Assembly (NCBI GenBank): GCA_943736015.1 | Contig: OX031068.1 | Location: 26,110,296 to 26,174,295 of the forward strand | From: Tridacna crocea | Taxonomy: Eukaryota > Mollusca > Bivalvia > Cardiida > Cardiidae | Reading direction: 5' to 3' | DNA length: 64,000 nucleotides | In this document: one piece after another, positions 1 through 64,000 of the stretch | How positions within the stretch are numbered: the first letter of the stretch is position 1 | Layout: every line of letters starts with the position of its first letter | The notes under the pieces: generated by a model | Seen by the model: the letters and a program-made list of their open reading frames with translations, nothing else | The model's database searches: none | What the model was told of the DNA's origin: nothing | Program-made: the position numbers and the translations under genes

Positions 1-41
1 ACTTTTGTGATGTGCAAATTTTTGCAATTTTAAAAATTACA

Positions 42-270
42 TTAACCCTTTACCCTATAAGGCAATTCTATGGTATCTCTAATTGACCCTTAATAACAGC
101 AAGAATGAAGCTGTTTCTTATGTGCATATGACACCTTTTGATAGCATAGAAAACATTGTGGCAAATGGTGAAATTGCTCGTCATGAGCAATTTCACCTTT
201 TGCCACAATGTTTTCCAAAGGCTCCAACAAGCAATGCATAGAAATGAGTATCTGTGGAGTAAAGGGTTAA
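42..270 (-). mobile_element. Hairpin TTAA MITE, group B
   Basis: TTAA at both ends; stem GCAAATGGTGAAATTGCTCG with its inverse at 185-220. Reference copy for group B minus orientation. Confidence 0.92.
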
Positions 271-753
271 ATAATTCACAAATTAAAGTTTCTGTTGGCA
301 TGCTTTACTACAGGTATACCAACAAATAATGTGAGTCTTGAATTCGCAAACATTTACTTAACGCCAAATATCCATGACAGATGATTCGCAAAATTTTGGA
401 CATGCATACAAATATATCCACTTATTATACAGTAGGTGAAAGTTTAATTCTCTTCTCCAGTTGTGGAATTATTTTGGCAATTTGTTTACAATGTCTATAT
501 TTCTAAATGTCTGATAAGTTGGTCTGGAGTACCTGCCACATCTGGTAGATATTTATATACTGGGAACATCTGTATTGTTTATATATATGAATAACGCCCA
601 TTGGAATCCGGGAGAGGGAGAAGAATATGTGGCTTGGTTACTAAAATCCTCTACTTTTAATAAAATACCGAACACACTTCCTTAGGCTTGAGATAGAAGA
701 AGAATGATACTTGGCAAATTGTTTGGTTGACATTTTATTTGTAATTTTACTGT

Positions 754-984
754 TTAACTCTTTACCACACAATCCCGACTTTTAACACCCCTGTAAAACA
801 AGCCATTTGAAAATATTGTGGGAAAAGGAGAAAATGCTGGTAACCAGCATTTTCTCCTATTCCCACAATGTTTTCTTCCCTTCCTAAAACAAATTCAATT
901 CTTTAATCACATTTATTTTGTCGTCTGCAAAAGCTTTCAATTTGGACCAGTCTCAAATTTTGTCGTTAATTAGTAAAGAGTTAA
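754..984 (+). mobile_element. Hairpin TTAA MITE, group A
   Basis: Full element: CTCTTTACCACAC left end, hairpin, TTTGTCGTCTGC right arm, AGTAAAGAG right end. Shares its right TTAA with the next copy. Confidence 0.92.
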
Positions 985-1133
985 ACCACACAATCAGATC
1001 CCAACTTTTAAAGACCCTGAGAGCTAGGCCTTCTGAAAGCATTGTGGGAAAGGAGAAGTCACATTTATTTTATTATTGGAAAATGCTTCTTATTTGGTCT
1101 GGTCCAAAATTTTGTCGTTTGTTGAAGAGTTAA
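981..1133 (+). mobile_element. Group A MITE, internally deleted
   Basis: Left arm and first half of the stem remain; the second stem half is gone. Ends GAAGAGTTAA. Confidence 0.85.
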
Positions 1134-1562
1134 AGTTTTGGCTTAATTGGAAAAGAATAGGGGCCTGATCCTTGAGTCTGTAAGCTTTCAAACAATTCCA
1201 AAATTATTATTATAAAGGGGACCCTGAGAATGGATTTAGATATGAGAGATAGCAAGAAATCATGATCAGTGGGTGTGGGCGATTATCACTTTTAGCTCAG
1301 TTATTTTCACTTTTCATACATCAAAACTCTATTCTTGATAACTATGTAATGTGTATCACTGCATCTAATGAAAGTTTGCAGTTTACTCTCTGGAAATAAT
1401 TTCCTTCTAATTTCTTTTAACATTTTTATTCTTTTCTCTAAGATGTTTTCAAAAGCATATACTTATCTTTAGTGTGTAAATGCTTAATGATAAGCTCTTT
1501 GGCACTGGCCACAAACTGAAATCATTCCATTTGTCATATTTTTTTCTCACATATTTAGCTTT

Positions 1563-1700
1563 TTATCCTTTACCACATTATCCTAGGCTTTAAGGACTTT
1601 GAAAAAGAGGACTCATGAAAACATTGTATGAAAAGGATAAAATGATAACCAGCAGTTTTTCCCTCTCCACCAATATTTTGCTCCCCTAAAAAAAAAAATC
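1563..1700 (+). mobile_element. Group A MITE fragment
   Basis: TATCCTTTACCACATTATCC end and a worn hairpin; right arm lost after a poly-A run. Confidence 0.6.
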
Positions 1701-2089
1701 ATTTTGGAGTAAGCTTGCATATGAATAAGCTGATCTTTTTTTGTTATTTCATTGAGATTAAGTAAAATTCTCAGAATTAATAAGAAATTTCACTATGTCT
1801 TTGAGGAGCATCAGGAAAAAAGGGCTCATCTTCTAATACAGATAATTAGATAATCAGAACTAAATGCTAACTCATGTGGCTGATGCTATATACATGGCTT
1901 ATAAGCAAATTACTGGGTGATGATAGATCCTTTGGGTGTCTGGAGTGAAGTGATATGTTATTTATTATGCATTAGCCAATCACTTAATCCATTTACTAAT
2001 AAGGCTGTTTTTAGACAAGCATTCACTTCAAGTAAACTCCATCCCAAATGACAAATTTTAGACTCTTCCAAATTCAGAACATCATTCTA

Positions 2090-2250
2090 GACAGCAATAT
2101 CTAGTTTGTACAAGTTTAAGTTTTGTTATAGGGTAGAAAACATAGTTGGGAAAGGAGAAAGTGCTGGTTACCGGCATTTTCTTCTTTTCCCACAATGCTT
2201 TCAAACAGCATCTTTCTTTTAAAACTTGTGATTGTATGGTAATGGGTTAA
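2090..2250 (-). mobile_element. Group A MITE fragment
   Basis: Hairpin with CTGGTTACCGGC and an intact TGGTAATGGGTTAA end; left arm unrecognisable. Confidence 0.75.
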
Positions 2251-2454
2251 GTACAAATGACACAGAAGAAAAAGTGAAATTCATTTTTGACTCATGCAAA
2301 ACATTGTTGGAAAAGAACAGATTGTTTCCTTTTGTCACTGTTTTTGAATGATACTTACTGCAGAGAATACATACTAATGGCTCCGAATATCTTTCATTGT
2401 CTTTAAATCCTCATCTTATGTCTTACTAAGCCCTTTACCAAACAATTTCAAGTA

Positions 2455-2683
2455 TTAACTCTTTACCACACAAGAAAATTTTAGACCGGTCCAAATTGAA
2501 AGCATTTGCAGACGACAAAATAAAGGTGACTGAAAAATTGAAATTTGTTCTGGGAAGGGTAGAAAACACTGTGGGAAAAGGAGAAAATGCTGGTTACCAG
2601 CATTTTCTCCTTTTCCCACAGTGTTTTCAAAAGGCTTCTTTCTCAGGGACGTCAAAAGTAGGGATTGTGTAGTAATGGGTTAA
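2455..2683 (-). mobile_element. Group A MITE
   Basis: Perfect stem with paired ACACTGTG/CACAGTGT. Ends are of different subtypes (TTTACC left, AGTAATGGG right). An orphan end CCCTTTACCAAAC sits just upstream at 2430. Confidence 0.93.
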
Positions 2684-2802
2684 GCCAATAGAAGAAGACT
2701 TTTGAAAATGTTCTAGCAAAGGGAGAAATGCTCAAATGCACAATTTTCTCTACTTACTAAAATGCTTTTACAAAATTTATACGTTTTTCTTTCTCTTTTC
2801 AG

Positions 2803-2850
2803 ACGATACTTCAAACAATTCCAAAATGGATATTACCATTGATGATATTG
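2803..2850 (+). CDS. Gene 1 exon with likely start codon
   Basis: A pyrimidine-rich tract ending TTTTCAG precedes position 2803 and GTAAGT follows 2850. The ATG at 2826 has A at -3 and G at +4 and opens MDITIDDI plus one base of the next codon. The 23 bases upstream are also open in this frame (DTSNNSK), so the true start could lie in an unseen upstream exon; the acceptor shows at least one exact upstream exon exists, probably 5' UTR. Coding part is 2826-2850. Confidence 0.65.
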
Positions 2851-5800
2851 GTAAGTAACAGCAAAGATTATAATAATAGCATTTTGTAAAAGTATTATTC
2901 TTATTTCACACAGTTCTTAACTTCTGACAGCCTATCAGGTAAGGTAATCACATTGGCTAGTCCACCTACCAATGAATGTTGTATATTTAACTCTTTACCA
3001 CGCAATTCCAACTTTTAATGACCCTAAGAAAGAATTCTTTTGAAAGTATTGTGGAAAATGGAGAAAATGGTGGTAAACAGCATTTTCTTCTTTTTCCACA
3101 ATGTTTTCTACTCTTCACAAAACACATTTCAAATTTTCAGTCACTTTTATTTTGTCATCAAATGCTTTTAGTTTGGACTAGTCTAAAATTTTGTCATTTG
3201 GTAAAGAATTAATAGTGCTATGCACTACAGTCTCACCCAGCCACTAGTTGCTTTCACCCACAAAGTCAAAAGCAGTTTAACTCTTTACCACACGAGAAAA
3301 TTCTAGACCAATCCAAATTGAAAGCATTTGTAGACAACAAAATAAAGGTGGCTGAAAAATTAAAATTTGGTTTGGGAAAGGTAGAAAACACTGTGGGAAA
3401 AGGAGAAAATGCTGGTTACCAGCATTTTCTCCTTTTCCCACAGTGTTTTCAAAAGGCTTGTCTCTCAGGGTCGTTAAAAGTTGGGATTGTTTGGTAAAGA
3501 ATTAATAGGTGAGAGAAATTAACTCCCATAAGTATGATGTTGAGCAGTCCTTGAGAAGAGTTTGTGCAGGGTTATACTTATAACTTACAACCTTTAGATT
3601 GCTAGTCCTCCATATCACCTTCTTCAAAGTTAATGGAACATACGGATTTAATTGTTGTGCTTCAGTCTTGTCAGTACTTTGATATCTTGTACACAAAGAT
3701 ACTGTCAGGGCTTTGATTTTACTTTCATGGATCCAAACGTTCTTGTACTTTGATCCTTACACTATTCTTAATTGAATGGAAGAAGCCAAAAGCTGCCTGA
3801 CTAGAGCTGGGAACATTGATACTAATTGGTTTAGAGCACCTGTTACTGGCAATTTTATTTCCTTGATCAATGTTAATCATGTTTTTGTACACTGGTTGCA
3901 GACATCAGAAATCATACTGACAGATGAAAGCATGGAAAGCCATAAAGAAAATAAGCTATAAAAGGTTTCAGTAAAATATTAGTGTGTTGGCATATTAAGA
4001 TTTTCTTCATCTTGCATAATGCATGTATCTAAATGATGCTACCAAATAAGTAAAAGTCATTAAAATATATGTAATGGTTTGTTATAAAATGAGTCATTTA
4101 GTATAAAACTTTGAATCTTGACAACCAAAAGCTTGCAAGTTAAATGATGTTAACAAAACATAGAAAACATATAGTTATTTCTTAACCCTTTGCCAGACAG
4201 TCAAGAGATTTACAACAACTGAAGAAAAGTGCGTTGGAAAACATTGTGTGAAAAGGAAAAAATGACAGTGACCAGAATTATCTCATTTTCTCTCAATATT
4301 TTCTAAACTTTGCTAGATTCAGAATCCTATTAAATTAACTGCAGGTAGTTTGTCTTTGGCAAATAATTTCAATTTAGATTAATCTTTATTGTTGTTTTTG
4401 TTTTAGTATAGAGTTTAACTCACAGTTTAGAAAACTGAAAGTTTGTGTGTTTTAATGAAGGGAGGAGTCAAATTAAAAGTGAAAGGTTTCAGTTATAAAT
4501 TGGGTGTCTTAATGAAGGGAGGAGTCAAAAAGTGAATGTTTCATTTCTAAATTTAGATACTGGGCAGTATCACAAGGCAGCTGTTAACCCATTACCACAC
4601 GAGAAAAATTTAGACTGTCCCAAATTGAAAGCATTTGCAGACGACAAAATAAAGGTGACTGAAAAATTGAAATTTGTTTTGGGAAGGGTAGAAAACACTG
4701 TGGGAAACGGAGAAAATGCTGGTTACCAGCATTTTCTCCTTTTCCCACAGTGTTTTCAAAAGGCTTCTTTCTCAGGGGCATCAAAAGTAGGGATTGTGTG
4801 GTAATGGGTTAAATGGTTTGGATTACCAGACCTGGTTACATAGTGGAAAGGTATCTGAAAATAATCATTACTGCCAAAGAACTCTGGTTTTTCATTGTCA
4901 AACTGATCATTGACTGCAATATATTAACCCTGTACTGCACAATCCTGTGTTTTTAAAAGTCTAGAGAAGGCATTTGAAAACATTATTTCAGGGAGAATAA
5001 GAAAGTACAAGTAACCAGTCTAATCTTGATCTATACTATCGGCAAGCACCAATGAGCAGTCTATTTTTGGTGCAAATTTCTCTATACCACAGTGTTCCTA
5101 AGGATGGTTTGCAGAAAGAGTTTTCATCAGAAATTCAGGACTTTAATCATTTAAATCACAATCCTGTGTTTTGGGGTCTTATTGGGAAAGACACAGAATG
5201 CTAGTAACTGGATTTTTCTTCTTTCCCAAAATGTTTTCTAATCCTTTAAAAGACAAAATCTATCCTTTAACCCTTTCCCAAACAATCACTGGTTTTTACG
5301 ACCATGAGATAGAAGCCTTTTGAAAACATTGCGGGAACAGGAGAAAATGCTGGTAACCAGCATTTTCTCCTTTTTCCACAATGTTTTCTTTCCTTCTCTA
5401 AAGAAATTTCAAATTTTCAGTCACTTTTATTTTGTCGTCTGCAAATGCTTTCAACTTGGACCAGTCTAAAATTTTGTCGTTTGGTAATGAGTTAAGCAAT
5501 ATTTAATTTCTTGTCAAAACTACTAGTCTAAACTTTGTTTGATTTCATTACCAGTTAAGAGTTAACCTTTTAGCACATCATCCTGACTTTTAACAACTCT
5601 GAAGAAGGCTTTTGAAATTGGTGTTGGAAAAGGAGAAAATGCTTCCTACCCTTCTTTTTGTCATCTGCAAATGCTCTCATTTTAGACAAGATTAAAATCT
5701 TGTGGTAAAGACTTAATAGGTTTTAATCTATTTTAGATCTCGATGATGTACCAGGTTACACACCAGTCACAAAGTCTACACCCATCTGGAAAAGGGACAT

Positions 5801-8800
5801 GATCGAGAAGAAAAATCAAGAGAAAATAGAAGAATATATTGTGAGTATTGATGGTCTAAATAAAGCTTGTATCAATGTAACAATCCAATGTTGAAGCCCT
5901 TTACCAAAGAAATCACATGTTTACAAGACATGTGAGACCTTTTAAAAACATTGTGGGAAACAGGAGAAAATGCTGGTAACCAGCATTTTCTCCTTTTTCC
6001 ACAAAATTTTCTACCCATATAGAAATTTTAAGGTCATTTGTACCACTTTCAAAATAGTTGTCTGTAAGTGTGTTCCATTTGGAAAGGTCTACAGTTTGTT
6101 GTTGGGAAAAGGTTTAAGATCCTGAGATAGAGAGCTTTTGAAAAAGGAGATAGTGCTCAACAGTGTTTTTATACCCGTGCAAATCAAATATTTTTGGGGG
6201 TATACTGAAATCAGTCTTGTCTATTTGTCCGTCCGTGTATCCGTCTGTGTACAAAATACTGGTAGTTTTGTATGGTGAACTCTCCTACAGTTTTGCTGCT
6301 ATTGTATTGAAAGTTTATTGATACATTGATCATATATTGAAGTTGTGCAAGACGCAGTTTTCAATCATTTACTCCTTATGATTCCAGGGTAATATCCCCT
6401 TTAACTTTAATTTTTTTTTTAACCCATTACCACACAATCCCTACTTTTAACGACCCTGACAAAGCAGACTTTAGAAAACATTGTGGGAAAAGGAGAAAAT
6501 GCTGGTAACCAGCATTTTCTCCTTTTCCCACACTGTTTCCTACCCTTCACAAAACAAAGTTCAAATTTTCAGTCACTTTTATTTTGTCGTCTGCAAATGC
6601 TTTCAATTTGGACCAGTCTAAAATTTTGTCGTTTGGTAAAGAGTTAAATTGCCTGTTTCTGTCAACAGCACTTGTGGGGGTATGGAGTCACATTCAGGGA
6701 CAGCTCTAGTTTACCCAGTCAAAGAAATATCCTGCCATTTGAGCCATGTGTCTGTAAACACTTTCAATATGGAGGATGAGTATGAAATTTGGCATCTTGG
6801 TGGAGTTATGATAAATGTTGTCATGATATTTATGACTTTTTATCATTTTACTAAATATCGAGATTTTATACTAATCCAAATTGAAAGCTCTTACAAAATC
6901 AATGGCAATTCATAGACTGGTAGCTAGAATGATTGGACTTTTCTATGCAAGGGTAGAAAACATCCTTGGAAAAGGGGAAAATGCAGGTTGCTTTCACACA
7001 CTAAGTGCCAATTCCAAGTTCTTTAAAATAACCCAAGAAAAGACACTTTTGAAATTAATGTTGGAAAAGGAGAAAGTGCTGGTGACCAGTATTTTCTCCT
7101 TTTTCCACAATGTTATCAATCATAACTATAAGAGGAAGTCATCTTTTGAGCTACATTTCAGGTGTTACCTGATACTGGTTTTTATTTGGACTAAAGTTTT
7201 GTGTTTAAAAGAGTCAAGAAACAATCATGGAGGGAACAGAAGGTAGAAAAAAGTTTTTGACAGAATTACATACCAGCAGAAAATTGATGTTTTCAAAATT
7301 TTGATTACTTGAAACATGTCATCTGCAGCAAGGAAAAAAATATTTTAGGTCAAGACTTTAAATTTGCTGCTTTTGTATTTCAGGCCATGAAACAAAGAGA
7401 AAAAGAAGAAGCAGAAAGATGGAAAAATGTTCCAGAATGGAAAAGGAAGTTATTAAAAGAGAAGGAGAGAGAAAAAGAAACTAAAACCATAGAAGAAATG
7501 CAAAAGGTATGCCAACCCTAAAACATTCAGTGAAGTTATTTATGCTAGGAGTTTCTGGTACATTGTTATATGTCTTTTGAATTAAAAGATATTTTAACTC
7601 TTTACCAAACGACATACCTTTAGACTGGCCCAAATTCAAAGCACTTGCAGACGACAAAATAAACAGAGCTCAAAAATTGAAATTTGTTTCTAGCAGGATA
7701 GAAAACATTATGGGAAAAGGAGAAAATGCTGGTTACCAGCATTTTCTCCTTTTCCAACAGTGTTTTCAAAAGGCCCTTATCTCAGGGTCGTAAAAACCAG
7801 TGATTGTTTAGTAAAGGGTTAAGCCAATAGAAAAGGCATAGAAAATTGACATGACAGTATGCTGACTTTCAGCTAATACCACTGATGGTTCCTCACCTTG
7901 TAAATCTTTACCACACAACAAACTTTTAGGCTAATCCAAATTGAATACATTTGCATATGACCAAACATATAATGTAGCATTAATTACAAATTTAGTCTGC
8001 AAAAGACTGGAAAGCCTTGTTTGGAAAAGATGAAAATGCTAGTTTCCAGCAGTTTCTCCTTTTTTTCCACATAGATTTCAAGTCTTTTTTCCTCGGAATT
8101 GTTAAAATTTGGATAATGTGGTGTAGGGTTAAGTGACTGGATGATGCAATGTCTTCCAGAGGTAGGATTTTGAATCCAATCAGCACAGACTGTCTCAATT
8201 CTTTGACTTTACTATGCCAATCAGAATCTTATTGCGAAATAGTGGATAGCCAATGAGATAGTGACAAAACATTGCTACAGATGGAGAAAAAGCTTTAAAA
8301 TGAAATAGCACACAAACACAAACCAAATGCAGGAATCACAGAAAATGTCAGACAAGTTACATACATAGTACACATATTGTGTTTAACTAGGGCAGGCAAA
8401 GAGTTAGGCAATAATTGCCTTATCATATCTGAATCTGTATCTTACCCAGAAACATGACTTCTAATTCTACTGGTGCCCCAGTGAAATTGGCCCTTTACCA
8501 CGCTATCCCAAGTTTTAACCATCATAAGAAAGAGGCCTTTGAAAACATGGGAAAATAAAAGAGGAAATGCTTAAAAAGTTTTCTACTTCATCACAGAAAA
8601 ATCCAATGATTTGAGTGACATAGAATTTGTGATATGCAAATGCTTTAACTCTTTGCCAAACAACTAGATTTTGGAGAAGTCCAACTTGAAAGCATTTGCA
8701 GATGACAAAATGAATGTTTATCAAAATTTGAAATCCAGCATTTTCTCCTTTTCCTACAAAGTTTTCAAAGGCTTTGTTTTTCAGGGTTGTTAAAAATCGG

Positions 8801-11800
8801 TCTTATGGTAAAGAGTTAAATTCTGACAAGTCGGAAATCTTACTTGGTGGTAGAGTTAGCCCTTAGTGTGCCTGTGGCAAGTTTAGATGCCTTTTCAGAC
8901 TGTACATCATGATCAGACAGCTAAGAATACAGGAATTTTTCTCCCAGTGTTTTCATAAGTGCCCTTGACCCTTCACCACACAATCTTGACTTTTAACAAC
9001 CCTGGGAATAATGACTTTTGAAAACATTGTGGGAAAAGGAGAAAATGCTGGTAACCAGGATTTTCTCCTTCTCTCACAATGTCTTCTACGCTTTCCAAAT
9101 CAAATTACAATTTTTGATTCACATTTATTTCGTTGTCTGCAAATGCTTTCAATTTAGACTTGTACAAAATTTTGTCGTTTGGTAAAGTGTTAATTCACAA
9201 TATTTCTCTGTAGGTTTAGAGCAAGCCCATACACTATAAGTTAACCTCTCCATCAGATGCACTCTGCTCTGTCTCAGTGTAAAATTATTTTTCTTTTATG
9301 ATATCTTGAAAATTAGATGATCTTCCTCTTCTCTGCCATTTTAGTTTGATATGAGTGCTTTAGATCAAGTTTAGAAACACAGATGACAACTGGAAAAATT
9401 GTGTTTAAACTGTTGTTGAAATTTTCCATTTGTTTAAACATATTATTACTTGTCTCTAATCCCAAGTTGTATTTGTTTCAACAGTTCAACCCTCTGCTCT
9501 TGAAATACTTGTTTGCTAGCATACCAGAAGACAAAAAAAAAAGGACAAAAAAGAATTCTTCAGAAGTGCCAAAAGGCACCTGCATTGTGAAAAATGAATA
9601 GGAAAATTGGTTCAAAGTAACCATTTCAAGATCGAAATCAAATAGGGTAACTCTTGTATTGTTTATGTCAAAATCAACTTAAAGGTGAATTCAGTTTTTA
9701 TCTTTTGTAATCTAATGAAGTCTATCAAATTATCAACCTGCAAAACAATCATGAAATTTTCTTGTAATTGAATTAAAAAAATGTATTTGTAAGGCATATT
9801 TCCTTGTTGCCAGTACTACACTAACCCCAAACGTAAGTACAAATGAAAAAGAAATATGAGAGGCCGAGGAAATCATTAATTTTGAATGAAATAGAAATGA
9901 TTAGGGGAAAGCAATTGCTTCTTTTCTGGAAGAACTGCTTACGGACAGACAGACAGACAGACAGAAGGACTTGTGACAGTGGTCATAACTTCAAACGACC
10001 CTTCGTGCATATAAAAAGCTGTGTTTGCAAGGGACCCAAATTTGTTACCTGTTAAGTATGAAATCTTTCAGATTGATTTTCTGTCATTTCAGTTTTTACT
10101 AACTTTAGCTTTAATTTTCTGTACTGTGGCTTGACTTAGAACAGTTCCAGTTTCTTGTAAATGTTCTAGTATTAGTTCATGTCATACAGTAGCTGTTATA
10201 GAACTGAAAAGTTTATGAATGCTGTAGACATAGTCATCCATTGTTGTTAAACAAAATACAACTTACAAAGTTTTAGGCTCTTCTAAATTAATTTTGGCTC
10301 AAATGATGGAGTACAAAACATTGTGTGAAAAGGAGAAAATGCAGATTAACTCTTTCCCATACAAGCCCTGGTTTTTATGTGTCTGGAGTACAACTCTTTA
10401 GAAAACAATGTGGGAAACGGAGAAATTGCTCATAATGAGCAATTTCTCCTTTTCCCACAGTTTTTTCTAGCCTATCGGAAAACTTTCTGCTATTCTCATC
10501 AAATTCAAAATTGTCATCTGCAAACACTTTGAGTTTGGGACAGTCTAAAATTTGTCATTTGGGAAAGGGTTAATTACCATCATTTTGCTATTTATCCACA
10601 GTATTTCTCAAAGCCTTTTCCTTTACGTTCATTATATCAGGATTGTGTGGTAAAGAGTTAGTCACACTGCCTCATACAGACAGCGCACTTTGGAAACATT
10701 GTGGCTTGAGGTGAAACTACTCATATCAAGTAGTATTTTCTCATTCATTTATATCAAATATTAATTCTTGTTTTACAACACAATTGGAAAGTTGTCTGCC
10801 TTAACTCTTTACCAAATGACAAAAGTTTAGACTGGTCCAAATTGAAAGCATTTGCAGATGACACTATAAACATAGCTCAAAAATAGCAAATTGTTTTCAG
10901 AAGGGTAGAAAACATTTTGGGAAAAGGAGAAAATGCTGGTTAACAGCATTTTCTCCTTTCCCACAGATGTTTTCAAAAGGCTTCTTTCCCAGGGGCGTTA
11001 AAAGTCGGTACTGTGTGGTAAAGAGTTAAACTTTTAATGACTTGTGTTAAGAGACAGTAAAAGAAACTCTTTCTTGCTCTTCATTTATAGAAAAAGAAGC
11101 ACTTTTGTTCTTGTTAACTTCAACTCTATTACAGACAACAAAACATCAGGCTAGTTCATGTTAAAAGTATTAGCAGATTGAATACTACATCATTACATTA
11201 CCTGTAGCACATTTGATAAGTTTTTTTTTTTTCACAAAGAGACAAGAAACATTGTGAGAAGTAACAAAATGCATGTTACCAGCATTTTCTCCATTTCCCA
11301 GATTGTTTTCAGCAGTTGCAGTCCTCAGGGTTGTTAAAAAAACATGGGATTATTTGGTAAAAGAATTAACTGTAGATTTTACAAGTGCCATCTTCATTCG
11401 TAGGCAACTGAGCAAAAGGGAGACTACTTAATGTCTTACAGGAGGGAGGTGCAGTATTTTATCCTTTGATTACCTCCCTATGTGTTCTAGAAAACATTCC
11501 CTAACCCAATATTACCACAAGCATGCTATTAATGGTCAATGTAAGAGCATTTTGGGTTGTGTGAATGAAGATCTGATTGCACAACATTAGTATGATCTTT
11601 CGACCAATTTGTCCATTAGTAATAAGTATATTAGGTAGGAAAGAAAAATATTGCATTATATGTACCTGGGCTGATATTATCCTGTGTGCTTTGTCAATTT
11701 TATTTATTTAACAGTCTTGAGGTTCAGAGGTGATTGCTTGCAGCCAAAAATTCTTGTTTTGTTTGGAAATAATTTATATCCCTTAAATGCTTTTCACAAC

Positions 11801-14800
11801 TGCCAATGCCACTGCAGATCAAGATGAGGCTGCACAAAACTTAAACATATTTTTATTATCTACAATGTTGGCTTTTCTTAAACTTCATAGACAAAAACAA
11901 TACTGAATTATAATTTACATGTTATTAACCCATTACCACACAATCCCTGCTTTTGACGACCTTGAGAAAGAAGCCTTTTGAAAACAGAGTGGGAAAAGGA
12001 GAAAATGCTGGTAACCAGCATTTTCTCCTTTTCCAACAATGTTTTCTACCCTTCACAAAACAAATTTCTAGTTTTCAGTCACTTTTGTTTTGTCATCTGC
12101 AAATGCTTCCGATTTGGACAAACCTAAATTTTATCGTTTGGTAATGAATTGATAGACTGAAGATGTCTGATGGGTTTGTTAGGAGCTACAATGTTTTATT
12201 ACCTACAGATAGCATGCAGCCTTGAACTGTATACCCATAGTGACACATCTGCAAAAGACAACCTCTGAACTATTATGAAGAACACAAAAATTGTTGTTCA
12301 ATGAATATACATTTTTTTTTCATTTGGCACAATGCTATACTTGATAATTGCACCATCTGTGATTTGCCCGTTTTCTATGTTTCAAACTGCTCTGTGATCT
12401 CAAAAGTCTAAAAATTAGTCATTTGGACAAAAAAGTTAAAAAAGATTAGGGTTAGGAAGATGTGGAATGCATTTACTACAGATTTAACCCTTTCCCAAAC
12501 GACAAACTTTTGGACTAAACCAAATTGAAAGCATTTGCAGATGACAATTCAACTCTTGCTGAAAAGTTGATTTCTGTCTATGATAGGGCCGAAAACGTTG
12601 TGGGAAAAGGAGAAAATGCTGGTTACCTGCATTTTCTCCTTTTCCCACAGTGTTTTCAAAAGGCTATTCCAGACCCATAAAAACCCGGGATTGTTTGTGA
12701 AAGGGTTAACATAATGGCCTGCAACATGCAGAGAGGGACATTTGGACATGTGTCTCATGTCGCCTTGATCAGCCTGCGCAGTCCACACAGGCTAATCTGA
12801 GGTGGCACTGGACAACTACATTAGATTTTGTCCTACAGTAGCCTTGCATGATACAGAAAATTACATATAAACAGAAAGTTTCATTCAGATGAGTCTGGGC
12901 GGACTGCCCAGGCTGATCTGAGACCACACTTTATGCAAACGTCCAAATGGCCCTGATGCAGCCCACATAACTATACTAAAGTCTTATTTTGGGATGAAGA
13001 ACAAATTTACACAGTAGTTTGTAAATTCTGCAACTTCCTTCTAAAATGTGAAAATTGTTCAATTAGGTTTAATAAGTGGGGAATTATTTTAGCAAAAGAC
13101 AACATCACTCACTATGAGCAACTTTTGGTTTTGTTGAATTATTTCCTGAACAGGTTTGCTGCAGAACAAAAAAATTGATTAGCAGAAAGTGAGAACTTAT
13201 TTTGCCTTTAACTCTTTACCAAAGGACAAAATTTTGGACTTGTACAAACTGAAAGGGCTTGCAGACATTAAAATAAATGTTACTTAGAAATTGAAATTTA
13301 ATTTGGGAAGGGTAGAAAACATTGTGGGAAAAGGAAAAAATGCTGGTTACCAGCATTTTCTCCTTTTCCTACAATGTTTTCAGAATCTTTCTTTTTCAAC
13401 GTCATTAAAAGTCGGGATTGTGTGGTAAAGTGTTAATTACATGTATGTTTTTGTTTGATGAAAATGCTTTTGAAGTCAAATCTTTACTCTAGTAGAGTAA
13501 ATGATCAATGACCTCCTGTGCTGGTATGACTGGTTATTAACCTTTTAGAATGAAATGATCGCATGTGTTTTAAATGTACTAACATGATTGGTTTTGTATT
13601 TTGCTAGGCTGCAGAGGAGGAAGCCAATAGAAAAAGAAGGGTAAAATATTTTATTTCCACACACAAAAAATATAATTATGTTTCTTTGGTAACATTTCGC
13701 AGCAGTGAAATTACAGCATTACCTCTAAAGTTTATTTACTTAAGCTGTTTTCAAAGAAGAGATCAAGGTATTATCATAGCCCTGTCATCGTCTATGTTGA
13801 TGTCTGCATCATTATTGTAGTGCCAGTACTTTGAAACTTTATACCTCTGTGATTACTGAAGACATTTACATCAAACATGAATTGTTATCCCTTTAATCCA
13901 TAGATACTCATTTCTACGCATTGCTTGTAGGACCCTTTGGAAAACATTGTGGCAAAAGGTGAAATTGCTCGTGACGAGCAATTTCACCTTTTGTCACAAT
14001 GTTTTCTATGCTCACAAAGGGTGTCATATACACATAAGAAATGGCTTTATCCTTGCTGTTATTTAGGGTCAATTAGAGATACCATAGAAATGCCTCAAGG
14101 GGTAAAGGGTTAACCCATTACCACATAATCCCTATTTTTACTCCCCTGAGAAAGAGGCCTTTAGAAAACATTGTAGGGAAAGGAGAAAATGCTGGTAACC
14201 AGCATTTTCTCCTTTTCCCACAATGTTTTCTGCCCTTCACAAAACAAATTTTAAATTTAAAGTCACTAATTTTGTCGTCTGCAAATGCTTTGAATTTGGA
14301 TCAGTCTAAAAATATTGTCGTTTGGTAAAGAGTTGAAAGAGAAACCCATACAACAACAGAAGGTATCCACCAAAGTGTTTTTGGCATAGTTATGCTCCTA
14401 ATCCACAGAGAATTCTGGAAATCAAGCAACTGCAACTGAGCTCTTGCACCTGAAAGATGTGCTCTGTTGTTCTGTCATTCTTCCAGCCCATTGTAAAACC
14501 ATTTTTTTTGTAAAAATGAGAAACCATTTTATGTATTTTGAAAACATAGTAAAAGAAAGAAAAACTTATTTGTGACTTCTTGCTATACTACATTGCTTTT
14601 CACTTCTATTCATACATTGCACATTCACTCTTTACTGGATGACAAAATTGCAGAGTGGTCCAAATCAAAAACATTAATTTTGCAGAAATTAATTGTTGCT
14701 CAAAACATTACTCATTACTGGAAGACAGAAATCATTATAGGAAAAGCAGAGAAAGCTGGTTATTAGCATTTTTTCCTTTTGGTGTTTTATTAAGCTTTCT

Positions 14801-17800
14801 TCCTCAGGTTTGTTCTTTGCATGAGCATGATTTTGAATTAAATAGGTTTAACCCTGTACCAGACGATGAAATTTTGGCACATTCCAAACTGAAAGCATTT
14901 TTGCAGAGGACAATTTCAATGTGGCTCGAATGGTGCAATTGTGTATTGATAGGGTAGAAAAAATTGTGGGAAAAGGAAAAAATACTGGTTACCAGCATTT
15001 TCTTCTTTTGCCACAATGTTTTCAAAAGGCTTCTTTCCAAGGGTTGTCAAAAGTTGTGTGTGGGAAAGGGTTAATGAAAAAGCCTTATGATGTGAAAAAC
15101 AAGTAGACCGTGTTTAAAGACACAGTGGTTTCATACCTCTGGAAAATTTACTGTGCTATGTTAGCTTGCACATTTCGCACATGCTGACCTGGGCAAAAGT
15201 TGTTGCTTTTGATATGGTTTTCGCATTTCAAAGAACTATATTATTTCTTGGTCCAATTTCTTTTTTTTTTCAAAATGGGTCTATACTCTGTGATGACTAT
15301 TTAGTTTAATGCAATTGAAAGCTGCTTATTTGTTTTAACCCTTTTCCAAATGATGAACTTTTGGATGAGACCAAATTGAAAGCATTTGCAGATGACAATT
15401 GAACTCTTGCTGAAAAGATTATTTCTGTCTATGATAGGGTAGAAAACATTGTGGGAAAAGGAGAAAATGCTGGTTACCATTCCAGACACGTAAAAACCAG
15501 GGATTGTTTGGGAAAGGGTTAAATGACTTATACATTCAAGATTCATTAAGGTCAAGCATGCAATTCGATCTCGGCTTTGTACTGCTAGATACATGTAGCA
15601 TTTGCTGGTTACCAGCATTTGCTGCATTACCCACAATATTTCTAGAATGCTTTTTTTCTAAGGGTTTTTAAAGCTGGGATTGTGTGGTAAAGGTTTAAGA
15701 TGTATTGACAATAAAGGAAAGTGAGTTGCCAACTCAGTGATGTAAATCAGCCTTTTAGATAATATGGAAAATTTGAAATGAGCTCACCTGAGCACAAAGT
15801 GCTCAAGGTGAGCCATTGTGATCAGTCAGTGTCCATCGTCTGTCAGTCCTTACGAGCCCGATGTTGTGGGGTTAGGGGTAGCTGTACATTTAGTCTGTAT
15901 GGGGTGCATTCTGTCCATCATGTAGGTATGGGATTAGGGTTAGGGCTAGTGGGGTTAAAAAAGGTGCTCTTGTGGGGTTGTTTGGGTTGCATTGAATAAA
16001 GAGCAATTCGACCTCACAAGGTCCATCTTGTAAGACCGTCTGTCCGTTCACATTTACAAAAAAACTTCTCCTAAACTAACAATCAGATTTCAATCGAATT
16101 TCACAGAAATGATCCCTAGATGATGCACTTTCAAAATACTTCAATGATTTGAATTCCATGAAGAACTCTGGTTGCCATGGCAACTGAGAGAAAAAAAATT
16201 AAAAATCTTCTCACCCAAAACTGTAAGAGCTTGAACTTTCATATGTGGCAAGTAGCATCATCTAGTGACCCTTTACTGAAATGCTTCACATGATGGCCCT
16301 AGTGTTAAAAATGGCCCTATGTTGTGGGTTCTCAGATTTCACATAGAGGTAAAGAAGGAAATCTTTAAAGATCTTCTTGTTCCAAACCGTAAGGGCTAGA
16401 GCTGTCATATATGGCATGAAGTATCATCTAGTGGCCCTCCACTAAAATACTTCAAATTATGGCTTTAGTGCAGAAATTGGCCCCATGTTGTGGGGTCTCA
16501 GATTTCACAGAGATAAAAAAGGAAATCTTAGAAAATCTTCTCGACCCAAACTATAAGGGCTAGAGCTTTCATGTTTGGCATGCACATCATCTAGTGGCCC
16601 TCTACCAAACTGCTTCAAATTATGGCCCTTGTGTGAAAATTAACCCTATGTTGTTAGTCTTGGATTTCACATAGAGACAAGGAAGGAAATCTTTAAAAAC
16701 CTTGTCACAAATGGTAATATCCATGATGTAAAGAATTAGCCCTATGTTGTGGGTCTCAGATTTCACATGGCGATAAAGAAGGAAATCTTTAAAGATCTCC
16801 TTATCCCAAACGGTAATGGCCAGAGCTTTCATATTTGGCATGTAGCATCATCTAGTGGCCTTCTACCAAAACATTTCAAATTATGGCCCTGGTGTGAAAG
16901 TTAGCCCTATGTTGTTGGTCTCAGATTTCACATAGGGATAAAGAGGGAAATCTTTAAAAATCTTCTGTGAGCACTCTAGAGACCACATTTTCTTGCTAAG
17001 CTGAATTGAAAATTGGTTAGAATGTCTGTCTTGGTATAAAATCTCACATGAGTCTGCATTTAATGCTTGTTCGGAATATAACTTTGTCATCTCTAGTCAG
17101 AACGACTTCAAAATTGGTATGCATGTTTGGTGCGATATCACCGTGTTCAAGAACAGTAACTCTTACCTAGCATGGATTTTGAGTAATTCCACTTTGATCT
17201 TCATTTTAATAGAATTTTTTGCTTGTCTAGAGTGGAATTTTGAAGTCTCAAGTCAAATTGTTTGTTGCTTTGTCTACCTTTTGCAACTATTACACCTCCT
17301 TTACAACTAGCGGTGGGATTGCATATCTTGCGACAATTTGCCGCTCTTGTTTCATCATCATTAGCCCTTGAACCTCAATATTTGGTAATTATAGTCTTTG
17401 TTGTAGACCTTTGATGATTAGTACTCAGGTGACCGATATAGGGCCATCATGGTCCTCTTCTTGAGGTGACATAGATCAAGATATGTGTTGAATTATTGTT
17501 CCCTGCATAGACTGATAGCACTCCATGTTGTTGAAATCAAGAATTACAGAGAAAACTGATTTATAATTACATGAAACAGTTATGTTTTGCAATATTTCCA
17601 TTATAAATGATTTTTGAAAACTTTATTGAATCTCAAAAACTACTGAAATAAAAGGATTAATAGTCTCGTATATTTTAATATTTTCCACATTTGCATAACA
17701 GTACATTATAGAATTGAATTTATTTTTTCTCATGCACAGATAAAAGAAGCAGAAGAAGAAAGGAAGGCTAGAATAAAGGAGGAACAAGAAAGAGCAAAAG

Positions 17801-20800
17801 AAATGGAGAGAGAACTTGAAAATGTTCCTGCCTGGAAACGCGAAATTATGATGAAACGAGGCGGAGCCATTAAAAATTGGGGTGATGAGAGAGAGGACAT
17901 TAATGAACAGGTTAAAAAATGAATGGAATGCCGCCAAACCATTGTGTGTGTTTGTGTCTGTTTGTTTTGATATGTTAAGTTTAACTTGTTACCTCCAGCA
18001 GATTTGGTTTTTTTTTGTCTTCTAGCAGACTATTTTTAGAAACCTTATAGCAAAAGGAAAAATTACTTGTAACAAGCAATTCTGCTGTTTGCTATATATT
18101 CTTTTTTTTGGTATTTATACTGTGAAACTTTAATTCTGTATGGTTTTCCCACATGTTACAAGGATGTTTTCAAAATTGTATGTTGCAAATTCTGTTTCTG
18201 GAGGTAGTGAGTCAGCAATTTGTTTTTGTTTGTTTGCATTTTGAAACAGAAGTCCTATTAGATGGGGGCATTTCTTTTTCTTTTGGGTAATGATCTCTTA
18301 TTATTTTACAACTTTGTCAAATATCTGCATTAGTTGAGGATGTTGTTGGAAAAGGAGATAGTTGCTTACCTGAAGTAGATAGTTTCTGGAAACATGGAGC
18401 AGAGAGCTTTTGACTTTGTGACATGGACAAGTCTAAAATTTGGTAAAGGGTAACTGAAACCCTGGTAGTCCATGTCCTGAAAACATAGGTCTCAGTAAAG
18501 AAAATAGAATTACATAGCATCTGAATTCAATGAACAGCCCCTTTTTTCTGGAGCTCTGATCCTTATGTTTAGATAGTTTGTGTGGTCTGTCCCCCTTCCT
18601 GTACTAAAATTGTGTTATTTTTGAAATGCACTATTAACCTTTTCCCAAACAATCCCTGGTTTTTATGGGTCAGGAATAGAAGCCTTTTGAAAACATTATG
18701 GGAAAAGGAGAAAATGCTGGTAACCAGCATTTTCTCCTTTTCCCACAAAGTTTTCTACCCTATCATATAGAAAAATCAACTTTTTAGCAATTTAAGTTAA
18801 TTTGTCAAGTGCAAAATGCTTTCAATTAAAATTTTGGTCTGGTCCAGAATTTGCCGTTTGGGAAGGGTTAAACCATACACCTTTGTGGTGCTTTATACCT
18901 GTATATAAGATAGACATCCTGGTAAGAACTAAGTATACAGTTATGACCATTTTAAAGCTGTGTTTGTTAACATACCTGGAAAAGAAGTGGACAATGTAAA
19001 TCCAAGATAAGATTGCATGTTCTGTGCATTCTGATCATGGTATATGGTGTCAAGATTAAGGATTCAAAGTTTATGCAGTATTTAACTCATTACCAAACAA
19101 CAATATTTTAGGCTTGTCCAAATCGAAAGCCATTGCAGATGACAAAATAAAAGTGACTGAAGATTTAAATTTGCTTTGTAAAGAGTAGAAAACATTGTGG
19201 GAAAAGGTGAAAATGCTGGAAACCAGCATTTTCTCCGTTTCCCACAATGCTTTCTTAAGGCTTCTTTCTCAGGGTCGTCAAAAGTAGGGATTGTGTGGTA
19301 AAGGATTAATAGGCCTCCAGCCGATCATACAAACTGGTACACAGTTGTTATGACAAACTATAAGCAATTAAATATGGGTTCAGCACAACAAGGATTGTAG
19401 ACAAGAAGTTGCGGACATGTCCGTTTTGAAAATGGTTGCAGACAACAAATTCAGCATGGCTTAAATCATTGTTTTTGTCTTTGAAGGGATTGAAAAACAT
19501 TGTGAAAAGTGCAGAACATTTCCTGGCATTGGCATTTTCTCCTTTTCCAACAGTGTTTTCAAAGGTTCCCTTTATCGTAGTCTATAAATCAGTGGATCGT
19601 TTAACCCTTTACCAAACAATCTCGACTTTTCACAACCCTGAAAGAGAAGGCTTCAGCAAAACATTGTGGGAAAAGGAGAAAATGCTAGTAACCAGCATTT
19701 TCTTCTTTTCCCACAATGTTTTCTAGCCCTCTGTAAACAGATTTTGATATTCAAGACAGGTAGATTTTGTCGTCTGTAAATGATTTCAATTCGTTGTATA
19801 GGAAAGGGTTGATAAAGATTCAATCTTTTGTTTACATTTGTTATGATATTAGTAGTATTTCCTTGTCTCTGTGTGTGATGAGATAGTATTTTTGTGTGTG
19901 ATTATTGTTGCATTTTTGACGGGCAAAACGGTAATTGCTTTTTGAAAGAGTAGAAAACCTAATGGAAAAGAAGGAAATTCTTGTTACCAGGATTTTCTTC
20001 TTTCCTCACCAGGTTTTTGTAAGGCTATTTCCACAGGGTAAAAATGAAAACAACCTTACATTATGTGGTAAAAAGTTAAAACGAATGCGAATCATTAGGC
20101 TAACAAAATGCTAGATAAAACTTGGATGCTAAAAGTGGACTTTACATAATATAGGAATAAAATTCCCTTTATTCGTGTCCAGCAAATACATTTTTTGCAT
20201 GAGGACTAAACAGATTAGGCCTTTGTTTATTTTCAATTTTACAGTCTTGTTGTACATGTTTAATTTTCAGTAATTATAGTAATTTAACTCATTACCAAAC
20301 GACAAAATTTTAGATTTTTCCATATCGAAAGCATTTGCAGACAACAAAATAAAAGTGATTGAAAATTTGAATATGTTTTGTGAAGGGTAGAAAACATTGT
20401 GGAAAAAGGAGGAAATGCTGGTCACCAGCATTTTCTCCTTTTCCCACCATGTTTTCTATAGGCCTCTTTTTTAGGGTCATCATAAGTAGGGATTGTGTGG
20501 TAATGGGTTAACCTTTTACTGAATAAGCCCATGGTTGAGGGATCTTGAGAAAAATGCTTTCAAAAACATTAAAGTGAAAGCAAAAACTACTTGTAACTAG
20601 TATCTTCTCCTTTTCCTACAATCTTTAGTTGTCTTTCTTAAAAACATAATTAGAGGAATTTTACTTTGTCATCTGCAAATGTTTTAAATTTTGACCTGTC
20701 TAAAATTTTGTCACTAGACAAAGAATCTTCAAATCATAGAGTACCAAGTTGTCACAAATGATATTGTGATAAAGGCAACAAAAATGAATTTTCAGACCTG

Positions 20801-23800
20801 TTTTGGCAAGAAAACCCATAAGAGCGGAAAATGTAGATCTATGAACATATATTTGTGAAGCCAGATCTTGATCTGTACTGTGACAAAAAGCAATTATCAT
20901 AGCAACAGATCTGTAAGGGGTTGAAGTACATGTATATTAGATGTGGTCTTGCAAAAGGGGAAAGGGATTTAATGCATCTTTTTGATGCATTGTTTCATGC
21001 AGGTCATGATATGATGGTCAGTCAAAAATAAATGAGCACTACCTAATAACTTTTTAAAACTACATAGTAAACAAATTACGTGCTTATAATCCCTCAAAGT
21101 AATCTCCCCTGGACTGGATGACAGAACTCCATCTCTTTTTTGCAACGCTTGGATGCCGGTTGCTAAGCTACCAAAGTTGATTCGTCGTACCTCCCTGTTC
21201 ACGGCACACTCAAGTTCATCCAAACTCTCGTAGCGTATTCCCCGTAAGGGCTCCTTCAGTTTTGGGAACAAATCAAAGTCAGGGGGGCTCAAGTCAGGGG
21301 AGTAGGGGGGATGATCAAGAACTTCCCACTGGTATGACTCCAGCAGCTCCTTGACAACGTTGGCTTTATGGGGTGACGCCTTATCGTGTAAAATTAGCGG
21401 CGTGCGGTCAATCATCTCCTGGCGCCTTCGGCGTATTGCTGGACAAAGTATTGTTCTGATATACATCTTATAGTACTCTTTATTCACAGTCTCATTAGTT
21501 GGTACCCTGTGTGCGGTCATTACTCACGAAAATCATATGCAAAGATCATCAACATTTTGGCACAGATCTGACTTCGACGGAATTTTACGGGTCTTTGGGA
21601 GTTTTAGGTATGCCATTCACTGCTTTGGCGCTTTAATTCAGGTTCAAAAGACCGAATCCATGTCTCATCAATTGCAACGATTCGTTTTAACATTTCATTG
21701 CCATCTTCACCATATCTTTTTAGAAGTTTACGGGCAATGTTTACACGTTGGTGTGTTTCACTTTCCGACAGCATGTGGGGCACCCATCGGGCCGCGATCT
21801 TTCTCATTTGCAGACGTTCTGTTAAAATTCAATGAACTGACCCATGACTTATGTCCAACTCATGAGCAATTTCATCAGATGAATATCTTCTGTCATCGTT
21901 CAGCAGTTTTGCAACATTTTCCACATTTTCACCGGTCGTTGCCGACAAAGGCCTTCCGCACAGGTGCTTGTTGCTAACTGTATTGCGCCCGTTGTTGAAT
22001 TGTCTTACCCATTGGGTGATAGAACAATATGGAAGTACAAACTCTGAACCTACTTCCTCGAGTGCTTTCTGAATTTCTATTGCGCTTTTACCCCGCCTAG
22101 CCTCAATCTTAATATATGTTACTTGTTCGTCCCGCATCAGCATGAACGCACCGTCCGCCATGACAGTTTTGTAATGACGTCATATTTACATGACATCATG
22201 TAACGTTTTTTTCCCATGCAAGTTTTGCACGAGACATTAATGAACAATCGTGCCAAGTTTTGTTAGCCTACGTAAAAAAATAAAAAAGTTATGAGGCAGT
22301 GATTAATTATTTTTGACTGACCCTCATATAGTTATGGATCCATTATATCCATTTTCTCTAACAAATGACTGAATACTGTGGCAGACTGGTCCTTAGACAT
22401 ACAGGAAATTAAACAAATGCAAAAATCTCTGGCCCAGGTCAGCCTGTGCAATCTGCTCAGGCAGATCAGGATTGGTACTCTTTGCAGGTGCATTCTTTAC
22501 CACACAAGAAAATTTTAGACTGGTCCAAATTGAAAGCATTTGCAGATGACAAAATAAAGGTGACTGAAAAATTGAAATTTGTTCTGGGAAGGGTAGAAAA
22601 CACGGTGGGAAAGGAGAAAATGCTGATTACCGGCATTTTCTTCTTTTCCCACGGTGTTTTCAAAAGGCTTCTTTCTCAGGGGCTCAAAAGTAGGGATTGT
22701 GTTGTAATGGGTTAAGCCCCTTTTTCACAGAGCATGCTCATAATTATGTTTATTATGTAAATCCACCTGTTTATAACCTCTTATTGTCAATGAATGAATC
22801 ATGTTAACTGTTAGCTCACCTGTTGAAATAAAATTGCTTGGCAGCATGTGAAATAAGGCAATCAGGTATGGGAAACCATGCTTTGTATTTGCATTAACCC
22901 TTTACCACACAATCCCAACTTTTAACCACCCTGAGAAAAAAGCTTTTTGAAAACAGTATGGGAAAAGAAGAAAATGCTGGTAACCAGCATTTTCTCCTTT
23001 TTCCACAACGTTTTCTACCCTTCCCAAATCAAATTTCAATTTTTCAGTCACATTTATTTTGTTGTCTGCAATTGCTTTCAATTTGTCCAATGGCAGAGTT
23101 AATTAACCTATTACCACACAATCCCTACTTTTGAGGACCCTAAGAAAAAAGCCTGTAGAAAACATTGTGGGAAAGGAGAAAATGCTGGTAAGCAGCATTT
23201 TCTCCTTTTCCCACTATATTTTCTACCCTTCACTAGACAAACTTTTAGTCACATGAATTTTGTCATCTGCAAATGCTTTCAATTTGGAAAAGCCTAAAAT
23301 ATTGATGTTTGGTAATGAGTTAACCATGGCTATTATTTGAAGAAAACTCAGGTACATTGTCATAGCTCTGTTCCTGTATGCATCTTTCTTGATGTCATGC
23401 TGTTTTCTTATATCTCTGTGTTTAACACTTTACCACACAATGCTGACTTTTGAAACCTCTTGAAAAGAGTGCCTTTTGAAAACATCATGGGAAAACCAGA
23501 AAATGTTGGTAACCAGCATTTTCTCCATTTCACACAATATTTTTTACTCTTCACAAAGCAAATTTCAAATTTTCAGTCATTTTCATTTTGTCTTCTGCAA
23601 ATGCTTTCGATTTGGGCAAGCCTAAAATATTGTTGTCTGGTAATAAGTTAATGAAGATATAAACCTCAAACATTGGTTACTTCTTAACTCTTTACCACAC
23701 AATCCCGATTTTTAACAACCCTGAGAAAGAGGCCTTTTGAAAACATTGTTTGGAAAGGAGAAAATGCTGGTAACTAGCATTTTCTCCTTTTCCTACATTA

Positions 23801-26800
23801 TTGTACCCTTTTCCCCAAAAATTTCACTTTTCTAATCACTTTTAATTTGTTGTCTGCTAATTCTTTTGATTTGGACAAATCTAAATTTTGTGGTTTGGTA
23901 AAGAGTTAATCTTTAAAGTGCCTTTCATGAAGATAGTTTACTATACTGCCAGTGTAGATCAAAATCAGACTGTACAAAACATGCAGTCTGATCTTTGACC
24001 AACGCTGTCAGCTTTCTTCGATATTGTAGATAAAGGCAAAATGGAAATTGCAATTATTTTGATTCTTCTTCTAGACTTGAAATACCTGCTAAGTTTATTT
24101 AGTTATCTCAGGGTCAGCTTTTATACAGAAACCCTACACAACAAGGGCAGGTAACCCTGAAATATTTTTGACACAGTTATGGCCTTTTGTGGACTGTGTT
24201 TGTTGACAAACAGTTTTTCACCGAAAAAAGCAACTGTGGCAGAGTATTTGCACGTGCATGACATGCTGCTGTTCCAGTTGTCGCAATGTTTTTTGACTAA
24301 TCAAAAGTGTTAGATTGTTTTTTGAACATATTTCCACATGACAAATTATAAAGTAAATGAAATATACAATGAAGTCTCGACTTCACATTCATATTATACT
24401 TCCTTAGAACCAGTAGATTGTTTTTAAAAGTATACATTAATTATTATGCATATTTCATATTATACTGATTTTTATGTGCAATAAGTCAAAATTTTGTAAA
24501 GTATTATAATAAAATGTATGTACATATTTTTTATAAAAAAGAAATTAATCTGAATTTTTACATATTTTCTTAAGAATTAATGTCCAGTTCTTATATGAAT
24601 CTCCTTCTTCTCGTGATTGCTCTCTGTCCCTGTTTTTTCTCCCTATCTGTCTTGAGATGGATGAATCAACCGACCAGGATTATGTGGTAAAGGGTTAAAG
24701 CTTTAACAGTTGATACCTGGACCTGGAGAAAAATGGCTTTTGAAAAAATCTTGGGAAAACAAGGAAATACTCTTAATTCAACATATTCTCTTCTTTTCAA
24801 GATTTTTCAGCCTTTTAATAACAAATTTCATTTTTTGCATCACTAAATGTTTTGTCTGAATGTACTTTTCATAAAGACATGATTGTGTTCTTTTTTGTTG
24901 ACTGTTCAAAGTTAACCCTGTACCAATAATTCTATGTTATAACAACCCAGAGGTCAACATTGTTTTAGTTGAATCATAATGGCCAGTGCAACTATCCATG
25001 CTTTCCTGGAGTTTCATTGACCAGTACATGTACCTTGCACAATGTTATCTGCAAGCTAAGGCTGCTTTTGCACAATATTATCCCCAAACCAATGGCTGCT
25101 TTTCCATATAACCATCAGTGAAAAAAAGGATTAGCTGTGAGAGAGGAATGAATCCTGTCTTCCTTAGGAAGAAATTGGTCAAACTTTGGATTTGAACGAG
25201 CTATTAAATTAGAATCTGATATGCCTTGTAAATATTTCTATACTGTCTAGTTGAAAATTATTAATTATTGTGTTCCCAAATATAAATTGTCAATGTGTAA
25301 TGTGCTATTCAATAAAATGTTCAGATACTTTTTAAACTAACCATATGTGTTGTTATGCCTTACTTACTTCCCCGCACCTTCCCTTCACCATGTTCACCCT
25401 GAAAGAGCCTTTCACAGTGTAAGTTTCTTTTCCCAACAATGTTAACTCTTTACCAATGGACTAAATTTTAATTTTAGACTTGTTAGAATTGGAAGCATTA
25501 TGCATACTACAAAATACAAATTGTGAGAATTTCCCATAACCCTTTCCCAAACGACAAATTTTAGACTCTTCCAAACTCAAGAGTTTGCAGACAACAATTT
25601 CAAATTTGATAAAAATGGCAGAAAGTTCTTCAAATGGGTAGGAAACACTGTGGGGAAAGAAGAAATTGCTCGTTACGAGCAATTGCTCCTCTCCCCACAG
25701 TGTTTTCAAAAGACTTGTACTGCAGACACGTGAAAACAAGGGCTTGTTTGGGAAAGTGTTAAGCCATTACCACAAAATCCCTTCTTTTTATGGCCATGAG
25801 AGAGAAGCCTTTAGAAAACATTGTGGGTAACCAGCATTTTCTCCTTTTCCCACAATGTCTTCTACCCTTCACAAAACAAATTTCAAATTTTCTATCGCTT
25901 TTATTTTGTCGTCTGCAAACGCTTTCGATTTGGACAAGCCTAAAATGTTGTCGTTTGGTAATGAGTTAAATAGGGAAGAAAATATTGTAGGAAAAGCCTG
26001 GTTACCAGCCTTTTCTCCTTTTCCAAGAATGTTTTTAAAATCAGTTTTCCTCAAGGTAGTTGCTTGATAATGAGTTAATAATGATTACACTGCACATCAA
26101 AAAAAAAAGCAGTCAGATCTCGGATCTACATTGCCTGCTAAGTACATATCATCAGTTTACTTCAAAAACCTCGTAACTACAGCTTGAAACATCGGTATAT
26201 TCTGGTTAAATACAGAAATGAAACTAGAATAGATCTGTGTAGTGTATTTTCTTTGACTGAAAATAACCATTTTGTTTTATGAAGTGCTCTGTGGGTTAAC
26301 TTTGTGACCAGTATATGACCCTTAGTATTTTTCTTATTTGTCCTCGTGCTTAACTCTTTACCACACAGTCCCAACTTATAATGACCCTGAATAAGAAACC
26401 TTTTGAAAGCATTATGGGAGAAGGACAAAATGCTAGTGACCACCATTTCCCCTTTTCCCACAATGTTTTCTACCCTTCCCAAACCAAATTCAATTTCTTT
26501 ATCACATTTAACTTTATTTTATTGTCTGCAAAATTATGCTTTCAATTTGGACCAGTCTAAAATTTTGTTGTTTGGTAAAGAGTTAACTTTGTTGCATGTG
26601 CATGTAATTGTAAAGTTCTCGACACAAAGAAGATAGTATGCGTGAGAAATAAATCTGTTACTGCTTTGCTGAAAAACATACTGCTGTTGTTACAGAACTA
26701 AATAGCAAATGCCAAATGTAGTATGGTATTACCCATCACCAGAATCCTGAGGTAAACGGCTTTTTTAAATAGTCATGGGAAAAGGAGAATTTGCTGGTAA

Positions 26801-29800
26801 CTACCGGTTACTCCTCTTTTCAACAATGTTTTCTATAGTTAAAAGGACACTATTACTTAGCTACAGCACAAAATGCAATCAGATTTCCTAAATTGGGAAT
26901 TGAATGAAAGCAACATGGCATTTCTGAAGTATTGAATGCAAAGATACTGTCTTACTGGATCAGTGAATGCAAGCAACATTACCTAACTGGAGTATTGATT
27001 AAAACAACATTCAATTTGTCTAACTGGAACACTGACAGCATGTGAATTTGGCTAATTGAATACTGAACACTATTGTCCATCTCACCAGGAGCACTGAATG
27101 CAAGCAACACTGTCATAGTGGAGAACTGCATGCAACAATATTGCCTAACTGGAGCAATACAAGTAACACTATTTCCAAGCTAGTGCACCTTAATGGAACA
27201 AAATTGCCTAACAGGACTACAGAAAACAAGTTTGTCTGACTGGAATACTAAGCACAGATAGAATTAGACCTTTATCAAACAATCCCTGGTTTTTATGACC
27301 CTGAGATAAAAATCCGTTGAAAATATTGTGGGAAAAGGAGAAAATGCTAGTAACCAGCATTTTTTCCTTTTCCCACAATATTTTCTACCCTTACAAAACA
27401 ATTTTCAAATTTTCAATCACATTAATTTATCGTCTGCAAGCGCTTCGAATTCGGAGGAGTCTAAAATTTTGTCGTTTGGTAAAGGGTGAATTATTTTGGG
27501 TAATGAATGCACAAAGAAAGCATTAACTTGACTGCTGAATGGTGCCTATATTGCAAAACTGAGGTACTGGATACATGTGATACTGCCTTACTGGAGGGAA
27601 CAATACAGACAATATCGCCTAACTGGAGTGCTGAATTCTGACCATATTACCTAACTGGGGAACTGATAACAGACAAGATACTGAGGCATATGAGACATTC
27701 AACTCTTAACCACACAACAAAAAATAGACTGGTCTAAAATGAAAGCATTTGCAGATGACATTTTAAACGTACATTGTAATTGAAATGACAGCATTTTGTC
27801 TTTAGTTTAAACATATTTATTTTACATCGATTGAGAAACAAGTTCTGACAACTTATACTAATCTCTCTCGATTCTGCTTCCTGGGAAATACACCAGTACT
27901 CGCGCCGAATGTGTGGGCCGATGAAAAATCCCAAAGTTGACACCCGCTCCCGGGAATCGAACTCAGGACCTTTTGGTCACGAGGCCGACGCTCTACCTCA
28001 CGACCACAGACACCACACATTTTGTCTTTGATAGAGTAGATTGTTGGAAAAGAAGAAAATGCTATTTACCAGCATTTTCTCCTTTTCCAACAATGTTTTC
28101 AGAAAGCCTTTTGGGTCATTAAAATTCAGGATTGTGTGGTAAGGAGTTACATGAAATTCAACAAAGCCCCAAATATTTAATCACATTGAGCAAGGTGATC
28201 CAATTAGCTGGTTAGAAACTACACATACAGCCAGTAGGAGCATCTATAAATTTATGTAATAAAGTCAACCTGTGTCACAATGTTTTCCAGATAAAAATAA
28301 CTGCAATTCTTCCACGTAGGTGCACATTACTGTATGAGAGGTCTTGGTATGGGTCAATTTTCCTTTTCAATGATAATGACAAACTCAGATACATTGCATT
28401 TTTGTAAAGCAAGATCAAACAATAGAATGCAGTCTTGTCTTTTATTTAAAATGCCTAGAGCATGAGTTAAAACATGAATGCTAATAATAGTAGGAAGTTT
28501 ACCTTCAAATCTTTACCAAACAACAAAATTTTTGACTGGTCCAAATTGAAAGCTCTTGTAGACGACAAATGTTAATCAAAAATTGAAATTTGTTCCCAGT
28601 AGGGTAGAAAACATTGTGGCAATAGGAGAAAATGCTAGTTTTCTATCTTGGTGTCGTAAAAATCAGGGATTGTTTGGGAACGGGTTAATGTCACTGTCCC
28701 AGATTTTAATGGCACACAGAGAGAAAGCCTTTGAAACATTGTGGGAGGGAGAGGAGAAATGTTTCTAGCCTTTCAAAAAAAAAAGGCATTTACGCCATAT
28801 CTAAATTCAATTTGTTGTCTGCAAATGCTTTTATGTTGTGGAACCCCACCACATTCTTCTAATGATAGTCCCTGAGTCAAAATTGGCTCAGCCGTACAGT
28901 TCACAATTTTAACAAAGGCTTGTAGATCTAAAGTATTTGACTGTATATAGAGGCTTCGATGGATGAAGGCACCAAATGGACCACTAACAGGATCCAAGTA
29001 ATTACAGTTCTGTTGTCAAATATTTCATCACCCCACGGCCACAACTTTCACACAGACTTTTATAGAGTGAACTTTGATCATTTTCATGTTTGAAGCCATT
29101 TGGCCTACAATATTATTGTAATCTTAAGTTTGTAAATTATTAGACCCTGCAATGCAATAAAATATATCTTTGTGAGTTCAGATGTATGTCATTTATTGTA
29201 CTGCATGTTATGATACCATTGATTTTTTTTTTTATGGACGGTCCTGTTAATAGGTCTAAATGCACCTTTAATTTGAAATCTTTAACTTAAACACTGGTGG
29301 AAATAAGAAGTATTTTATCTGTCATTTTAGGAACTTGAAGAAGAAGATCAAGGTTACGAATCTAACTGCCCTGTAAGTATAATAGTGTAAATATCCTTGT
29401 ATGCAGAAGTGCTCTGTGCCTGCTCTGCGAATATTTATTGTGCATTGGAATCGAATTCTGTGTATATTCTACATATTAATTAGATTGTAGCCTCTTTCTC
29501 TATGATACAATTGTTGTTGACTGTTTACCAATACTCCAACATTTTAATGGTAAAACTGGGATGATTTAAAGTTCCTCGTGGTCATGAGGACTTCGATTTG
29601 TTTGGTAAAGAGATAACCCTTTGGCAAACAATTTTTACACCCTGAAAAATAGCTTTTGAAAACATTGAGGGAAAAGGATAAAATACTGGTAACCAGTATA
29701 CCCTGTCAAAAAAAGAAATCATCATTTGAGCTACATTTGATCTGTCGTCTGCAAATACTTAACTCATTACCAAATGGCAATATTTTCGGCTTATCCAAAT

Positions 29801-32800
29801 GGAAAGCATAAATTTTGCAGATGACAAAATAAAAGTGACTGAAAATTTGAAATTTGTTTTGTGAAGGGTAGAAAACGTTGTGGGAAAAGGAGAAAATGCT
29901 GGTTACCAGCATTTTCTCCTTTTCCAACAATGCTTTCTAAAGGCTTCTTTATCAGGGTCGTAAAAAGTAGGGATTGTGTGGTAATGGATTAAAAATTCGT
30001 TGAGTTCAAAATTATGTTGTTTGGTAGAAACAAACAAGTTTGTTTGGTGCATATTTTATTCAAGAAGAAATAGTTATTACAATTTTACACTAGGCCTATT
30101 TCTTACAGCATTTTCGACAGTCTTCTATTGCAATTAAACCAACACTGAGAATACAAAATGCAATTCAGAAACAAAAAAATCATTCCGTTAGTTATCCGTA
30201 TTTGTTGTTTCTTTCTTCATTGTTTAAAATTTTTCAAAATCCAGTATATTCTTGTACAATTGCATGTTCTTCTACCCTACGTCTTGAACAAAAATTTAGG
30301 TTGCTTTGCTTGTTTTCTTATCATTAAGAGCGCAATATTTTTCTTCTTTCTTCAGTTTTCTATTATACCTCTTGCAGATTCCCATCAGAATGTATTTTTT
30401 GTTGCAAATACCATTATACAAAATGGCTGCTAAGTACGTGACTGGTACATTTTCTACTATTTTACTTTCCATATACATGTACATATTTTATTAGTAGATC
30501 TCGCTACAGAACGTCAATTTATACAGATTACCACTACTTGCTTCAGAGCAAACTATGCATTTTAGACAGATATGGTAGAGATAGAATTAAACACTGTTCT
30601 TGTTTATGTGTTGAACTGAACAAAACTCATTCAAAAGTGATAAATTATATGAAGAGAGATTACAACTTGTTTAAGATGACTTTGTTGTTTTGTCTTTGTT
30701 GAGGGAGAAGACTCCTTCATGCATAGCTCCTGATGATACAATACCTGACCACTGCATTGGAATTTTGAAAAATATCTCTTTGGCTCAGTGGTTATGGTAT
30801 TGGTCTTTTTGAACCTCGAAAAATGAGGAGCTTTGTCCTTCATGGGTTCGAATCCCACCAGGTTTGGTTTTTATTCGAGCTATGCATTTGTTCATTTGTT
30901 TCTTTGTTTCGAACTTTGTTCGTAAGATGTTGGCTTATCTGGGATTGGCCATTGAGCCATTAATATCATGTGATGTCCAAAAACAGACTTTTTGCCTAAG
31001 AAGGCTTTCAGTCATCAATAAATGATAACTTTAAGAAGGGGTGTTTCACAGAAAACCGCTTCTTCATGCATAGCTGCAGCCCAATTTACATGTAAATAGA
31101 ATACCTGACTACTTTATTGGGGAAATATCTCTTTGACTCAGTGGTTGTTTTACTGGTTGTTTAGAACCTTGAAAAAACAAGGATATTTGCCCATCATAGG
31201 CTCGAATCCCACCAGAGGTGGTTTGTATTTCGGCTGTGCTTTCATTTGTTTCTCTGTTACAGACTTTGTTTGTAAGATCTTTAACCCTTTCCCAAACAAG
31301 CCCTGGTTTTTAGGTGTCTGCAGTAAAAGTCTTTTGAAAACACTGTGGGAAGAGGAGAAATTGCTCGTAACGAGCAATTTCTCCTTTTCCCATAGTGTTT
31401 TCTACCATTTTTGAGAACTTTCTGCCATTTTCTCAAAATCTAAAATTGTCGTCTGCAAACTCTTTCAGTTTGGAAGAGTCCAAAATTTGTTGTTTGGGAA
31501 AGGGTTAACTCGTTACCAAACGACAAAATTTAGGTTTGTCCAAATCGAAAGCATTTGCAGATGATAAAATAAAAGTGACTGAGAATTTGAAATTTGTTTT
31601 GTGAAGAGTAGAAAATATTGTGGGAAAGAAGAAATTGCTGGTTACTAACATTTTCTCCTTTTGCCACAATGTTTTCTAAAGGCTTCTTTCTCAGGGTCGT
31701 CAAAAGTAGGGATTGTTTGGTAATGGGTTAATCCTACCTGAAAAGTGCTGAATGTTACCTATAGCATGCTACAGGCTAAGAATGCATAAAAGCAATGATA
31801 ATAACAATGCACTTCATAAGATTGTGGGCCAATGATAAATTCTTTTATTTCTTCAATCTCTGTATATTTTAAATTTCTTTAATATAGTAGATCTTCTGTA
31901 TCAAACTGCATTGCACTGCGTTGCTTTAGATAATGCTATCATTCCAACTCTCCTTTATTTCAGTTTAATGTACTGTATCGTACTGTTTGTAATGTATTGT
32001 ATTATTTATGTACATGGTTAATTTCACAACTACTTACAGGGTGATTCACAAGACCCGCAGAGAACATTCGTACAAAAAGCCACTTTAGTGATGAAAGTGA
32101 GTGATCTGACGATATTTTTCTATGCTGTTCGGTAAACTTGAAAGTGAAACGAGCTTTATTTAAAACTAAACACTAAAATCACTCACATCTATTAACCCAT
32201 TACCACACAATCCCTACTTTTGACATCCCTGAGAAAGAAGCCTTTTGAAAACACTGCAGGAAAAGGAGAAAATGCTGGTAACCAGCATTTTCTCATTTTT
32301 CCACAGTGTTTTCTACCCTTCCCAGATTAAATTTCAATTTTTCAGTCACCTTTATTTTGTTGTCTGCAAATGCTTTCAATTTGAACCAGTCTAAAATTTT
32401 GTCGTGTGGTAAAGAGTTAACCAGCTTCCTCAAAAACACACAGATCTCCTTGTGATGTTGAATATATCTGAAACTCTTAGGTGAACCCCTTCTAAGCTTT
32501 CTTGACAAAATTTGGACTTGATACAGGCATGGCTTATTTTCTTGATAACATAACTTTCTCCATAATGAATTACAGTGCATGAAATCTTCCTGCTGTCATT
32601 CATCAGTAGATAGGCCTAGGGTAAATGATCCCGAGGAAATGTTTTTTCTCTAGATATTTTATACCAGCCCCGAAAGCTTAACTGGTGAGAATATGACTTG
32701 TGACTGTTAAATCTTGGCTACTTAACTCTTTACCAAACGACAAAATCTTGGACTGGTCCGAATTCAAAGCATTTGCAGACGATATTATAAATATGGCTCA

Positions 32801-35800
32801 AAAATTGACAATTGTTTCGGGAAAGGTAGAAAACATTGTGGGAAAAGGAGAAAATGCTGGTTACCAGCATTTTCTCCTTTTCCTACCATGTTTTCAAAAG
32901 GCTTCTTTCTCAGGGTCGTTAAAAGTCGGGATTGTGTGGTAAAAAGTTAACCCATTACCAAATGACAATGTTTTAGGCTTGTCCAAATAGAAAGCATTTG
33001 CAGCCGACAAAATAAAAGTGACTGAAAATTTGAAATTTGTTTTGTGAAGAGTAGAAAACATTGTGGGTTATCCCATTACTACACAATCCCTACTTTTGAC
33101 GCCCCTGAGAAAGAAGCCTTTTGAAAACACTGTGGGAAAAGGAGAAAATGCCTTTTATTTTGTCGTCTGCAAATGCTTTCGATTTGGACAAACCTAAACT
33201 TTTGTCGTTTGGTAATGAGTTAAGGGTGTGGGTTCAAGCCCAAGCATCCTTTTGGGGATGTCACCCTCATGGGGAACCAGTGGTGACGTTAAAAAAAAAT
33301 GGAAAATTAATCTTTCTAGATAGAGTTGACAGAACCTTGGCATCATGGGCATAAATGCACAATACATGACTATTAATGTCTATTAGCCCTTTAAATCTTT
33401 ACCAAACAACAAAATTTTAGACCCTTCCAAATTGAAAGCATGTGCAGACTAAAAAATAAATGCAACTCAAAAATTGAAATTTGTTTTCAGCAGGGTAGAA
33501 AACATTGTGTGGAAAAAAAGAAAATGCTGGTTACTAGGTTGTAATTTTACTTTGACCTGCAACAAGCTGTAAAGTGCATTTGAATAGGAGTACAAATACT
33601 TTACAATCATATATTGAATACTTTCGAATTTTTAAATAAATTTCAACATATTGAACGGAATTAGCATATTTCCTGGATATCATTATAAGACAATAAATGT
33701 CTGTAGTATTAGACCAGTAGTAATCAAACCCCTCCCCCCCAACCATCACCTCGACCCTACCAACCTACCCATGTATTCTTCCAATTTTCCATACATATAT
33801 TATTAATGTGTTGCTTTTTGCCCATTGTGCAGTTAATTCTTTTTTTCCCTCCATAATGTGCAGGCTATTTTTTTCGCTCTATACTTCTTTTTATCAACAA
33901 TAAAAAAGAACAAAATGAATACGTTGAATAGTTCATGGAATGATGAGAAATGGCTAAACGGTGGCCAATTAATGGTCTAAGGGAGAAAACTCGCATTCAC
34001 TTGTATCTTGAAGTTATATCAGAGTTGCCGTTCTTGGTTAGTACAGCCTAAAACCAAAGACGAATAAAATGTTATTGTGAAAGTCATAGAGACGTCTGAT
34101 ATAAAAACGTTTCTTGAGGCTATTTAGTGTGATTATTATTATTATATTCCCATGAAAGTTTTATGAATGTCTACTGGCTCGCGACCAGTGGCGGCCAAGT
34201 ACCAGTGGCGGCCATTTCTATGATATCGCGTTTGTGCATACATAAGCATATCAAAGCTCTTGGTCATATTAAAAAAGAAGAAACGGTGTGTTAGATAACC
34301 AATAAAAGTTGAAATTTGACGCAATGTAAGTAAAGATATAAACATGTATCCCCTGTTACCCCCCATGTGTCAAAAAAATCACTTCCGGGGGACTGACCTC
34401 TATCATTTTTATCGCCGATTGAAGCCTCAAATAATCCAAAAAAAAACAGAGTTTCAGTATCAAAAATGCGACATGTACGATGATATTTCACTTACCTCAT
34501 CAGTTAGTCCATTATTTATGTGTTAAAGTATTATATCCAAATAATAAACGAGAGCCACAAATCACACCATGCTTGCAGAAGGCAAGCGTTTAATGACGTC
34601 ATGCAGAGGCATAGCTATCCAGTTCAGTCAGTAACTATATTCTTTTTCATAATCCTCATCATTGCTTACCAGGTTTTCCCTTGCACGGTGCTCAGACAAA
34701 AATGATATTTATAAATGAGCACTATTCTTGATTATCATATAAGTTTCATTTGTTATTATTTTATATTTTGATTTAGATCATTTAATTAAAAAAATACTTG
34801 TAAATCCATAACATTTATTGTATTCCTGTACGACTTTCCACAGGAATTTGACATTCAATAACCACAATAAATGATAACATGTGAAAAAACTCTGCCCTAT
34901 ATATAAGGGAGATTTTTTTTCATATTTTATCATTTATTTTGGTTATAGAATGTCAAATTCCTGTGGACTTAGTTTTTTCCCATTCTTCAACAGATCCCTG
35001 CAATCCTCATCATTGCTTACCACAGTCAAAACCAAAAATTTGACCCATTTCTGATTGAGAAAATATGAAAAAAGTCATCTCAAGCCAACACAATTTCACT
35101 AACTGAATTTCAATGTTCAGAATGTTCTTCATATTAGAAAAAAATTGCTACCACAACATATCAACGGTTTTGAAAATATTGAAGATGAAAAAATGAGACA
35201 TTTCAGTCTGTTACGGAGGTGAGTTTTTAATACTGATTGCATTTTAGAATGGAAAAATATCAAAGTTTTAATGCAATCACTGAACACTATAAACTTTTTT
35301 ATTCTGTATACTTGGAGCAATCATAAATTTAAAAAAAATCCTTACTAACTTATTCCGTAGTTCTAAATTATGCAAGGAAAGAGTCGTTGCAAAAGATTGT
35401 TATAACTTTTTCAAATGAAAAATTATACAAACACATTTGGTTTACTCTCAGTAATTAAAACAATGTCAGATTAGAATATGAGACTTTTGACTGTAAAGTT
35501 TGAACATGTATTATTTCAAAGTAAAGTAGTTATTTGTAAATTGGCCATTATATTTTAGGTCAATTATTAATTATGAACGCCATGTTTCCGTTACGGAGGT
35601 GAGCCGAATATCACACTTAAATAATAAACTCAATACTTGTCCTGAAAAATCTTTCTAAACATTTTCACTCATAAGTAATTCCTAAAACACATTATTAACT
35701 GTAAAACAATAAATACAATAACAACAACAAAGTACATGTATTTCTGTCAATATCAGAGTTGAACTTTAAAGAAATCAATAGAATGAGAACCATCTTTTTG

Positions 35801-38800
35801 TTCGATGAGTATATGTTTTTATACTTGTATGTCCTAAAAACCACAAGAAGCCATGCTGAATCAACTTTGCCTATACTTTGAACCATGGAAGAAAATCTAG
35901 TTGTAAAGAATTTGTTATCGTTAGTTATCTACTGATTGAAATATTCATAATGTGTCCGTTACGGAGGTGAGCTAAACTTGATACATCAGGGTCCGTATTC
36001 ACCAACTACTCTTGAAAATATTATTAGTTTTACTAGTATTCCCCAGAATTTTCTACAATTGAAAGTCACACAACTCATCTTCTGATTGGCTGAACCAAAT
36101 GCCGTAGCCGATTAGAAGTAGATCTTCTGTCACTTTCAAATGTACACATGAAGTCTTTGAGAATTAGTTCTTAAGAATATTTGGTGAACAAGGACCCTAA
36201 ACACAGTTAAAAAGTGCTTATTATGAGGCATCTTGCCATCAGTGTGCTTCAAGACAGCGATGAATAAATGGAAAAACATATAAGTAACACTTCAAACTTT
36301 CGCATTTTCAAAATGACATACAGATCTATATTATATAATCTGTTAATAGTGAAACATGCACATTTGATTATTTCACTAAATATTTATATGTATTTACTCC
36401 ATATCAATGTAATGCTAAATGCAGTCTTTGTAGTATGTTGACTCTTTAATCACAGTTGACAATACAAGAGGCTTTCGTTTATCGTGCAGATCAAGATAAG
36501 ATTGCACAGAATGTGTAGTCTGATCTCTGATCTGCACTGTACATTTCTTTAATGTGGATTAGAACTGAACTGTCCCTCCATTGTGCAGCTGAACTGTATG
36601 TGTAGCCATTCAGAAGAAAAAAGTTACTCATTTGTAGAGAAAGGGTAAAAAGTAAACTAGCGCAATGTGAAATCACTATGAGAGCAATCTCTAGTTAACC
36701 AATGATTTCTCTGTTATGAAAGTGATAAACTTTCGACTGTTGTGTCTTTCAGAACTTAAACTCAAATAAACAGAAACTGTTTTTTTTTCAAAGCTTGTAA
36801 ACCTTTATGTTATTATACTGTAATGGAAATCTAATAACTAAAATAACATCAAATCGCCTGCAAGTCACACATTTCAGCCTTTTCTTCAAGAGCAACTTCG
36901 ATTTTCTTTTGATTATTGTCTCTCAATTTGAAACTCGGTATTTGGTTAAGAATTCATACATTGTTTATTTGTTATACATGTATTTTTTTTTTCTAACTGA
37001 TAGCGTAATTTTACTTTCTTTTGGAATGAAATGAACCACAAATGCATATAATTAACCATTATATCTTGTAAATGAGTATATCATAACCCCTCTCTACATA
37101 GCAGCCATCAATATTCCATTCTCCCATCCGTAATATATTTTCTCACCACCGTAACAGTTTTTTTGATGAACAATTAAACTTGTATAAATCGATAAAACTG
37201 TTAAACTTTACAACGTTCCAACATATTCTATGACTTTTATAAAAAATCACAGCATGAAAGTGTAATTCTATATGAATTTATTCATGCTATGCAGTTTCAA
37301 CCACTTGTTTACCGTTTTCTCACCTCCATAACGGATTCATGGAAAAAAGATACATCATACAACGTTTTTTTCTGTGTACAGAAGAAATATAAACGTAGAC
37401 ATGTTGAAATGAATTAATTTTACCATGCCCTCTTTTAACCTGGACATCATTTTGTTAACGTAACAAAAAAGATTGTGTTTATGATATAAATTATCACCTC
37501 CGTAACAGTAGAAAGGGTCGAGGGTATTTTATTGCAGGACCTTAAAATCTATTCTTGTTCACTTTTAAGCAATATTTCTACCGTGGTAGATTGTGTCTTC
37601 GCAAAAAAAAAAAAAATTTCATACTGTGGGATCAAAAAGAACAAATTTCAAGACTTAACCTTGTTTTTATCAATTCTTCTTTCTTGTAAATCTAAACTTT
37701 TTTCGTCAGTAAGGTCGTAGTTAACGTCATATACATCGCACATGATGTAACAGTGTTTTCTAAGAAGCAATTTGTTGTTATATTCGCACTAGTTACAGGG
37801 GTATTGCTCAAAATTTTACTTCGTTACGGAGGAGAGAAGTTACGGAGGTGAGAATAAAAAACGAATTTCAACCTATTGTGTCCGAATGAAACGAAATAAA
37901 AATTGAATAAATGCAAAAATGGGGGAAATACGACATGGAGATATGGTGACTTGATATAGAAAACAAATGTAATCACAATGAATAGGACATTTTCTAGTTA
38001 CGGAGGTGAGGTTTTAAATCGCGACAAAACGTGGTGTGACTTCATGCAGCGATTTTCACATGTTCTTCGCGCTGATTCACATTTTTCTGTATATATCAAA
38101 GGAATTTCATGTTTTATGAAGAAAACAGCGCATTTTCTACAGCTCTACACATGTATTAACACAGTTTGCACAGGTCGTAAAAATCGTTACGGTAGGTGAG
38201 GTCTATTTTGGCGACATCGAAAAAATCTGCCGGAAGGAAAAAATAAGCAAATCAGGAACAAAAAAATGTTCTTAGTTAGTTGATAGCTACCATTTCTTTA
38301 CCTTAGTAAAATAACTGTATTCGTTTAAAGTTTCATATTTAAAATTTCACAGCTATAAAATGTCAATTTGTTGTGGAGACATTCGAAAATTCGCTACTAG
38401 CGGCATTTTGACCTCAAAATTTCTTTATTTTTTTGGCAAATAGATTATCTTCTTTATCAATAATTGATTAAAAGTATTCCTTTGAATATTATTTTCACAT
38501 ATATAGTTCACTAAATGTATTTGTGGCAGTTTAAGATCGTCGACAATACTGGCGACACTGGTTTTGCGTAAATGGGTCAAATTTTTGGTTTTGACTGACC
38601 AGGTTTTCCCTTGCACGGTGCTCAGACAAAAATGATATTTATAAATGAATAAATGAATGATATTTTAACGGCAAGACTTTACATGGCTATATTAGGCCCA
38701 TATAAGTATAGAACACCCAACAAAAAACGTTATGTAACGTTTGCTCTTTTTCAAGTACAATGGTCAACAGGGAGTGGGGAATAAATGAGCTTGGCCCACT

Positions 38801-41800
38801 ATGTCATCTAGTGTGGTCATAAAAGTAACATCAGTTTGACCGTGCCAGAATGTTGTTATTTGCATCAGTCAAGTAGATCTACATAGAATACATGAATATA
38901 TGAGGTCTTTGAAAAAACAATAACTGGAAAAAATGGGGAGGGGTCTATATTAATGCAAATAAGTAGTAACCTTGTTTACAGTGCAATGTTGGGCAGTATA
39001 GTCCCAAAGAAATTACGATAGCAGACTAAAAAAATAGTTAAATAACATGAATGATATCTTATTGCCAGTCGGTTGTCTCCCATGTATTTCAGTTTGAAAA
39101 AAACACCACATCCGCCAAATTTCAAATTGGGAAAATAACAATTTGTGTATGGATATAAGACCCCACGTAGGCAAGGATAGTTACTGTAAGTAATAAAACA
39201 TTGGTTGATAAATCATTAACTGGGTTATCAGTATAATTCGATCACTAGACAGCCCCTTATAATTAGGAAAAATATGTACATATCTAGGTCACGGTTACTT
39301 CAAGACTTCGTTCAAGGTTATTGACAAACAACGTTTACTATTCAGATCTTAACCCTTTACTTCATAGATACTCATTTCTACGCATTACTTGTAGTAGCCT
39401 TTGGTAAACATTGTGGCAAAAGGTGAAATTGCTCGTGATGAGCAATTTCACCTTTTGTCACAATGTTTTCTATGCTATCAAAAGGTGTCATATACACATA
39501 AGAAACTGCTTCATCGTTGCTGTTATAAAGGGTCAATTAGAGATACCATAGAAATGTCTTATGGGGTAAAGGGTTAATTGATCTACATGTACCTGTAGCA
39601 GGATCCGGTATGTTGATTTTAAGCTTGTGTCCTAGATCAAATATTTCATAGCGACTTTTTTAAATTGTGTATCCAAAGTAAGGCGAGAAGAAAAATTTTA
39701 TCGGGACCTGCGAGCAAGGGGTTCATTTTATGAAGATATATTTATAATATTAAATTTAGCTACATGTATCTTTCAGTGGAAAAAAATATTGCCATAATTC
39801 TGTAGAATCTTGTTCATCAATTAACAGAAATTGAAGATTTTTTAGATAGAATTTATTCCTACAGGCGATTCGTTTGGTTGAGACTTTATGATTTTCGCAT
39901 AAATTTAATTCAATAATTCATTGCATGATGAACCACCAAGACAACATACTGCATATGAAAATTATTGTGACAAAAGGAGAAAATTCTGGAAGATCTTGTA
40001 AGAAGATCTAATTTATTGTTTTTGAAGCACCAGTAACTTTGTCTTAAACTTTCAAAGAACTTTACATACTTCAGTTGATATTGATTCTCTATTATCTGAC
40101 CAGATTGACTATAAAGTTTTTTGCTAAAAGTTTGTTTTGCAAGTTTATTACTCAATCCATTACTGTGAGAATCTGTGTTTCTTTGACCCTGAGGGAGAGG
40201 GTTTTCTGAAAACACTGTAGGAAAAGTACAAAATGCAGGTGTACCAGCATCCACCTTTTGTTAGTTCTTAATCATGAACCCAAAATTTGGACATGTCCAC
40301 ACTTAAAGCAATTGCACATGACAGTTTCAATGTTGCACAAATGATATTATTTGTCTTTAACAAGGTAGAAAGCATTGTTGCAAAAGGACAAAGTGCCGGT
40401 TACCATTTATTCCTTTTTCCACAATATTTCCAAAATACATGTACATGTACTTCTCCCTCAGTTTTGTTAAAAACTTGGGATAATGGGGTGGGGGGGGGAG
40501 GGGGGCATACAATGTGGCAACAGATTGGGTTGCTTATTGATGAACAATTTCATCTTTTATCACCATGTTTTCACCCTTGATGGTTTATCAACTCTTCACC
40601 CCACGTTCTGTGCAGTCTGATTTTGATCTACACTGTCCATAGAAAAACTAGTTAAGTCAGTTCCAGTGCTTTAAGGGCTAATCAAATTCAAATCCCATTT
40701 TATCCATATCGGATCTGCTGGCTAAGAATTCTTCAAATAGTGGCATGTCAAAAATGTTTCTGTTTTGTTTGAAAGGGAGGAAACATTTTATAAAGTCATC
40801 TTGGCCTGTTATCACCAAACCCTTTACTCCATAGATACTCATTTCTATGCATTGTTTGTAGGAGCCTTTGGAAAACATTGTGACAAAAGGTGAAATTGTT
40901 CGTGACAAGCAATTTCACCTTTTGTCACAATGTTTTCTATGCTTTCAAAAGGTGTCATATACACATAAGAAATGGCTTATCCTTGCTGTCATTTAGGGTC
41001 ATTTAGAGATACCATAGAAATGCCTTATGGGGTAAAAGGTTAAGCCATACACAGAAGTTGTTTTTTCTGTTAACCCTTTCCCAAACAATCCCTGGTTTTC
41101 ATGGGTCGGGAATAGAAGCCTTTTGAAAACATTGTGGGAAAAGGAGAAAATGCTGGTAACCAGCATTTTCTCCTTTTCCCACAATGTTTTATACTCTGTC
41201 ATATAGAAAAATCATCTTGTTAGCAACTGTTAATTTGTCACCGGCTAAATGCTTTCAATTTGGCCTGGTTCCAAATTTGCCATTTGAGAAAGGGTTAAAT
41301 GGGTAGGTTACATGGTAGCTGATTATAGATGAATGAATCGCACCAGGTAGTGTTTTATAAAGTAAATGTTTATTTCATTTTGAAATTCAAGGTAATGGTT
41401 GTTGTTTTGAAAATGGTGAGATTCTTTACCCAGAATGCCTAAATTAGATAAATGTGTATTTGTAGAATGCCATGTAGTGGAATATAATGATGGAAAAAAA
41501 GTATTGTTTTTCATAAGCACTAAAAAGGGGAAATAATGATTGTATGGCCAGGCTCCAAAATCATTTGTAATGAGGACCCAAAGATTTATTTCATTTTGGC
41601 ACATACTGTTAAACATTATAGGTATAGAAATACTTCATAATTAAGAAATACAAAGTCAAAATACAAAAACACTTTTTAATGTTTTTTAATGTATTTGAAT
41701 AGGAATGCAAGTACTTTACAATCATATTTCAATACTTTTGGAATACTTTTGAATTTCTAAATGAATTTCATTTCGTTAAAGAAAAATAGCATAATCTCTT

Positions 41801-44800
41801 GATATCATTATATGACAAGAAATGTCTATAGTAGTAGACCTGTAGTATCAACCCTTTACCAAACAACCACTTGTTTTTAAAATCCTGAGATAGAAGCCTT
41901 TTGAAAACATTGTGGGAAAAGGAGAAAATGCTGGTCACCATTTCCCACAATGTTTTCTACCCTGCTGGAAATAAATTTCAGTTATTTAGTTACAGGGATT
42001 TTTTTTCATTTGCAAATGCCTTAAAATTGGACAAGTTATTTTTTTTGTCTTTTGGTAAAGAGTTAAAGTATTTGGAAAATAACCATAGGCATAACTTCTA
42101 TTACGCACACCGCTCCTCGGATACCCCGGGGTCTCCCTATTTGCTACGCTACATCGACCCCTGGGACAATTAGTTGAATTTCCTTCGCTTTACCGCTAGC
42201 CGAATGCTGGCTTTTCATTGGTTCCATCATCATTTTGTGATGGGCGAGTGTACTGTACGCTATGACGTTTCGTATCGATTTTCGGCGGCTCGCTTTACCG
42301 CTGGCCGAATGCTGGCTTTTCATTGGTTCTATCATCATTTTGTGATGGGCGAGTGGACTGTATGGTATGACGTTTCGTATCGATTTTCGGCGGCTGATTC
42401 AAAGTTTTATTAGTCAATTGTCCCAGGGTCGATGTAGCGTAGCAAATAGGGAGACCCTGGGGTATCCGAGGATGACGCACACCATGCATGTGCGTAATGT
42501 TAAAAAAAATCAAGAATAGGTCATAGGTTGCATCTTTTCGCATATTTCTCAGTATGGCCATTTTCTAAAACAGCCAAGATTTAAAAAAAAAAAAAATTCT
42601 GCCTCAGAAGAGGCTTAGAGGGGGAGACCCGCTCTCGTGCTCTTTCTCTTCCCCCTCCCCTCGTGCCTACGGTGTGCATATACATGTAATTCACTTTTTC
42701 TTGGTTACGCCCCTGATAACCTGCCCAAAAAACTTACCAACCTTTCTAATCTTCCATCCATCAATTATTAATTTGTTATTTTTTCCCAGTTATGCAGGTC
42801 ATTGTTTTTCTTTCTGCTCTATAGTGGTTTTTATATAAAAAAAAAAAAAGGAGGGAGAGAACGAAAAAGCAACATACTCATGGAACTGTGAAAAACCGCC
42901 TAACTGTGACCGATTAATGGTCAAAGGGAGAAAATTCGCATTCACTTGTGTCTTAAGTTATATCAGAGTTGTCGTTCTTGTTTGACAGTACAGCCTAAAA
43001 CCAAAGACGAATGTAAGATATGTCATTCTGGAAGTCTCACAGACGATCGATAATCAAACTATCTTTTTAGCCCATTTAGTGAAATTATAATTATATTCTC
43101 ATGAAATTTTAACGAATCTCTATAGTCCCAAAGAAATTACGATGGCAGACTAATGAAAAGGTAGTTGAATAACATGAATTATATTTTTTTTACTACCAGT
43201 TGGTAGTCTCCCTTGCATTTCAATTTGTAAACAACACATCCGCCAAATTTCAAATTGGGAATAAACAAGTTTGTGTATCGAGATAAGACCCAACATAGTA
43301 AATAAGAGTTCATGTAAGTAATACAACACTTGAAAATAAATCATTCGATCACTAGAAGAATCCCTAAAAATTGAAAAAAAATGTACATTATAATCTAGGT
43401 CAAGGCGTCATTCAAGGTCATCGACATATAGGCTACCGTTAACCAATCCATTTCAATAGATCTGCCTTTAAATAACTGGTAGGAAGTAAAAATCCGGTGT
43501 GTTGATCTAAGCTTATGCTTTGCAAAAAATCTGTCCTGACGATTTAGTGTCATGTGTATCCAAAATGTGCGAAGAAAATTTTCTATCAGATCGGCTACCA
43601 AGAACCATTTCATGAACCGCCAGTAGGCCAACATAAGTATATAATTGAATACCGCTAACTGTAGGTGGAAATCATTCAAGAAATATTATTATGATTCTCC
43701 CGAGTATCACATGACAGAAAGTTCATTTTGGGAAGAATTTATTGTTGATTCCCACAGGCGATTCGTTTGGTTGAGAATTTAAGCCGGTGTAACGTTGTAA
43801 AGTGATCCCCATAGAATAATGACCCCCCGGTCATTATTTTATATAGAATATGGACCGGGGGGTCCATATTCTTTATAAAATAATGACCGGGGGTCCATAT
43901 TCTTTATAAGATAATGACCGGAGGGTCCATATTCTATATAAAATAATGACCGGGGGGGTCCATATTCTATATAAAATAATGACCGGGGGGTCATTATTCT
44001 ATGGGGGTCACTTTACAACGTTACACCGGCCATTTTGGCATTTGGGGAGCAGACATGTCGCTATTATAAGGGAGGTCACTCTGAGTTATTTTTACACTGA
44101 GACTGTACGAGTTTTCTCCCTTAGACCATAAAAATAAAGCAAGAATCCTATTCATTAACTCACACTTGTTCGATAAAGGTGAAATGAATAATCTATTATT
44201 TAATGAATGATAAGCAGACAATCGACTGCTTATGAAATTATGGTGGTAAAAGAAGAAATTGCTGGAAGATTTTAGAAGTAATTTATTATTGTTGACATAA
44301 AATTTTCACTAACTTTCCCGGTTGCTTCAACTTATATTGGTTGTCTTTTTTTCGGACCAAAATGAATTTTAAATTTCTTTCTTAAAGTTTGTTTTTGTTA
44401 TTTTACTACCTCATCCTTACTGTGATGAATTAATGAAATAGATCATTTCAGTATGGAAGTATGTCCATAATACTTTTAAGTTATTTGATTTTTTTTTTTG
44501 TGTGTGTGTGTGTGGGGGGGGGGGTCGGGAGAATATGTTAGGAAATAGCGGTCAGTGTAACTAGTTTACCATGCAACAAAAATGTGGACTTATCCAAACT
44601 ACTTATCATGAGCATAAAGTACTTCTAATAAGCTTAAATATTAGTTTGTTTTACAAATTCCTTCATCAGGGAGGAATTATTGTATAAAATCATCTAGTCC
44701 TGCATTCACCAACCATTCTTAATTTCAGTTTGAGTCTTCTTATAGATTTGAAATACAACCTTTGATAGGCTAAACCATTTAGTTACTGGTACTTTCAAAT

Positions 44801-47080
44801 TTGAAAAAAAAAAAACCAGTTGTTGAGTGTTTGGCTGATTAATTATACATGTATTTTGTTTATTGCCATTTTCAACATTATTTCACATACATGTATATTG
44901 TGATTGCAAGTGCTTCTACTCATGATTTCATTGTGTTTCTGGAAGAGAACTCCGCACGATATTCCTCCCAAGCCACTTTCCCACGAAACCATCATCTAAA
45001 AAAATGGACAGCGGTTAGAGACAAATGGATTCTGGCACAATAATGATTATCACTCCTCAGAAAGAAACTGGCCAAGCCACAAACATTTTAGCTTGTCCAA
45101 ATTGTAAGCGTTTGCAGACATCATAAATAATTCAAATGATGTTGATTGGTCGATGAAATAGTAGAAAACATTGTGGGAAATGGAAGAAATACTGGTTACC
45201 AGCACATTTTTCACCAAACCTTTTGCTTTTATGAAATTCTCTGCATGTCATTCAGAGGATCATTCTACCTTGTGCTTGAATTGGTTGTCAGACAAAATAG
45301 ACTTTATGGATCCATAATTATGTAATGATTTGCTTAATATATTGCATTTAAAAGTTTGCTTAATACATGTATATTGCATTTGAAAAATTTGCTTAATATA
45401 TCGCATTTAAGAAATATCTTTAATATATTGCATTTGAAAAAAAATGCTTAATATATTTCATTTAAAAAATTTGCTTAATGTATGGCATTTGAAAAAATTG
45501 CTATTATATTTCATTTAAAAAAATTGCTTAATATATTGCATTTTAAAAATTTGCTTACCGTAATATATGGCATTTAAAAAATTTGTTTAACTCATAACCA
45601 AACAACAAAATTTTAGGGGTGTCCAAATTGAATGCATTTGCAGACGATAAGATAAAAGTGACTGAAAATTTGAAATTTGTTTTGTGAAGGGTAGAAAACA
45701 TTGTGGGAAAAGGAGAAAATGCTGGTTACTAGCATTTTCTCCTTTTCCCACAATGTTTTCTATTGGCTTCTTTCACAGGGTTGTCAGAAGTAGGGATTGT
45801 GTGGTAATGGGTTAATATATTGCTTTTGAAAAATCCATTAAACCCCTTTTCACAAAGCATGGCTCATTTCTAACAAGTTTTTACAGATCTATCTTCGATT
45901 CTTGGATTCAAGCTTACAACCTTGACTCTTTACTACACAATCCTGACTTTTAACAGCCCTGAGAAACAAAGCTTTTTGAAAATGTTGTGGAAAAAGGAGA
46001 AAATACCAGCATTTTCTCCTTTTCCCACAATGTTTTCTACCTTTCCAGAATCAAATTCAATTTCTCATTCACATTTATTCTGTTGGATGCAAATGCTTTC
46101 AATTTGGACTAGTCCAAAATTTTGTTGTTTTATAAACAGCTAAACTACAAGACCTACATGTTAACCACTTACAATACAATCTTGAGTTTTTACTACCTTG
46201 AGGAAGAATCCTGTTGAAAACATGGTGGGAAAAGGAGAAAATGCTGGTAAACAACATTTTCTCCTTTGCCCAGAATGTTTTCTACCATGTCTAAGACTGA
46301 AGTTGCGTCATTTAACTCTTTACCCCACAAGAAAATTTTAGACTAGTCCAAATTGAAAGCATTTGCAGATGACAAAATAAAGGTGACTGAAAAATAGAAA
46401 TTTGTTATGGGAAGGGTAGAAAACACTGTGGGAAAAGGAGAAAATGCTGGCTACCAGCATTTTCTCCTTTTCCCACAGTATTTTTAAAAGGCTTCTTTCT
46501 CAGGGGCGTCAAAAGTAGGGATTGTGTGGTAATGGGTTAAGCTACATCTAATTTGATGTCTGCAAATGCTCTCAGTCCATAGTTTTGTTATTTGGTAATG
46601 AGTTAACGCCCTACCGCACAGTTCTGACCCTGAGAAAAAAAAATTGAAAAGGTTGTTGGGAAAATGAGAAAATTTGGTAACCAGCTTTGTCTCCTTTTCA
46701 AACTATTTTACCTACATTATTATAAACTGCATAATTATATGTGTGGAGTATCATTTATTTTGTTGTCTGCAATTGCCTTGAATTTGGACAAGTCTCAAAT
46801 TTTGTTGTGTAGAAAGAATCAACACTGAGCTTCTAGGGCTTAGTTTGGCATTTATTAGGTAATATAATCTTTGTTTTCTTGCATTTAGCCACAGAATGCA
46901 GATGGCAGCCTTGAAAGAAAGTCGAAACCACCTCCACCTGGACCTAAACGTGTAAGTTTGGATGAGGCCAAATTGGAAGACGAATGGGAAAGCTTACCAC
47001 TATGGAAACGGGAGATTTTAATGAAAAGAGGCGGTGCTCCAACCAACTGGGGCGATGAACGGGAGGAATTGGATGAGTGA
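2826..47080 (+). CDS. Gene 1: four-motif PxWKR (taperin/phostensin-like) protein, 8 coding exons
   Basis: Join of 2826-2850, 5737-5840, 7384-7506, 13608-13640, 17740-17910, 29331-29372, 32040-32096 and 46889-47080 gives one open frame of about 248 residues ending in TGA. Every junction is GT-AG; the first is split inside codon 9 and all later ones are phase 0. The product has an acidic N-terminus, long K/E/R-rich helices likely to be coiled coil, and four P-x-W-K-R motifs with W at about residues 26, 62, 127 and 224. As I recall the family, taperin starts with VPAWKREIL and phostensin has PDWK and PAWKR near its N-terminus, both being actin/PP1-associated. Function here is therefore an inference: an actin- or phosphatase-linked cytosolic protein. 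No signal peptide or membrane segment is seen. Coding is under 2% of the gene; MITEs have inflated the introns. More exons could be missed, since any phase-0 exon would fit. Confidence 0.8.
2997..3212 (+). mobile_element. Group A MITE
   Basis: Both stem arms carry a matched change, TGTGGAAAA instead of TGTGGGAAA. Right end GTAAAGAATTAA. Lies 147 bp after exon 1. Confidence 0.9.
3277..3505 (-). mobile_element. Group A MITE
   Basis: Near-perfect stem with ACACTGTG arms; right end GGTAAAGAATTAA. Confidence 0.93.
4182..4418 (+). mobile_element. Group A MITE, old
   Basis: TTAACCCTTTGCCAGACAG and TAGTATAGAGTTTAA ends survive, the hairpin is about 75% paired. Confidence 0.75.
4584..4812 (-). mobile_element. 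Group A MITE, young
   Basis: Matched ends (CCCATTACCACAC and GTGTGGTAATGGG) and a stem with one mismatch. Confidence 0.95.
4924..5266 (+). mobile_element. Two decayed group A MITE pieces
   Basis: TTAACCCTGTACTGCACAATCC opens the first; the second has CACAATCCTGTG and TTTTTCTTCTTTCCCAAAATG near 5155-5240. Boundaries between them are unclear. Confidence 0.5.
5267..5495 (+). mobile_element. Group A MITE
   Basis: Left end of the TTTCCC subtype, right end GGTAATGAG of another: a mosaic. Confidence 0.92.
5562..5716 (+). mobile_element. Group A MITE, deleted, beside exon 2
   Basis: Second stem half missing. The right TTAA at 5713 is 20 bp from the exon 2 acceptor. Confidence 0.8.
5737..5840 (+). 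CDS. Gene 1 exon 2, first WKR motif
   Basis: TTTTAG acceptor and GTGAGT donor. Two bases complete the split Asp codon, then LDDVPGYTPVTKSTPIWKRD and a basic/acidic helix ending EEYI. W26-K27-R28 is the first motif. The acceptor region is a poor pyrimidine tract, and a decayed MITE ends at 5716, only 20 bp upstream, so it may overlap the branch-point zone. Confidence 0.85.
5891..6117 (+). mobile_element. Group A MITE, worn ends
   Basis: TTGA in place of the left TTAA, 51 bp after exon 2; stem intact apart from an inserted C. Confidence 0.82.
6419..6647 (+). mobile_element. Group A MITE
   Basis: Inserted after a T run; CATTACC left and GGTAAAGAG right ends. Confidence 0.94.
6930..7215. mobile_element. 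Decayed overlapping group A MITE pieces
   Basis: GGGTAGAAAACATCC stub of a minus copy, then a plus copy with CACACTAAGTGCCAATTCC and a stem with GGTGACCAG loop; ends lost. Confidence 0.6.
7384..7506 (+). CDS. Gene 1 exon 3, second WKR motif
   Basis: TTTGTATTTCAG acceptor, GTATGC donor, 41 codons in phase 0. Encodes AMKQREKEEAERW, then NVPEWKRKLLKEKE and a charged tail ending EEMQK. W62 is the motif Trp. Strong K/E bias fits a single alpha helix or coiled coil. Confidence 0.85.
7594..7822 (-). mobile_element. Group A MITE
   Basis: Lies 87 bp after exon 3; opposes the plus-strand copy at 6419 across that exon. Confidence 0.93.
7901..8132 (-). mobile_element. Group A MITE, old
   Basis: CTTTACCACACAAC left end, poor hairpin with TAGTTTCCAGCAG loop, TTAA only on the right. 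Confidence 0.75.
8490..8644 (+). mobile_element. Group A MITE left half
   Basis: CCCTTTACCACGCTATCCC and GAGGCCTTTGAAAACATGG, then interrupted by the next copy. Confidence 0.6.
8645..8819 (-). mobile_element. Group A MITE, first stem half deleted
   Basis: Intact ends (CTCTTTGCCAAAC, TGGTAAAGAG); only the second hairpin arm remains. Confidence 0.82.
8965..9193 (+). mobile_element. Group A MITE
   Basis: TTGA left, TTAA right; loop GGTAACCAGG with one mismatch. Confidence 0.9.
9485..9601 (+). CDS. Candidate alternative last exon of gene 1
   Basis: A good acceptor (TTGTATTTGTTTCAACAG) precedes 9485, and joining it to exon 3 in phase 0 gives 38 residues, FNPLLLKYLFASIPEDKKKR followed by a lysine-rich tail ending CIVKNE, then TAG. 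ATTAAA lies about 170 bp downstream. It would produce a form with only two WKR motifs. The frame fits by chance one time in three, no homology is recognised, and it may be a decoy. Confidence 0.22.
   Translation, partial: FNPLLLKYLFASIPEDKKKRTKKNSSEVPKGTCIVKNE
10255..10661 (-). mobile_element. Group A MITE hosting a group C insertion
   Basis: Outer halves 10255-10345 and 10574-10661 (ending TGGTAAAGAGTTAG) are separated by the inner copy, which sits at the TTAA in the outer hairpin loop. Confidence 0.75.
10346..10573 (+). mobile_element. Group C MITE, nested in a hairpin loop
   Basis: CTCTTTCCCATACAAGCC left end, AGAAATTGCTCATAATGAGC loop, GGGAAAGGG right end. Confidence 0.88.
10801..11029 (-). 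mobile_element. Group A MITE
   Basis: Loop centre is GGTTAACAG, so it carries an internal TTAA target like the one used at 10346. Confidence 0.93.
11130..11369 (-). mobile_element. Group A MITE, decayed left half
   Basis: ATGTTACCAGCATTTTCTCC and a GGTAAAAGAATTAA end; the left arm is barely visible. Confidence 0.65.
11935..12152 (+). mobile_element. Group A MITE
   Basis: CCCATTACCACAC left end with TTAA, right end GGTAATGAATTGA. Confidence 0.92.
12484..12709 (-). mobile_element. Group A MITE, TTTCCC-end subtype
   Basis: CCCTTTCCCAAACGAC left; middle CTCTTGCTGAAAAGTTG distinguishes this subtype. Right TTAA abuts the foldback element at 12715. Confidence 0.92.
12715..12965. mobile_element. 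Foldback element (GGCCTGCAAC family), copy 1
   Basis: Begins GGCCTGCAACATGC and ends with a degenerate inverse. Internal strings GCCTGCGCAGTCC and TTTTGTCCTACAGTAG recur in copies near 59.6 and 61.2 kb. It directly follows the TTAA of a MITE. Confidence 0.75.
13208..13436 (-). mobile_element. Group A MITE
   Basis: Ends CTCTTTACCAAAG and GTGTGGTAAAGTG; lies 172 bp upstream of the exon 4 micro-exon. Confidence 0.92.
13608..13640 (+). CDS. Gene 1 exon 4, 33-nt micro-exon
   Basis: TTTTGCTAG acceptor and GTAAAA donor around 11 codons (AAEEEANRKRR). It continues the charged helix and could be skipped without changing frame. Support comes from phase and composition matching both neighbours; length is too short for independent proof. 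Confidence 0.65.
13885..14113 (+). mobile_element. Group B MITE
   Basis: TTAT left, TTAA right; CTCGTGACGAGC loop. Faces the minus copy at 13208 across exon 4 and abuts the next element. Confidence 0.92.
14110..14336 (+). mobile_element. Group A MITE sharing TTAA with a group B copy
   Basis: One TTAA (14110-14113) serves both elements. Right end decays to TTGA. Confidence 0.9.
14626..14838 (-). mobile_element. Group A MITE, old
   Basis: CTCTTTACTGGATGACAAAA left end and AGAGAAAGCTGGTTATTAGC loop; right arm mostly lost. Confidence 0.65.
14848..15074 (-). mobile_element. Group A MITE
   Basis: CCCTGTACCAGACGATG left and GTGGGAAAGGG right ends, both TTAA intact. Confidence 0.9.
15335..15522 (-). 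mobile_element. Group A MITE, second stem half deleted
   Basis: TTTTCC subtype related to the copy at 12484; the deletion runs from the loop to TTCCAGACACG. Confidence 0.85.
15590..15700 (-). mobile_element. Group A MITE right half
   Basis: CTGGTTACCAGCATTTGC and TGTGGTAAAGGTTTAA only. Confidence 0.7.
15779..17480. repeat. Composite repeat with five ~160-bp tandem units
   Basis: Left end is a small palindrome, CTCACCTGAGCAC..GTGCTCAAGGTGAG. From about 16200 to 16970, five units begin near 16201, 16367, 16530, 16790 (with a shortened unit before it) and 16958; each carries TAAGGGCTAGAGCTTTCAT, CATCATCTAGTGGCC, TTCAAATTATGGCC and CTCAGATTTCACATAG. Right end near 17420-17470 has ACTCAGGTGACCGATATAGG and GGCCATCATGGTCC. 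I recall similar ends in molluscan genomes but cannot name the family. Confidence 0.75.
17740..17910 (+). CDS. Gene 1 exon 5, third WKR motif and NWGDERE block
   Basis: CATGCACAG acceptor; 57 codons. A charged helix (IKEAEEERKARIKEEQERAK) leads into ENVPAWKREIMMKRGGA and then NWGDEREDINEQ. W127 is the motif Trp, and the WKREI.MKRGGA..NWGDERE block recurs in the last exon. The donor is GTTAAA, a weak match; if not spliced the frame adds VKK and stops with TGA at 17920-17922, giving a plausible short isoform of about 155 residues. Confidence 0.88.
18029..18452 (+). mobile_element. Very old MITE-like hairpins
   Basis: Two faint hairpins (ATTACTTGTAACAAGCAAT at 18062; GATAGTTGCTTACC near 18356) and a terminal GGTAAAGGGTAA. 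Too eroded to delimit. Confidence 0.4.
18634..18871 (+). mobile_element. Group A MITE, TTTCCC subtype
   Basis: CCTTTTCCCAAACAATCC and GGGAAGGGTTAA; right arm has GCAATTTAAGTTAATTTGTC. Confidence 0.92.
19082..19309 (-). mobile_element. Group A MITE
   Basis: Loop is GCTGGAAACCAGC, an A/A centre unlike the usual TA. Confidence 0.92.
19425..19600 (-). mobile_element. Group A MITE, left end missing
   Basis: GTTGCAGACAACAAATTC to AATCAGTGGATCG, meeting the next copy at TTAA. Confidence 0.65.
19601..19812 (+). mobile_element. Group A MITE
   Basis: CCCTTTACCAAACAATC left; right arm shortened, ending AAAGGGTTGA. Confidence 0.87.
19900..20079 (-). mobile_element. Group A MITE, worn
   Basis: TTGTTACCAGGATTTTCTTC loop and TGTGGTAAAAAGTTAA end. 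Confidence 0.7.
20284..20511 (-). mobile_element. Group A MITE
   Basis: CATTACC and GGTAATGGG ends; loop GGTCACCAGC. Shares TTAA with the next copy. Confidence 0.93.
20508..20727 (+). mobile_element. MITE, old, group uncertain
   Basis: CCTTTTACTGAATAAGCCC left end and CTACTTGTAACTAG loop differ from A, B and C; right arm TTTGTCATCTGCAAATG is standard. Confidence 0.7.
21012..22161 (-). pseudogene. Mariner transposase pseudogene
   Basis: Starts with MADGAFMLMRDEQVTYIKIE at 22161, a paired helix-turn-helix type DNA-binding region. The catalytic triad region is present: AIDETWIRSFEPE, then LHDKASPHKANVV and YSPDLSPPDFDLFPKLKEP, with 34 residues between the last two Asp (D34D). Most mariners have HDNA, so K replaces N. 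Inactive: a TGA at about 21829, a TAA at about 21604, and a frame change near 21520. The last frame runs on through the left TIR without its own stop. Confidence 0.93.
21012..22326 (-). mobile_element. Mariner (Tc1/mariner) DNA transposon, decayed
   Basis: 1,315 bp. Both ends carry the same inverted repeat (TGAKGGTCAGTCAAAAATAA outward, about 45 bp with a few differences), and TA flanks each end (21010-21011, 22327-22328), the expected mariner target duplication. The minus-strand transposase is readable over nearly its whole length but broken. Size and TIRs indicate a complete, non-truncated insertion that decayed in place. Confidence 0.95.
22425..22475. repeat. Fragment of the GGCCTGCAAC foldback family
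   Basis: CAGCCTGTGCAATCTGCTC with flanking bases only; borders a MITE at 22491. Confidence 0.45.
22491..22715 (-). mobile_element. Group A MITE
   Basis: Left TTAA eroded (TTCTTTACCACAC); right TTAA present. Confidence 0.88.
22894..23102 (+). mobile_element. Group A MITE, right end trimmed
   Basis: Right arm stops at CAATTTGTCC then GCAGAGTTAA; the next element starts immediately. Confidence 0.88.
23103..23323 (+). mobile_element. Group A MITE
   Basis: Starts at the second TTAA of a TTAATTAA junction with its neighbour; right end GGTAATGAGTTAA. Confidence 0.9.
23422..23651 (+). mobile_element. Group A MITE
   Basis: CACTTTACCACAC and GGTAATAAGTTAA ends; stem with several unpaired changes. 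Confidence 0.88.
23684..23909 (+). mobile_element. Group A MITE
   Basis: Ends match (CTCTTTACCAC, TTTGGTAAAGAG); loop GGTAACTAGC. Confidence 0.92.
23944..24010. repeat. GTAGATCA/GTCTGATC palindromic repeat
   Basis: AGTGTAGATCAAAATCAGAC and, inverted, GTCTGATCTTTGACC, with a short spacer; related copies elsewhere show the family. Confidence 0.7.
24683..24962 (+). mobile_element. MITE debris
   Basis: Orphan end TGTGGTAAAGGGTTAA at 24683, a hairpin-less plus fragment to 24870, and a left stub TTAACCCTGTACC at 24912. Confidence 0.45.
25441..25530 (-). mobile_element. Group A MITE left stub
   Basis: TTAACTCTTTACCAATGGAC then a shortened arm; truncated by the next copy. Confidence 0.65.
25536..25762 (-). 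mobile_element. Group C MITE
   Basis: Both stem arms share a matched change (TGTGGGGA / TCCCCACA). Right TTAA shared with the next copy. Confidence 0.92.
25759..25969 (+). mobile_element. Group A MITE, first stem half shortened
   Basis: AACATTGTGGGTAACCAGC joins the stem base directly to the loop. Confidence 0.88.
25966..26077 (-). mobile_element. MITE hairpin fragment
   Basis: GCCTGGTTACCAGCC stem and TTGATAATGAGTTAA; both arms reduced. Confidence 0.55.
26155..26193. repeat. Half copy of the 61.9-kb hairpin family
   Basis: One arm only (TTACTTCAAAAACCTCGTAA, then CTACAGCTTGAAAC). Confidence 0.6.
26350..26586 (+). mobile_element. Group A MITE
   Basis: CTCTTTACCACAC and TTTGGTAAAGAG ends; loop TAGTGACCACC is imperfect. 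Confidence 0.9.
26730..26845 (+). mobile_element. MITE hairpin fragment
   Basis: Unusual loop CTGGTAACTACCGGTTACTC; terminal arms not recognisable. Confidence 0.5.
26890..27690. repeat. Degenerate minisatellite split by a MITE
   Basis: Loose units of about 30-45 bp carrying GCCTAACTGGAG, ACTGAATGCAAGCAACA and similar strings run 26890-27255 and resume at 27535-27690. The interruption is the MITE at 27264-27489. Confidence 0.7.
27264..27489 (+). mobile_element. Group A MITE inside a minisatellite
   Basis: Both arms carry AATATTG/CAATATT in place of AACATTG/CAATGTT, a matched pair of changes. Flanks eroded to TTAG and GTGA. Confidence 0.9.
27698..28150 (-). mobile_element. Group A MITE interrupted by a SINE
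   Basis: Halves 27698-27803 and 28018-28150 rejoin across the SINE's duplication. Stem has matched GTTGG/CCAAC changes. Confidence 0.85.
27804..28017 (-). mobile_element. tRNA-derived SINE with 12-bp target duplication
   Basis: CATTTTGTCTTT occurs at 27792-27803 and again at 28018-28029, flanking 214 bp. On the minus strand the head reads like a tRNA (GTGAGGTAGAGCGTCGG A-box region, GAGTTCGATTCCCGG B-box) and the tail ends GTAAAATAAATATG. It sits inside a group A MITE, so it is younger than that MITE. Confidence 0.88.
28506..28687 (-). mobile_element. Group A MITE, second stem half deleted
   Basis: Breaks off in the loop (AATGCTAG) and resumes TCGTAAAAATCAGGG; ends GGGAACGGGTTAA. Confidence 0.8.
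28684..28840 (+). mobile_element. MITE fragment
   Basis: GAAAGCCTTTGAAACATTGTG and TTTGTTGTCTGCAAATGC with the loop missing. Confidence 0.55.
29331..29372 (+). CDS. Gene 1 exon 6, 42-nt exon
   Basis: GTCATTTTAG acceptor and consensus GTAAGT donor enclose 14 codons, ELEEEDQGYESNCP, in phase 0. Acidic linker. It lies 11.4 kb downstream of exon 5 and is skippable in frame. Confidence 0.7.
29612..29758 (+). mobile_element. Group A MITE, truncated
   Basis: Left arm and first stem half (loop ACTGGTAACCAGT), then TCGTCTGCAAATAC, cut by the next copy. Confidence 0.7.
29759..29992 (-). mobile_element. Group A MITE
   Basis: CATTACC and GGTAATGG ends; 387 bp after exon 6. Confidence 0.92.
30690..30985 (+). 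mobile_element. tRNA-like SINE unit 1
   Basis: TTGGCTCAGTGGTTATGG resembles an A-box and GGGTTCGAATCCCACCAGG a B-box, with an unusually long gap between them. Flanked by CTTCATGCATAGCT upstream and TTCATTTGTTTCTTTG downstream, both repeated in unit 2. Not a tRNA gene: no acceptor stem pairing is evident. Confidence 0.7.
31030..31280 (+). mobile_element. tRNA-like SINE unit 2
   Basis: Tandem paralogue of the unit before it, offset about 345 bp: TTTGACTCAGTGGTTG, GGCTCGAATCCCACCAG, and TTCATTTGTTTCTCTG. Its end runs straight into a group C MITE whose TTAA starts at 31281. Confidence 0.68.
31281..31508 (+). mobile_element. Group C MITE, reference copy
   Basis: CCCTTTCCCAAACAAGCCC left, loop TTGCTCGTAACGAGCAA, GGGAAAGGG right. 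Stem nearly perfect. Confidence 0.95.
31505..31731 (-). mobile_element. Group A MITE sharing TTAA with a group C copy
   Basis: CTCGTTACCAAAC and GGTAATGGG; 309 bp upstream of exon 7. Confidence 0.93.
32040..32096 (+). CDS. Gene 1 exon 7, 57-nt exon
   Basis: TACTTACAG acceptor and GTGAGT donor enclose 19 codons, GDSQDPQRTFVQKATLVMK, in phase 0. No motif recognised; probably a linker between the two paralogous motif blocks. Confidence 0.7.
32192..32420 (+). mobile_element. Group A MITE
   Basis: 96 bp downstream of exon 7, opposite in orientation to the copy at 31505, so the two could pair across the exon. Confidence 0.94.
32722..32950 (-). mobile_element. Group A MITE
   Basis: Ends CTCTTTACCAAAC and GTGTGGTAAAAAG; shares TTAA with the composite that follows. 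Confidence 0.94.
32947..33223. mobile_element. Composite of two group A MITE halves
   Basis: 32947-33067 is the first half of a minus copy; 33068-33223 is a plus copy lacking its second stem half. The join is at CATTGTGGG, within the stem. Confidence 0.8.
33391..33538 (-). mobile_element. Group A MITE truncated at its loop
   Basis: Stops exactly at GCTGGTTACTAG; the duplicated block begins soon after. Confidence 0.75.
34651..34718 (+). repeat. 68-bp direct repeat, intact copy
   Basis: Starts AATCCTCATCATTGCTTACC and continues through TTGCACGGTGCTCAGAC. The second copy begins at 35002 but is split by the 3,575-bp element and resumes at 38602-38648. The two copies are identical outside the insertion. 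Confidence 0.9.
34719..35001. repeat. 283-bp spacer with 40-bp inverted repeats
   Basis: Between the two 68-bp copies. CCACAGGAATTTGACATTC near 34839 is inverted as GAATGTCAAATTCCTGTGG near 34950, with arms of about 40 bp. It could be a hairpin element or a tandem-duplicated segment. Confidence 0.65.
35208..38200. repeat. Dispersed GTTACGGAGGTGAG motif set
   Basis: Forward copies at about 35209, 35590, 35958, 37823, 37837, 37997 and 38185 (last has one extra base). Reverse copies at about 37142, 37319 and 37494, plus a poor one near 37121. Copies at 37823 and 37837 are adjacent. The flanking bases are not conserved, so this is a short repeated site and not a decayed tandem repeat. Confidence 0.85.
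36487..36543. repeat. GTAGATCA-family palindrome
   Basis: GCAGATCAAGATAAGATTGC paired with GTCTGATCTCTGATCTGC. It lies inside the 3,575-bp element, so either it was carried in or inserted later. Confidence 0.7.
39349..39577 (+). mobile_element. Group B MITE
   Basis: Both TTAA present; inserted in copy 1 of the old duplication and absent from copy 2, hence younger. Confidence 0.95.
40150..40490. mobile_element. Two decayed MITE pieces
   Basis: Plus piece 40150-40255 (CCATTACTGTGAGAATC, GCAGGTGTACCAGC) and minus piece 40270-40490 (GCCGGTTACC). Confidence 0.55.
40605..40641. repeat. GTAGATCA-family, one arm
   Basis: GCAGTCTGATTTTGATCTAC only; partner arm missing. Confidence 0.6.
40816..41043 (+). 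mobile_element. Group B MITE
   Basis: Matched stem change TGTGACAAAAGG in both arms. Left TTAA eroded. Confidence 0.92.
41070..41298 (+). mobile_element. Group A MITE, TTTCCC subtype
   Basis: Near-perfect stem and both TTAA; closest relative by eye is the copy at 18634. Confidence 0.95.
41848..42066 (+). mobile_element. Group A MITE, loop deleted
   Basis: Reads GCTGGTCACC then straight into TTTCCCACAATG. Inserted in copy 2 of the old duplication only. Confidence 0.88.
42101..42498. mobile_element. TIR element with two 105-bp tandem core units
   Basis: Arms of about 70 bp (TTACGCACAC..CTCGGATACC.. and ..GGTATCCGAGGATGACGCAC) enclose two exact-length 105-bp units, 42186-42290 and 42291-42395, that differ at only a few bases. 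Each unit ends GTATCGATTTTCGGCGGCT. The arms meet at CAATTGTCCCAGG. No protein expected; apparent ORFs on both strands reflect GC-richer sequence. Confidence 0.85.
43783..44030. mobile_element. 248-bp TIR element with four ~32-bp core units
   Basis: 58-bp terminal inverted repeats (GCCGGTGTAACGTTG outward) differ at one base. Between them lie four units of 31-34 bp, each GACCGGGGG(G)TCCATATTCT followed by TATAAAATAAT, varying mainly in the length of the G run. The near-identity of the TIRs indicates a recent insertion. Confidence 0.9.
45070..45215 (-). mobile_element. Group A MITE first half
   Basis: CCACAAACATTTTAGCTTG to ACTGGTTACCAGC; remainder absent. Confidence 0.7.
45329..45586. repeat. 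AT-rich minisatellite (~32-bp units)
   Basis: About eight units of TTGCTTAATATATTGCATTT plus an A/T run. Several units carry TTAA; one is occupied by a MITE, and the array resumes after it at 45816 (TATATTGCTTTTGAAAAA). Confidence 0.85.
45587..45815 (-). mobile_element. Group A MITE in a TTAA of a minisatellite
   Basis: Unit sequence continues on both sides of the shared TTAA, so the empty site is visible in neighbouring units. Confidence 0.95.
45922..46143 (+). mobile_element. Group A MITE, loop deleted
   Basis: GGAGAAAATACCAGC fuses the stem halves; flanks TTGA and CTAA. Confidence 0.87.
46161..46605 (+). mobile_element. Group A MITE hosting another
   Basis: Halves 46161-46315 and 46541-46605 read through once the inner element is set aside. 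Confidence 0.85.
46312..46540 (-). mobile_element. Group A MITE nested in a group A MITE
   Basis: TTAA at both joints lies in the right arm of the host element. Loop GCTGGCTACCAGC. Confidence 0.92.
46602..46821 (+). mobile_element. Group A MITE, old, near exon 8
   Basis: Shares its left TTAA with the preceding element; ends about 67 bp before the last coding exon. Confidence 0.75.
46889..47080 (+). CDS. Gene 1 terminal coding exon, fourth WKR motif
   Basis: TTGCATTTAG acceptor, then 63 codons and TGA at 47078. A KPPPPGPKR stretch (possible SH3-type ligand) precedes a helix and SLPLWKREILMKRGGA, then NWGDEREELDE. W224 is the motif Trp. The block matches exon 5 at most positions, so the two exons are an internal duplication. 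A worn MITE ends about 67 bp upstream of the acceptor. Confidence 0.88.
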   Translation, partial: PQNADGSLERKSKPPPPGPKRVSLDEAKLEDEWESLPLWKREILMKRGGAPTNWGDEREELDE

Positions 47081-47122
47081 CAAAAGGCTAGGGATGTTTT
47101 TTTAATGAAAAACGTGTATAAT

Positions 47123-47317
47123 CAGAGCTCCAGATGGGGGGGGGGGACTGATGATAGTCTAAATCCATTATTTCTCTTTGAAACCCTATGTTGTAGGTGC
47201 TCATTAGAATCGTCTCGATGACGATTCTAATGAGTACCCACAACATAGAGTTTAGTGGAGAATGATCTATATTTTTCATTTTTGAAATCAAAATCACTCC
47301 CTCTACCTGGAGCTCTG
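47123..47317. mobile_element. Hairpin element in gene 1 3' region
   Basis: CAGAGCTCCAG (47123) is inverted at 47307-47317, and TATAAT/TATAAC flank the ends. Inside is a stronger hairpin: CTATGTTGTAGGTGCTCATT (47185) against its inverse ending 47248, about 29-bp arms with two mismatches and a short loop. It starts 43 bp after the gene 1 stop, so it is probably in the 3' UTR. A run of ten G sits at 47136. Confidence 0.8.
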
Positions 47318-47401
47318 TATAACATCATGTTAGGGAATAATGTTCTTTCTTTTCTGTGAAACACATTTGTCCATTGTAAGCTGTCACATACATGCACATG
47401 A

Positions 47402-47583
47402 TTAATCCTTTACCGAACAATATCAAGTTTTAACAACCCTTAGAAAGGAAACTTTTGAAAACAATATGGGAAAAAGACAAAATGTTTTTAAGCAGCCATT
47501 TTCTCCAACTTTTTGATTCGCATTTATTTTTCATCTGCAAATGCTTTCAATTCTGACAAGTCAAAATTGTTTGGTAAAGAAAT
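47402..47583 (+). mobile_element. Group A MITE, worn
   Basis: CCTTTACCGAACAATATC left end, second stem half short. Confidence 0.75.
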
Positions 47584-47604
47584 ATGGTATGTAAACAATT
47601 ACTA

Positions 47605-47838
47605 AATAATGTAGGGTTTTCACTTAACAAACCTGAAAAAGAAGTCTTTTGAAAAAAGATAATAGATTTGACTGAAGAGAGGAAATTTTATGTTGGTTAC
47701 CAGCATTTTCTACTTTTCTGGCAATGTTTTCTACCCATTTTGTTAAATATCCCCTCATTTATGCCTCATTTTAAAGGTCTTCTGCAAATGCTTTCAGTTT
47801 GGACTAGTCTTCTATTTTGTTAAGTAAAATCCATTAAC
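47605..47838 (+). mobile_element. Group A MITE, worn
   Basis: Hairpin TTGGTTACCAGC and right arm CTTCTGCAAATGC; left end unrecognisable. Confidence 0.65.
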
Positions 47839-47870
47839 TTCTTGAACTAACCCAATTTGTTGTTGTGAGA

Positions 47871-47950
47871 GTGTAGATCAAAACCAGACTGCAAAGGATT
47901 TGCAGCAAAGAACATGCAGTCTGATCTTGGATTTACATTATCCACTACCT
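47871..47950. repeat. GTAGATCA-family palindrome
   Basis: GTGTAGATCAAAACCAGACT and GCAGTCTGATCTTGGATTTAC with a longer loop than the other copies. Confidence 0.65.
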
Positions 47951-48034
47951 TGATACATATTTTGACAATAAAGTTCTGTAAAATAACAGTTTATAAATTT
48001 CTGATGCTTTTCCAAACTAAAAATATCCACTTCA

Positions 48035-48254
48035 TTAACCTATTGCTACACAATCCCTACTTTTGATGACCCTCAGAAAGAAGCCTTTAGATAACATTGT
48101 GGGAAAAGGAGAAAATGCTGGTAACCAGCATTTTCTCCTTTTCCCACAATGTTTTCTACCCCTCAGGAAACAAATTTCAAATTTCTATTCTGTCGTCTGC
48201 AAAATGGTTTCAATTTGGACATATCCAAAAATATTGACGTCGAGTAATGAGTTA
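48035..48254 (+). mobile_element. Group A MITE
   Basis: CCTATTGCTACAC left, GAGTAATGAG right, perfect stem centre. Confidence 0.9.
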
Positions 48255-48271
48255 ACTCGGTGCTCCTAGGG

Positions 48272-48600
48272 TTAACTCTTCACCAAACAACAAAAACATT
48301 TTATTATATACCTAGCAGTGAAATCCTGGAATTTCCCAGTGTAATAAATTTTGATATCATCACTAGTGATGATATCGACTTTCACTTCCTGTCGTAATTT
48401 AGGAACCAATGATATCAGAAAGGTCTATAATAAATAGAATTATCAACTGCTTGTGAGATAGTTTTCATATCAAGAATAATCAGTTAATTATCCTGTATGA
48501 CTTGCACCAGTGGAAAATACTTGCAGACGACAATTCAAAAGTGGCTCAAATATAGGTTAGAAAACAATTTGTGCGGAAAGGAGAAAATGCTGGTTAACTT
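48272..48600 (-). mobile_element. Group A MITE probably split by unknown DNA
   Basis: TTAACTCTTCACCAAACAAC stub, then 48301-48500 of unrelated sequence (includes the palindrome ATATCATCACTAGTGATGAT), then GCAGACGACAATTC and a half hairpin. Confidence 0.5.
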
Positions 48601-48628
48601 GATTTTCCGTGAAATTGGGTGAATCTAT

Positions 48629-48857
48629 TTAACTCATTACCACACGACAAAATTTTAGATTCGTTCAAATTGAAAGCATTTGCAGATGACAAAAAAAAGT
48701 TGACTGAAAAATTGAAATTTGTTCTGGGAAGGGTAGAGAACACTGTGGGAAAGGGAGAAAATGCTGGTTACCAGCATTTTCTCCTTTTCCCACAGTGTTT
48801 TCAAAAGGCTTCTTTCTCAGGGGCGTCAAAAGTAGGGATTGTGTGGTAATGGGTTAA
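48629..48857 (-). mobile_element. Group A MITE, young
   Basis: Both TTAA, ends CATTACC/GGTAATGGG, near-perfect stem. Confidence 0.95.
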
Positions 48858-49099
48858 TAAAGTAGGAAACTTCTACTCATACTTATCATTTATATTTTCC
48901 AAACATGTTTTTTTTATCTAGGATGTTTCCCATAAATCCGTTTCGGGAAGTGATAATTTACTAATAGGAATGGTATTTCTACCATAGAGAGTTTGTGTAT
49001 TGTTTACTATGACATACGGAGCAGTTTGCTTATTTTCTGTCATTTTCATTCCTTGATATATATTCATGTGAAACTGTTTCGTTGTTTGTGGCTAAAACT

Positions 49100-49323
49100 G
49101 TAGACTTTTTGCCATACCATCCTGTGTTTTACTGAGGAAGAAGACTTTTGAAAATATTGTTGGAAAAGGAGAAATTGCTGGTAATCAGCATTTTCTCCTT
49201 TTTGCTCAATGTTTTCTACCCTTTCCAAATCAAATTTCAATTTTTGATGCACAGTTATTTTGTCATCTGCAAATATTTTCAATCTAGACTGGTCCGAAAT
49301 TTTGTTGTTTGGTAAAGAGTTAA
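49100..49323 (+). mobile_element. Group A MITE
   Basis: Left end eroded (TTTTTGCCATACCATCC); shares right TTAA with the next copy. Confidence 0.85.
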
Positions 49324-49549
49324 ACCTTTTGCCATACAATCCCATGATTAAGTGACCCTGAGGAAGAAGGCTTTTGATAATATTGTTGGGAAAGGAGAAA
49401 ATGCTGGCAACCAGCATTTTCTCCCTTTCCAACAATGTTTTCTTCCCTTTCAATGGCAAAATTCATCAACTGAACTAGAATCAATTGGTCATCTGCAAAC
49501 GCTTTGGAATTGGACAATTCTAAAATTTTGCTGTTTGATAAAGAATTAT
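49320..49549 (+). mobile_element. Group A MITE
   Basis: Same CTTTTGCCATACAATCC subtype as the copy before it; matched TTGTTGG/CCAACAA stem changes. A likely tandem pair. Confidence 0.9.
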
Positions 49550-49827
49550 TCTGTAGTATAGCTTTACAAGCGTTGCTGCTCATCAAACAACATCATTGTG
49601 TAAATGTAAATTACTAATTTTCAAGTCATATCTAACAGCTAATTCAATTAATCCATGATTGCTGGTGAAAGGTTTGTGAATTAGGAAAAAGCTTGTCTCA
49701 AGCAAATCTTCTGTTAATATAATGTATTGATAAGAGATCTTTAACAAGACAAAAAAAATGACTGTGGGTGGAAATGTTTTATTTTTCATTGTCATTCTTG
49801 TATAGATTTAATCAACACAGATCAATA

Positions 49828-50400
49828 GAAAACCCATCTTCACAAGCCAAGGGTGACCTTCCACTATGACACTCTACCTTTGGCAGATCGAGCTTGATTT
49901 CGATATTCCCTTGATACCTATTTTCATTGGATGCAGCTAGTTCTAACTGAACGAAGCAAATCGCTCATGGCATTTCATCTTTGATAAAAATAGAACAAGG
50001 TCACAACCTTTCAAGTAAAAATAGAAGGTAAACGTGGATACCTCCGTTGATGTGTGCAGGATCTGTAATAATTTATTACCAAAAAAAACATAAACAAACA
50101 ATTATCTTTACAGAAAGTTTCAGTGTAACCAATCTATTATCGGAGGTGTTAGGCTATACTCCAGCACCTGACGATGGAATGTCGAAGTATGTATGTTGTT
50201 ATTGCCTCATGTTGAATTATCGTATTCGTAAGCAATTTGTAAAACAATATTTCATTTGCTATCAGAAATATGATGTAAAGGGGGATAATAACTAGCATCC
50301 AATGGGGAGCGCATTGCCGGAATATCGAAATCGGCCTTGATCCGCTAAGGTATGATCCACGTAGTGATCATAACCTTGGCTCGCGAAGATGTAGAAAACC
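49828..50400. mobile_element. Foldback element with ~150-bp diverged arms
   Basis: Left arm CATCTTCACAAGCCAAGG .. GATTTCGATATTCC .. CATTGGATGCAGCTAG is matched in inverted order by CTAGCATCCAATG .. GGAATATCGAAATC .. CCTTGGCTCGCGAAGATG on the right. The short open frame between (50047-50295) has no recognisable product. Confidence 0.75.
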
Positions 50401-50661
50401 TTATTTGGCTATTTCATCATGTAAAGGAAATGCATGTATGAGAATGAGTGTATGAGTAGATAAATTTATCAATTTATAACTGTTGATCAAGTAGTTTTCC
50501 AAATAGTAAATCATGAATTATTCATTTACCAAATGAATTGATTGTTTACAGCTCGGTGGATGTCAAAAAAGAAGCCACCATAGCAAACATTTTTTTTTTC
50601 ATGAATGAATGAATTGACGGATGGATAGGTGGATAGATGGATGGATGAATGAATTAATTAA

Positions 50662-50887
50662 TTAACCCTTTACTCCATAGATACTCATTTCTAGGCATTA
50701 ATTGTGAGAGCCTTTGGAAAACATTGTGGCAAAAGGTGAAATTGCTCGTGACGAGCAATTTCACCTTTTTCCACAATGTTTTCTATGCTATCAAAAGTGT
50801 CATGTACACTTAAGAAACAGCTTCATCCTTGCTGTTATTTAGGGTCAATTAGATACCACAGAAATGCCTTATGGGGTAAAGGGTTAA
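50662..50887 (+). mobile_element. Group B MITE
   Basis: Inserted at the end of a GGATGAATGAATTAATTAAT run; both TTAA intact. Confidence 0.94.
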
Positions 50888-51080
50888 TTTCACATATTTT
50901 TCTATGTTAAACAGTAACTGTTGTTTGTATTTTAGTGACTACCTTGATTTGTGGCATGTGAACTACATGATTGTACTGAATGATTATGTTTGTCAAGGTA
51001 TGTATAGGATGTCAGTGGGTTTGCAGACAGTATAGATCAGTGATCTGATCACTTACTTCACCGTCTGTTGTTAACCTACA

Positions 51081-51309
51081 TTAACTCATTACCAAACGAC
51101 AATATTATAGACTTGTCCAAATTGAAAGCATTTGCAGACGACAAAATAAAAGTGACCGAAAATTTGAAATTTGATTTTGGAAGGGTAGAAAACATTATGG
51201 GAAAAGGAGAAAATGCTGGTTACCAGCATTTTCTCCTTTTCCCACAATTTTTTCTAAAGGCTTCTTTCTAAGGGGCGTCAAAAGTATGGATTGTGTGGTA
51301 ATGGGTTAA
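51081..51309 (-). mobile_element. Group A MITE, young
   Basis: CATTACC/GGTAATGGG ends and an almost perfect stem. Confidence 0.95.
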
Positions 51310-51353
51310 TCTAATATTATTTTCTACTTGCTTCAGGCGAAGAACTATCATTT

Positions 51354-51656
51354 TTTACCCTTTACCACACAGCAAAATTTTAGACCTGCCCAAATGTAAA
51401 GCATTTTGCAGACAACAATTTCAATGTTGCTCAAAATGCAATTCTTTTCTTGATAGGGTAGGAATTATTGTGGGAAAAGCAGATAATGTTGGTTAACCAG
51501 CACTTTCTCCTTTTCCCTCAATATTTTCAAAAGGCTTCTTCCTCAGGGTTGTTATATGTCAGAATTGTGTGGAAAGGGTTAACACACTTGATTTGATGTA
51601 TTTAATTTCCTTCGCTATGGACAAGTCTTAAATTTTGCCATGTGGTAAAGGATTAA
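51354..51656. mobile_element. Group A MITE (51354-51582) plus right-end stub
   Basis: Minus copy ending GGAAAGGGTTAA, followed by a plus-strand right arm (GGACAAGTCTTAAATTTTGC to GGTAAAGGATTAA), perhaps the rest of an element it entered. Confidence 0.8.
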
Positions 51657-51692
51657 TTTGGCTGTATGAGAAAATTTTACATTTAGTCTTTG

Positions 51693-52144
51693 TTGACTCT
51701 TTACCAAACAACAAAATTTATGACTGGTCCAAATTGAAAGCATTTGCAGACAACAAAATTAACCCATTACCACACAATCCCTACTTTTGACGCCCCTGAG
51801 AAAGAAGCCTTTAGAAAACATTGTGGGAAAAGGAGAAAATGCTGGTAACCAGCATTTTCTCCTTTTCCCACAATGCTTTCTACCCTTCACAAGACAAATT
51901 TCAATTTTATAGTCACTTTTATGTGTCGTCTGCAAATGCTTTCAATTTGGACCAGTCTAAAATTTCCTCGTGTGGTAAAGAGTTAAGGAGACTCAAAAAT
52001 TGAAATTTGGTCTGGGAAGATAGAAAACATTGTAGGAAAAGGAGAAAATGCTGGTTACCAGCATTTTCTCCTTTTCCCACGATGTTTTCATAAAGCTTGT
52101 TTTCCAGGGTCGTGGAAACCAGGGATTGTTTGGGAAAGGGTTAA
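51693..52144 (-). mobile_element. Group A MITE hosting another
   Basis: CTCTTTACCAAACAAC to CAACAAAATTAA, then resumes GGAGACTCAAAAATTG through GGGAAAGGGTTAA after the inner copy. Confidence 0.88.
51759..51986 (+). mobile_element. Group A MITE nested in a group A MITE
   Basis: Perfect stem and intact ends; TTAA at both joints within the host's arm. Confidence 0.94.
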
Positions 52145-52471
52145 GCAACATCCTCTAATATTACCATATACAACAATTGCTTATGTTCAGGAAGTTTGGT
52201 TCTAAGAAAAACTTTATCTCTGTATTACACAACCACTTGCCATTAGAGGCCGTATTTGTTTGCTCCCTTGAGTGGCTGTTTGAGACAAATTTAAGTGTAT
52301 ATGGTAATAATGCTAAATGTCTGTGTTTGTCACCTTTGAACCATAGCTATGTCATTTATTCTAAAATAAAATTTTCAACAATCTATTCATCTGGAAAATT
52401 CATCTTATATTCTCCTTTTCAGAAAAAAAAATAAGATAGAAAGGTCTTATCCACCAACAACTATGTGTAAT

Positions 52472-52694
52472 TTAATCCTTTACCAAACAATCCTTGGTTT
52501 TTATGACCCTGAGATAGAAACCTTTTGAAAACATTGTGGGAAAAGGAGAAAATGCTGGTAACCAGCATATTCCTCTGATCCAACAATGTTTTCTACCTGA
52601 CCGGAAATGAACTTCATTTTTTGAGGAATTTTGTTGTCTGCAAGTTCTTTCAACTTGGACCAGTCTAAAATTTTGTCATTTGACAAAGTGTTAT
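52472..52694 (+). mobile_element. Group A MITE
   Basis: CCTTTACCAAACAATCC left, GACAAAGTGTTAT right; second arm partly changed (TATTCCTCTGATCC). Confidence 0.87.
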
Positions 52695-52708
52695 ACTAGG
52701 ACTTGCCA

Positions 52709-52938
52709 TTTAACCCATTACCACACAATCCCTACTTTTGACGCCCCTGAAAAAGAAGCCTTTTGAAAACATCGTGGGAAAAGGAGAAAATGCTGGTAAC
52801 CAGCATTTCCTCCTTTTCCCACAATGTTTTCTACCCTTCAGGAAACAAATTTCAAATTTTCAGTCACTTTTATTTTGTCGTCTGCAAATGTTTTCAATTT
52901 GGACAAACCTAAAATTTTGTCGTTTGGTAATGAGTTAA
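52709..52938 (+). mobile_element. Group A MITE, young
   Basis: CCCATTACCACAC and TTTGGTAATGAG; one or two stem changes. Confidence 0.95.
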
Positions 52939-52974
52939 TTGGCTGAGACTGACCAACCTAGTTTTTTGGGGAAC

Positions 52975-53209
52975 TTAACTCTTTGCCACCCAATCCTGAC
53001 TTTTAACGACCCTGAGGAAGAAGGTGTCTGAAAACATAGTTGGAAAAGCAGAAAATGCTGGTTACTAGCATTTTCTCCTTTTCTCACAATGTTTTCTAAT
53101 CTTTACGTAGAAAATTTCATTTTTCCAATTAGATCTATATTCATTTTGTCACCTGCAAATGCTTTTGATTTGGGCTGCTCCAAAATTTTGTAGTTTGGTA
53201 AAAAGTTGA
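52975..53209 (+). mobile_element. Group A MITE
   Basis: CTCTTTGCCACCC left; right end GGTAAAAAGTTGA. Last MITE before a 900-bp MITE-free stretch. Confidence 0.88.
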
Positions 53210-54153
53210 AACAGAAACTTGAATTCTAGTTGGTTTATGAACACGGCATATGTATATGCAGTTTGTAGTACTAAGTAGATTATTGAATTATCAGGAAAAA
53301 CCCCAAGGGGGCCTTGAATGCCTTGTATTGCTCACATGTGGCTCTTGGTACATTGCATCAAAGTTTGTTTTGTGTTTTGAAAAATTTGGCACAGTTACCA
53401 TATGCCAGAGGTGTCCAATTTAGGAACTGTTTTCAGATGACATCTATCAAACATCATCTGATCAAGTTTCTTGTCAAAAACTCTTCTGAGTCTGATAAAG
53501 GTTAATAGTTATTAGACAGAAAATATGGACCAAGCTGTGCTCTCTAAAGTTTCTATAAGATTTGTCAAAGTGACCTAAAGTTATCCAAAGTATCAAGACA
53601 TTATTTTGACAAATTTCATAACCACTGAACTCAGAATGCAGCTTGTACTGTGCACACTGCATACTAGATGCCAACATTTCGGATTCCGTATCAGATCTTA
53701 CAGGTAGTTCCACTTTTCATGTATCAGTGGGAAATTCATTATGATTCCCTACAGGTAATTGACTAACAACATGTACTTGGATTGGCAAGTTTGTACTTCA
53801 TAAATTCATATTTACCCAGATTTGGAACAGCAGATGACAACATTGGAATCAGTACATATAAGCAGTTACTTCTACATTTATCTCTGCAAAGTTCAGCCTT
53901 ATTCTTTGTGTGTATTTTGAAACACATTTACTTACTATGACAATGTCTAATCTAAATTAGGATATATTTTGTGTTTGACACCTGTATGTGAAATTGGTAC
54001 AAACGTACCCACCATCTAAATATAGCAATTTGGTCATGCTTTGCCAATACCTGTTTCTGGTTTGACAAATACAGGTATTACACTATTATAAGTTGTATGT
54101 TATCTAGTTCAAAATAAAGGTATCTTTAAGTTAATGAGTAGTGTATTATTGTT

Positions 54154-54385
54154 TTAAAGCTCTACCACAGGGCAAAAATTTTAGACTTGTCCAAATTAAC
54201 AGCATTTGAAAATGGCTATAATAAATGTGACTGTAAGATTGATGTATTTTTTTGAAAAGGTAGAAACATATTGTGGGAAAAGGAGAAAATGCTAGTGACT
54301 GGCATTTTCTGCCTTCCCCACTATGTTTTACAGAAACCTCTTGTTCAGGTTTGTTAAATCTCAGGGTTCTGTGGTGAAGGGTTAC
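54154..54385 (-). mobile_element. Group A MITE immediately upstream of gene 2
   Basis: CTCTACCACAGGGCAAAAA left, GTGGTGAAGGGTTAC right, loop CTAGTGACTGGC. Worn. Its end is 10 bp from the gene 2 ATG, so it must contribute promoter or 5' UTR sequence. Confidence 0.87.
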
Positions 54386-54395
54386 ATCTCTAAAA

Positions 54396-54512
54396 ATGGA
54401 TGGGAGAACGGATTTTGACAGGATGGCACATAACTATGATGAGTTAACATCACAAATTGGTGTTGAGGAAATATTGGAAAGTTTAGGGACTTTGACAGGA
54501 AAACCTAAGGCT
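54396..54512 (+). CDS. Methyltransferase exon 1
   Basis: ATG at 54396 with A at -3 and G at +4; 39 codons ending GTLTGKPKA, then GTAAGC donor. FDRMAHNYDE is the recognisable family N-terminus, which supports this start. A decayed MITE ends 10 bp upstream of the ATG and another begins 36 bp after the donor, so the exon is sandwiched between two MITEs. Confidence 0.85.
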
Positions 54513-55068
54513 GTAAGCATAACTCTAACATGTTCTTTCATAAGGACTTTTAACTCTTTCCCAAACTACAAATTTTAGACTTCCAAACTGAAAGAGATTG
54601 CAAACGACAATTTTAAACTTGATGAAAATGACTGAAAGTTCTCCCAAAGGGTAGAAAACACTGTGGGAAAAGGAGAAATTGCTCGTTACGAGCAATTTCT
54701 CCTTTTTCCACAGTGTTTTCAAAAGACTTACATTGCAGACACTTAAAAACCAGGGCTTGTTTGGGAACGGGTTAAAAGTGAAAACAGTTCAAGTTTAGAA
54801 GAAAAAAAAAAAAAGTTGATTTTAACCCTACAGTCACATTACGGCGATCGTTAATTTGAAGAGACTTGGCTTAGAACTCTTCCCAGGAAAAGTCCAGGGC
54901 TTCATTTTAGGATTGAACCTGCAATCTGGAAATCGTAACCCTTAACTTTCCGTTAGGCCACGCAGGACCCCATTCAACTCTGAAAATACCCCAAAGCAGC
55001 GATACCAGATTTGAAGGGCCTAATCGAATAACGATTGCACATACAAGTTTCTGCTGGCAGAATAACCC

Positions 55069-55111
<43 letters not shown>

Positions 55112-55854
55112 ATCTTCAGAATTGCAGAAGAAAACTTCTGAAAATCTTGTGGGAAAAAAAGAAAATGTTGGTATCAGCATACTCTCCGTTTTCCACTGTG
55201 TTTATGGTCACACACAACCATTGTAATTATCTCCCTTTGAAATCTGACAAAATTTTAATTTTTGCAAATTTTATGACATTTTTTAAATTCTTTTCACTTG
55301 GATGTCACTCACCATGAGTGGAAGCTGCTTTTCCAACAAAAATATTGTTGAGAATGAAACCTTGCAAATTTGGAGTTGTCTCCCTTAAAACTGGTCCAGC
55401 AGTCACATCAGTAGGTTGTTGAATTGTTCGCTCTTTAAATACCCTGTACACAGAGTCCTGCACAGTGAAGACAAATGAAAGATAAGGGAAGAATGGAGAA
55501 AATGATTTTATCAGAGGTTCCCAACTGCATCTTTTGGAAGATGCTGCATACATTTTTTTATAGCCAAGAGTTAAATGTGCAGACCTCAACAATTTCTCTG
55601 ACTGTCATTCTGTCTCTGGCTCTCCTTTTATCAATCTATCCCTGCTGGTAGGAAACTCAAAAAGATAATCATGGCAGATGGAGAAAATAATTTACAAGAA
55701 ATTGCCAAATGTCTTGTTAAGAAGATGCTACAGAACTTTTTTTTTTCAAAGAAAAGAATAATTCCCATATCCCTCTCGCCCCTTCCCCCTCTCTCTTTCT
55801 CTCTCTCTCTGTCTCTCCCTCTCTCTCTGTCTGTCTCTGTCTCTGTCTCTCTCA

Positions 55855-55890
<36 letters not shown>

Positions 55891-58800
55891 GCCTGACCTT
55901 CAGAACACACCTTCTGAAAATATTGTAGGAAAAGGAGAAAATGCTTAAACCAGAATACTCTCTCTTTTCCACTATGTTTAGACTTCAAGCTTAAAGCCAT
56001 TATCATAATATATGGTCAGCACAACCATTAAAATTATCTCCCCTTGAAATTCATTGAAATGTTAAATGTTGCAAATTTCATTATCTCTTCAAAGGTCCTT
56101 TTGCTTGGACATCACTCACCATGGGTAGAAGCTACTTTTTCAACAAAGAAATTGTTGACAGAAGGCTTCTGTATGGAACCTTGCAAATTTGGAGTTATCT
56201 CCCTTAAAACTGGCCAAGCAGCAATGTCAGTTGGTGATTAACCCTTTCCCAAATAATCCCCGATTTTTATGACCCTTGGATAGAAGCATTTTAAAAACAT
56301 TGTAGTAACCAGCATTTTCCCCTTTTCCCACAATGTTTTCTCCCCTGCTGGAAACAACTTTCAATTTTTGAGTTATGTTCATTTTGTTGCCTGCATGTGC
56401 TTTCAATTTCATATCCATGAATTTGCTCAATGGAAAAGAAGCTTTCAATAATAGTGAGTAACGTCCCAGTCAGGAAAGTTCTAGAAATTGTGTGATAAAT
56501 GGAAAAAAGCCAATTTTGTTGATTTTCAAAGGGAGATAACCTGACCATTCCTTATATCAGAAATATCACCAACAATTAAATTATTTCTTTGATAGAAACA
56601 AAGTTGAGTTTGTGAAGTTTTTCACTCCACACAGTTTCCAATTTTGATGACCTTGAAATAAGAAGCCTTTTGAAAACATTGCGGAAAAAAGAAAAAAATG
56701 CTGGTAACCAGCATTTTCTCCTTTTTTCACAATGTTTTTTAAATTTCAATTTTTGAGTTATGTTTATTTCGTGATCTATAAGTAACCAGTCTAAAATTTT
56801 GTTGTTTGGTAAGGGGTTAACATGTTTTTCTTTGTCATAACAGAGCAGTAGTCACTGAAGAAAAATGACAGACAGATGAAGAGATATTGATGATAAAAAT
56901 CTCTATAAAGACTTAAAGAAAACCCTGTGGCACTTGAAGAAAATGATTTATATGCCAAAGGTTCTCAAATGCCTCATTTTCTTTGAACTCTTTACCACAC
57001 ATCCCAATTTTTAAAGGCCTTTGAGAAAGAAGCCTACAGAAAACATTGTTGGAAAAATGGAAAATGCTGGTAACCAGCATTTTTCACCAGCATGTTCTTT
57101 TTCAACAATATTTTCTATTATGAAATCAGAAATCATCATATTACGAAGATTAAATCTGTTGCAGATGCTTTGAATTTGGTCTAGTCCAAAAGTTTGTTAT
57201 TTGATAAAGCTTTGAAGAGAAAGTTTCTGAAAACAATTTTTTCAAAAGGCTTCTTGCACTGGGTCAGACTGTGGAGTAAAGAGTAACATGAACTGATGGA
57301 ATTTGTCTTTAATAGGAGATAAAATATTGTGTAAAAAGGGAGAAAAGGTCTGGTTACCAGCCTTTTCCCCTTTTCCCTCAACGATTTGATAAAGATATCT
57401 TTGGTAGAGCTGAATAGGAAAGGGTTGAACCACCAGTTCTGACAGAAATACAAGATGAATGTTTAATCAGTTTTAAGGGAGATAACTCCATTTTTGCGAG
57501 GTTTTTAGATACAGACTAGTTATCATGAATTTGTTTAGTGGGAAAGAAGGTTTCAATAATAGTTAGTAACGTCCAAGTCAGAAAAATTCTAGAAATTGTG
57601 ATAAATGGAAAAAAAAACCCGATTTTTGGCGACTTTCAAAGGGAGACAATCTGGCCATTCTTTACTGTTAAGTAGAATCAAAGGACTGATAGTCCTGAGA
57701 GTCGTCTGGTGGGAAATGTGTTTGAAGTTTTATCTCTTACTAAATTCCCAAAGATGACCTAACCATAAGATGGTATTTTGAAGCATAATATCTAAGTTGG
57801 AGAGTGCTCTAATCTTAAATCACACATATAAATATTAAAATATGCTCACGAAGAAGCACATATGATTTATCTTCAATACTATTTCCAACGCCACGATCTG
57901 GGTTACAACGGCAAGATTAGAACTGCTTTAAATGAAATATAACACATTAAGAAGATTTATCGTGGCTTCGCATATGTCATCCTAGATTATAATTCAACAT
58001 CACATATTTGCGTAACAAATAATGACCGTACATGACATGTATTTTTAAACTTCTGAATACTGTCTGTTTACATGTAACTTACCGTCTAAACCCAGAAAGA
58101 AAAAGGCCATTAACTATTATTTAAAGTCTACGGAAGGACAAAAATCTTAAACTTGTTCTAGTTGAAAGCATCTGCAGGCAACAAATCACACTTGGTTTAG
58201 ATGGTTGGATTTTTCTACGATAGGTTAGAAAACATCCTTGAAAAAAAAAAAGGAGAAAATGCTGATATACAGCATTTTGTCCTTTTTCCCATTCTGTTTT
58301 CTACCCTTACCAAGACAAATTAGTAATTTGATCTCATAAGATCCATCTTTTAATCATGTAAAGTTTGGTTTTCGTCTGCAGGTACTGTTAATTTAACCTC
58401 TTTCCAATTTTGTGATCCGGTAAGAAAAATACGGCAGGAACCATGTAGCAACAATTACAGATCAGTTCTTTTTGCGGTAATCTCAGCTTCCTTTTATTCA
58501 GTCTCAAATGCTTTCCTCACCACATTGCGTAGCATTGTGGTTACTGGTTACCACTATGAAACTGGCGTAGTTCACTTGACGTAGTTCAAGGATCAAAAGT
58601 TCTTCTTGCTTTCAGGAAATCCATCTATTAGACGCAGGTTGCGGTACAGCTAGTTACAGTTTGAAGCTCCTGGAAGCTGGGATCGGTAAAATTAGCGTGT
58701 TTGATGCTTCGGACAAAATGTTAGAGGTCGCCAGAAACAAACTAGACGGCCATCGTCAAGGAAACAGAATTGGCGATATCAAACATGGTGTTTTGCCGAC

Positions 58801-60620
58801 CATACCGTTTGGTGATGGATGCTTTGATGTCGTTATGATAAACATGGTGAATATTCATTGTTGTGGTTTTGTTTGTTTAGTGTTTTGTGTCATTTGCTTT
58901 AACCCTTGATCTTTTGGCTGCTAAGCTCGACTCACTGATCTTTTGCAGACAGTGTAGATCAACATCAGACTGCACAGAACCTGCAGTCTAATCTTTGATC
59001 TACACTGTCCGATAAGGGAATATTATTCCCCAAACATAACTTTGAATCAGTAATATTTATGTTACTAACATCGAAATGAAAATTTACCATTAGTTATACA
59101 GCTGGATAAGAGTTAATTTGCTGAGTAAGTGAAATTAAACTTTCAAGTAGAAAAGTAAGAGGCCAGATTTTGCTAGCTCAAACTTTTTTTTTTCTTTTTG
59201 GAGGGGAGGGGGGGGGGGGGGGGGGAGAAGGGGGTTGTGGATATCTTCTTAATCTTTTATCAAACAATTCCTGGTTTTTACGACCCAGATGAAGAAGCCG
59301 TCTGAAAACATTGCTGGAAAATGAGAAAATGCTGGTAGAGGAATAAAACTTTCCAAAAAGACTTGCATCAATCCTAGGAAAAAATATTTGATGTGTAGAG
59401 TGCAACATCTGTTTGCTTTTAACTTTCTTACAACTTGTAGAAATGATACATGCATGTACCTGGAACATGCATTTCGCTATTTTCTGTGTAATTTGATGTA
59501 CAGAGATATTAAAAGTAAGTTTGAGTATTTCAGTCCATACACATACAGCAGATAGCTAAAACTTGGAACAGTTATGGTAAAGGACAACAGCATCGTAATA
59601 ATCGGCCTGCAACACGCGAAGAAGGGCATTTGGACATTTGCGTAAAGTGTCGGCCCGGATCAGCCTTCGTCATCCGCACAGGCTAATCCGAGAAGGCAGT
59701 TTGCTACTACATTCGATTTTGTCCTACAGTAGACCTGCACAAAACAGAAAATAAGAGAAGAACGGAAAGTGTCGTCTCAGATTAGCCTGCTCGGACTGCG
59801 CAGGCTAATCCGAGATGACACTTCCCGCAGATGTCCGAATGCCCCTTTTCGCGTATTGGAGGCCATTTATAGTGGCCACACTCTGAGAAAAGGGGATTTA
59901 AATTCATCTGCAAAAACTTTCGACTCGGGTCAACTGATGCTGTCTGTGCTGGATTACCTGTATGGTAACTTTTTGCTTGAAGTAGTTGTTAGCAAAAATT
60001 GGATTTTCGGATCCATAACAATTCAATGGCTTGCGTGTTATTATACACTATGACATTTCTCGCGAGAGTTACCGAGAACGGGCTCTTTGAAGCGGTTAAA
60101 TCAACGATCTACCTGATTTATAATATTGTAGGTATTTCATCACTTGAAGGTCAAGGACGAATACGAAAGAACGAAAGCAATATCTGTAACATTCCAAGAA
60201 TCGAAACGTGTCTTGAAACAGGATGGTATTATACTAATTATGACATGCTTCCCCGAGCAGTACTACGGGTATTGGTACACAAATATTGCACCGGAAGTGG
60301 CCGCAAGGAAAGCAGTTTTCTTCCGGTCACGTGAATGCTTTTCTAGATTACTGGCAGATAATGGCTTCTCAAACATAGAGTTTATCAAAATTTTGGGTTC
60401 AAGTTGGGCTCGGAGCTACTGCGATCCCGAGGGACCTTTAAAAGAAGAATGGAGGAATATGGATGCGTATTGGTCGCTCTTCACGAAGGAAGAGTTGGAG
60501 ATTGCATTGCAGAGAGTTGACGAAATGAAGTCAGCAGGAACTCTTCACCAGTTTATGCTAGACAATGATAAATCAATGACTGATGGAAACATGGTGTTAA
60601 TCAGGGGTATAAAGCAGTAA
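54396..60620 (+). CDS. Gene 2: class I SAM-dependent methyltransferase, 3 exons
   Basis: Join of 54396-54512, 58616-58846 and 60132-60620 gives 278 residues, a normal length for a Methyltransf_11/25-type enzyme. FDRMAHNYDE (7-16) is the usual pre-domain helix. LLDAGCGT (about 43-50) is motif I for SAM binding, FDAS (68-71) the acidic loop that binds ribose, FDVVMINM..FHHL (109-121) motif II and beyond, and SKRVLKQDGIILIM (140 on) motif III. It should transfer methyl from SAM in the cytosol, but the substrate cannot be read from sequence. The C-terminal half carries a FRSRECFSRLLADNGF helix typical of the family. Junctions are GT-AG and phase 0. No frameshifts or stops are seen. Confidence 0.9.
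54549..54775 (-). mobile_element. Group C MITE after gene 2 exon 1
   Basis: 36 bp past the donor; loop TTGCTCGTTACGAGCAA, right end TTGGGAACGGG. Confidence 0.93.
54870..54985 (-). mobile_element. tRNA-like SINE head (minus)
   Basis: On the minus strand, TGCGTGGCCTAACGG (A-box like) is followed by GCAGGTTCAATCCT (B-box like). Boundaries and tail are unclear. Confidence 0.5.
55030..55420. repeat. Local duplication copy 1 with (CT)n
   Basis: A (CT)n tract (55073-55109), a decayed MITE hairpin (55125-55205), ATTATCTCCCTTTGAAAT and the candidate minus exon recur in the same order at 55760-56235. Confidence 0.75.
55313..55457 (-). CDS. Candidate minus-strand exon, unknown protein
   Basis: Read on the minus strand, TTCACTGTGCAG precedes 145 open bases and GTGAGT follows CATG. 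The open frame reads DSVYRVFKERTIQQPTDVTA, then GPVLRETTPNLQGFILNN and on to ASTHG. A diverged copy with the same donor lies at 56120-56232. It includes the AAGGGAGACAACTCC string that recurs in molluscan repeats, so it may be repeat sequence that merely looks like an exon. Protein not recognised. Confidence 0.25.
55760..56235. repeat. Local duplication copy 2 with (CT)n
   Basis: Same order of modules as copy 1, with a longer, interrupted (CT)n (55778-55890) and an extra 45 bp near 55975. Ends at a MITE. Confidence 0.75.
56120..56232 (-). CDS. Candidate minus-strand exon, second copy
   Basis: Paralogue of the candidate exon at 55313: minus-strand PTDIAAWPVLREITPNLQGS, extra residues IQKPSVNN, then FFVEKVASTHG and the same CATG|GTGAGT donor. 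Its 5' part is missing because a MITE starts at 56238. Open frame kept in both copies is mild support for coding or recent duplication. Confidence 0.22.
56238..56412 (+). mobile_element. Group A MITE, deleted and truncated
   Basis: ACATTGTAGTAACCAGC shows loss of the first stem half; right end lost at the join with the duplicated block. Confidence 0.82.
56412..56565. repeat. Duplicated block, copy a
   Basis: CATGAATTTGCTCAATGG, TTTCAATAATAGTGAGTAACG, and TTTTCAAAGGGAGATAACCT recur at 57523-57665. Origin unknown; bounded on the left by a truncated MITE. Confidence 0.7.
56618..56820 (+). mobile_element. Group A MITE
   Basis: Left end eroded (CTCCACACAGTTTCC), right GGTAAGGGGTTAA. Confidence 0.83.
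56993..57215 (+). mobile_element. Group A MITE, old
   Basis: TTGA at both ends; extra CACCAGCATG inserted in the second stem arm. Confidence 0.8.
57216..57430 (-). mobile_element. MITE fragments
   Basis: A right-end piece (TTTTCAAAAGGCTTCTTGC to GGAGTAAAGAG) and a hairpin with GTCTGGTTACCAGCC ending AGGAAAGGGTTGA. Confidence 0.6.
57523..57665. repeat. Duplicated block, copy b
   Basis: Roughly 85% like copy a by eye (ATCATGAATTTGTTTAGTGG and on). Confidence 0.7.
58125..58425. mobile_element. Palindromic group A form with two right arms
   Basis: Left side is the inverted right arm (GAAAGCATCTGCAGGCAAC), centre a hairpin (TGATATACAGC), right side a forward right arm (CTACCCTTACCAAGACAAA, TTTTCGTCTGCAGG). 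No left arm is present. Confidence 0.65.
58616..58846 (+). CDS. Methyltransferase exon 2, SAM-binding core
   Basis: TGCTTTCAG acceptor and GTGAAT donor, 77 codons. Contains glycine-rich motif I (DAGCGT), FDAS, and CFDVVMINM up to the junction. The base composition is visibly less AT-rich than flanking sequence, as expected for a constrained exon. Confidence 0.92.
58945..59010. repeat. GTAGATCA-family palindrome, best copy
   Basis: GACAGTGTAGATCAACATCA opposes TGATCTACACTGTC; arms of about 28 bp. Lies 99 bp after the exon 2 donor of gene 2. Confidence 0.75.
59203..59237. repeat. Poly-G tract
   Basis: GGAGGGGAGG then a run of about 17 G; a candidate G-quadruplex former within gene 2 intron 2. 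Confidence 0.8.
59251..59336 (+). mobile_element. Group A MITE left half
   Basis: TCTTTTATCAAACAATTCC to GAAAATGCTGG, breaking at the loop. Confidence 0.75.
59604..59874. mobile_element. Foldback element, copy 2 (best preserved)
   Basis: Arms of roughly 110 bp: GGCCTGCAACACGCGAA at the left, inverted as TTCGCGTATTGGAGGCC at the right, and a second pair around CGCACAGGCTAATCCGAG / GCGCAGGCTAATCCGAGA. Folds into one long hairpin. Confidence 0.85.
60132..60620 (+). CDS. Methyltransferase exon 3, C-terminal half
   Basis: ATATTGTAG acceptor at 60131; the frame starts VFHHLKVKDEYERTK and continues 162 residues to TAA at 60618. VFHHL joined to exon 2's VVMINM restores the classic motif II region, which fixes the junction. 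The end, DNDKSMTDGNMVLIRGIKQ, is partly duplicated downstream at about 61012-61072. Confidence 0.92.
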   Translation, partial: VFHHLKVKDEYERTKAISVTFQESKRVLKQDGIILIMTCFPEQYYGYWYTNIAPEVAARKAVFFRSRECFSRLLADNGFSNIEFIKILGSSWARSYCDPEGPLKEEWRNMDAYWSLFTKEELEIALQRVDEMKSAGTLHQFMLDNDKSMTDGNMVLIRGIKQ

Positions 60621-60744
60621 ATGGTATTAGCTTTAAGACTGCTCTGTACCAACATAGGCATCTGAAACTCTTTTGGTCTATCACACGGGATAGCGAAATA
60701 TTTTTTTTTACCGAGCACCGTAACTATCAATAGCACTGCAAATA

Positions 60745-60770
60745 GCGACTCCCTCTATAAAGGGAGTCGC
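60745..60770 (+). other. Perfect 10-bp stem-loop after gene 2
   Basis: GCGACTCCCT, six-base loop CTATAA, AGGGAGTCGC; outer GCAAA/TTTGC bases extend the stem imperfectly. It is 125 bp after the stop codon and could fold in the 3' UTR. Confidence 0.6.
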
Positions 60771-60950
60771 CGTTTTGCTGTTTATAGTAATTTGTTAGTG
60801 AAAATTTGAGTATATTCCATGATTATACTGGCAATGCACCGGTATTGATGTCCTACAAGTGTGTGATGATCGTCAAAGGAAAATTTTAGAGTTCCAGTAT
60901 GGACCAATTGAGCTTCAAATACCTGTGGTACAACCTTACGGGCTTTTCTG

Positions 60951-61002
60951 GACAGTGTAGGTCACGATCAGACTACACGTTTTGTACAGTCTGATCTGCT
61001 CC
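60951..61002. repeat. GTAGATCA-family palindrome
   Basis: GGACAGTGTAGGTCACGATC with CAGTCTGATCTGC; right arm shortened. Confidence 0.6.
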
Positions 61003-61011
61003 TTTTCATAA

Positions 61012-61072
61012 GCCATTGATAAATCAATGACTGACAGTTACATAGTTTTGGTCAGGGCTATAAACAGTAACT
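61012..61072 (+). pseudogene. Decayed copy of the methyltransferase 3' end
   Basis: About 60 bp here repeat the last codons of gene 2: GATAAATCAATGACTGA followed by a diverged stretch, then CAGGGCTATAAACAGTAA against CAGGGGTATAAAGCAGTAA at 60602-60620. The conceptual reading is DKSMTDSYIVLVRAINSN then stop. The rest of the exon is not present nearby, so this is a small partial duplication, not a second gene. Confidence 0.6.
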
Positions 61073-61129
61073 AATAAGTATAAACAGTAAATGACTGCAC
61101 AGAACGTGCAGTCTGATCTTGGATCGAAT

Positions 61130-61372
61130 TCATTAGATGTTGTGTCATGAGTAGACTTACATAAAACAGATAATTATATATAAACGGAACGTGTCGTTTC
61201 GGATTAGCCTGTGCGGACCACATTAGATCTTGTGCTACAGTAGACTTGCACAAAACAGAAAATTTCATGAAAACGGAAAGTGTCGTTTGTGATTAGCCTG
61301 CGAGGAATGTGCAGGCTGATCCGAAACGACATTTTACGCAAAAGTCCGAATGCACGTTTTCGAATACTGCAA
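61130..61372. mobile_element. Foldback element, copy 3 (partial)
   Basis: Shares GATTAGCCTG, CTACAGTAGACTTGCAC and AAACGACATTTTACGCAAA with the better copy at 59604. Left part is shortened. Confidence 0.7.
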
Positions 61373-61890
61373 ACCAAGTAAAAGCATATATACAGTAAAA
61401 TGATTATATGGAGCTGAACGATTAAATATATCAATGGAAGGATGTTAAATGTCATGGTAAAGGGAAGTAGATACTCGAACAATTCTTTCCGAGGACTAAT
61501 GATAGTCATTGCGACAGGATTTATTCCTTTCTCATTGCTGAACATTGCTTCAACGACGGTAATATGGCAAAGCAGAATTTCGCTTGAAAAGACAATTTTG
61601 TGGGGTACTGGTGAAAAAAACTCCAGGAAAGCATAGGTATCACTGAAGTAATCTTGAAAACGGCGTTAAACACCATACAGTGAGTCAGGCAATATAGATA
61701 TGGCTCCATAAGATTGAGTTTGTTTAAAAACCGACTGAATGAGGTAGAATGGCCCTTGAACATACAGGAAAATAGTATATCTATTGCTAAAGGTTGGACT
61801 TAAATCAACCTCTGAGGACTGCTTAGGCGGATATGGGTCGGTACTTTTTTGCTTTTCTCAAAGCGTTGCTCAAATCCGTGACAGACATGT

Positions 61891-61967
61891 CGTCGGTTTA
61901 CTTCCAAAACCTCGTAACTACAGCTTGTTACAAGCTGTAGTTACGAAGTTTTGGAAGTACACCGACG
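61891..61967. repeat. 77-bp hairpin element
   Basis: Arms of 38 bp with two mismatches (CGTCGGTTTACTTCC .. AACTACAGCTTGT and its inverse). A half copy with CTCGTAACTACAGCTTG lies at 26155-26193, so this is a mobile family. Confidence 0.85.
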
Positions 61968-62442
61968 ATATAATCCCCCACCCAAATTTGCAGACTTTCC
62001 ACGAGCTTCATTCGGACATGTTTGGTATTCACTGTTGAGTGTTTTAATCGCGTGTTTAACACGCTGGTTTATGGTACAGTGTTTGTTTGTTTTTTATTTG
62101 ATGGATTTTTTTTTATCTAAAGATATATTCTGGAAAATAATAAACATGGAGGTGGGTGAATTTGTTTAAGCGATTTCCCTCTTCTTCTTCTTTTTAAATT
62201 TTTCTGTGGCATGATCCCAGGAATTCCCCAACATTGATTTGACCGAGTAATTTTAAGTGGGTGGGTGGAGGGTGGTTTATTATATACGCAATGAATGTTC
62301 GGAATGAATGATGAAATGGTGAATACGCAGGATTGACAGGAGTATTCGTCAGTTCAATATTCATTCCATACTTTCCTTGCTTTGTTTCCTAAAATTGTCA
62401 ACCAAAATATACTGTGAAAACTTTCAGGGATTATCGTATCTT

Positions 62443-62466
62443 TGTGTGTGTGTGTGTGTGTGTGTA
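62443..62466. repeat. (GT)n microsatellite
   Basis: About 12 GT repeats. Confidence 0.9.
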
Positions 62467-62599
62467 GTCATCTTCATACTCACTGTCGTCGTTTTCCTCT
62501 CCTCTTTTCACCCCATCATTTCCAACAATGTTTAAATGTTATGATGGTCGTTGTGATAGGCTAAGTCTGTAATATACAGGGCTTAAAAGTTTAGGAGTA

Positions 62600-63460
62600 A
62601 GGAGTTCGATGGCCTAGCTCAGTTGGCGAAAACAGAGTTGAACCTTGGGGGTTGTTACGGTCGTTGGTTCGATACCGAACTCCCTAGCTCAGTCGTGACG
62701 TAAACCGTTTGAGTTGGATTCCTGGCTCTGCCAAAGGGTTTCTGCATGGCAAAGTGGTTGAGGTATAGGATTTGTAGTCCGCCAGTCATTGGTTCGATTT
62801 TCAAGAGGGTGAATCGCGCGCGTGCTCTTAGGTTTAACACTTCAAAGCCCAGCCCTAATGTCCATGAGACGTAGGAAGGCATGAAACACAGAAATAAGCT
62901 ATCGTACTGATATGACAAAATGATGTTTAAAGCATCGTGAGCTGGTAAATTGACAATGAAACCTTGGGTTAGTAACCTTTAAGCCCCAAGTCCTAGCCGG
63001 ACTGGAAATACTGGGTTTTACGCTGGAGTGTCCCTGAGCAAGACACTTCAGTGCCTGAGCCTAGCACTGCTGAAACCCAGGAAATACATATGTGGGCTGT
63101 CGGCTTGATTCGATTGAAATAAGCTCTCGTCGTGATATGACCAAAATGATGTTTAAAGCATCATGAGCTAGTACTCCGACATAGTAACTGAAGGCTAGTA
63201 ACCCGGAGGCCCCGAGTTCAAGCCTGACTGGAAGTGCTGGGTTTTACGTAGGGGTGTCCCTGAGCAAGACACTTCATTGCCCTAGCTTTACAGTGGTGAC
63301 TGAAACCCAAGAAATACATGAATGTGTAGGTTGTCGTCTTGATATGACCAAATGATGTTTAAAGCATTGTGAGCCAGTAATCTGACATGAAAACTGAAGG
63401 CTAGTAACCTGGAGGCCCCGAGTTCGAGCCTCACTGGAAGTATTGGAATATTTTTTGAAA
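62600..63460 (+). repeat. Array of tRNA-like/SINE modules
   Basis: Two diverse tRNA-like heads come first (CTAGCTCAGTTGGC..GTTGGTTCGATACCG at about 62613, and GCAAAGTGGTTGAGG..TTGGTTCGATTTT at about 62747). Then three related units begin near 62911, 63137 and 63335 with ATGATGTTTAAAGCATCGTG; each has GAGGCCCCGAGTTCGAGCC-like B-boxes, and the first two carry GTGTCCCTGAGCAAGACACT, which resembles the core of V-type SINEs (from memory). Spacing is about 200-225 bp. Confidence 0.7.
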
Positions 63461-63540
63461 TAGCAAAAAGGTTTCCCGACTATTATCGAACCTGGTCAGA
63501 CTGCTTAGGCCGACATGAGGCAATAGGTTTCGTAGATGCA

Positions 63541-63770
63541 TTAACCAATTACCTCACAATCCCTACTTTTGACGCCCCTGAGAAAGAAGCCTTTAGAAAA
63601 CATTGTGGGACAAGGAGAAAATGTTGGTAACCAGCATTTTCTCCTTTTCCCACTTTGTTTTCTACCCTTCACAGAACGAATTTTAAAATTTTCAGTCACT
63701 TTTATTTTGTCGTCTGCAAATGCTTCCCATTTGGACAAGCCTAAAATATTGTCGTCTGGTAAAGAGTTAA
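63541..63770 (+). mobile_element. Group A MITE
   Basis: CCAATTACCTCAC left, CTGGTAAAGAG right, both TTAA intact; directly follows the tRNA-like array. Confidence 0.94.
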
Positions 63771-64000
63771 ACCCCATTTTCCCAGAGCATGGCTCAGATA
63801 TTGTGTCGATGTATAACCGAATAGTTGCCTGATATACCTCTGCTTTTGAAACATGGCTGCATAACGAAAGCTTGGGTACCAGTATGATATATTTTTTAAC
63901 CATGTTATTTGACTTTTCTTACTTTGTTAAAAACAACAATAATTGAGGGGGAAAAAAAACATTCAGATTAACCGATTGTTTTTGAAGATCTATCTGGACC

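Follow-up and report, generated by a model that had tools for sequence, protein, structure and literature searches.

A gene-less DNA transposon family of Tridacna crocea with internal 14-bp sites that appear to be required for propagation

As a rule, kilobase-sized elements without genes are regarded as freight that travels passively between two ends. Does the interior of such an element take part in its spread? The question is raised by a locus of Tridacna crocea, where the window (the whole stretch of DNA analysed, 64,000 nucleotides) holds at 35023–38597 a 3575-bp non-coding element with termini CAGTC...GACTG and an internal array of a 14-bp site. The terminal inverted repeats (TIRs) are identical at 28 of 28 positions, with CAGTCAAAACCAAAAATTTGACCCATTT at 35023–35050 and its complement at 38570–38597, and the ends begin with CAGTCAAAACC. 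ACCA stands on both sides as a target site duplication (TSD). An adjacent empty paralogue of the insertion site matches the left flank (35002–35022) over 21 bp at 100% and the right flank (38595–38648) over 54 bp at 98%, the latter match starting 3 bp inside the element; CATTGCTTACCAGGTTTTCCC occurs a single time in the window, at 34660, and the element is absent there. No stop-to-stop frame that overlaps the element is longer than 79 aa, and a Pfam scan of its eight frames of at least 60 aa gave no match above cut-off; one frame has a sub-threshold match (E 0.0087) with 16.6 bits where 22.8 are required. The initial annotation had described the 28-bp TIRs, the duplication with its empty copy and the absence of coding; these observations are confirmed, and its interpretation, taken up below, is partly supported. 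The main features of the locus are:

35023–38597, + strand (orientation arbitrary): non-autonomous DNA transposon of 3575 bp, recognised by TIRs, TSD, empty paralogue and 20 further two-ended copies
35023–35050, + strand: left 28-bp TIR, from self-comparison; both ends perfect in 18 of the 20 other copies
38570–38597, − strand: right 28-bp TIR, from self-comparison; same count of perfect ends
35019–35022, no strand: TSD ACCA, left copy
38598–38601, no strand: TSD ACCA, right copy
34651–34718, + strand: empty paralogue of the insertion site, from a flank self-match

The element belongs to a mobile multi-copy family in which both young and old members occur. In a search of the whole genome (1.05 Gb), with scores for the best 40 of 3274 candidates, 19 matches, the window copy included, spanned query positions 1–3575 at 96–100%; partial and diverged matches come on top of these. 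Twenty further copies could be read with both ends, at 1–2% from the majority sequence, and the young copies measure 3174–3592 bp; 18 older copies show 80–92% identity. The young set consists of 21 young-like loci minus L108, which has one end only in its stretch, plus the window copy (21 copies), and the old set (n = 18) leaves out L111 (a duplicate of L110), L121 (a truncated copy at 96%) and L128 (a 40-bp remnant). Identical 4-bp sequences flank 16 of the 20 other copies, two have 5 bp (by eye) and two no exact match, so that with the window copy the TSD is 4 bp in 17/21 and 5 bp in 2/21. Its sequence varies (ACCA, AAAA, TGGA, TGCA, TTAT and others). A 23-mer of the TIR, allowing up to two mismatches, was found at 75 places genome-wide, against none for a reversed control, and these places include 23 facing pairs and 29 unpaired ones. 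The TIR was found in no stretch of the viral contigs and in none of the prokaryote genome contigs. The initial annotation's reading as a transposable element, and its proposal to look for others with the same ends, are thus borne out by 20 young and 18 old copies.

With inverted ends, TSDs at independent loci and no transposase gene of its own, the element falls among class II TIR transposons. piggyBac targets TTAA, and the TSDs here vary. piggyBac was also rejected on its CC..GG termini (PMC10045372), those of the element being CA..TG; IS481EU, with TNT..AYA or TGT..ACA termini (PMC10045372), does not agree with CAGTC...GACTG, nor do Ginger1 and Ginger2, with TGTNR termini and TIRs of about 40–270 bp (PMC2836005), agree with CAGTC and a 28-bp TIR. 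MITEs measure a few hundred bp, mostly less than 500 bp (PMC10741241), far below the lengths given above. AcademX has TSDs of 3 or 4 bp (PMC10045372), like the 4-bp TSDs in 17/21 copies and unlike the 5-bp ones in 2/21, and Academ is expanded in bivalves (PMC10294476). A genome-wide search for XPG_I, a domain that may be too diverged here, gave three places, none at the TIR places listed, and no Academ transposase or XPG nuclease tied to these ends. Sola shares the 4-bp TSDs and allows short TIRs (PMC10741241); it is defined by its transposase, which the element lacks.

The interior carries eleven recognisable copies of GTTACGGAGGTGAG in the order +++ −−−− ++++, which agrees with the earlier count of about ten (three forward, three or four reversed, four forward). 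Nine matches with at most two mismatches were found in the window (five exact, four with one mismatch), all nine inside the element, against a shuffle expectation of 0.12 (100 shuffles, largest value 1). Two further sites, at 37121 (three mismatches) and 38186 (one extra base), were recognised by eye. The sites are:

35210–35223, + strand: site 1, exact
35590–35603, + strand: site 2, exact
35958–35971, + strand: site 3, exact
37121–37134, − strand: site 4, ATTACGGATGGGAG, three mismatches
37142–37155, − strand: site 5, one mismatch
37319–37332, − strand: site 6, one mismatch (C to T at a CpG)
37493–37506, − strand: site 7, one mismatch
37823–37836, + strand: site 8, one mismatch; commonest young-copy form GTTACGGAGGGGAG
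37839–37852, + strand: site 9, exact
37997–38010, + strand: site 10, exact
38186–38200, + strand: site 11, one inserted base, GTTACGGTAGGTGAG

Among the eight old copies that cover site 4, six have G as its first base and four read GTTACGGATGGGAG. The claim that the flanks of the sites are unrelated holds for most of them, the exceptions being a 23-bp match between two sites (22/23) and some shorter extensions. The 14-mer is family-specific. The genome (1.049 Gb) holds 128 exact matches, the reversed control giving 2, so that it is not common genome-wide, and by our tally 94 of the 100 matches listed are within family copies or next to them. An independent spread of the 14-mer as a mobile sequence, one of two possibilities raised in the initial annotation, is not supported because so few matches (6/100 among those listed) lie outside. 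In viral contigs the 14-mer matched 81 stretches, with a single match in each of 80 among those listed, which we read as chance. Neither the 14-mer nor its complement, nor a mollusc element with 14-bp repeats, was found in the literature searched, and the matches listed for the 11-bp end or its complement include no transposon paper.

The 3′ half of the 14-mer would fit a splice-donor consensus, and the sites (GGAG/GTGAG) might act as donor-like or other RNA-level signals in transcripts from copies that lie within genes. We consider this very improbable, since sites 4 and 8 lack GT in their commonest young forms and are nevertheless present in old copies, the sites lie on both strands, and the conserved 5′ half would be left unexplained.

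The other possibility, selection on the site, was assessed from the variants of the family copies. The conservation test on old copies came first and was not significant: the site mismatch (n = 18) was 0.117 against a background of 0.135, and values as low came up in 948 of 5000 relocations and in 40 of 272 shifts. Only afterwards were the variants of the 21 young copies split into private (in one copy only) and shared (in two or more). Over the 154 columns of the eleven sites, with expectations from 20000 relocations, there were 17 private variants where 18.1 are expected (a fraction of 0.44 of the relocations gave that number or fewer) and a single shared variant against 8.4 (fraction 0.0021). 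A CpG-aware expectation of 11.8 gives a Poisson value of 0.0001 for shared variants, shifts of the sites that preserve their spacing give 0.0045, and a Fisher test of shared against private gives P 0.0095. The 14-bp flanks show no depletion (16 shared variants, 16.3 expected). With the window copy removed, the sites hold no shared variant against 8.5 expected (0.0017), and the depletion also persists when shared is defined more strictly and when fewer sites are used. In the old set, shared variants are weakly depleted (11 against 16.1, fraction 0.14), and columns in which most old copies depart from the young majority number 1 in sites against 5.0 expected (fraction 0.028). The window copy served to pick the sites, by their mutual likeness, and the P values obtained are moderate. 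What is new here is that shared but not private mutations nearly spare the sites, an effect that the flanks do not show. This points, with moderate strength, to selection on the site that would be confined to its 14 bp. Since shared variants are depleted and private ones are at expectation, it appears that a copy needs the sites to propagate, and that they are no longer maintained once it has done so.

The 14-mers could instead be left over from an internal repeat, or from conversion between sites, without function now, the depletion being chance. Such an origin fits the raw conservation in old copies, which equals background within error, the marginal depletion when all young-copy variants are pooled (18 against 26.6, fraction 0.055) and the 23-bp stretch common to one pair of sites. 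We regard it as distinctly unlikely, as it does not account for a shared-variant depletion that is restricted to the sites and robust to the removals and stricter settings above, nor for flanks that are mostly unrelated.

We favour as probable a non-autonomous TIR transposon family that is moved in trans. A transposase supplied in trans to the gene-less element would recognise the 28-bp ends and make 4-bp, sometimes 5-bp, duplications; the eleven 14-mers would be putative binding sites, either for this transposase or for another protein with an accessory role in its system, and a copy with damaged sites would leave fewer offspring. That a transposase or a zinc-finger protein binds the 14-mer, as first proposed, remains an inference. 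We infer that some protein binds the sites; it would belong to the mobilising system, and an autonomous partner presumably existed recently. Selection on the internal array seems to have acted while the copies spread but not later, a proposition that is directly testable. Comparing shared with private variants offers a way to read the binding site of a mobilising protein from copies alone, and here flags a recently active mobilising system in this genome. In En/Spm (CACTA) elements, arrays of a 12-bp TnpA motif, dense and subterminal, are needed for mobility, the termini are CACTA and the TSD is 3 bp. The family resembles them in having a family-specific motif of 12–14 bp in both orientations, and differs in termini and TSD. 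In maize Ac/Ds (hAT), AAACGG subterminal hexamers bind the transposase cooperatively, three copies being required (PMC3260210), and non-autonomous copies are likewise defined by TIRs and multiple short repeats. The hexamers, however, lie within the terminal 200 bp, whereas the eleven sites lie 187–3177 bp inside; the 8-bp TSD of hAT (PMC3260210) also excludes membership, given 4–5 bp here.

An autonomous relative, which the initial annotation had suggested looking for, was not recognised in the loci read, nor was a transposase tied to these ends. The loci read include 16 of the 29 unpaired TIR places, which we interpret as remnants, as old copies that have taken up nested inserts or as a truncated young copy; three of the other 13 adjoin known family pieces. 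A Pfam scan covered nine long frames beside diverged copies, those of L117 and L118 not being among the nine. Some gave weak matches below cut-off to zf-RVT, Exo_endo_phos, zf-CCHC and RVT_1, which are retroelement-like, and the others weak unrelated matches or none. Locus L127 (C6:54440036 onward) is a complete old relative of 8.1 kb with its own ATTG duplication, and keeps nine sites at no more than two mismatches in the same order. It has a frame of 268 codons (211 from the first Met) in an internal segment of about 3 kb that is absent from the young element. The sole Pfam match of this frame, to Chorion_3 with a score of 22.2 bits (cut-off 22), was taken for low complexity, and its protein found no relative in viral contigs. 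Weak relatives (23–39% identity, E 1.9e-5 to 6.4e-4) occur at six places of the genome in frames of 629–845 aa; closer ones are found on C17, C16 and C5, where the frames are shorter. The long frames look transposon-encoded because one of 816 aa recurs three times. None of them is near any TIR among the places listed, and the C5 matches, which have an exact TIR at a distance of 12–22 kb, are oriented relative to the element in the direction opposite to that of L127; we therefore do not claim the L127 frame as the partner's gene.

The placement of the sites bears on a further alternative, in which a host transcription or chromatin factor binds them and opens chromatin or drives activity, so that selection for propagation is indirect and the transposase reads the TIRs only. 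The sites lie 187–3177 bp inside, not in the last 200 bp, and in both orientations, and their spacings are near one (174, 177, 158, 189) or two (368, 380) nucleosome repeats. The best period is 173.5 with a vector strength of 0.88, reached by 13 of 2000 random placements in a post hoc test on nine sites, with the close partners 37121 and 37823 dropped and the period picked afterwards. We hold a host factor to be unlikely, as the rarity of the exact 14-mer outside the family, among the matches listed, would be unusual for a general host site. Somewhat more doubtful is a variant of mobilisation in trans in which the dispersed array, about one site per nucleosome repeat over about 3 kb, is an obligatory loading platform for the mobilising protein. 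If true, the recognition signal would be chromatin-scale instead of compact and subterminal, and selection would act only between spreading copies.

Two other pieces lie within the element:

35988–36198, no strand: inverted-repeat segment GGGTCCGTATTCACCAA...TTGGTGAACAAGGACCC, from self-comparison, with a partly matching stretch of L127 (about 72%); probably a miniature transposon that had nested there before amplification of the family
36484–36550, no strand: piece of a dispersed repeat, with further window copies at 58952, 60997, 23952 and elsewhere

The element family described here is a real, non-autonomous transposon family that has apparently been active recently, and its propagation appears to require a family-specific array of dispersed 14-bp sites. 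Elements of this kind are already known; what is new is the layout of the sites and the evidence of selection acting on them. The copy present in the window is defined by the following features:

35023-38597: transposon element, with a perfect 28-bp inverted repeat at each end
either side of 35023-38597: target-site duplication, ACCA
34651-34718: empty target paralogue of 68 bp, ending 283 bp before the start of the matching left flank

The uninterrupted site is present once in the window, where the paralogue crosses the insertion point without the element. The identical 28-bp terminal inverted repeats (TIRs), the flanking ACCA and the adjoining empty copy reported in the initial annotation were all confirmed. 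Its statement that the element is non-coding also holds, as no frame overlapping the element exceeds 79 aa, and a Pfam search of its eight frames of at least 60 aa gave no match above the cut-off (one sub-threshold match, E 0.0087). Across the window, Rfam at gathering thresholds returned nothing and ARAGORN detected no tRNA. The element is AT-rich (31% GC), with a CpG observed/expected ratio of 0.83 versus 0.42 for the window, as a young insert would show. The interval from the empty paralogue to the element contains, at 34837-34967, an inverted repeat of 53 bp that is 92% complementary and has a 25-nt loop.

The 14-mer GTTACGGAGGTGAG was found nine times in the element and nowhere else in the window at up to 2 mismatches, with 0.12 occurrences expected from shuffles. 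The addition of 37121 (three mismatches) and 38186 (one extra base) brings the total to eleven sites, oriented +++ ---- ++++ along the element, in agreement with the ten or so previously noted as three forward, three or four reversed and four forward. Poly-A aside, the six most frequent 9-mers of the element are all pieces of the 14-mer, and the commonest 10-mer of the motif occurs 7 times, versus a maximal 10-mer count of 6 in 200 Markov simulations. Steps in the left block are 380 and 368 bp, and each right-hand block opens with two sites 16–21 bp apart followed by steps of 158–189 bp. A period of about 173.5 bp, picked post hoc from the data and with the two close partners left out, fits nine sites with a vector strength of 0.88; among 2000 random placements, 13 scored as high.

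We searched the host assembly (1.049 Gb, 31 contigs) for the family. With the best 40 of 3274 candidates scored, at least 19 matches at 96–100% covered positions 1-3575 of the query, window copy included, together with fragments and diverged copies; family counts are therefore lower bounds. The first 23 bp of the TIR occurred at 75 genome places at up to 2 mismatches (reversed control, 0), of which 46 make 23 facing pairs, two of which have lengths unlike the rest (1812 and 4854 bp). A search with a variant end added one pair, 3.9 kb apart (C11:19806788-19810722). Both ends were present in 20 of the 21 young-like loci that were read; 16 of these 20 are flanked by identical 4-bp duplications, two by 5-bp ones recognised by eye (AATAT, ACATA) and two by no match, and both 28-bp ends are perfect in 18. 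Other members of the family exist in the genome: 20 further two-ended young copies and 18 older ones were read. Young copies lie 1.1–2.3% from their own majority (pairwise mean 2.6%); the 18 older copies show 80–92% identity across alignable parts. One of the latter, L127, is complete at 8.1 kb, is flanked on either side by ATTG, and holds nine sites within 2 mismatches in an order unchanged from the window element. This suggests that amplification occurred in at least two rounds and that the site array predates both. The stretch 35988-36198 inside the window element, partly matched in L127, is probably a miniature transposon, nested in the element and with ends of the GGGTCCGTATTCACCAA type.

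The 14-mer belongs to the transposon family. Exact matches numbered 128 genome-wide, versus 2 for the pattern read backwards, and among the 100 matches listed, 94 fall within or beside family copies by our tally. The 14-mer is therefore not common outside such elements: the other six listed matches are singles (C2:28707709, C5:31251061, C5:65542902, C7:40452012, C9:21005405 and C9:42645488).

Variants of the 21 young copies were split into private ones, seen in a single copy and presumed mostly post-insertion, and shared ones, carried by two or more copies and presumed to have been passed on mostly by transposition. Across the 154 columns of the sites, private variants numbered 17 versus 18.1 expected when variants were relocated at random (fraction equally low or lower, 0.44), whereas a single shared variant was found versus 8.4 expected (0.0021); taken together, 18 were observed versus 26.6 expected (0.055). 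Since the sites are CpG-rich, both counts should be raised, and a CpG-aware expectation gave 11.8 shared (Poisson 0.0001) and 22.3 private variants (0.155). The 14-bp flanks of the sites contain 16 shared variants versus 16.3 expected. The shared-variant fraction was 0.0045 when the whole site pattern was shifted, and Fisher's test of shared against private variants gave 0.0095. Exclusion of the window copy, whose own sites had defined the site set, left no shared variant versus 8.5 expected (0.0017); three carriers as the definition of shared gave 0 versus 4.9 (0.0082), and the nine pattern-search sites alone 1 versus 7.0 (0.0101). Depletion of shared but not private variants is expected if damaged sites block spread and nothing maintains them after insertion. 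Of the earlier proposal that the site is selected or spread, selection is favoured, shared variants being depleted in the 14 bp and not in the flanks: the sites appear to be constrained while the family spreads, although the signal is moderate rather than overwhelming. Among old copies, one site column has most copies unlike the young majority versus 5.0 expected (0.028), with 56 private variants versus 58.2 (0.41) and 11 shared versus 16.1 (0.14); raw mismatch in their sites (0.117 versus 0.135 overall) did not differ significantly.

The two 28-bp ends would most likely be paired by a transposase supplied elsewhere, with insertion at a 4–5 bp stagger, as the duplications suggest. The 14-mers would be read by a protein loading along the element, either this transposase or an accessory protein from its system. 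Possibly the element descends from a larger autonomous parent that has since lost its central genes and in which the array was subterminal. L127 has about 3 kb extra between element positions 1920 and 1959, carrying a frame (L127:3630-4262, minus strand) for an unfamiliar basic protein (MGLSNAERQRKWRQ...), weak relatives of which occur in frames of 629–845 aa at six genome places. A larger parent remains an idea, because the only other such case, on contig C5, disagrees in orientation with L127 and none of the long frames lies near a listed TIR.

Maize Ac is the clear parallel, with a repeated short motif besides its ends: according to PMC3260210, its transposase binds cooperatively to several AAACGG hexamers within the terminal 200 bp, three of which were shown to be required. 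Compared with these hexamers, the motif of the element is longer (14 bp) and the array spans most of the element. A tested feature speaks against each of Ginger, IS481EU, piggyBac, hAT and the MITE size class. Academ and Sola, both present in bivalves (PMC10294476), have a compatible duplication length and are candidates at most. Three places in the genome matched XPG, and none of them coincided with a listed TIR.

The window also contains a 183-aa frame on the minus strand (20972-21520) that matches the DDE_3 endonuclease domain at E 1.2e-7 and is a transposase remnant, which we take to be Tc1/mariner-like. An exon-like methyltransferase domain (Methyltransf_25, E 1.4e-10) lies at 58616-58849 on the plus strand, and another exon of the methyltransferase may be represented by a 158-aa open frame at 60144-60617, for which Pfam gave no match at E 0.01. 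Tandem repeats occupy 16201-16703 (166 bp, 3.1 copies) and 42185-42395 (105 bp, 2.0 copies). Finally, one miniature transposon is densely clustered in the window: an inverted-repeat element of about 230 bp (TTAACCCTTTACCA...TGGTAAAGAGTTAA, its core being the palindromic TGCTGGTAACCAGCA; for example 6419-6652), 83 copies of which cover 17224 of the 64000 bases, versus 75 copies and 12777 of 299715 bases in other, partly overlapping loci of the same genome.
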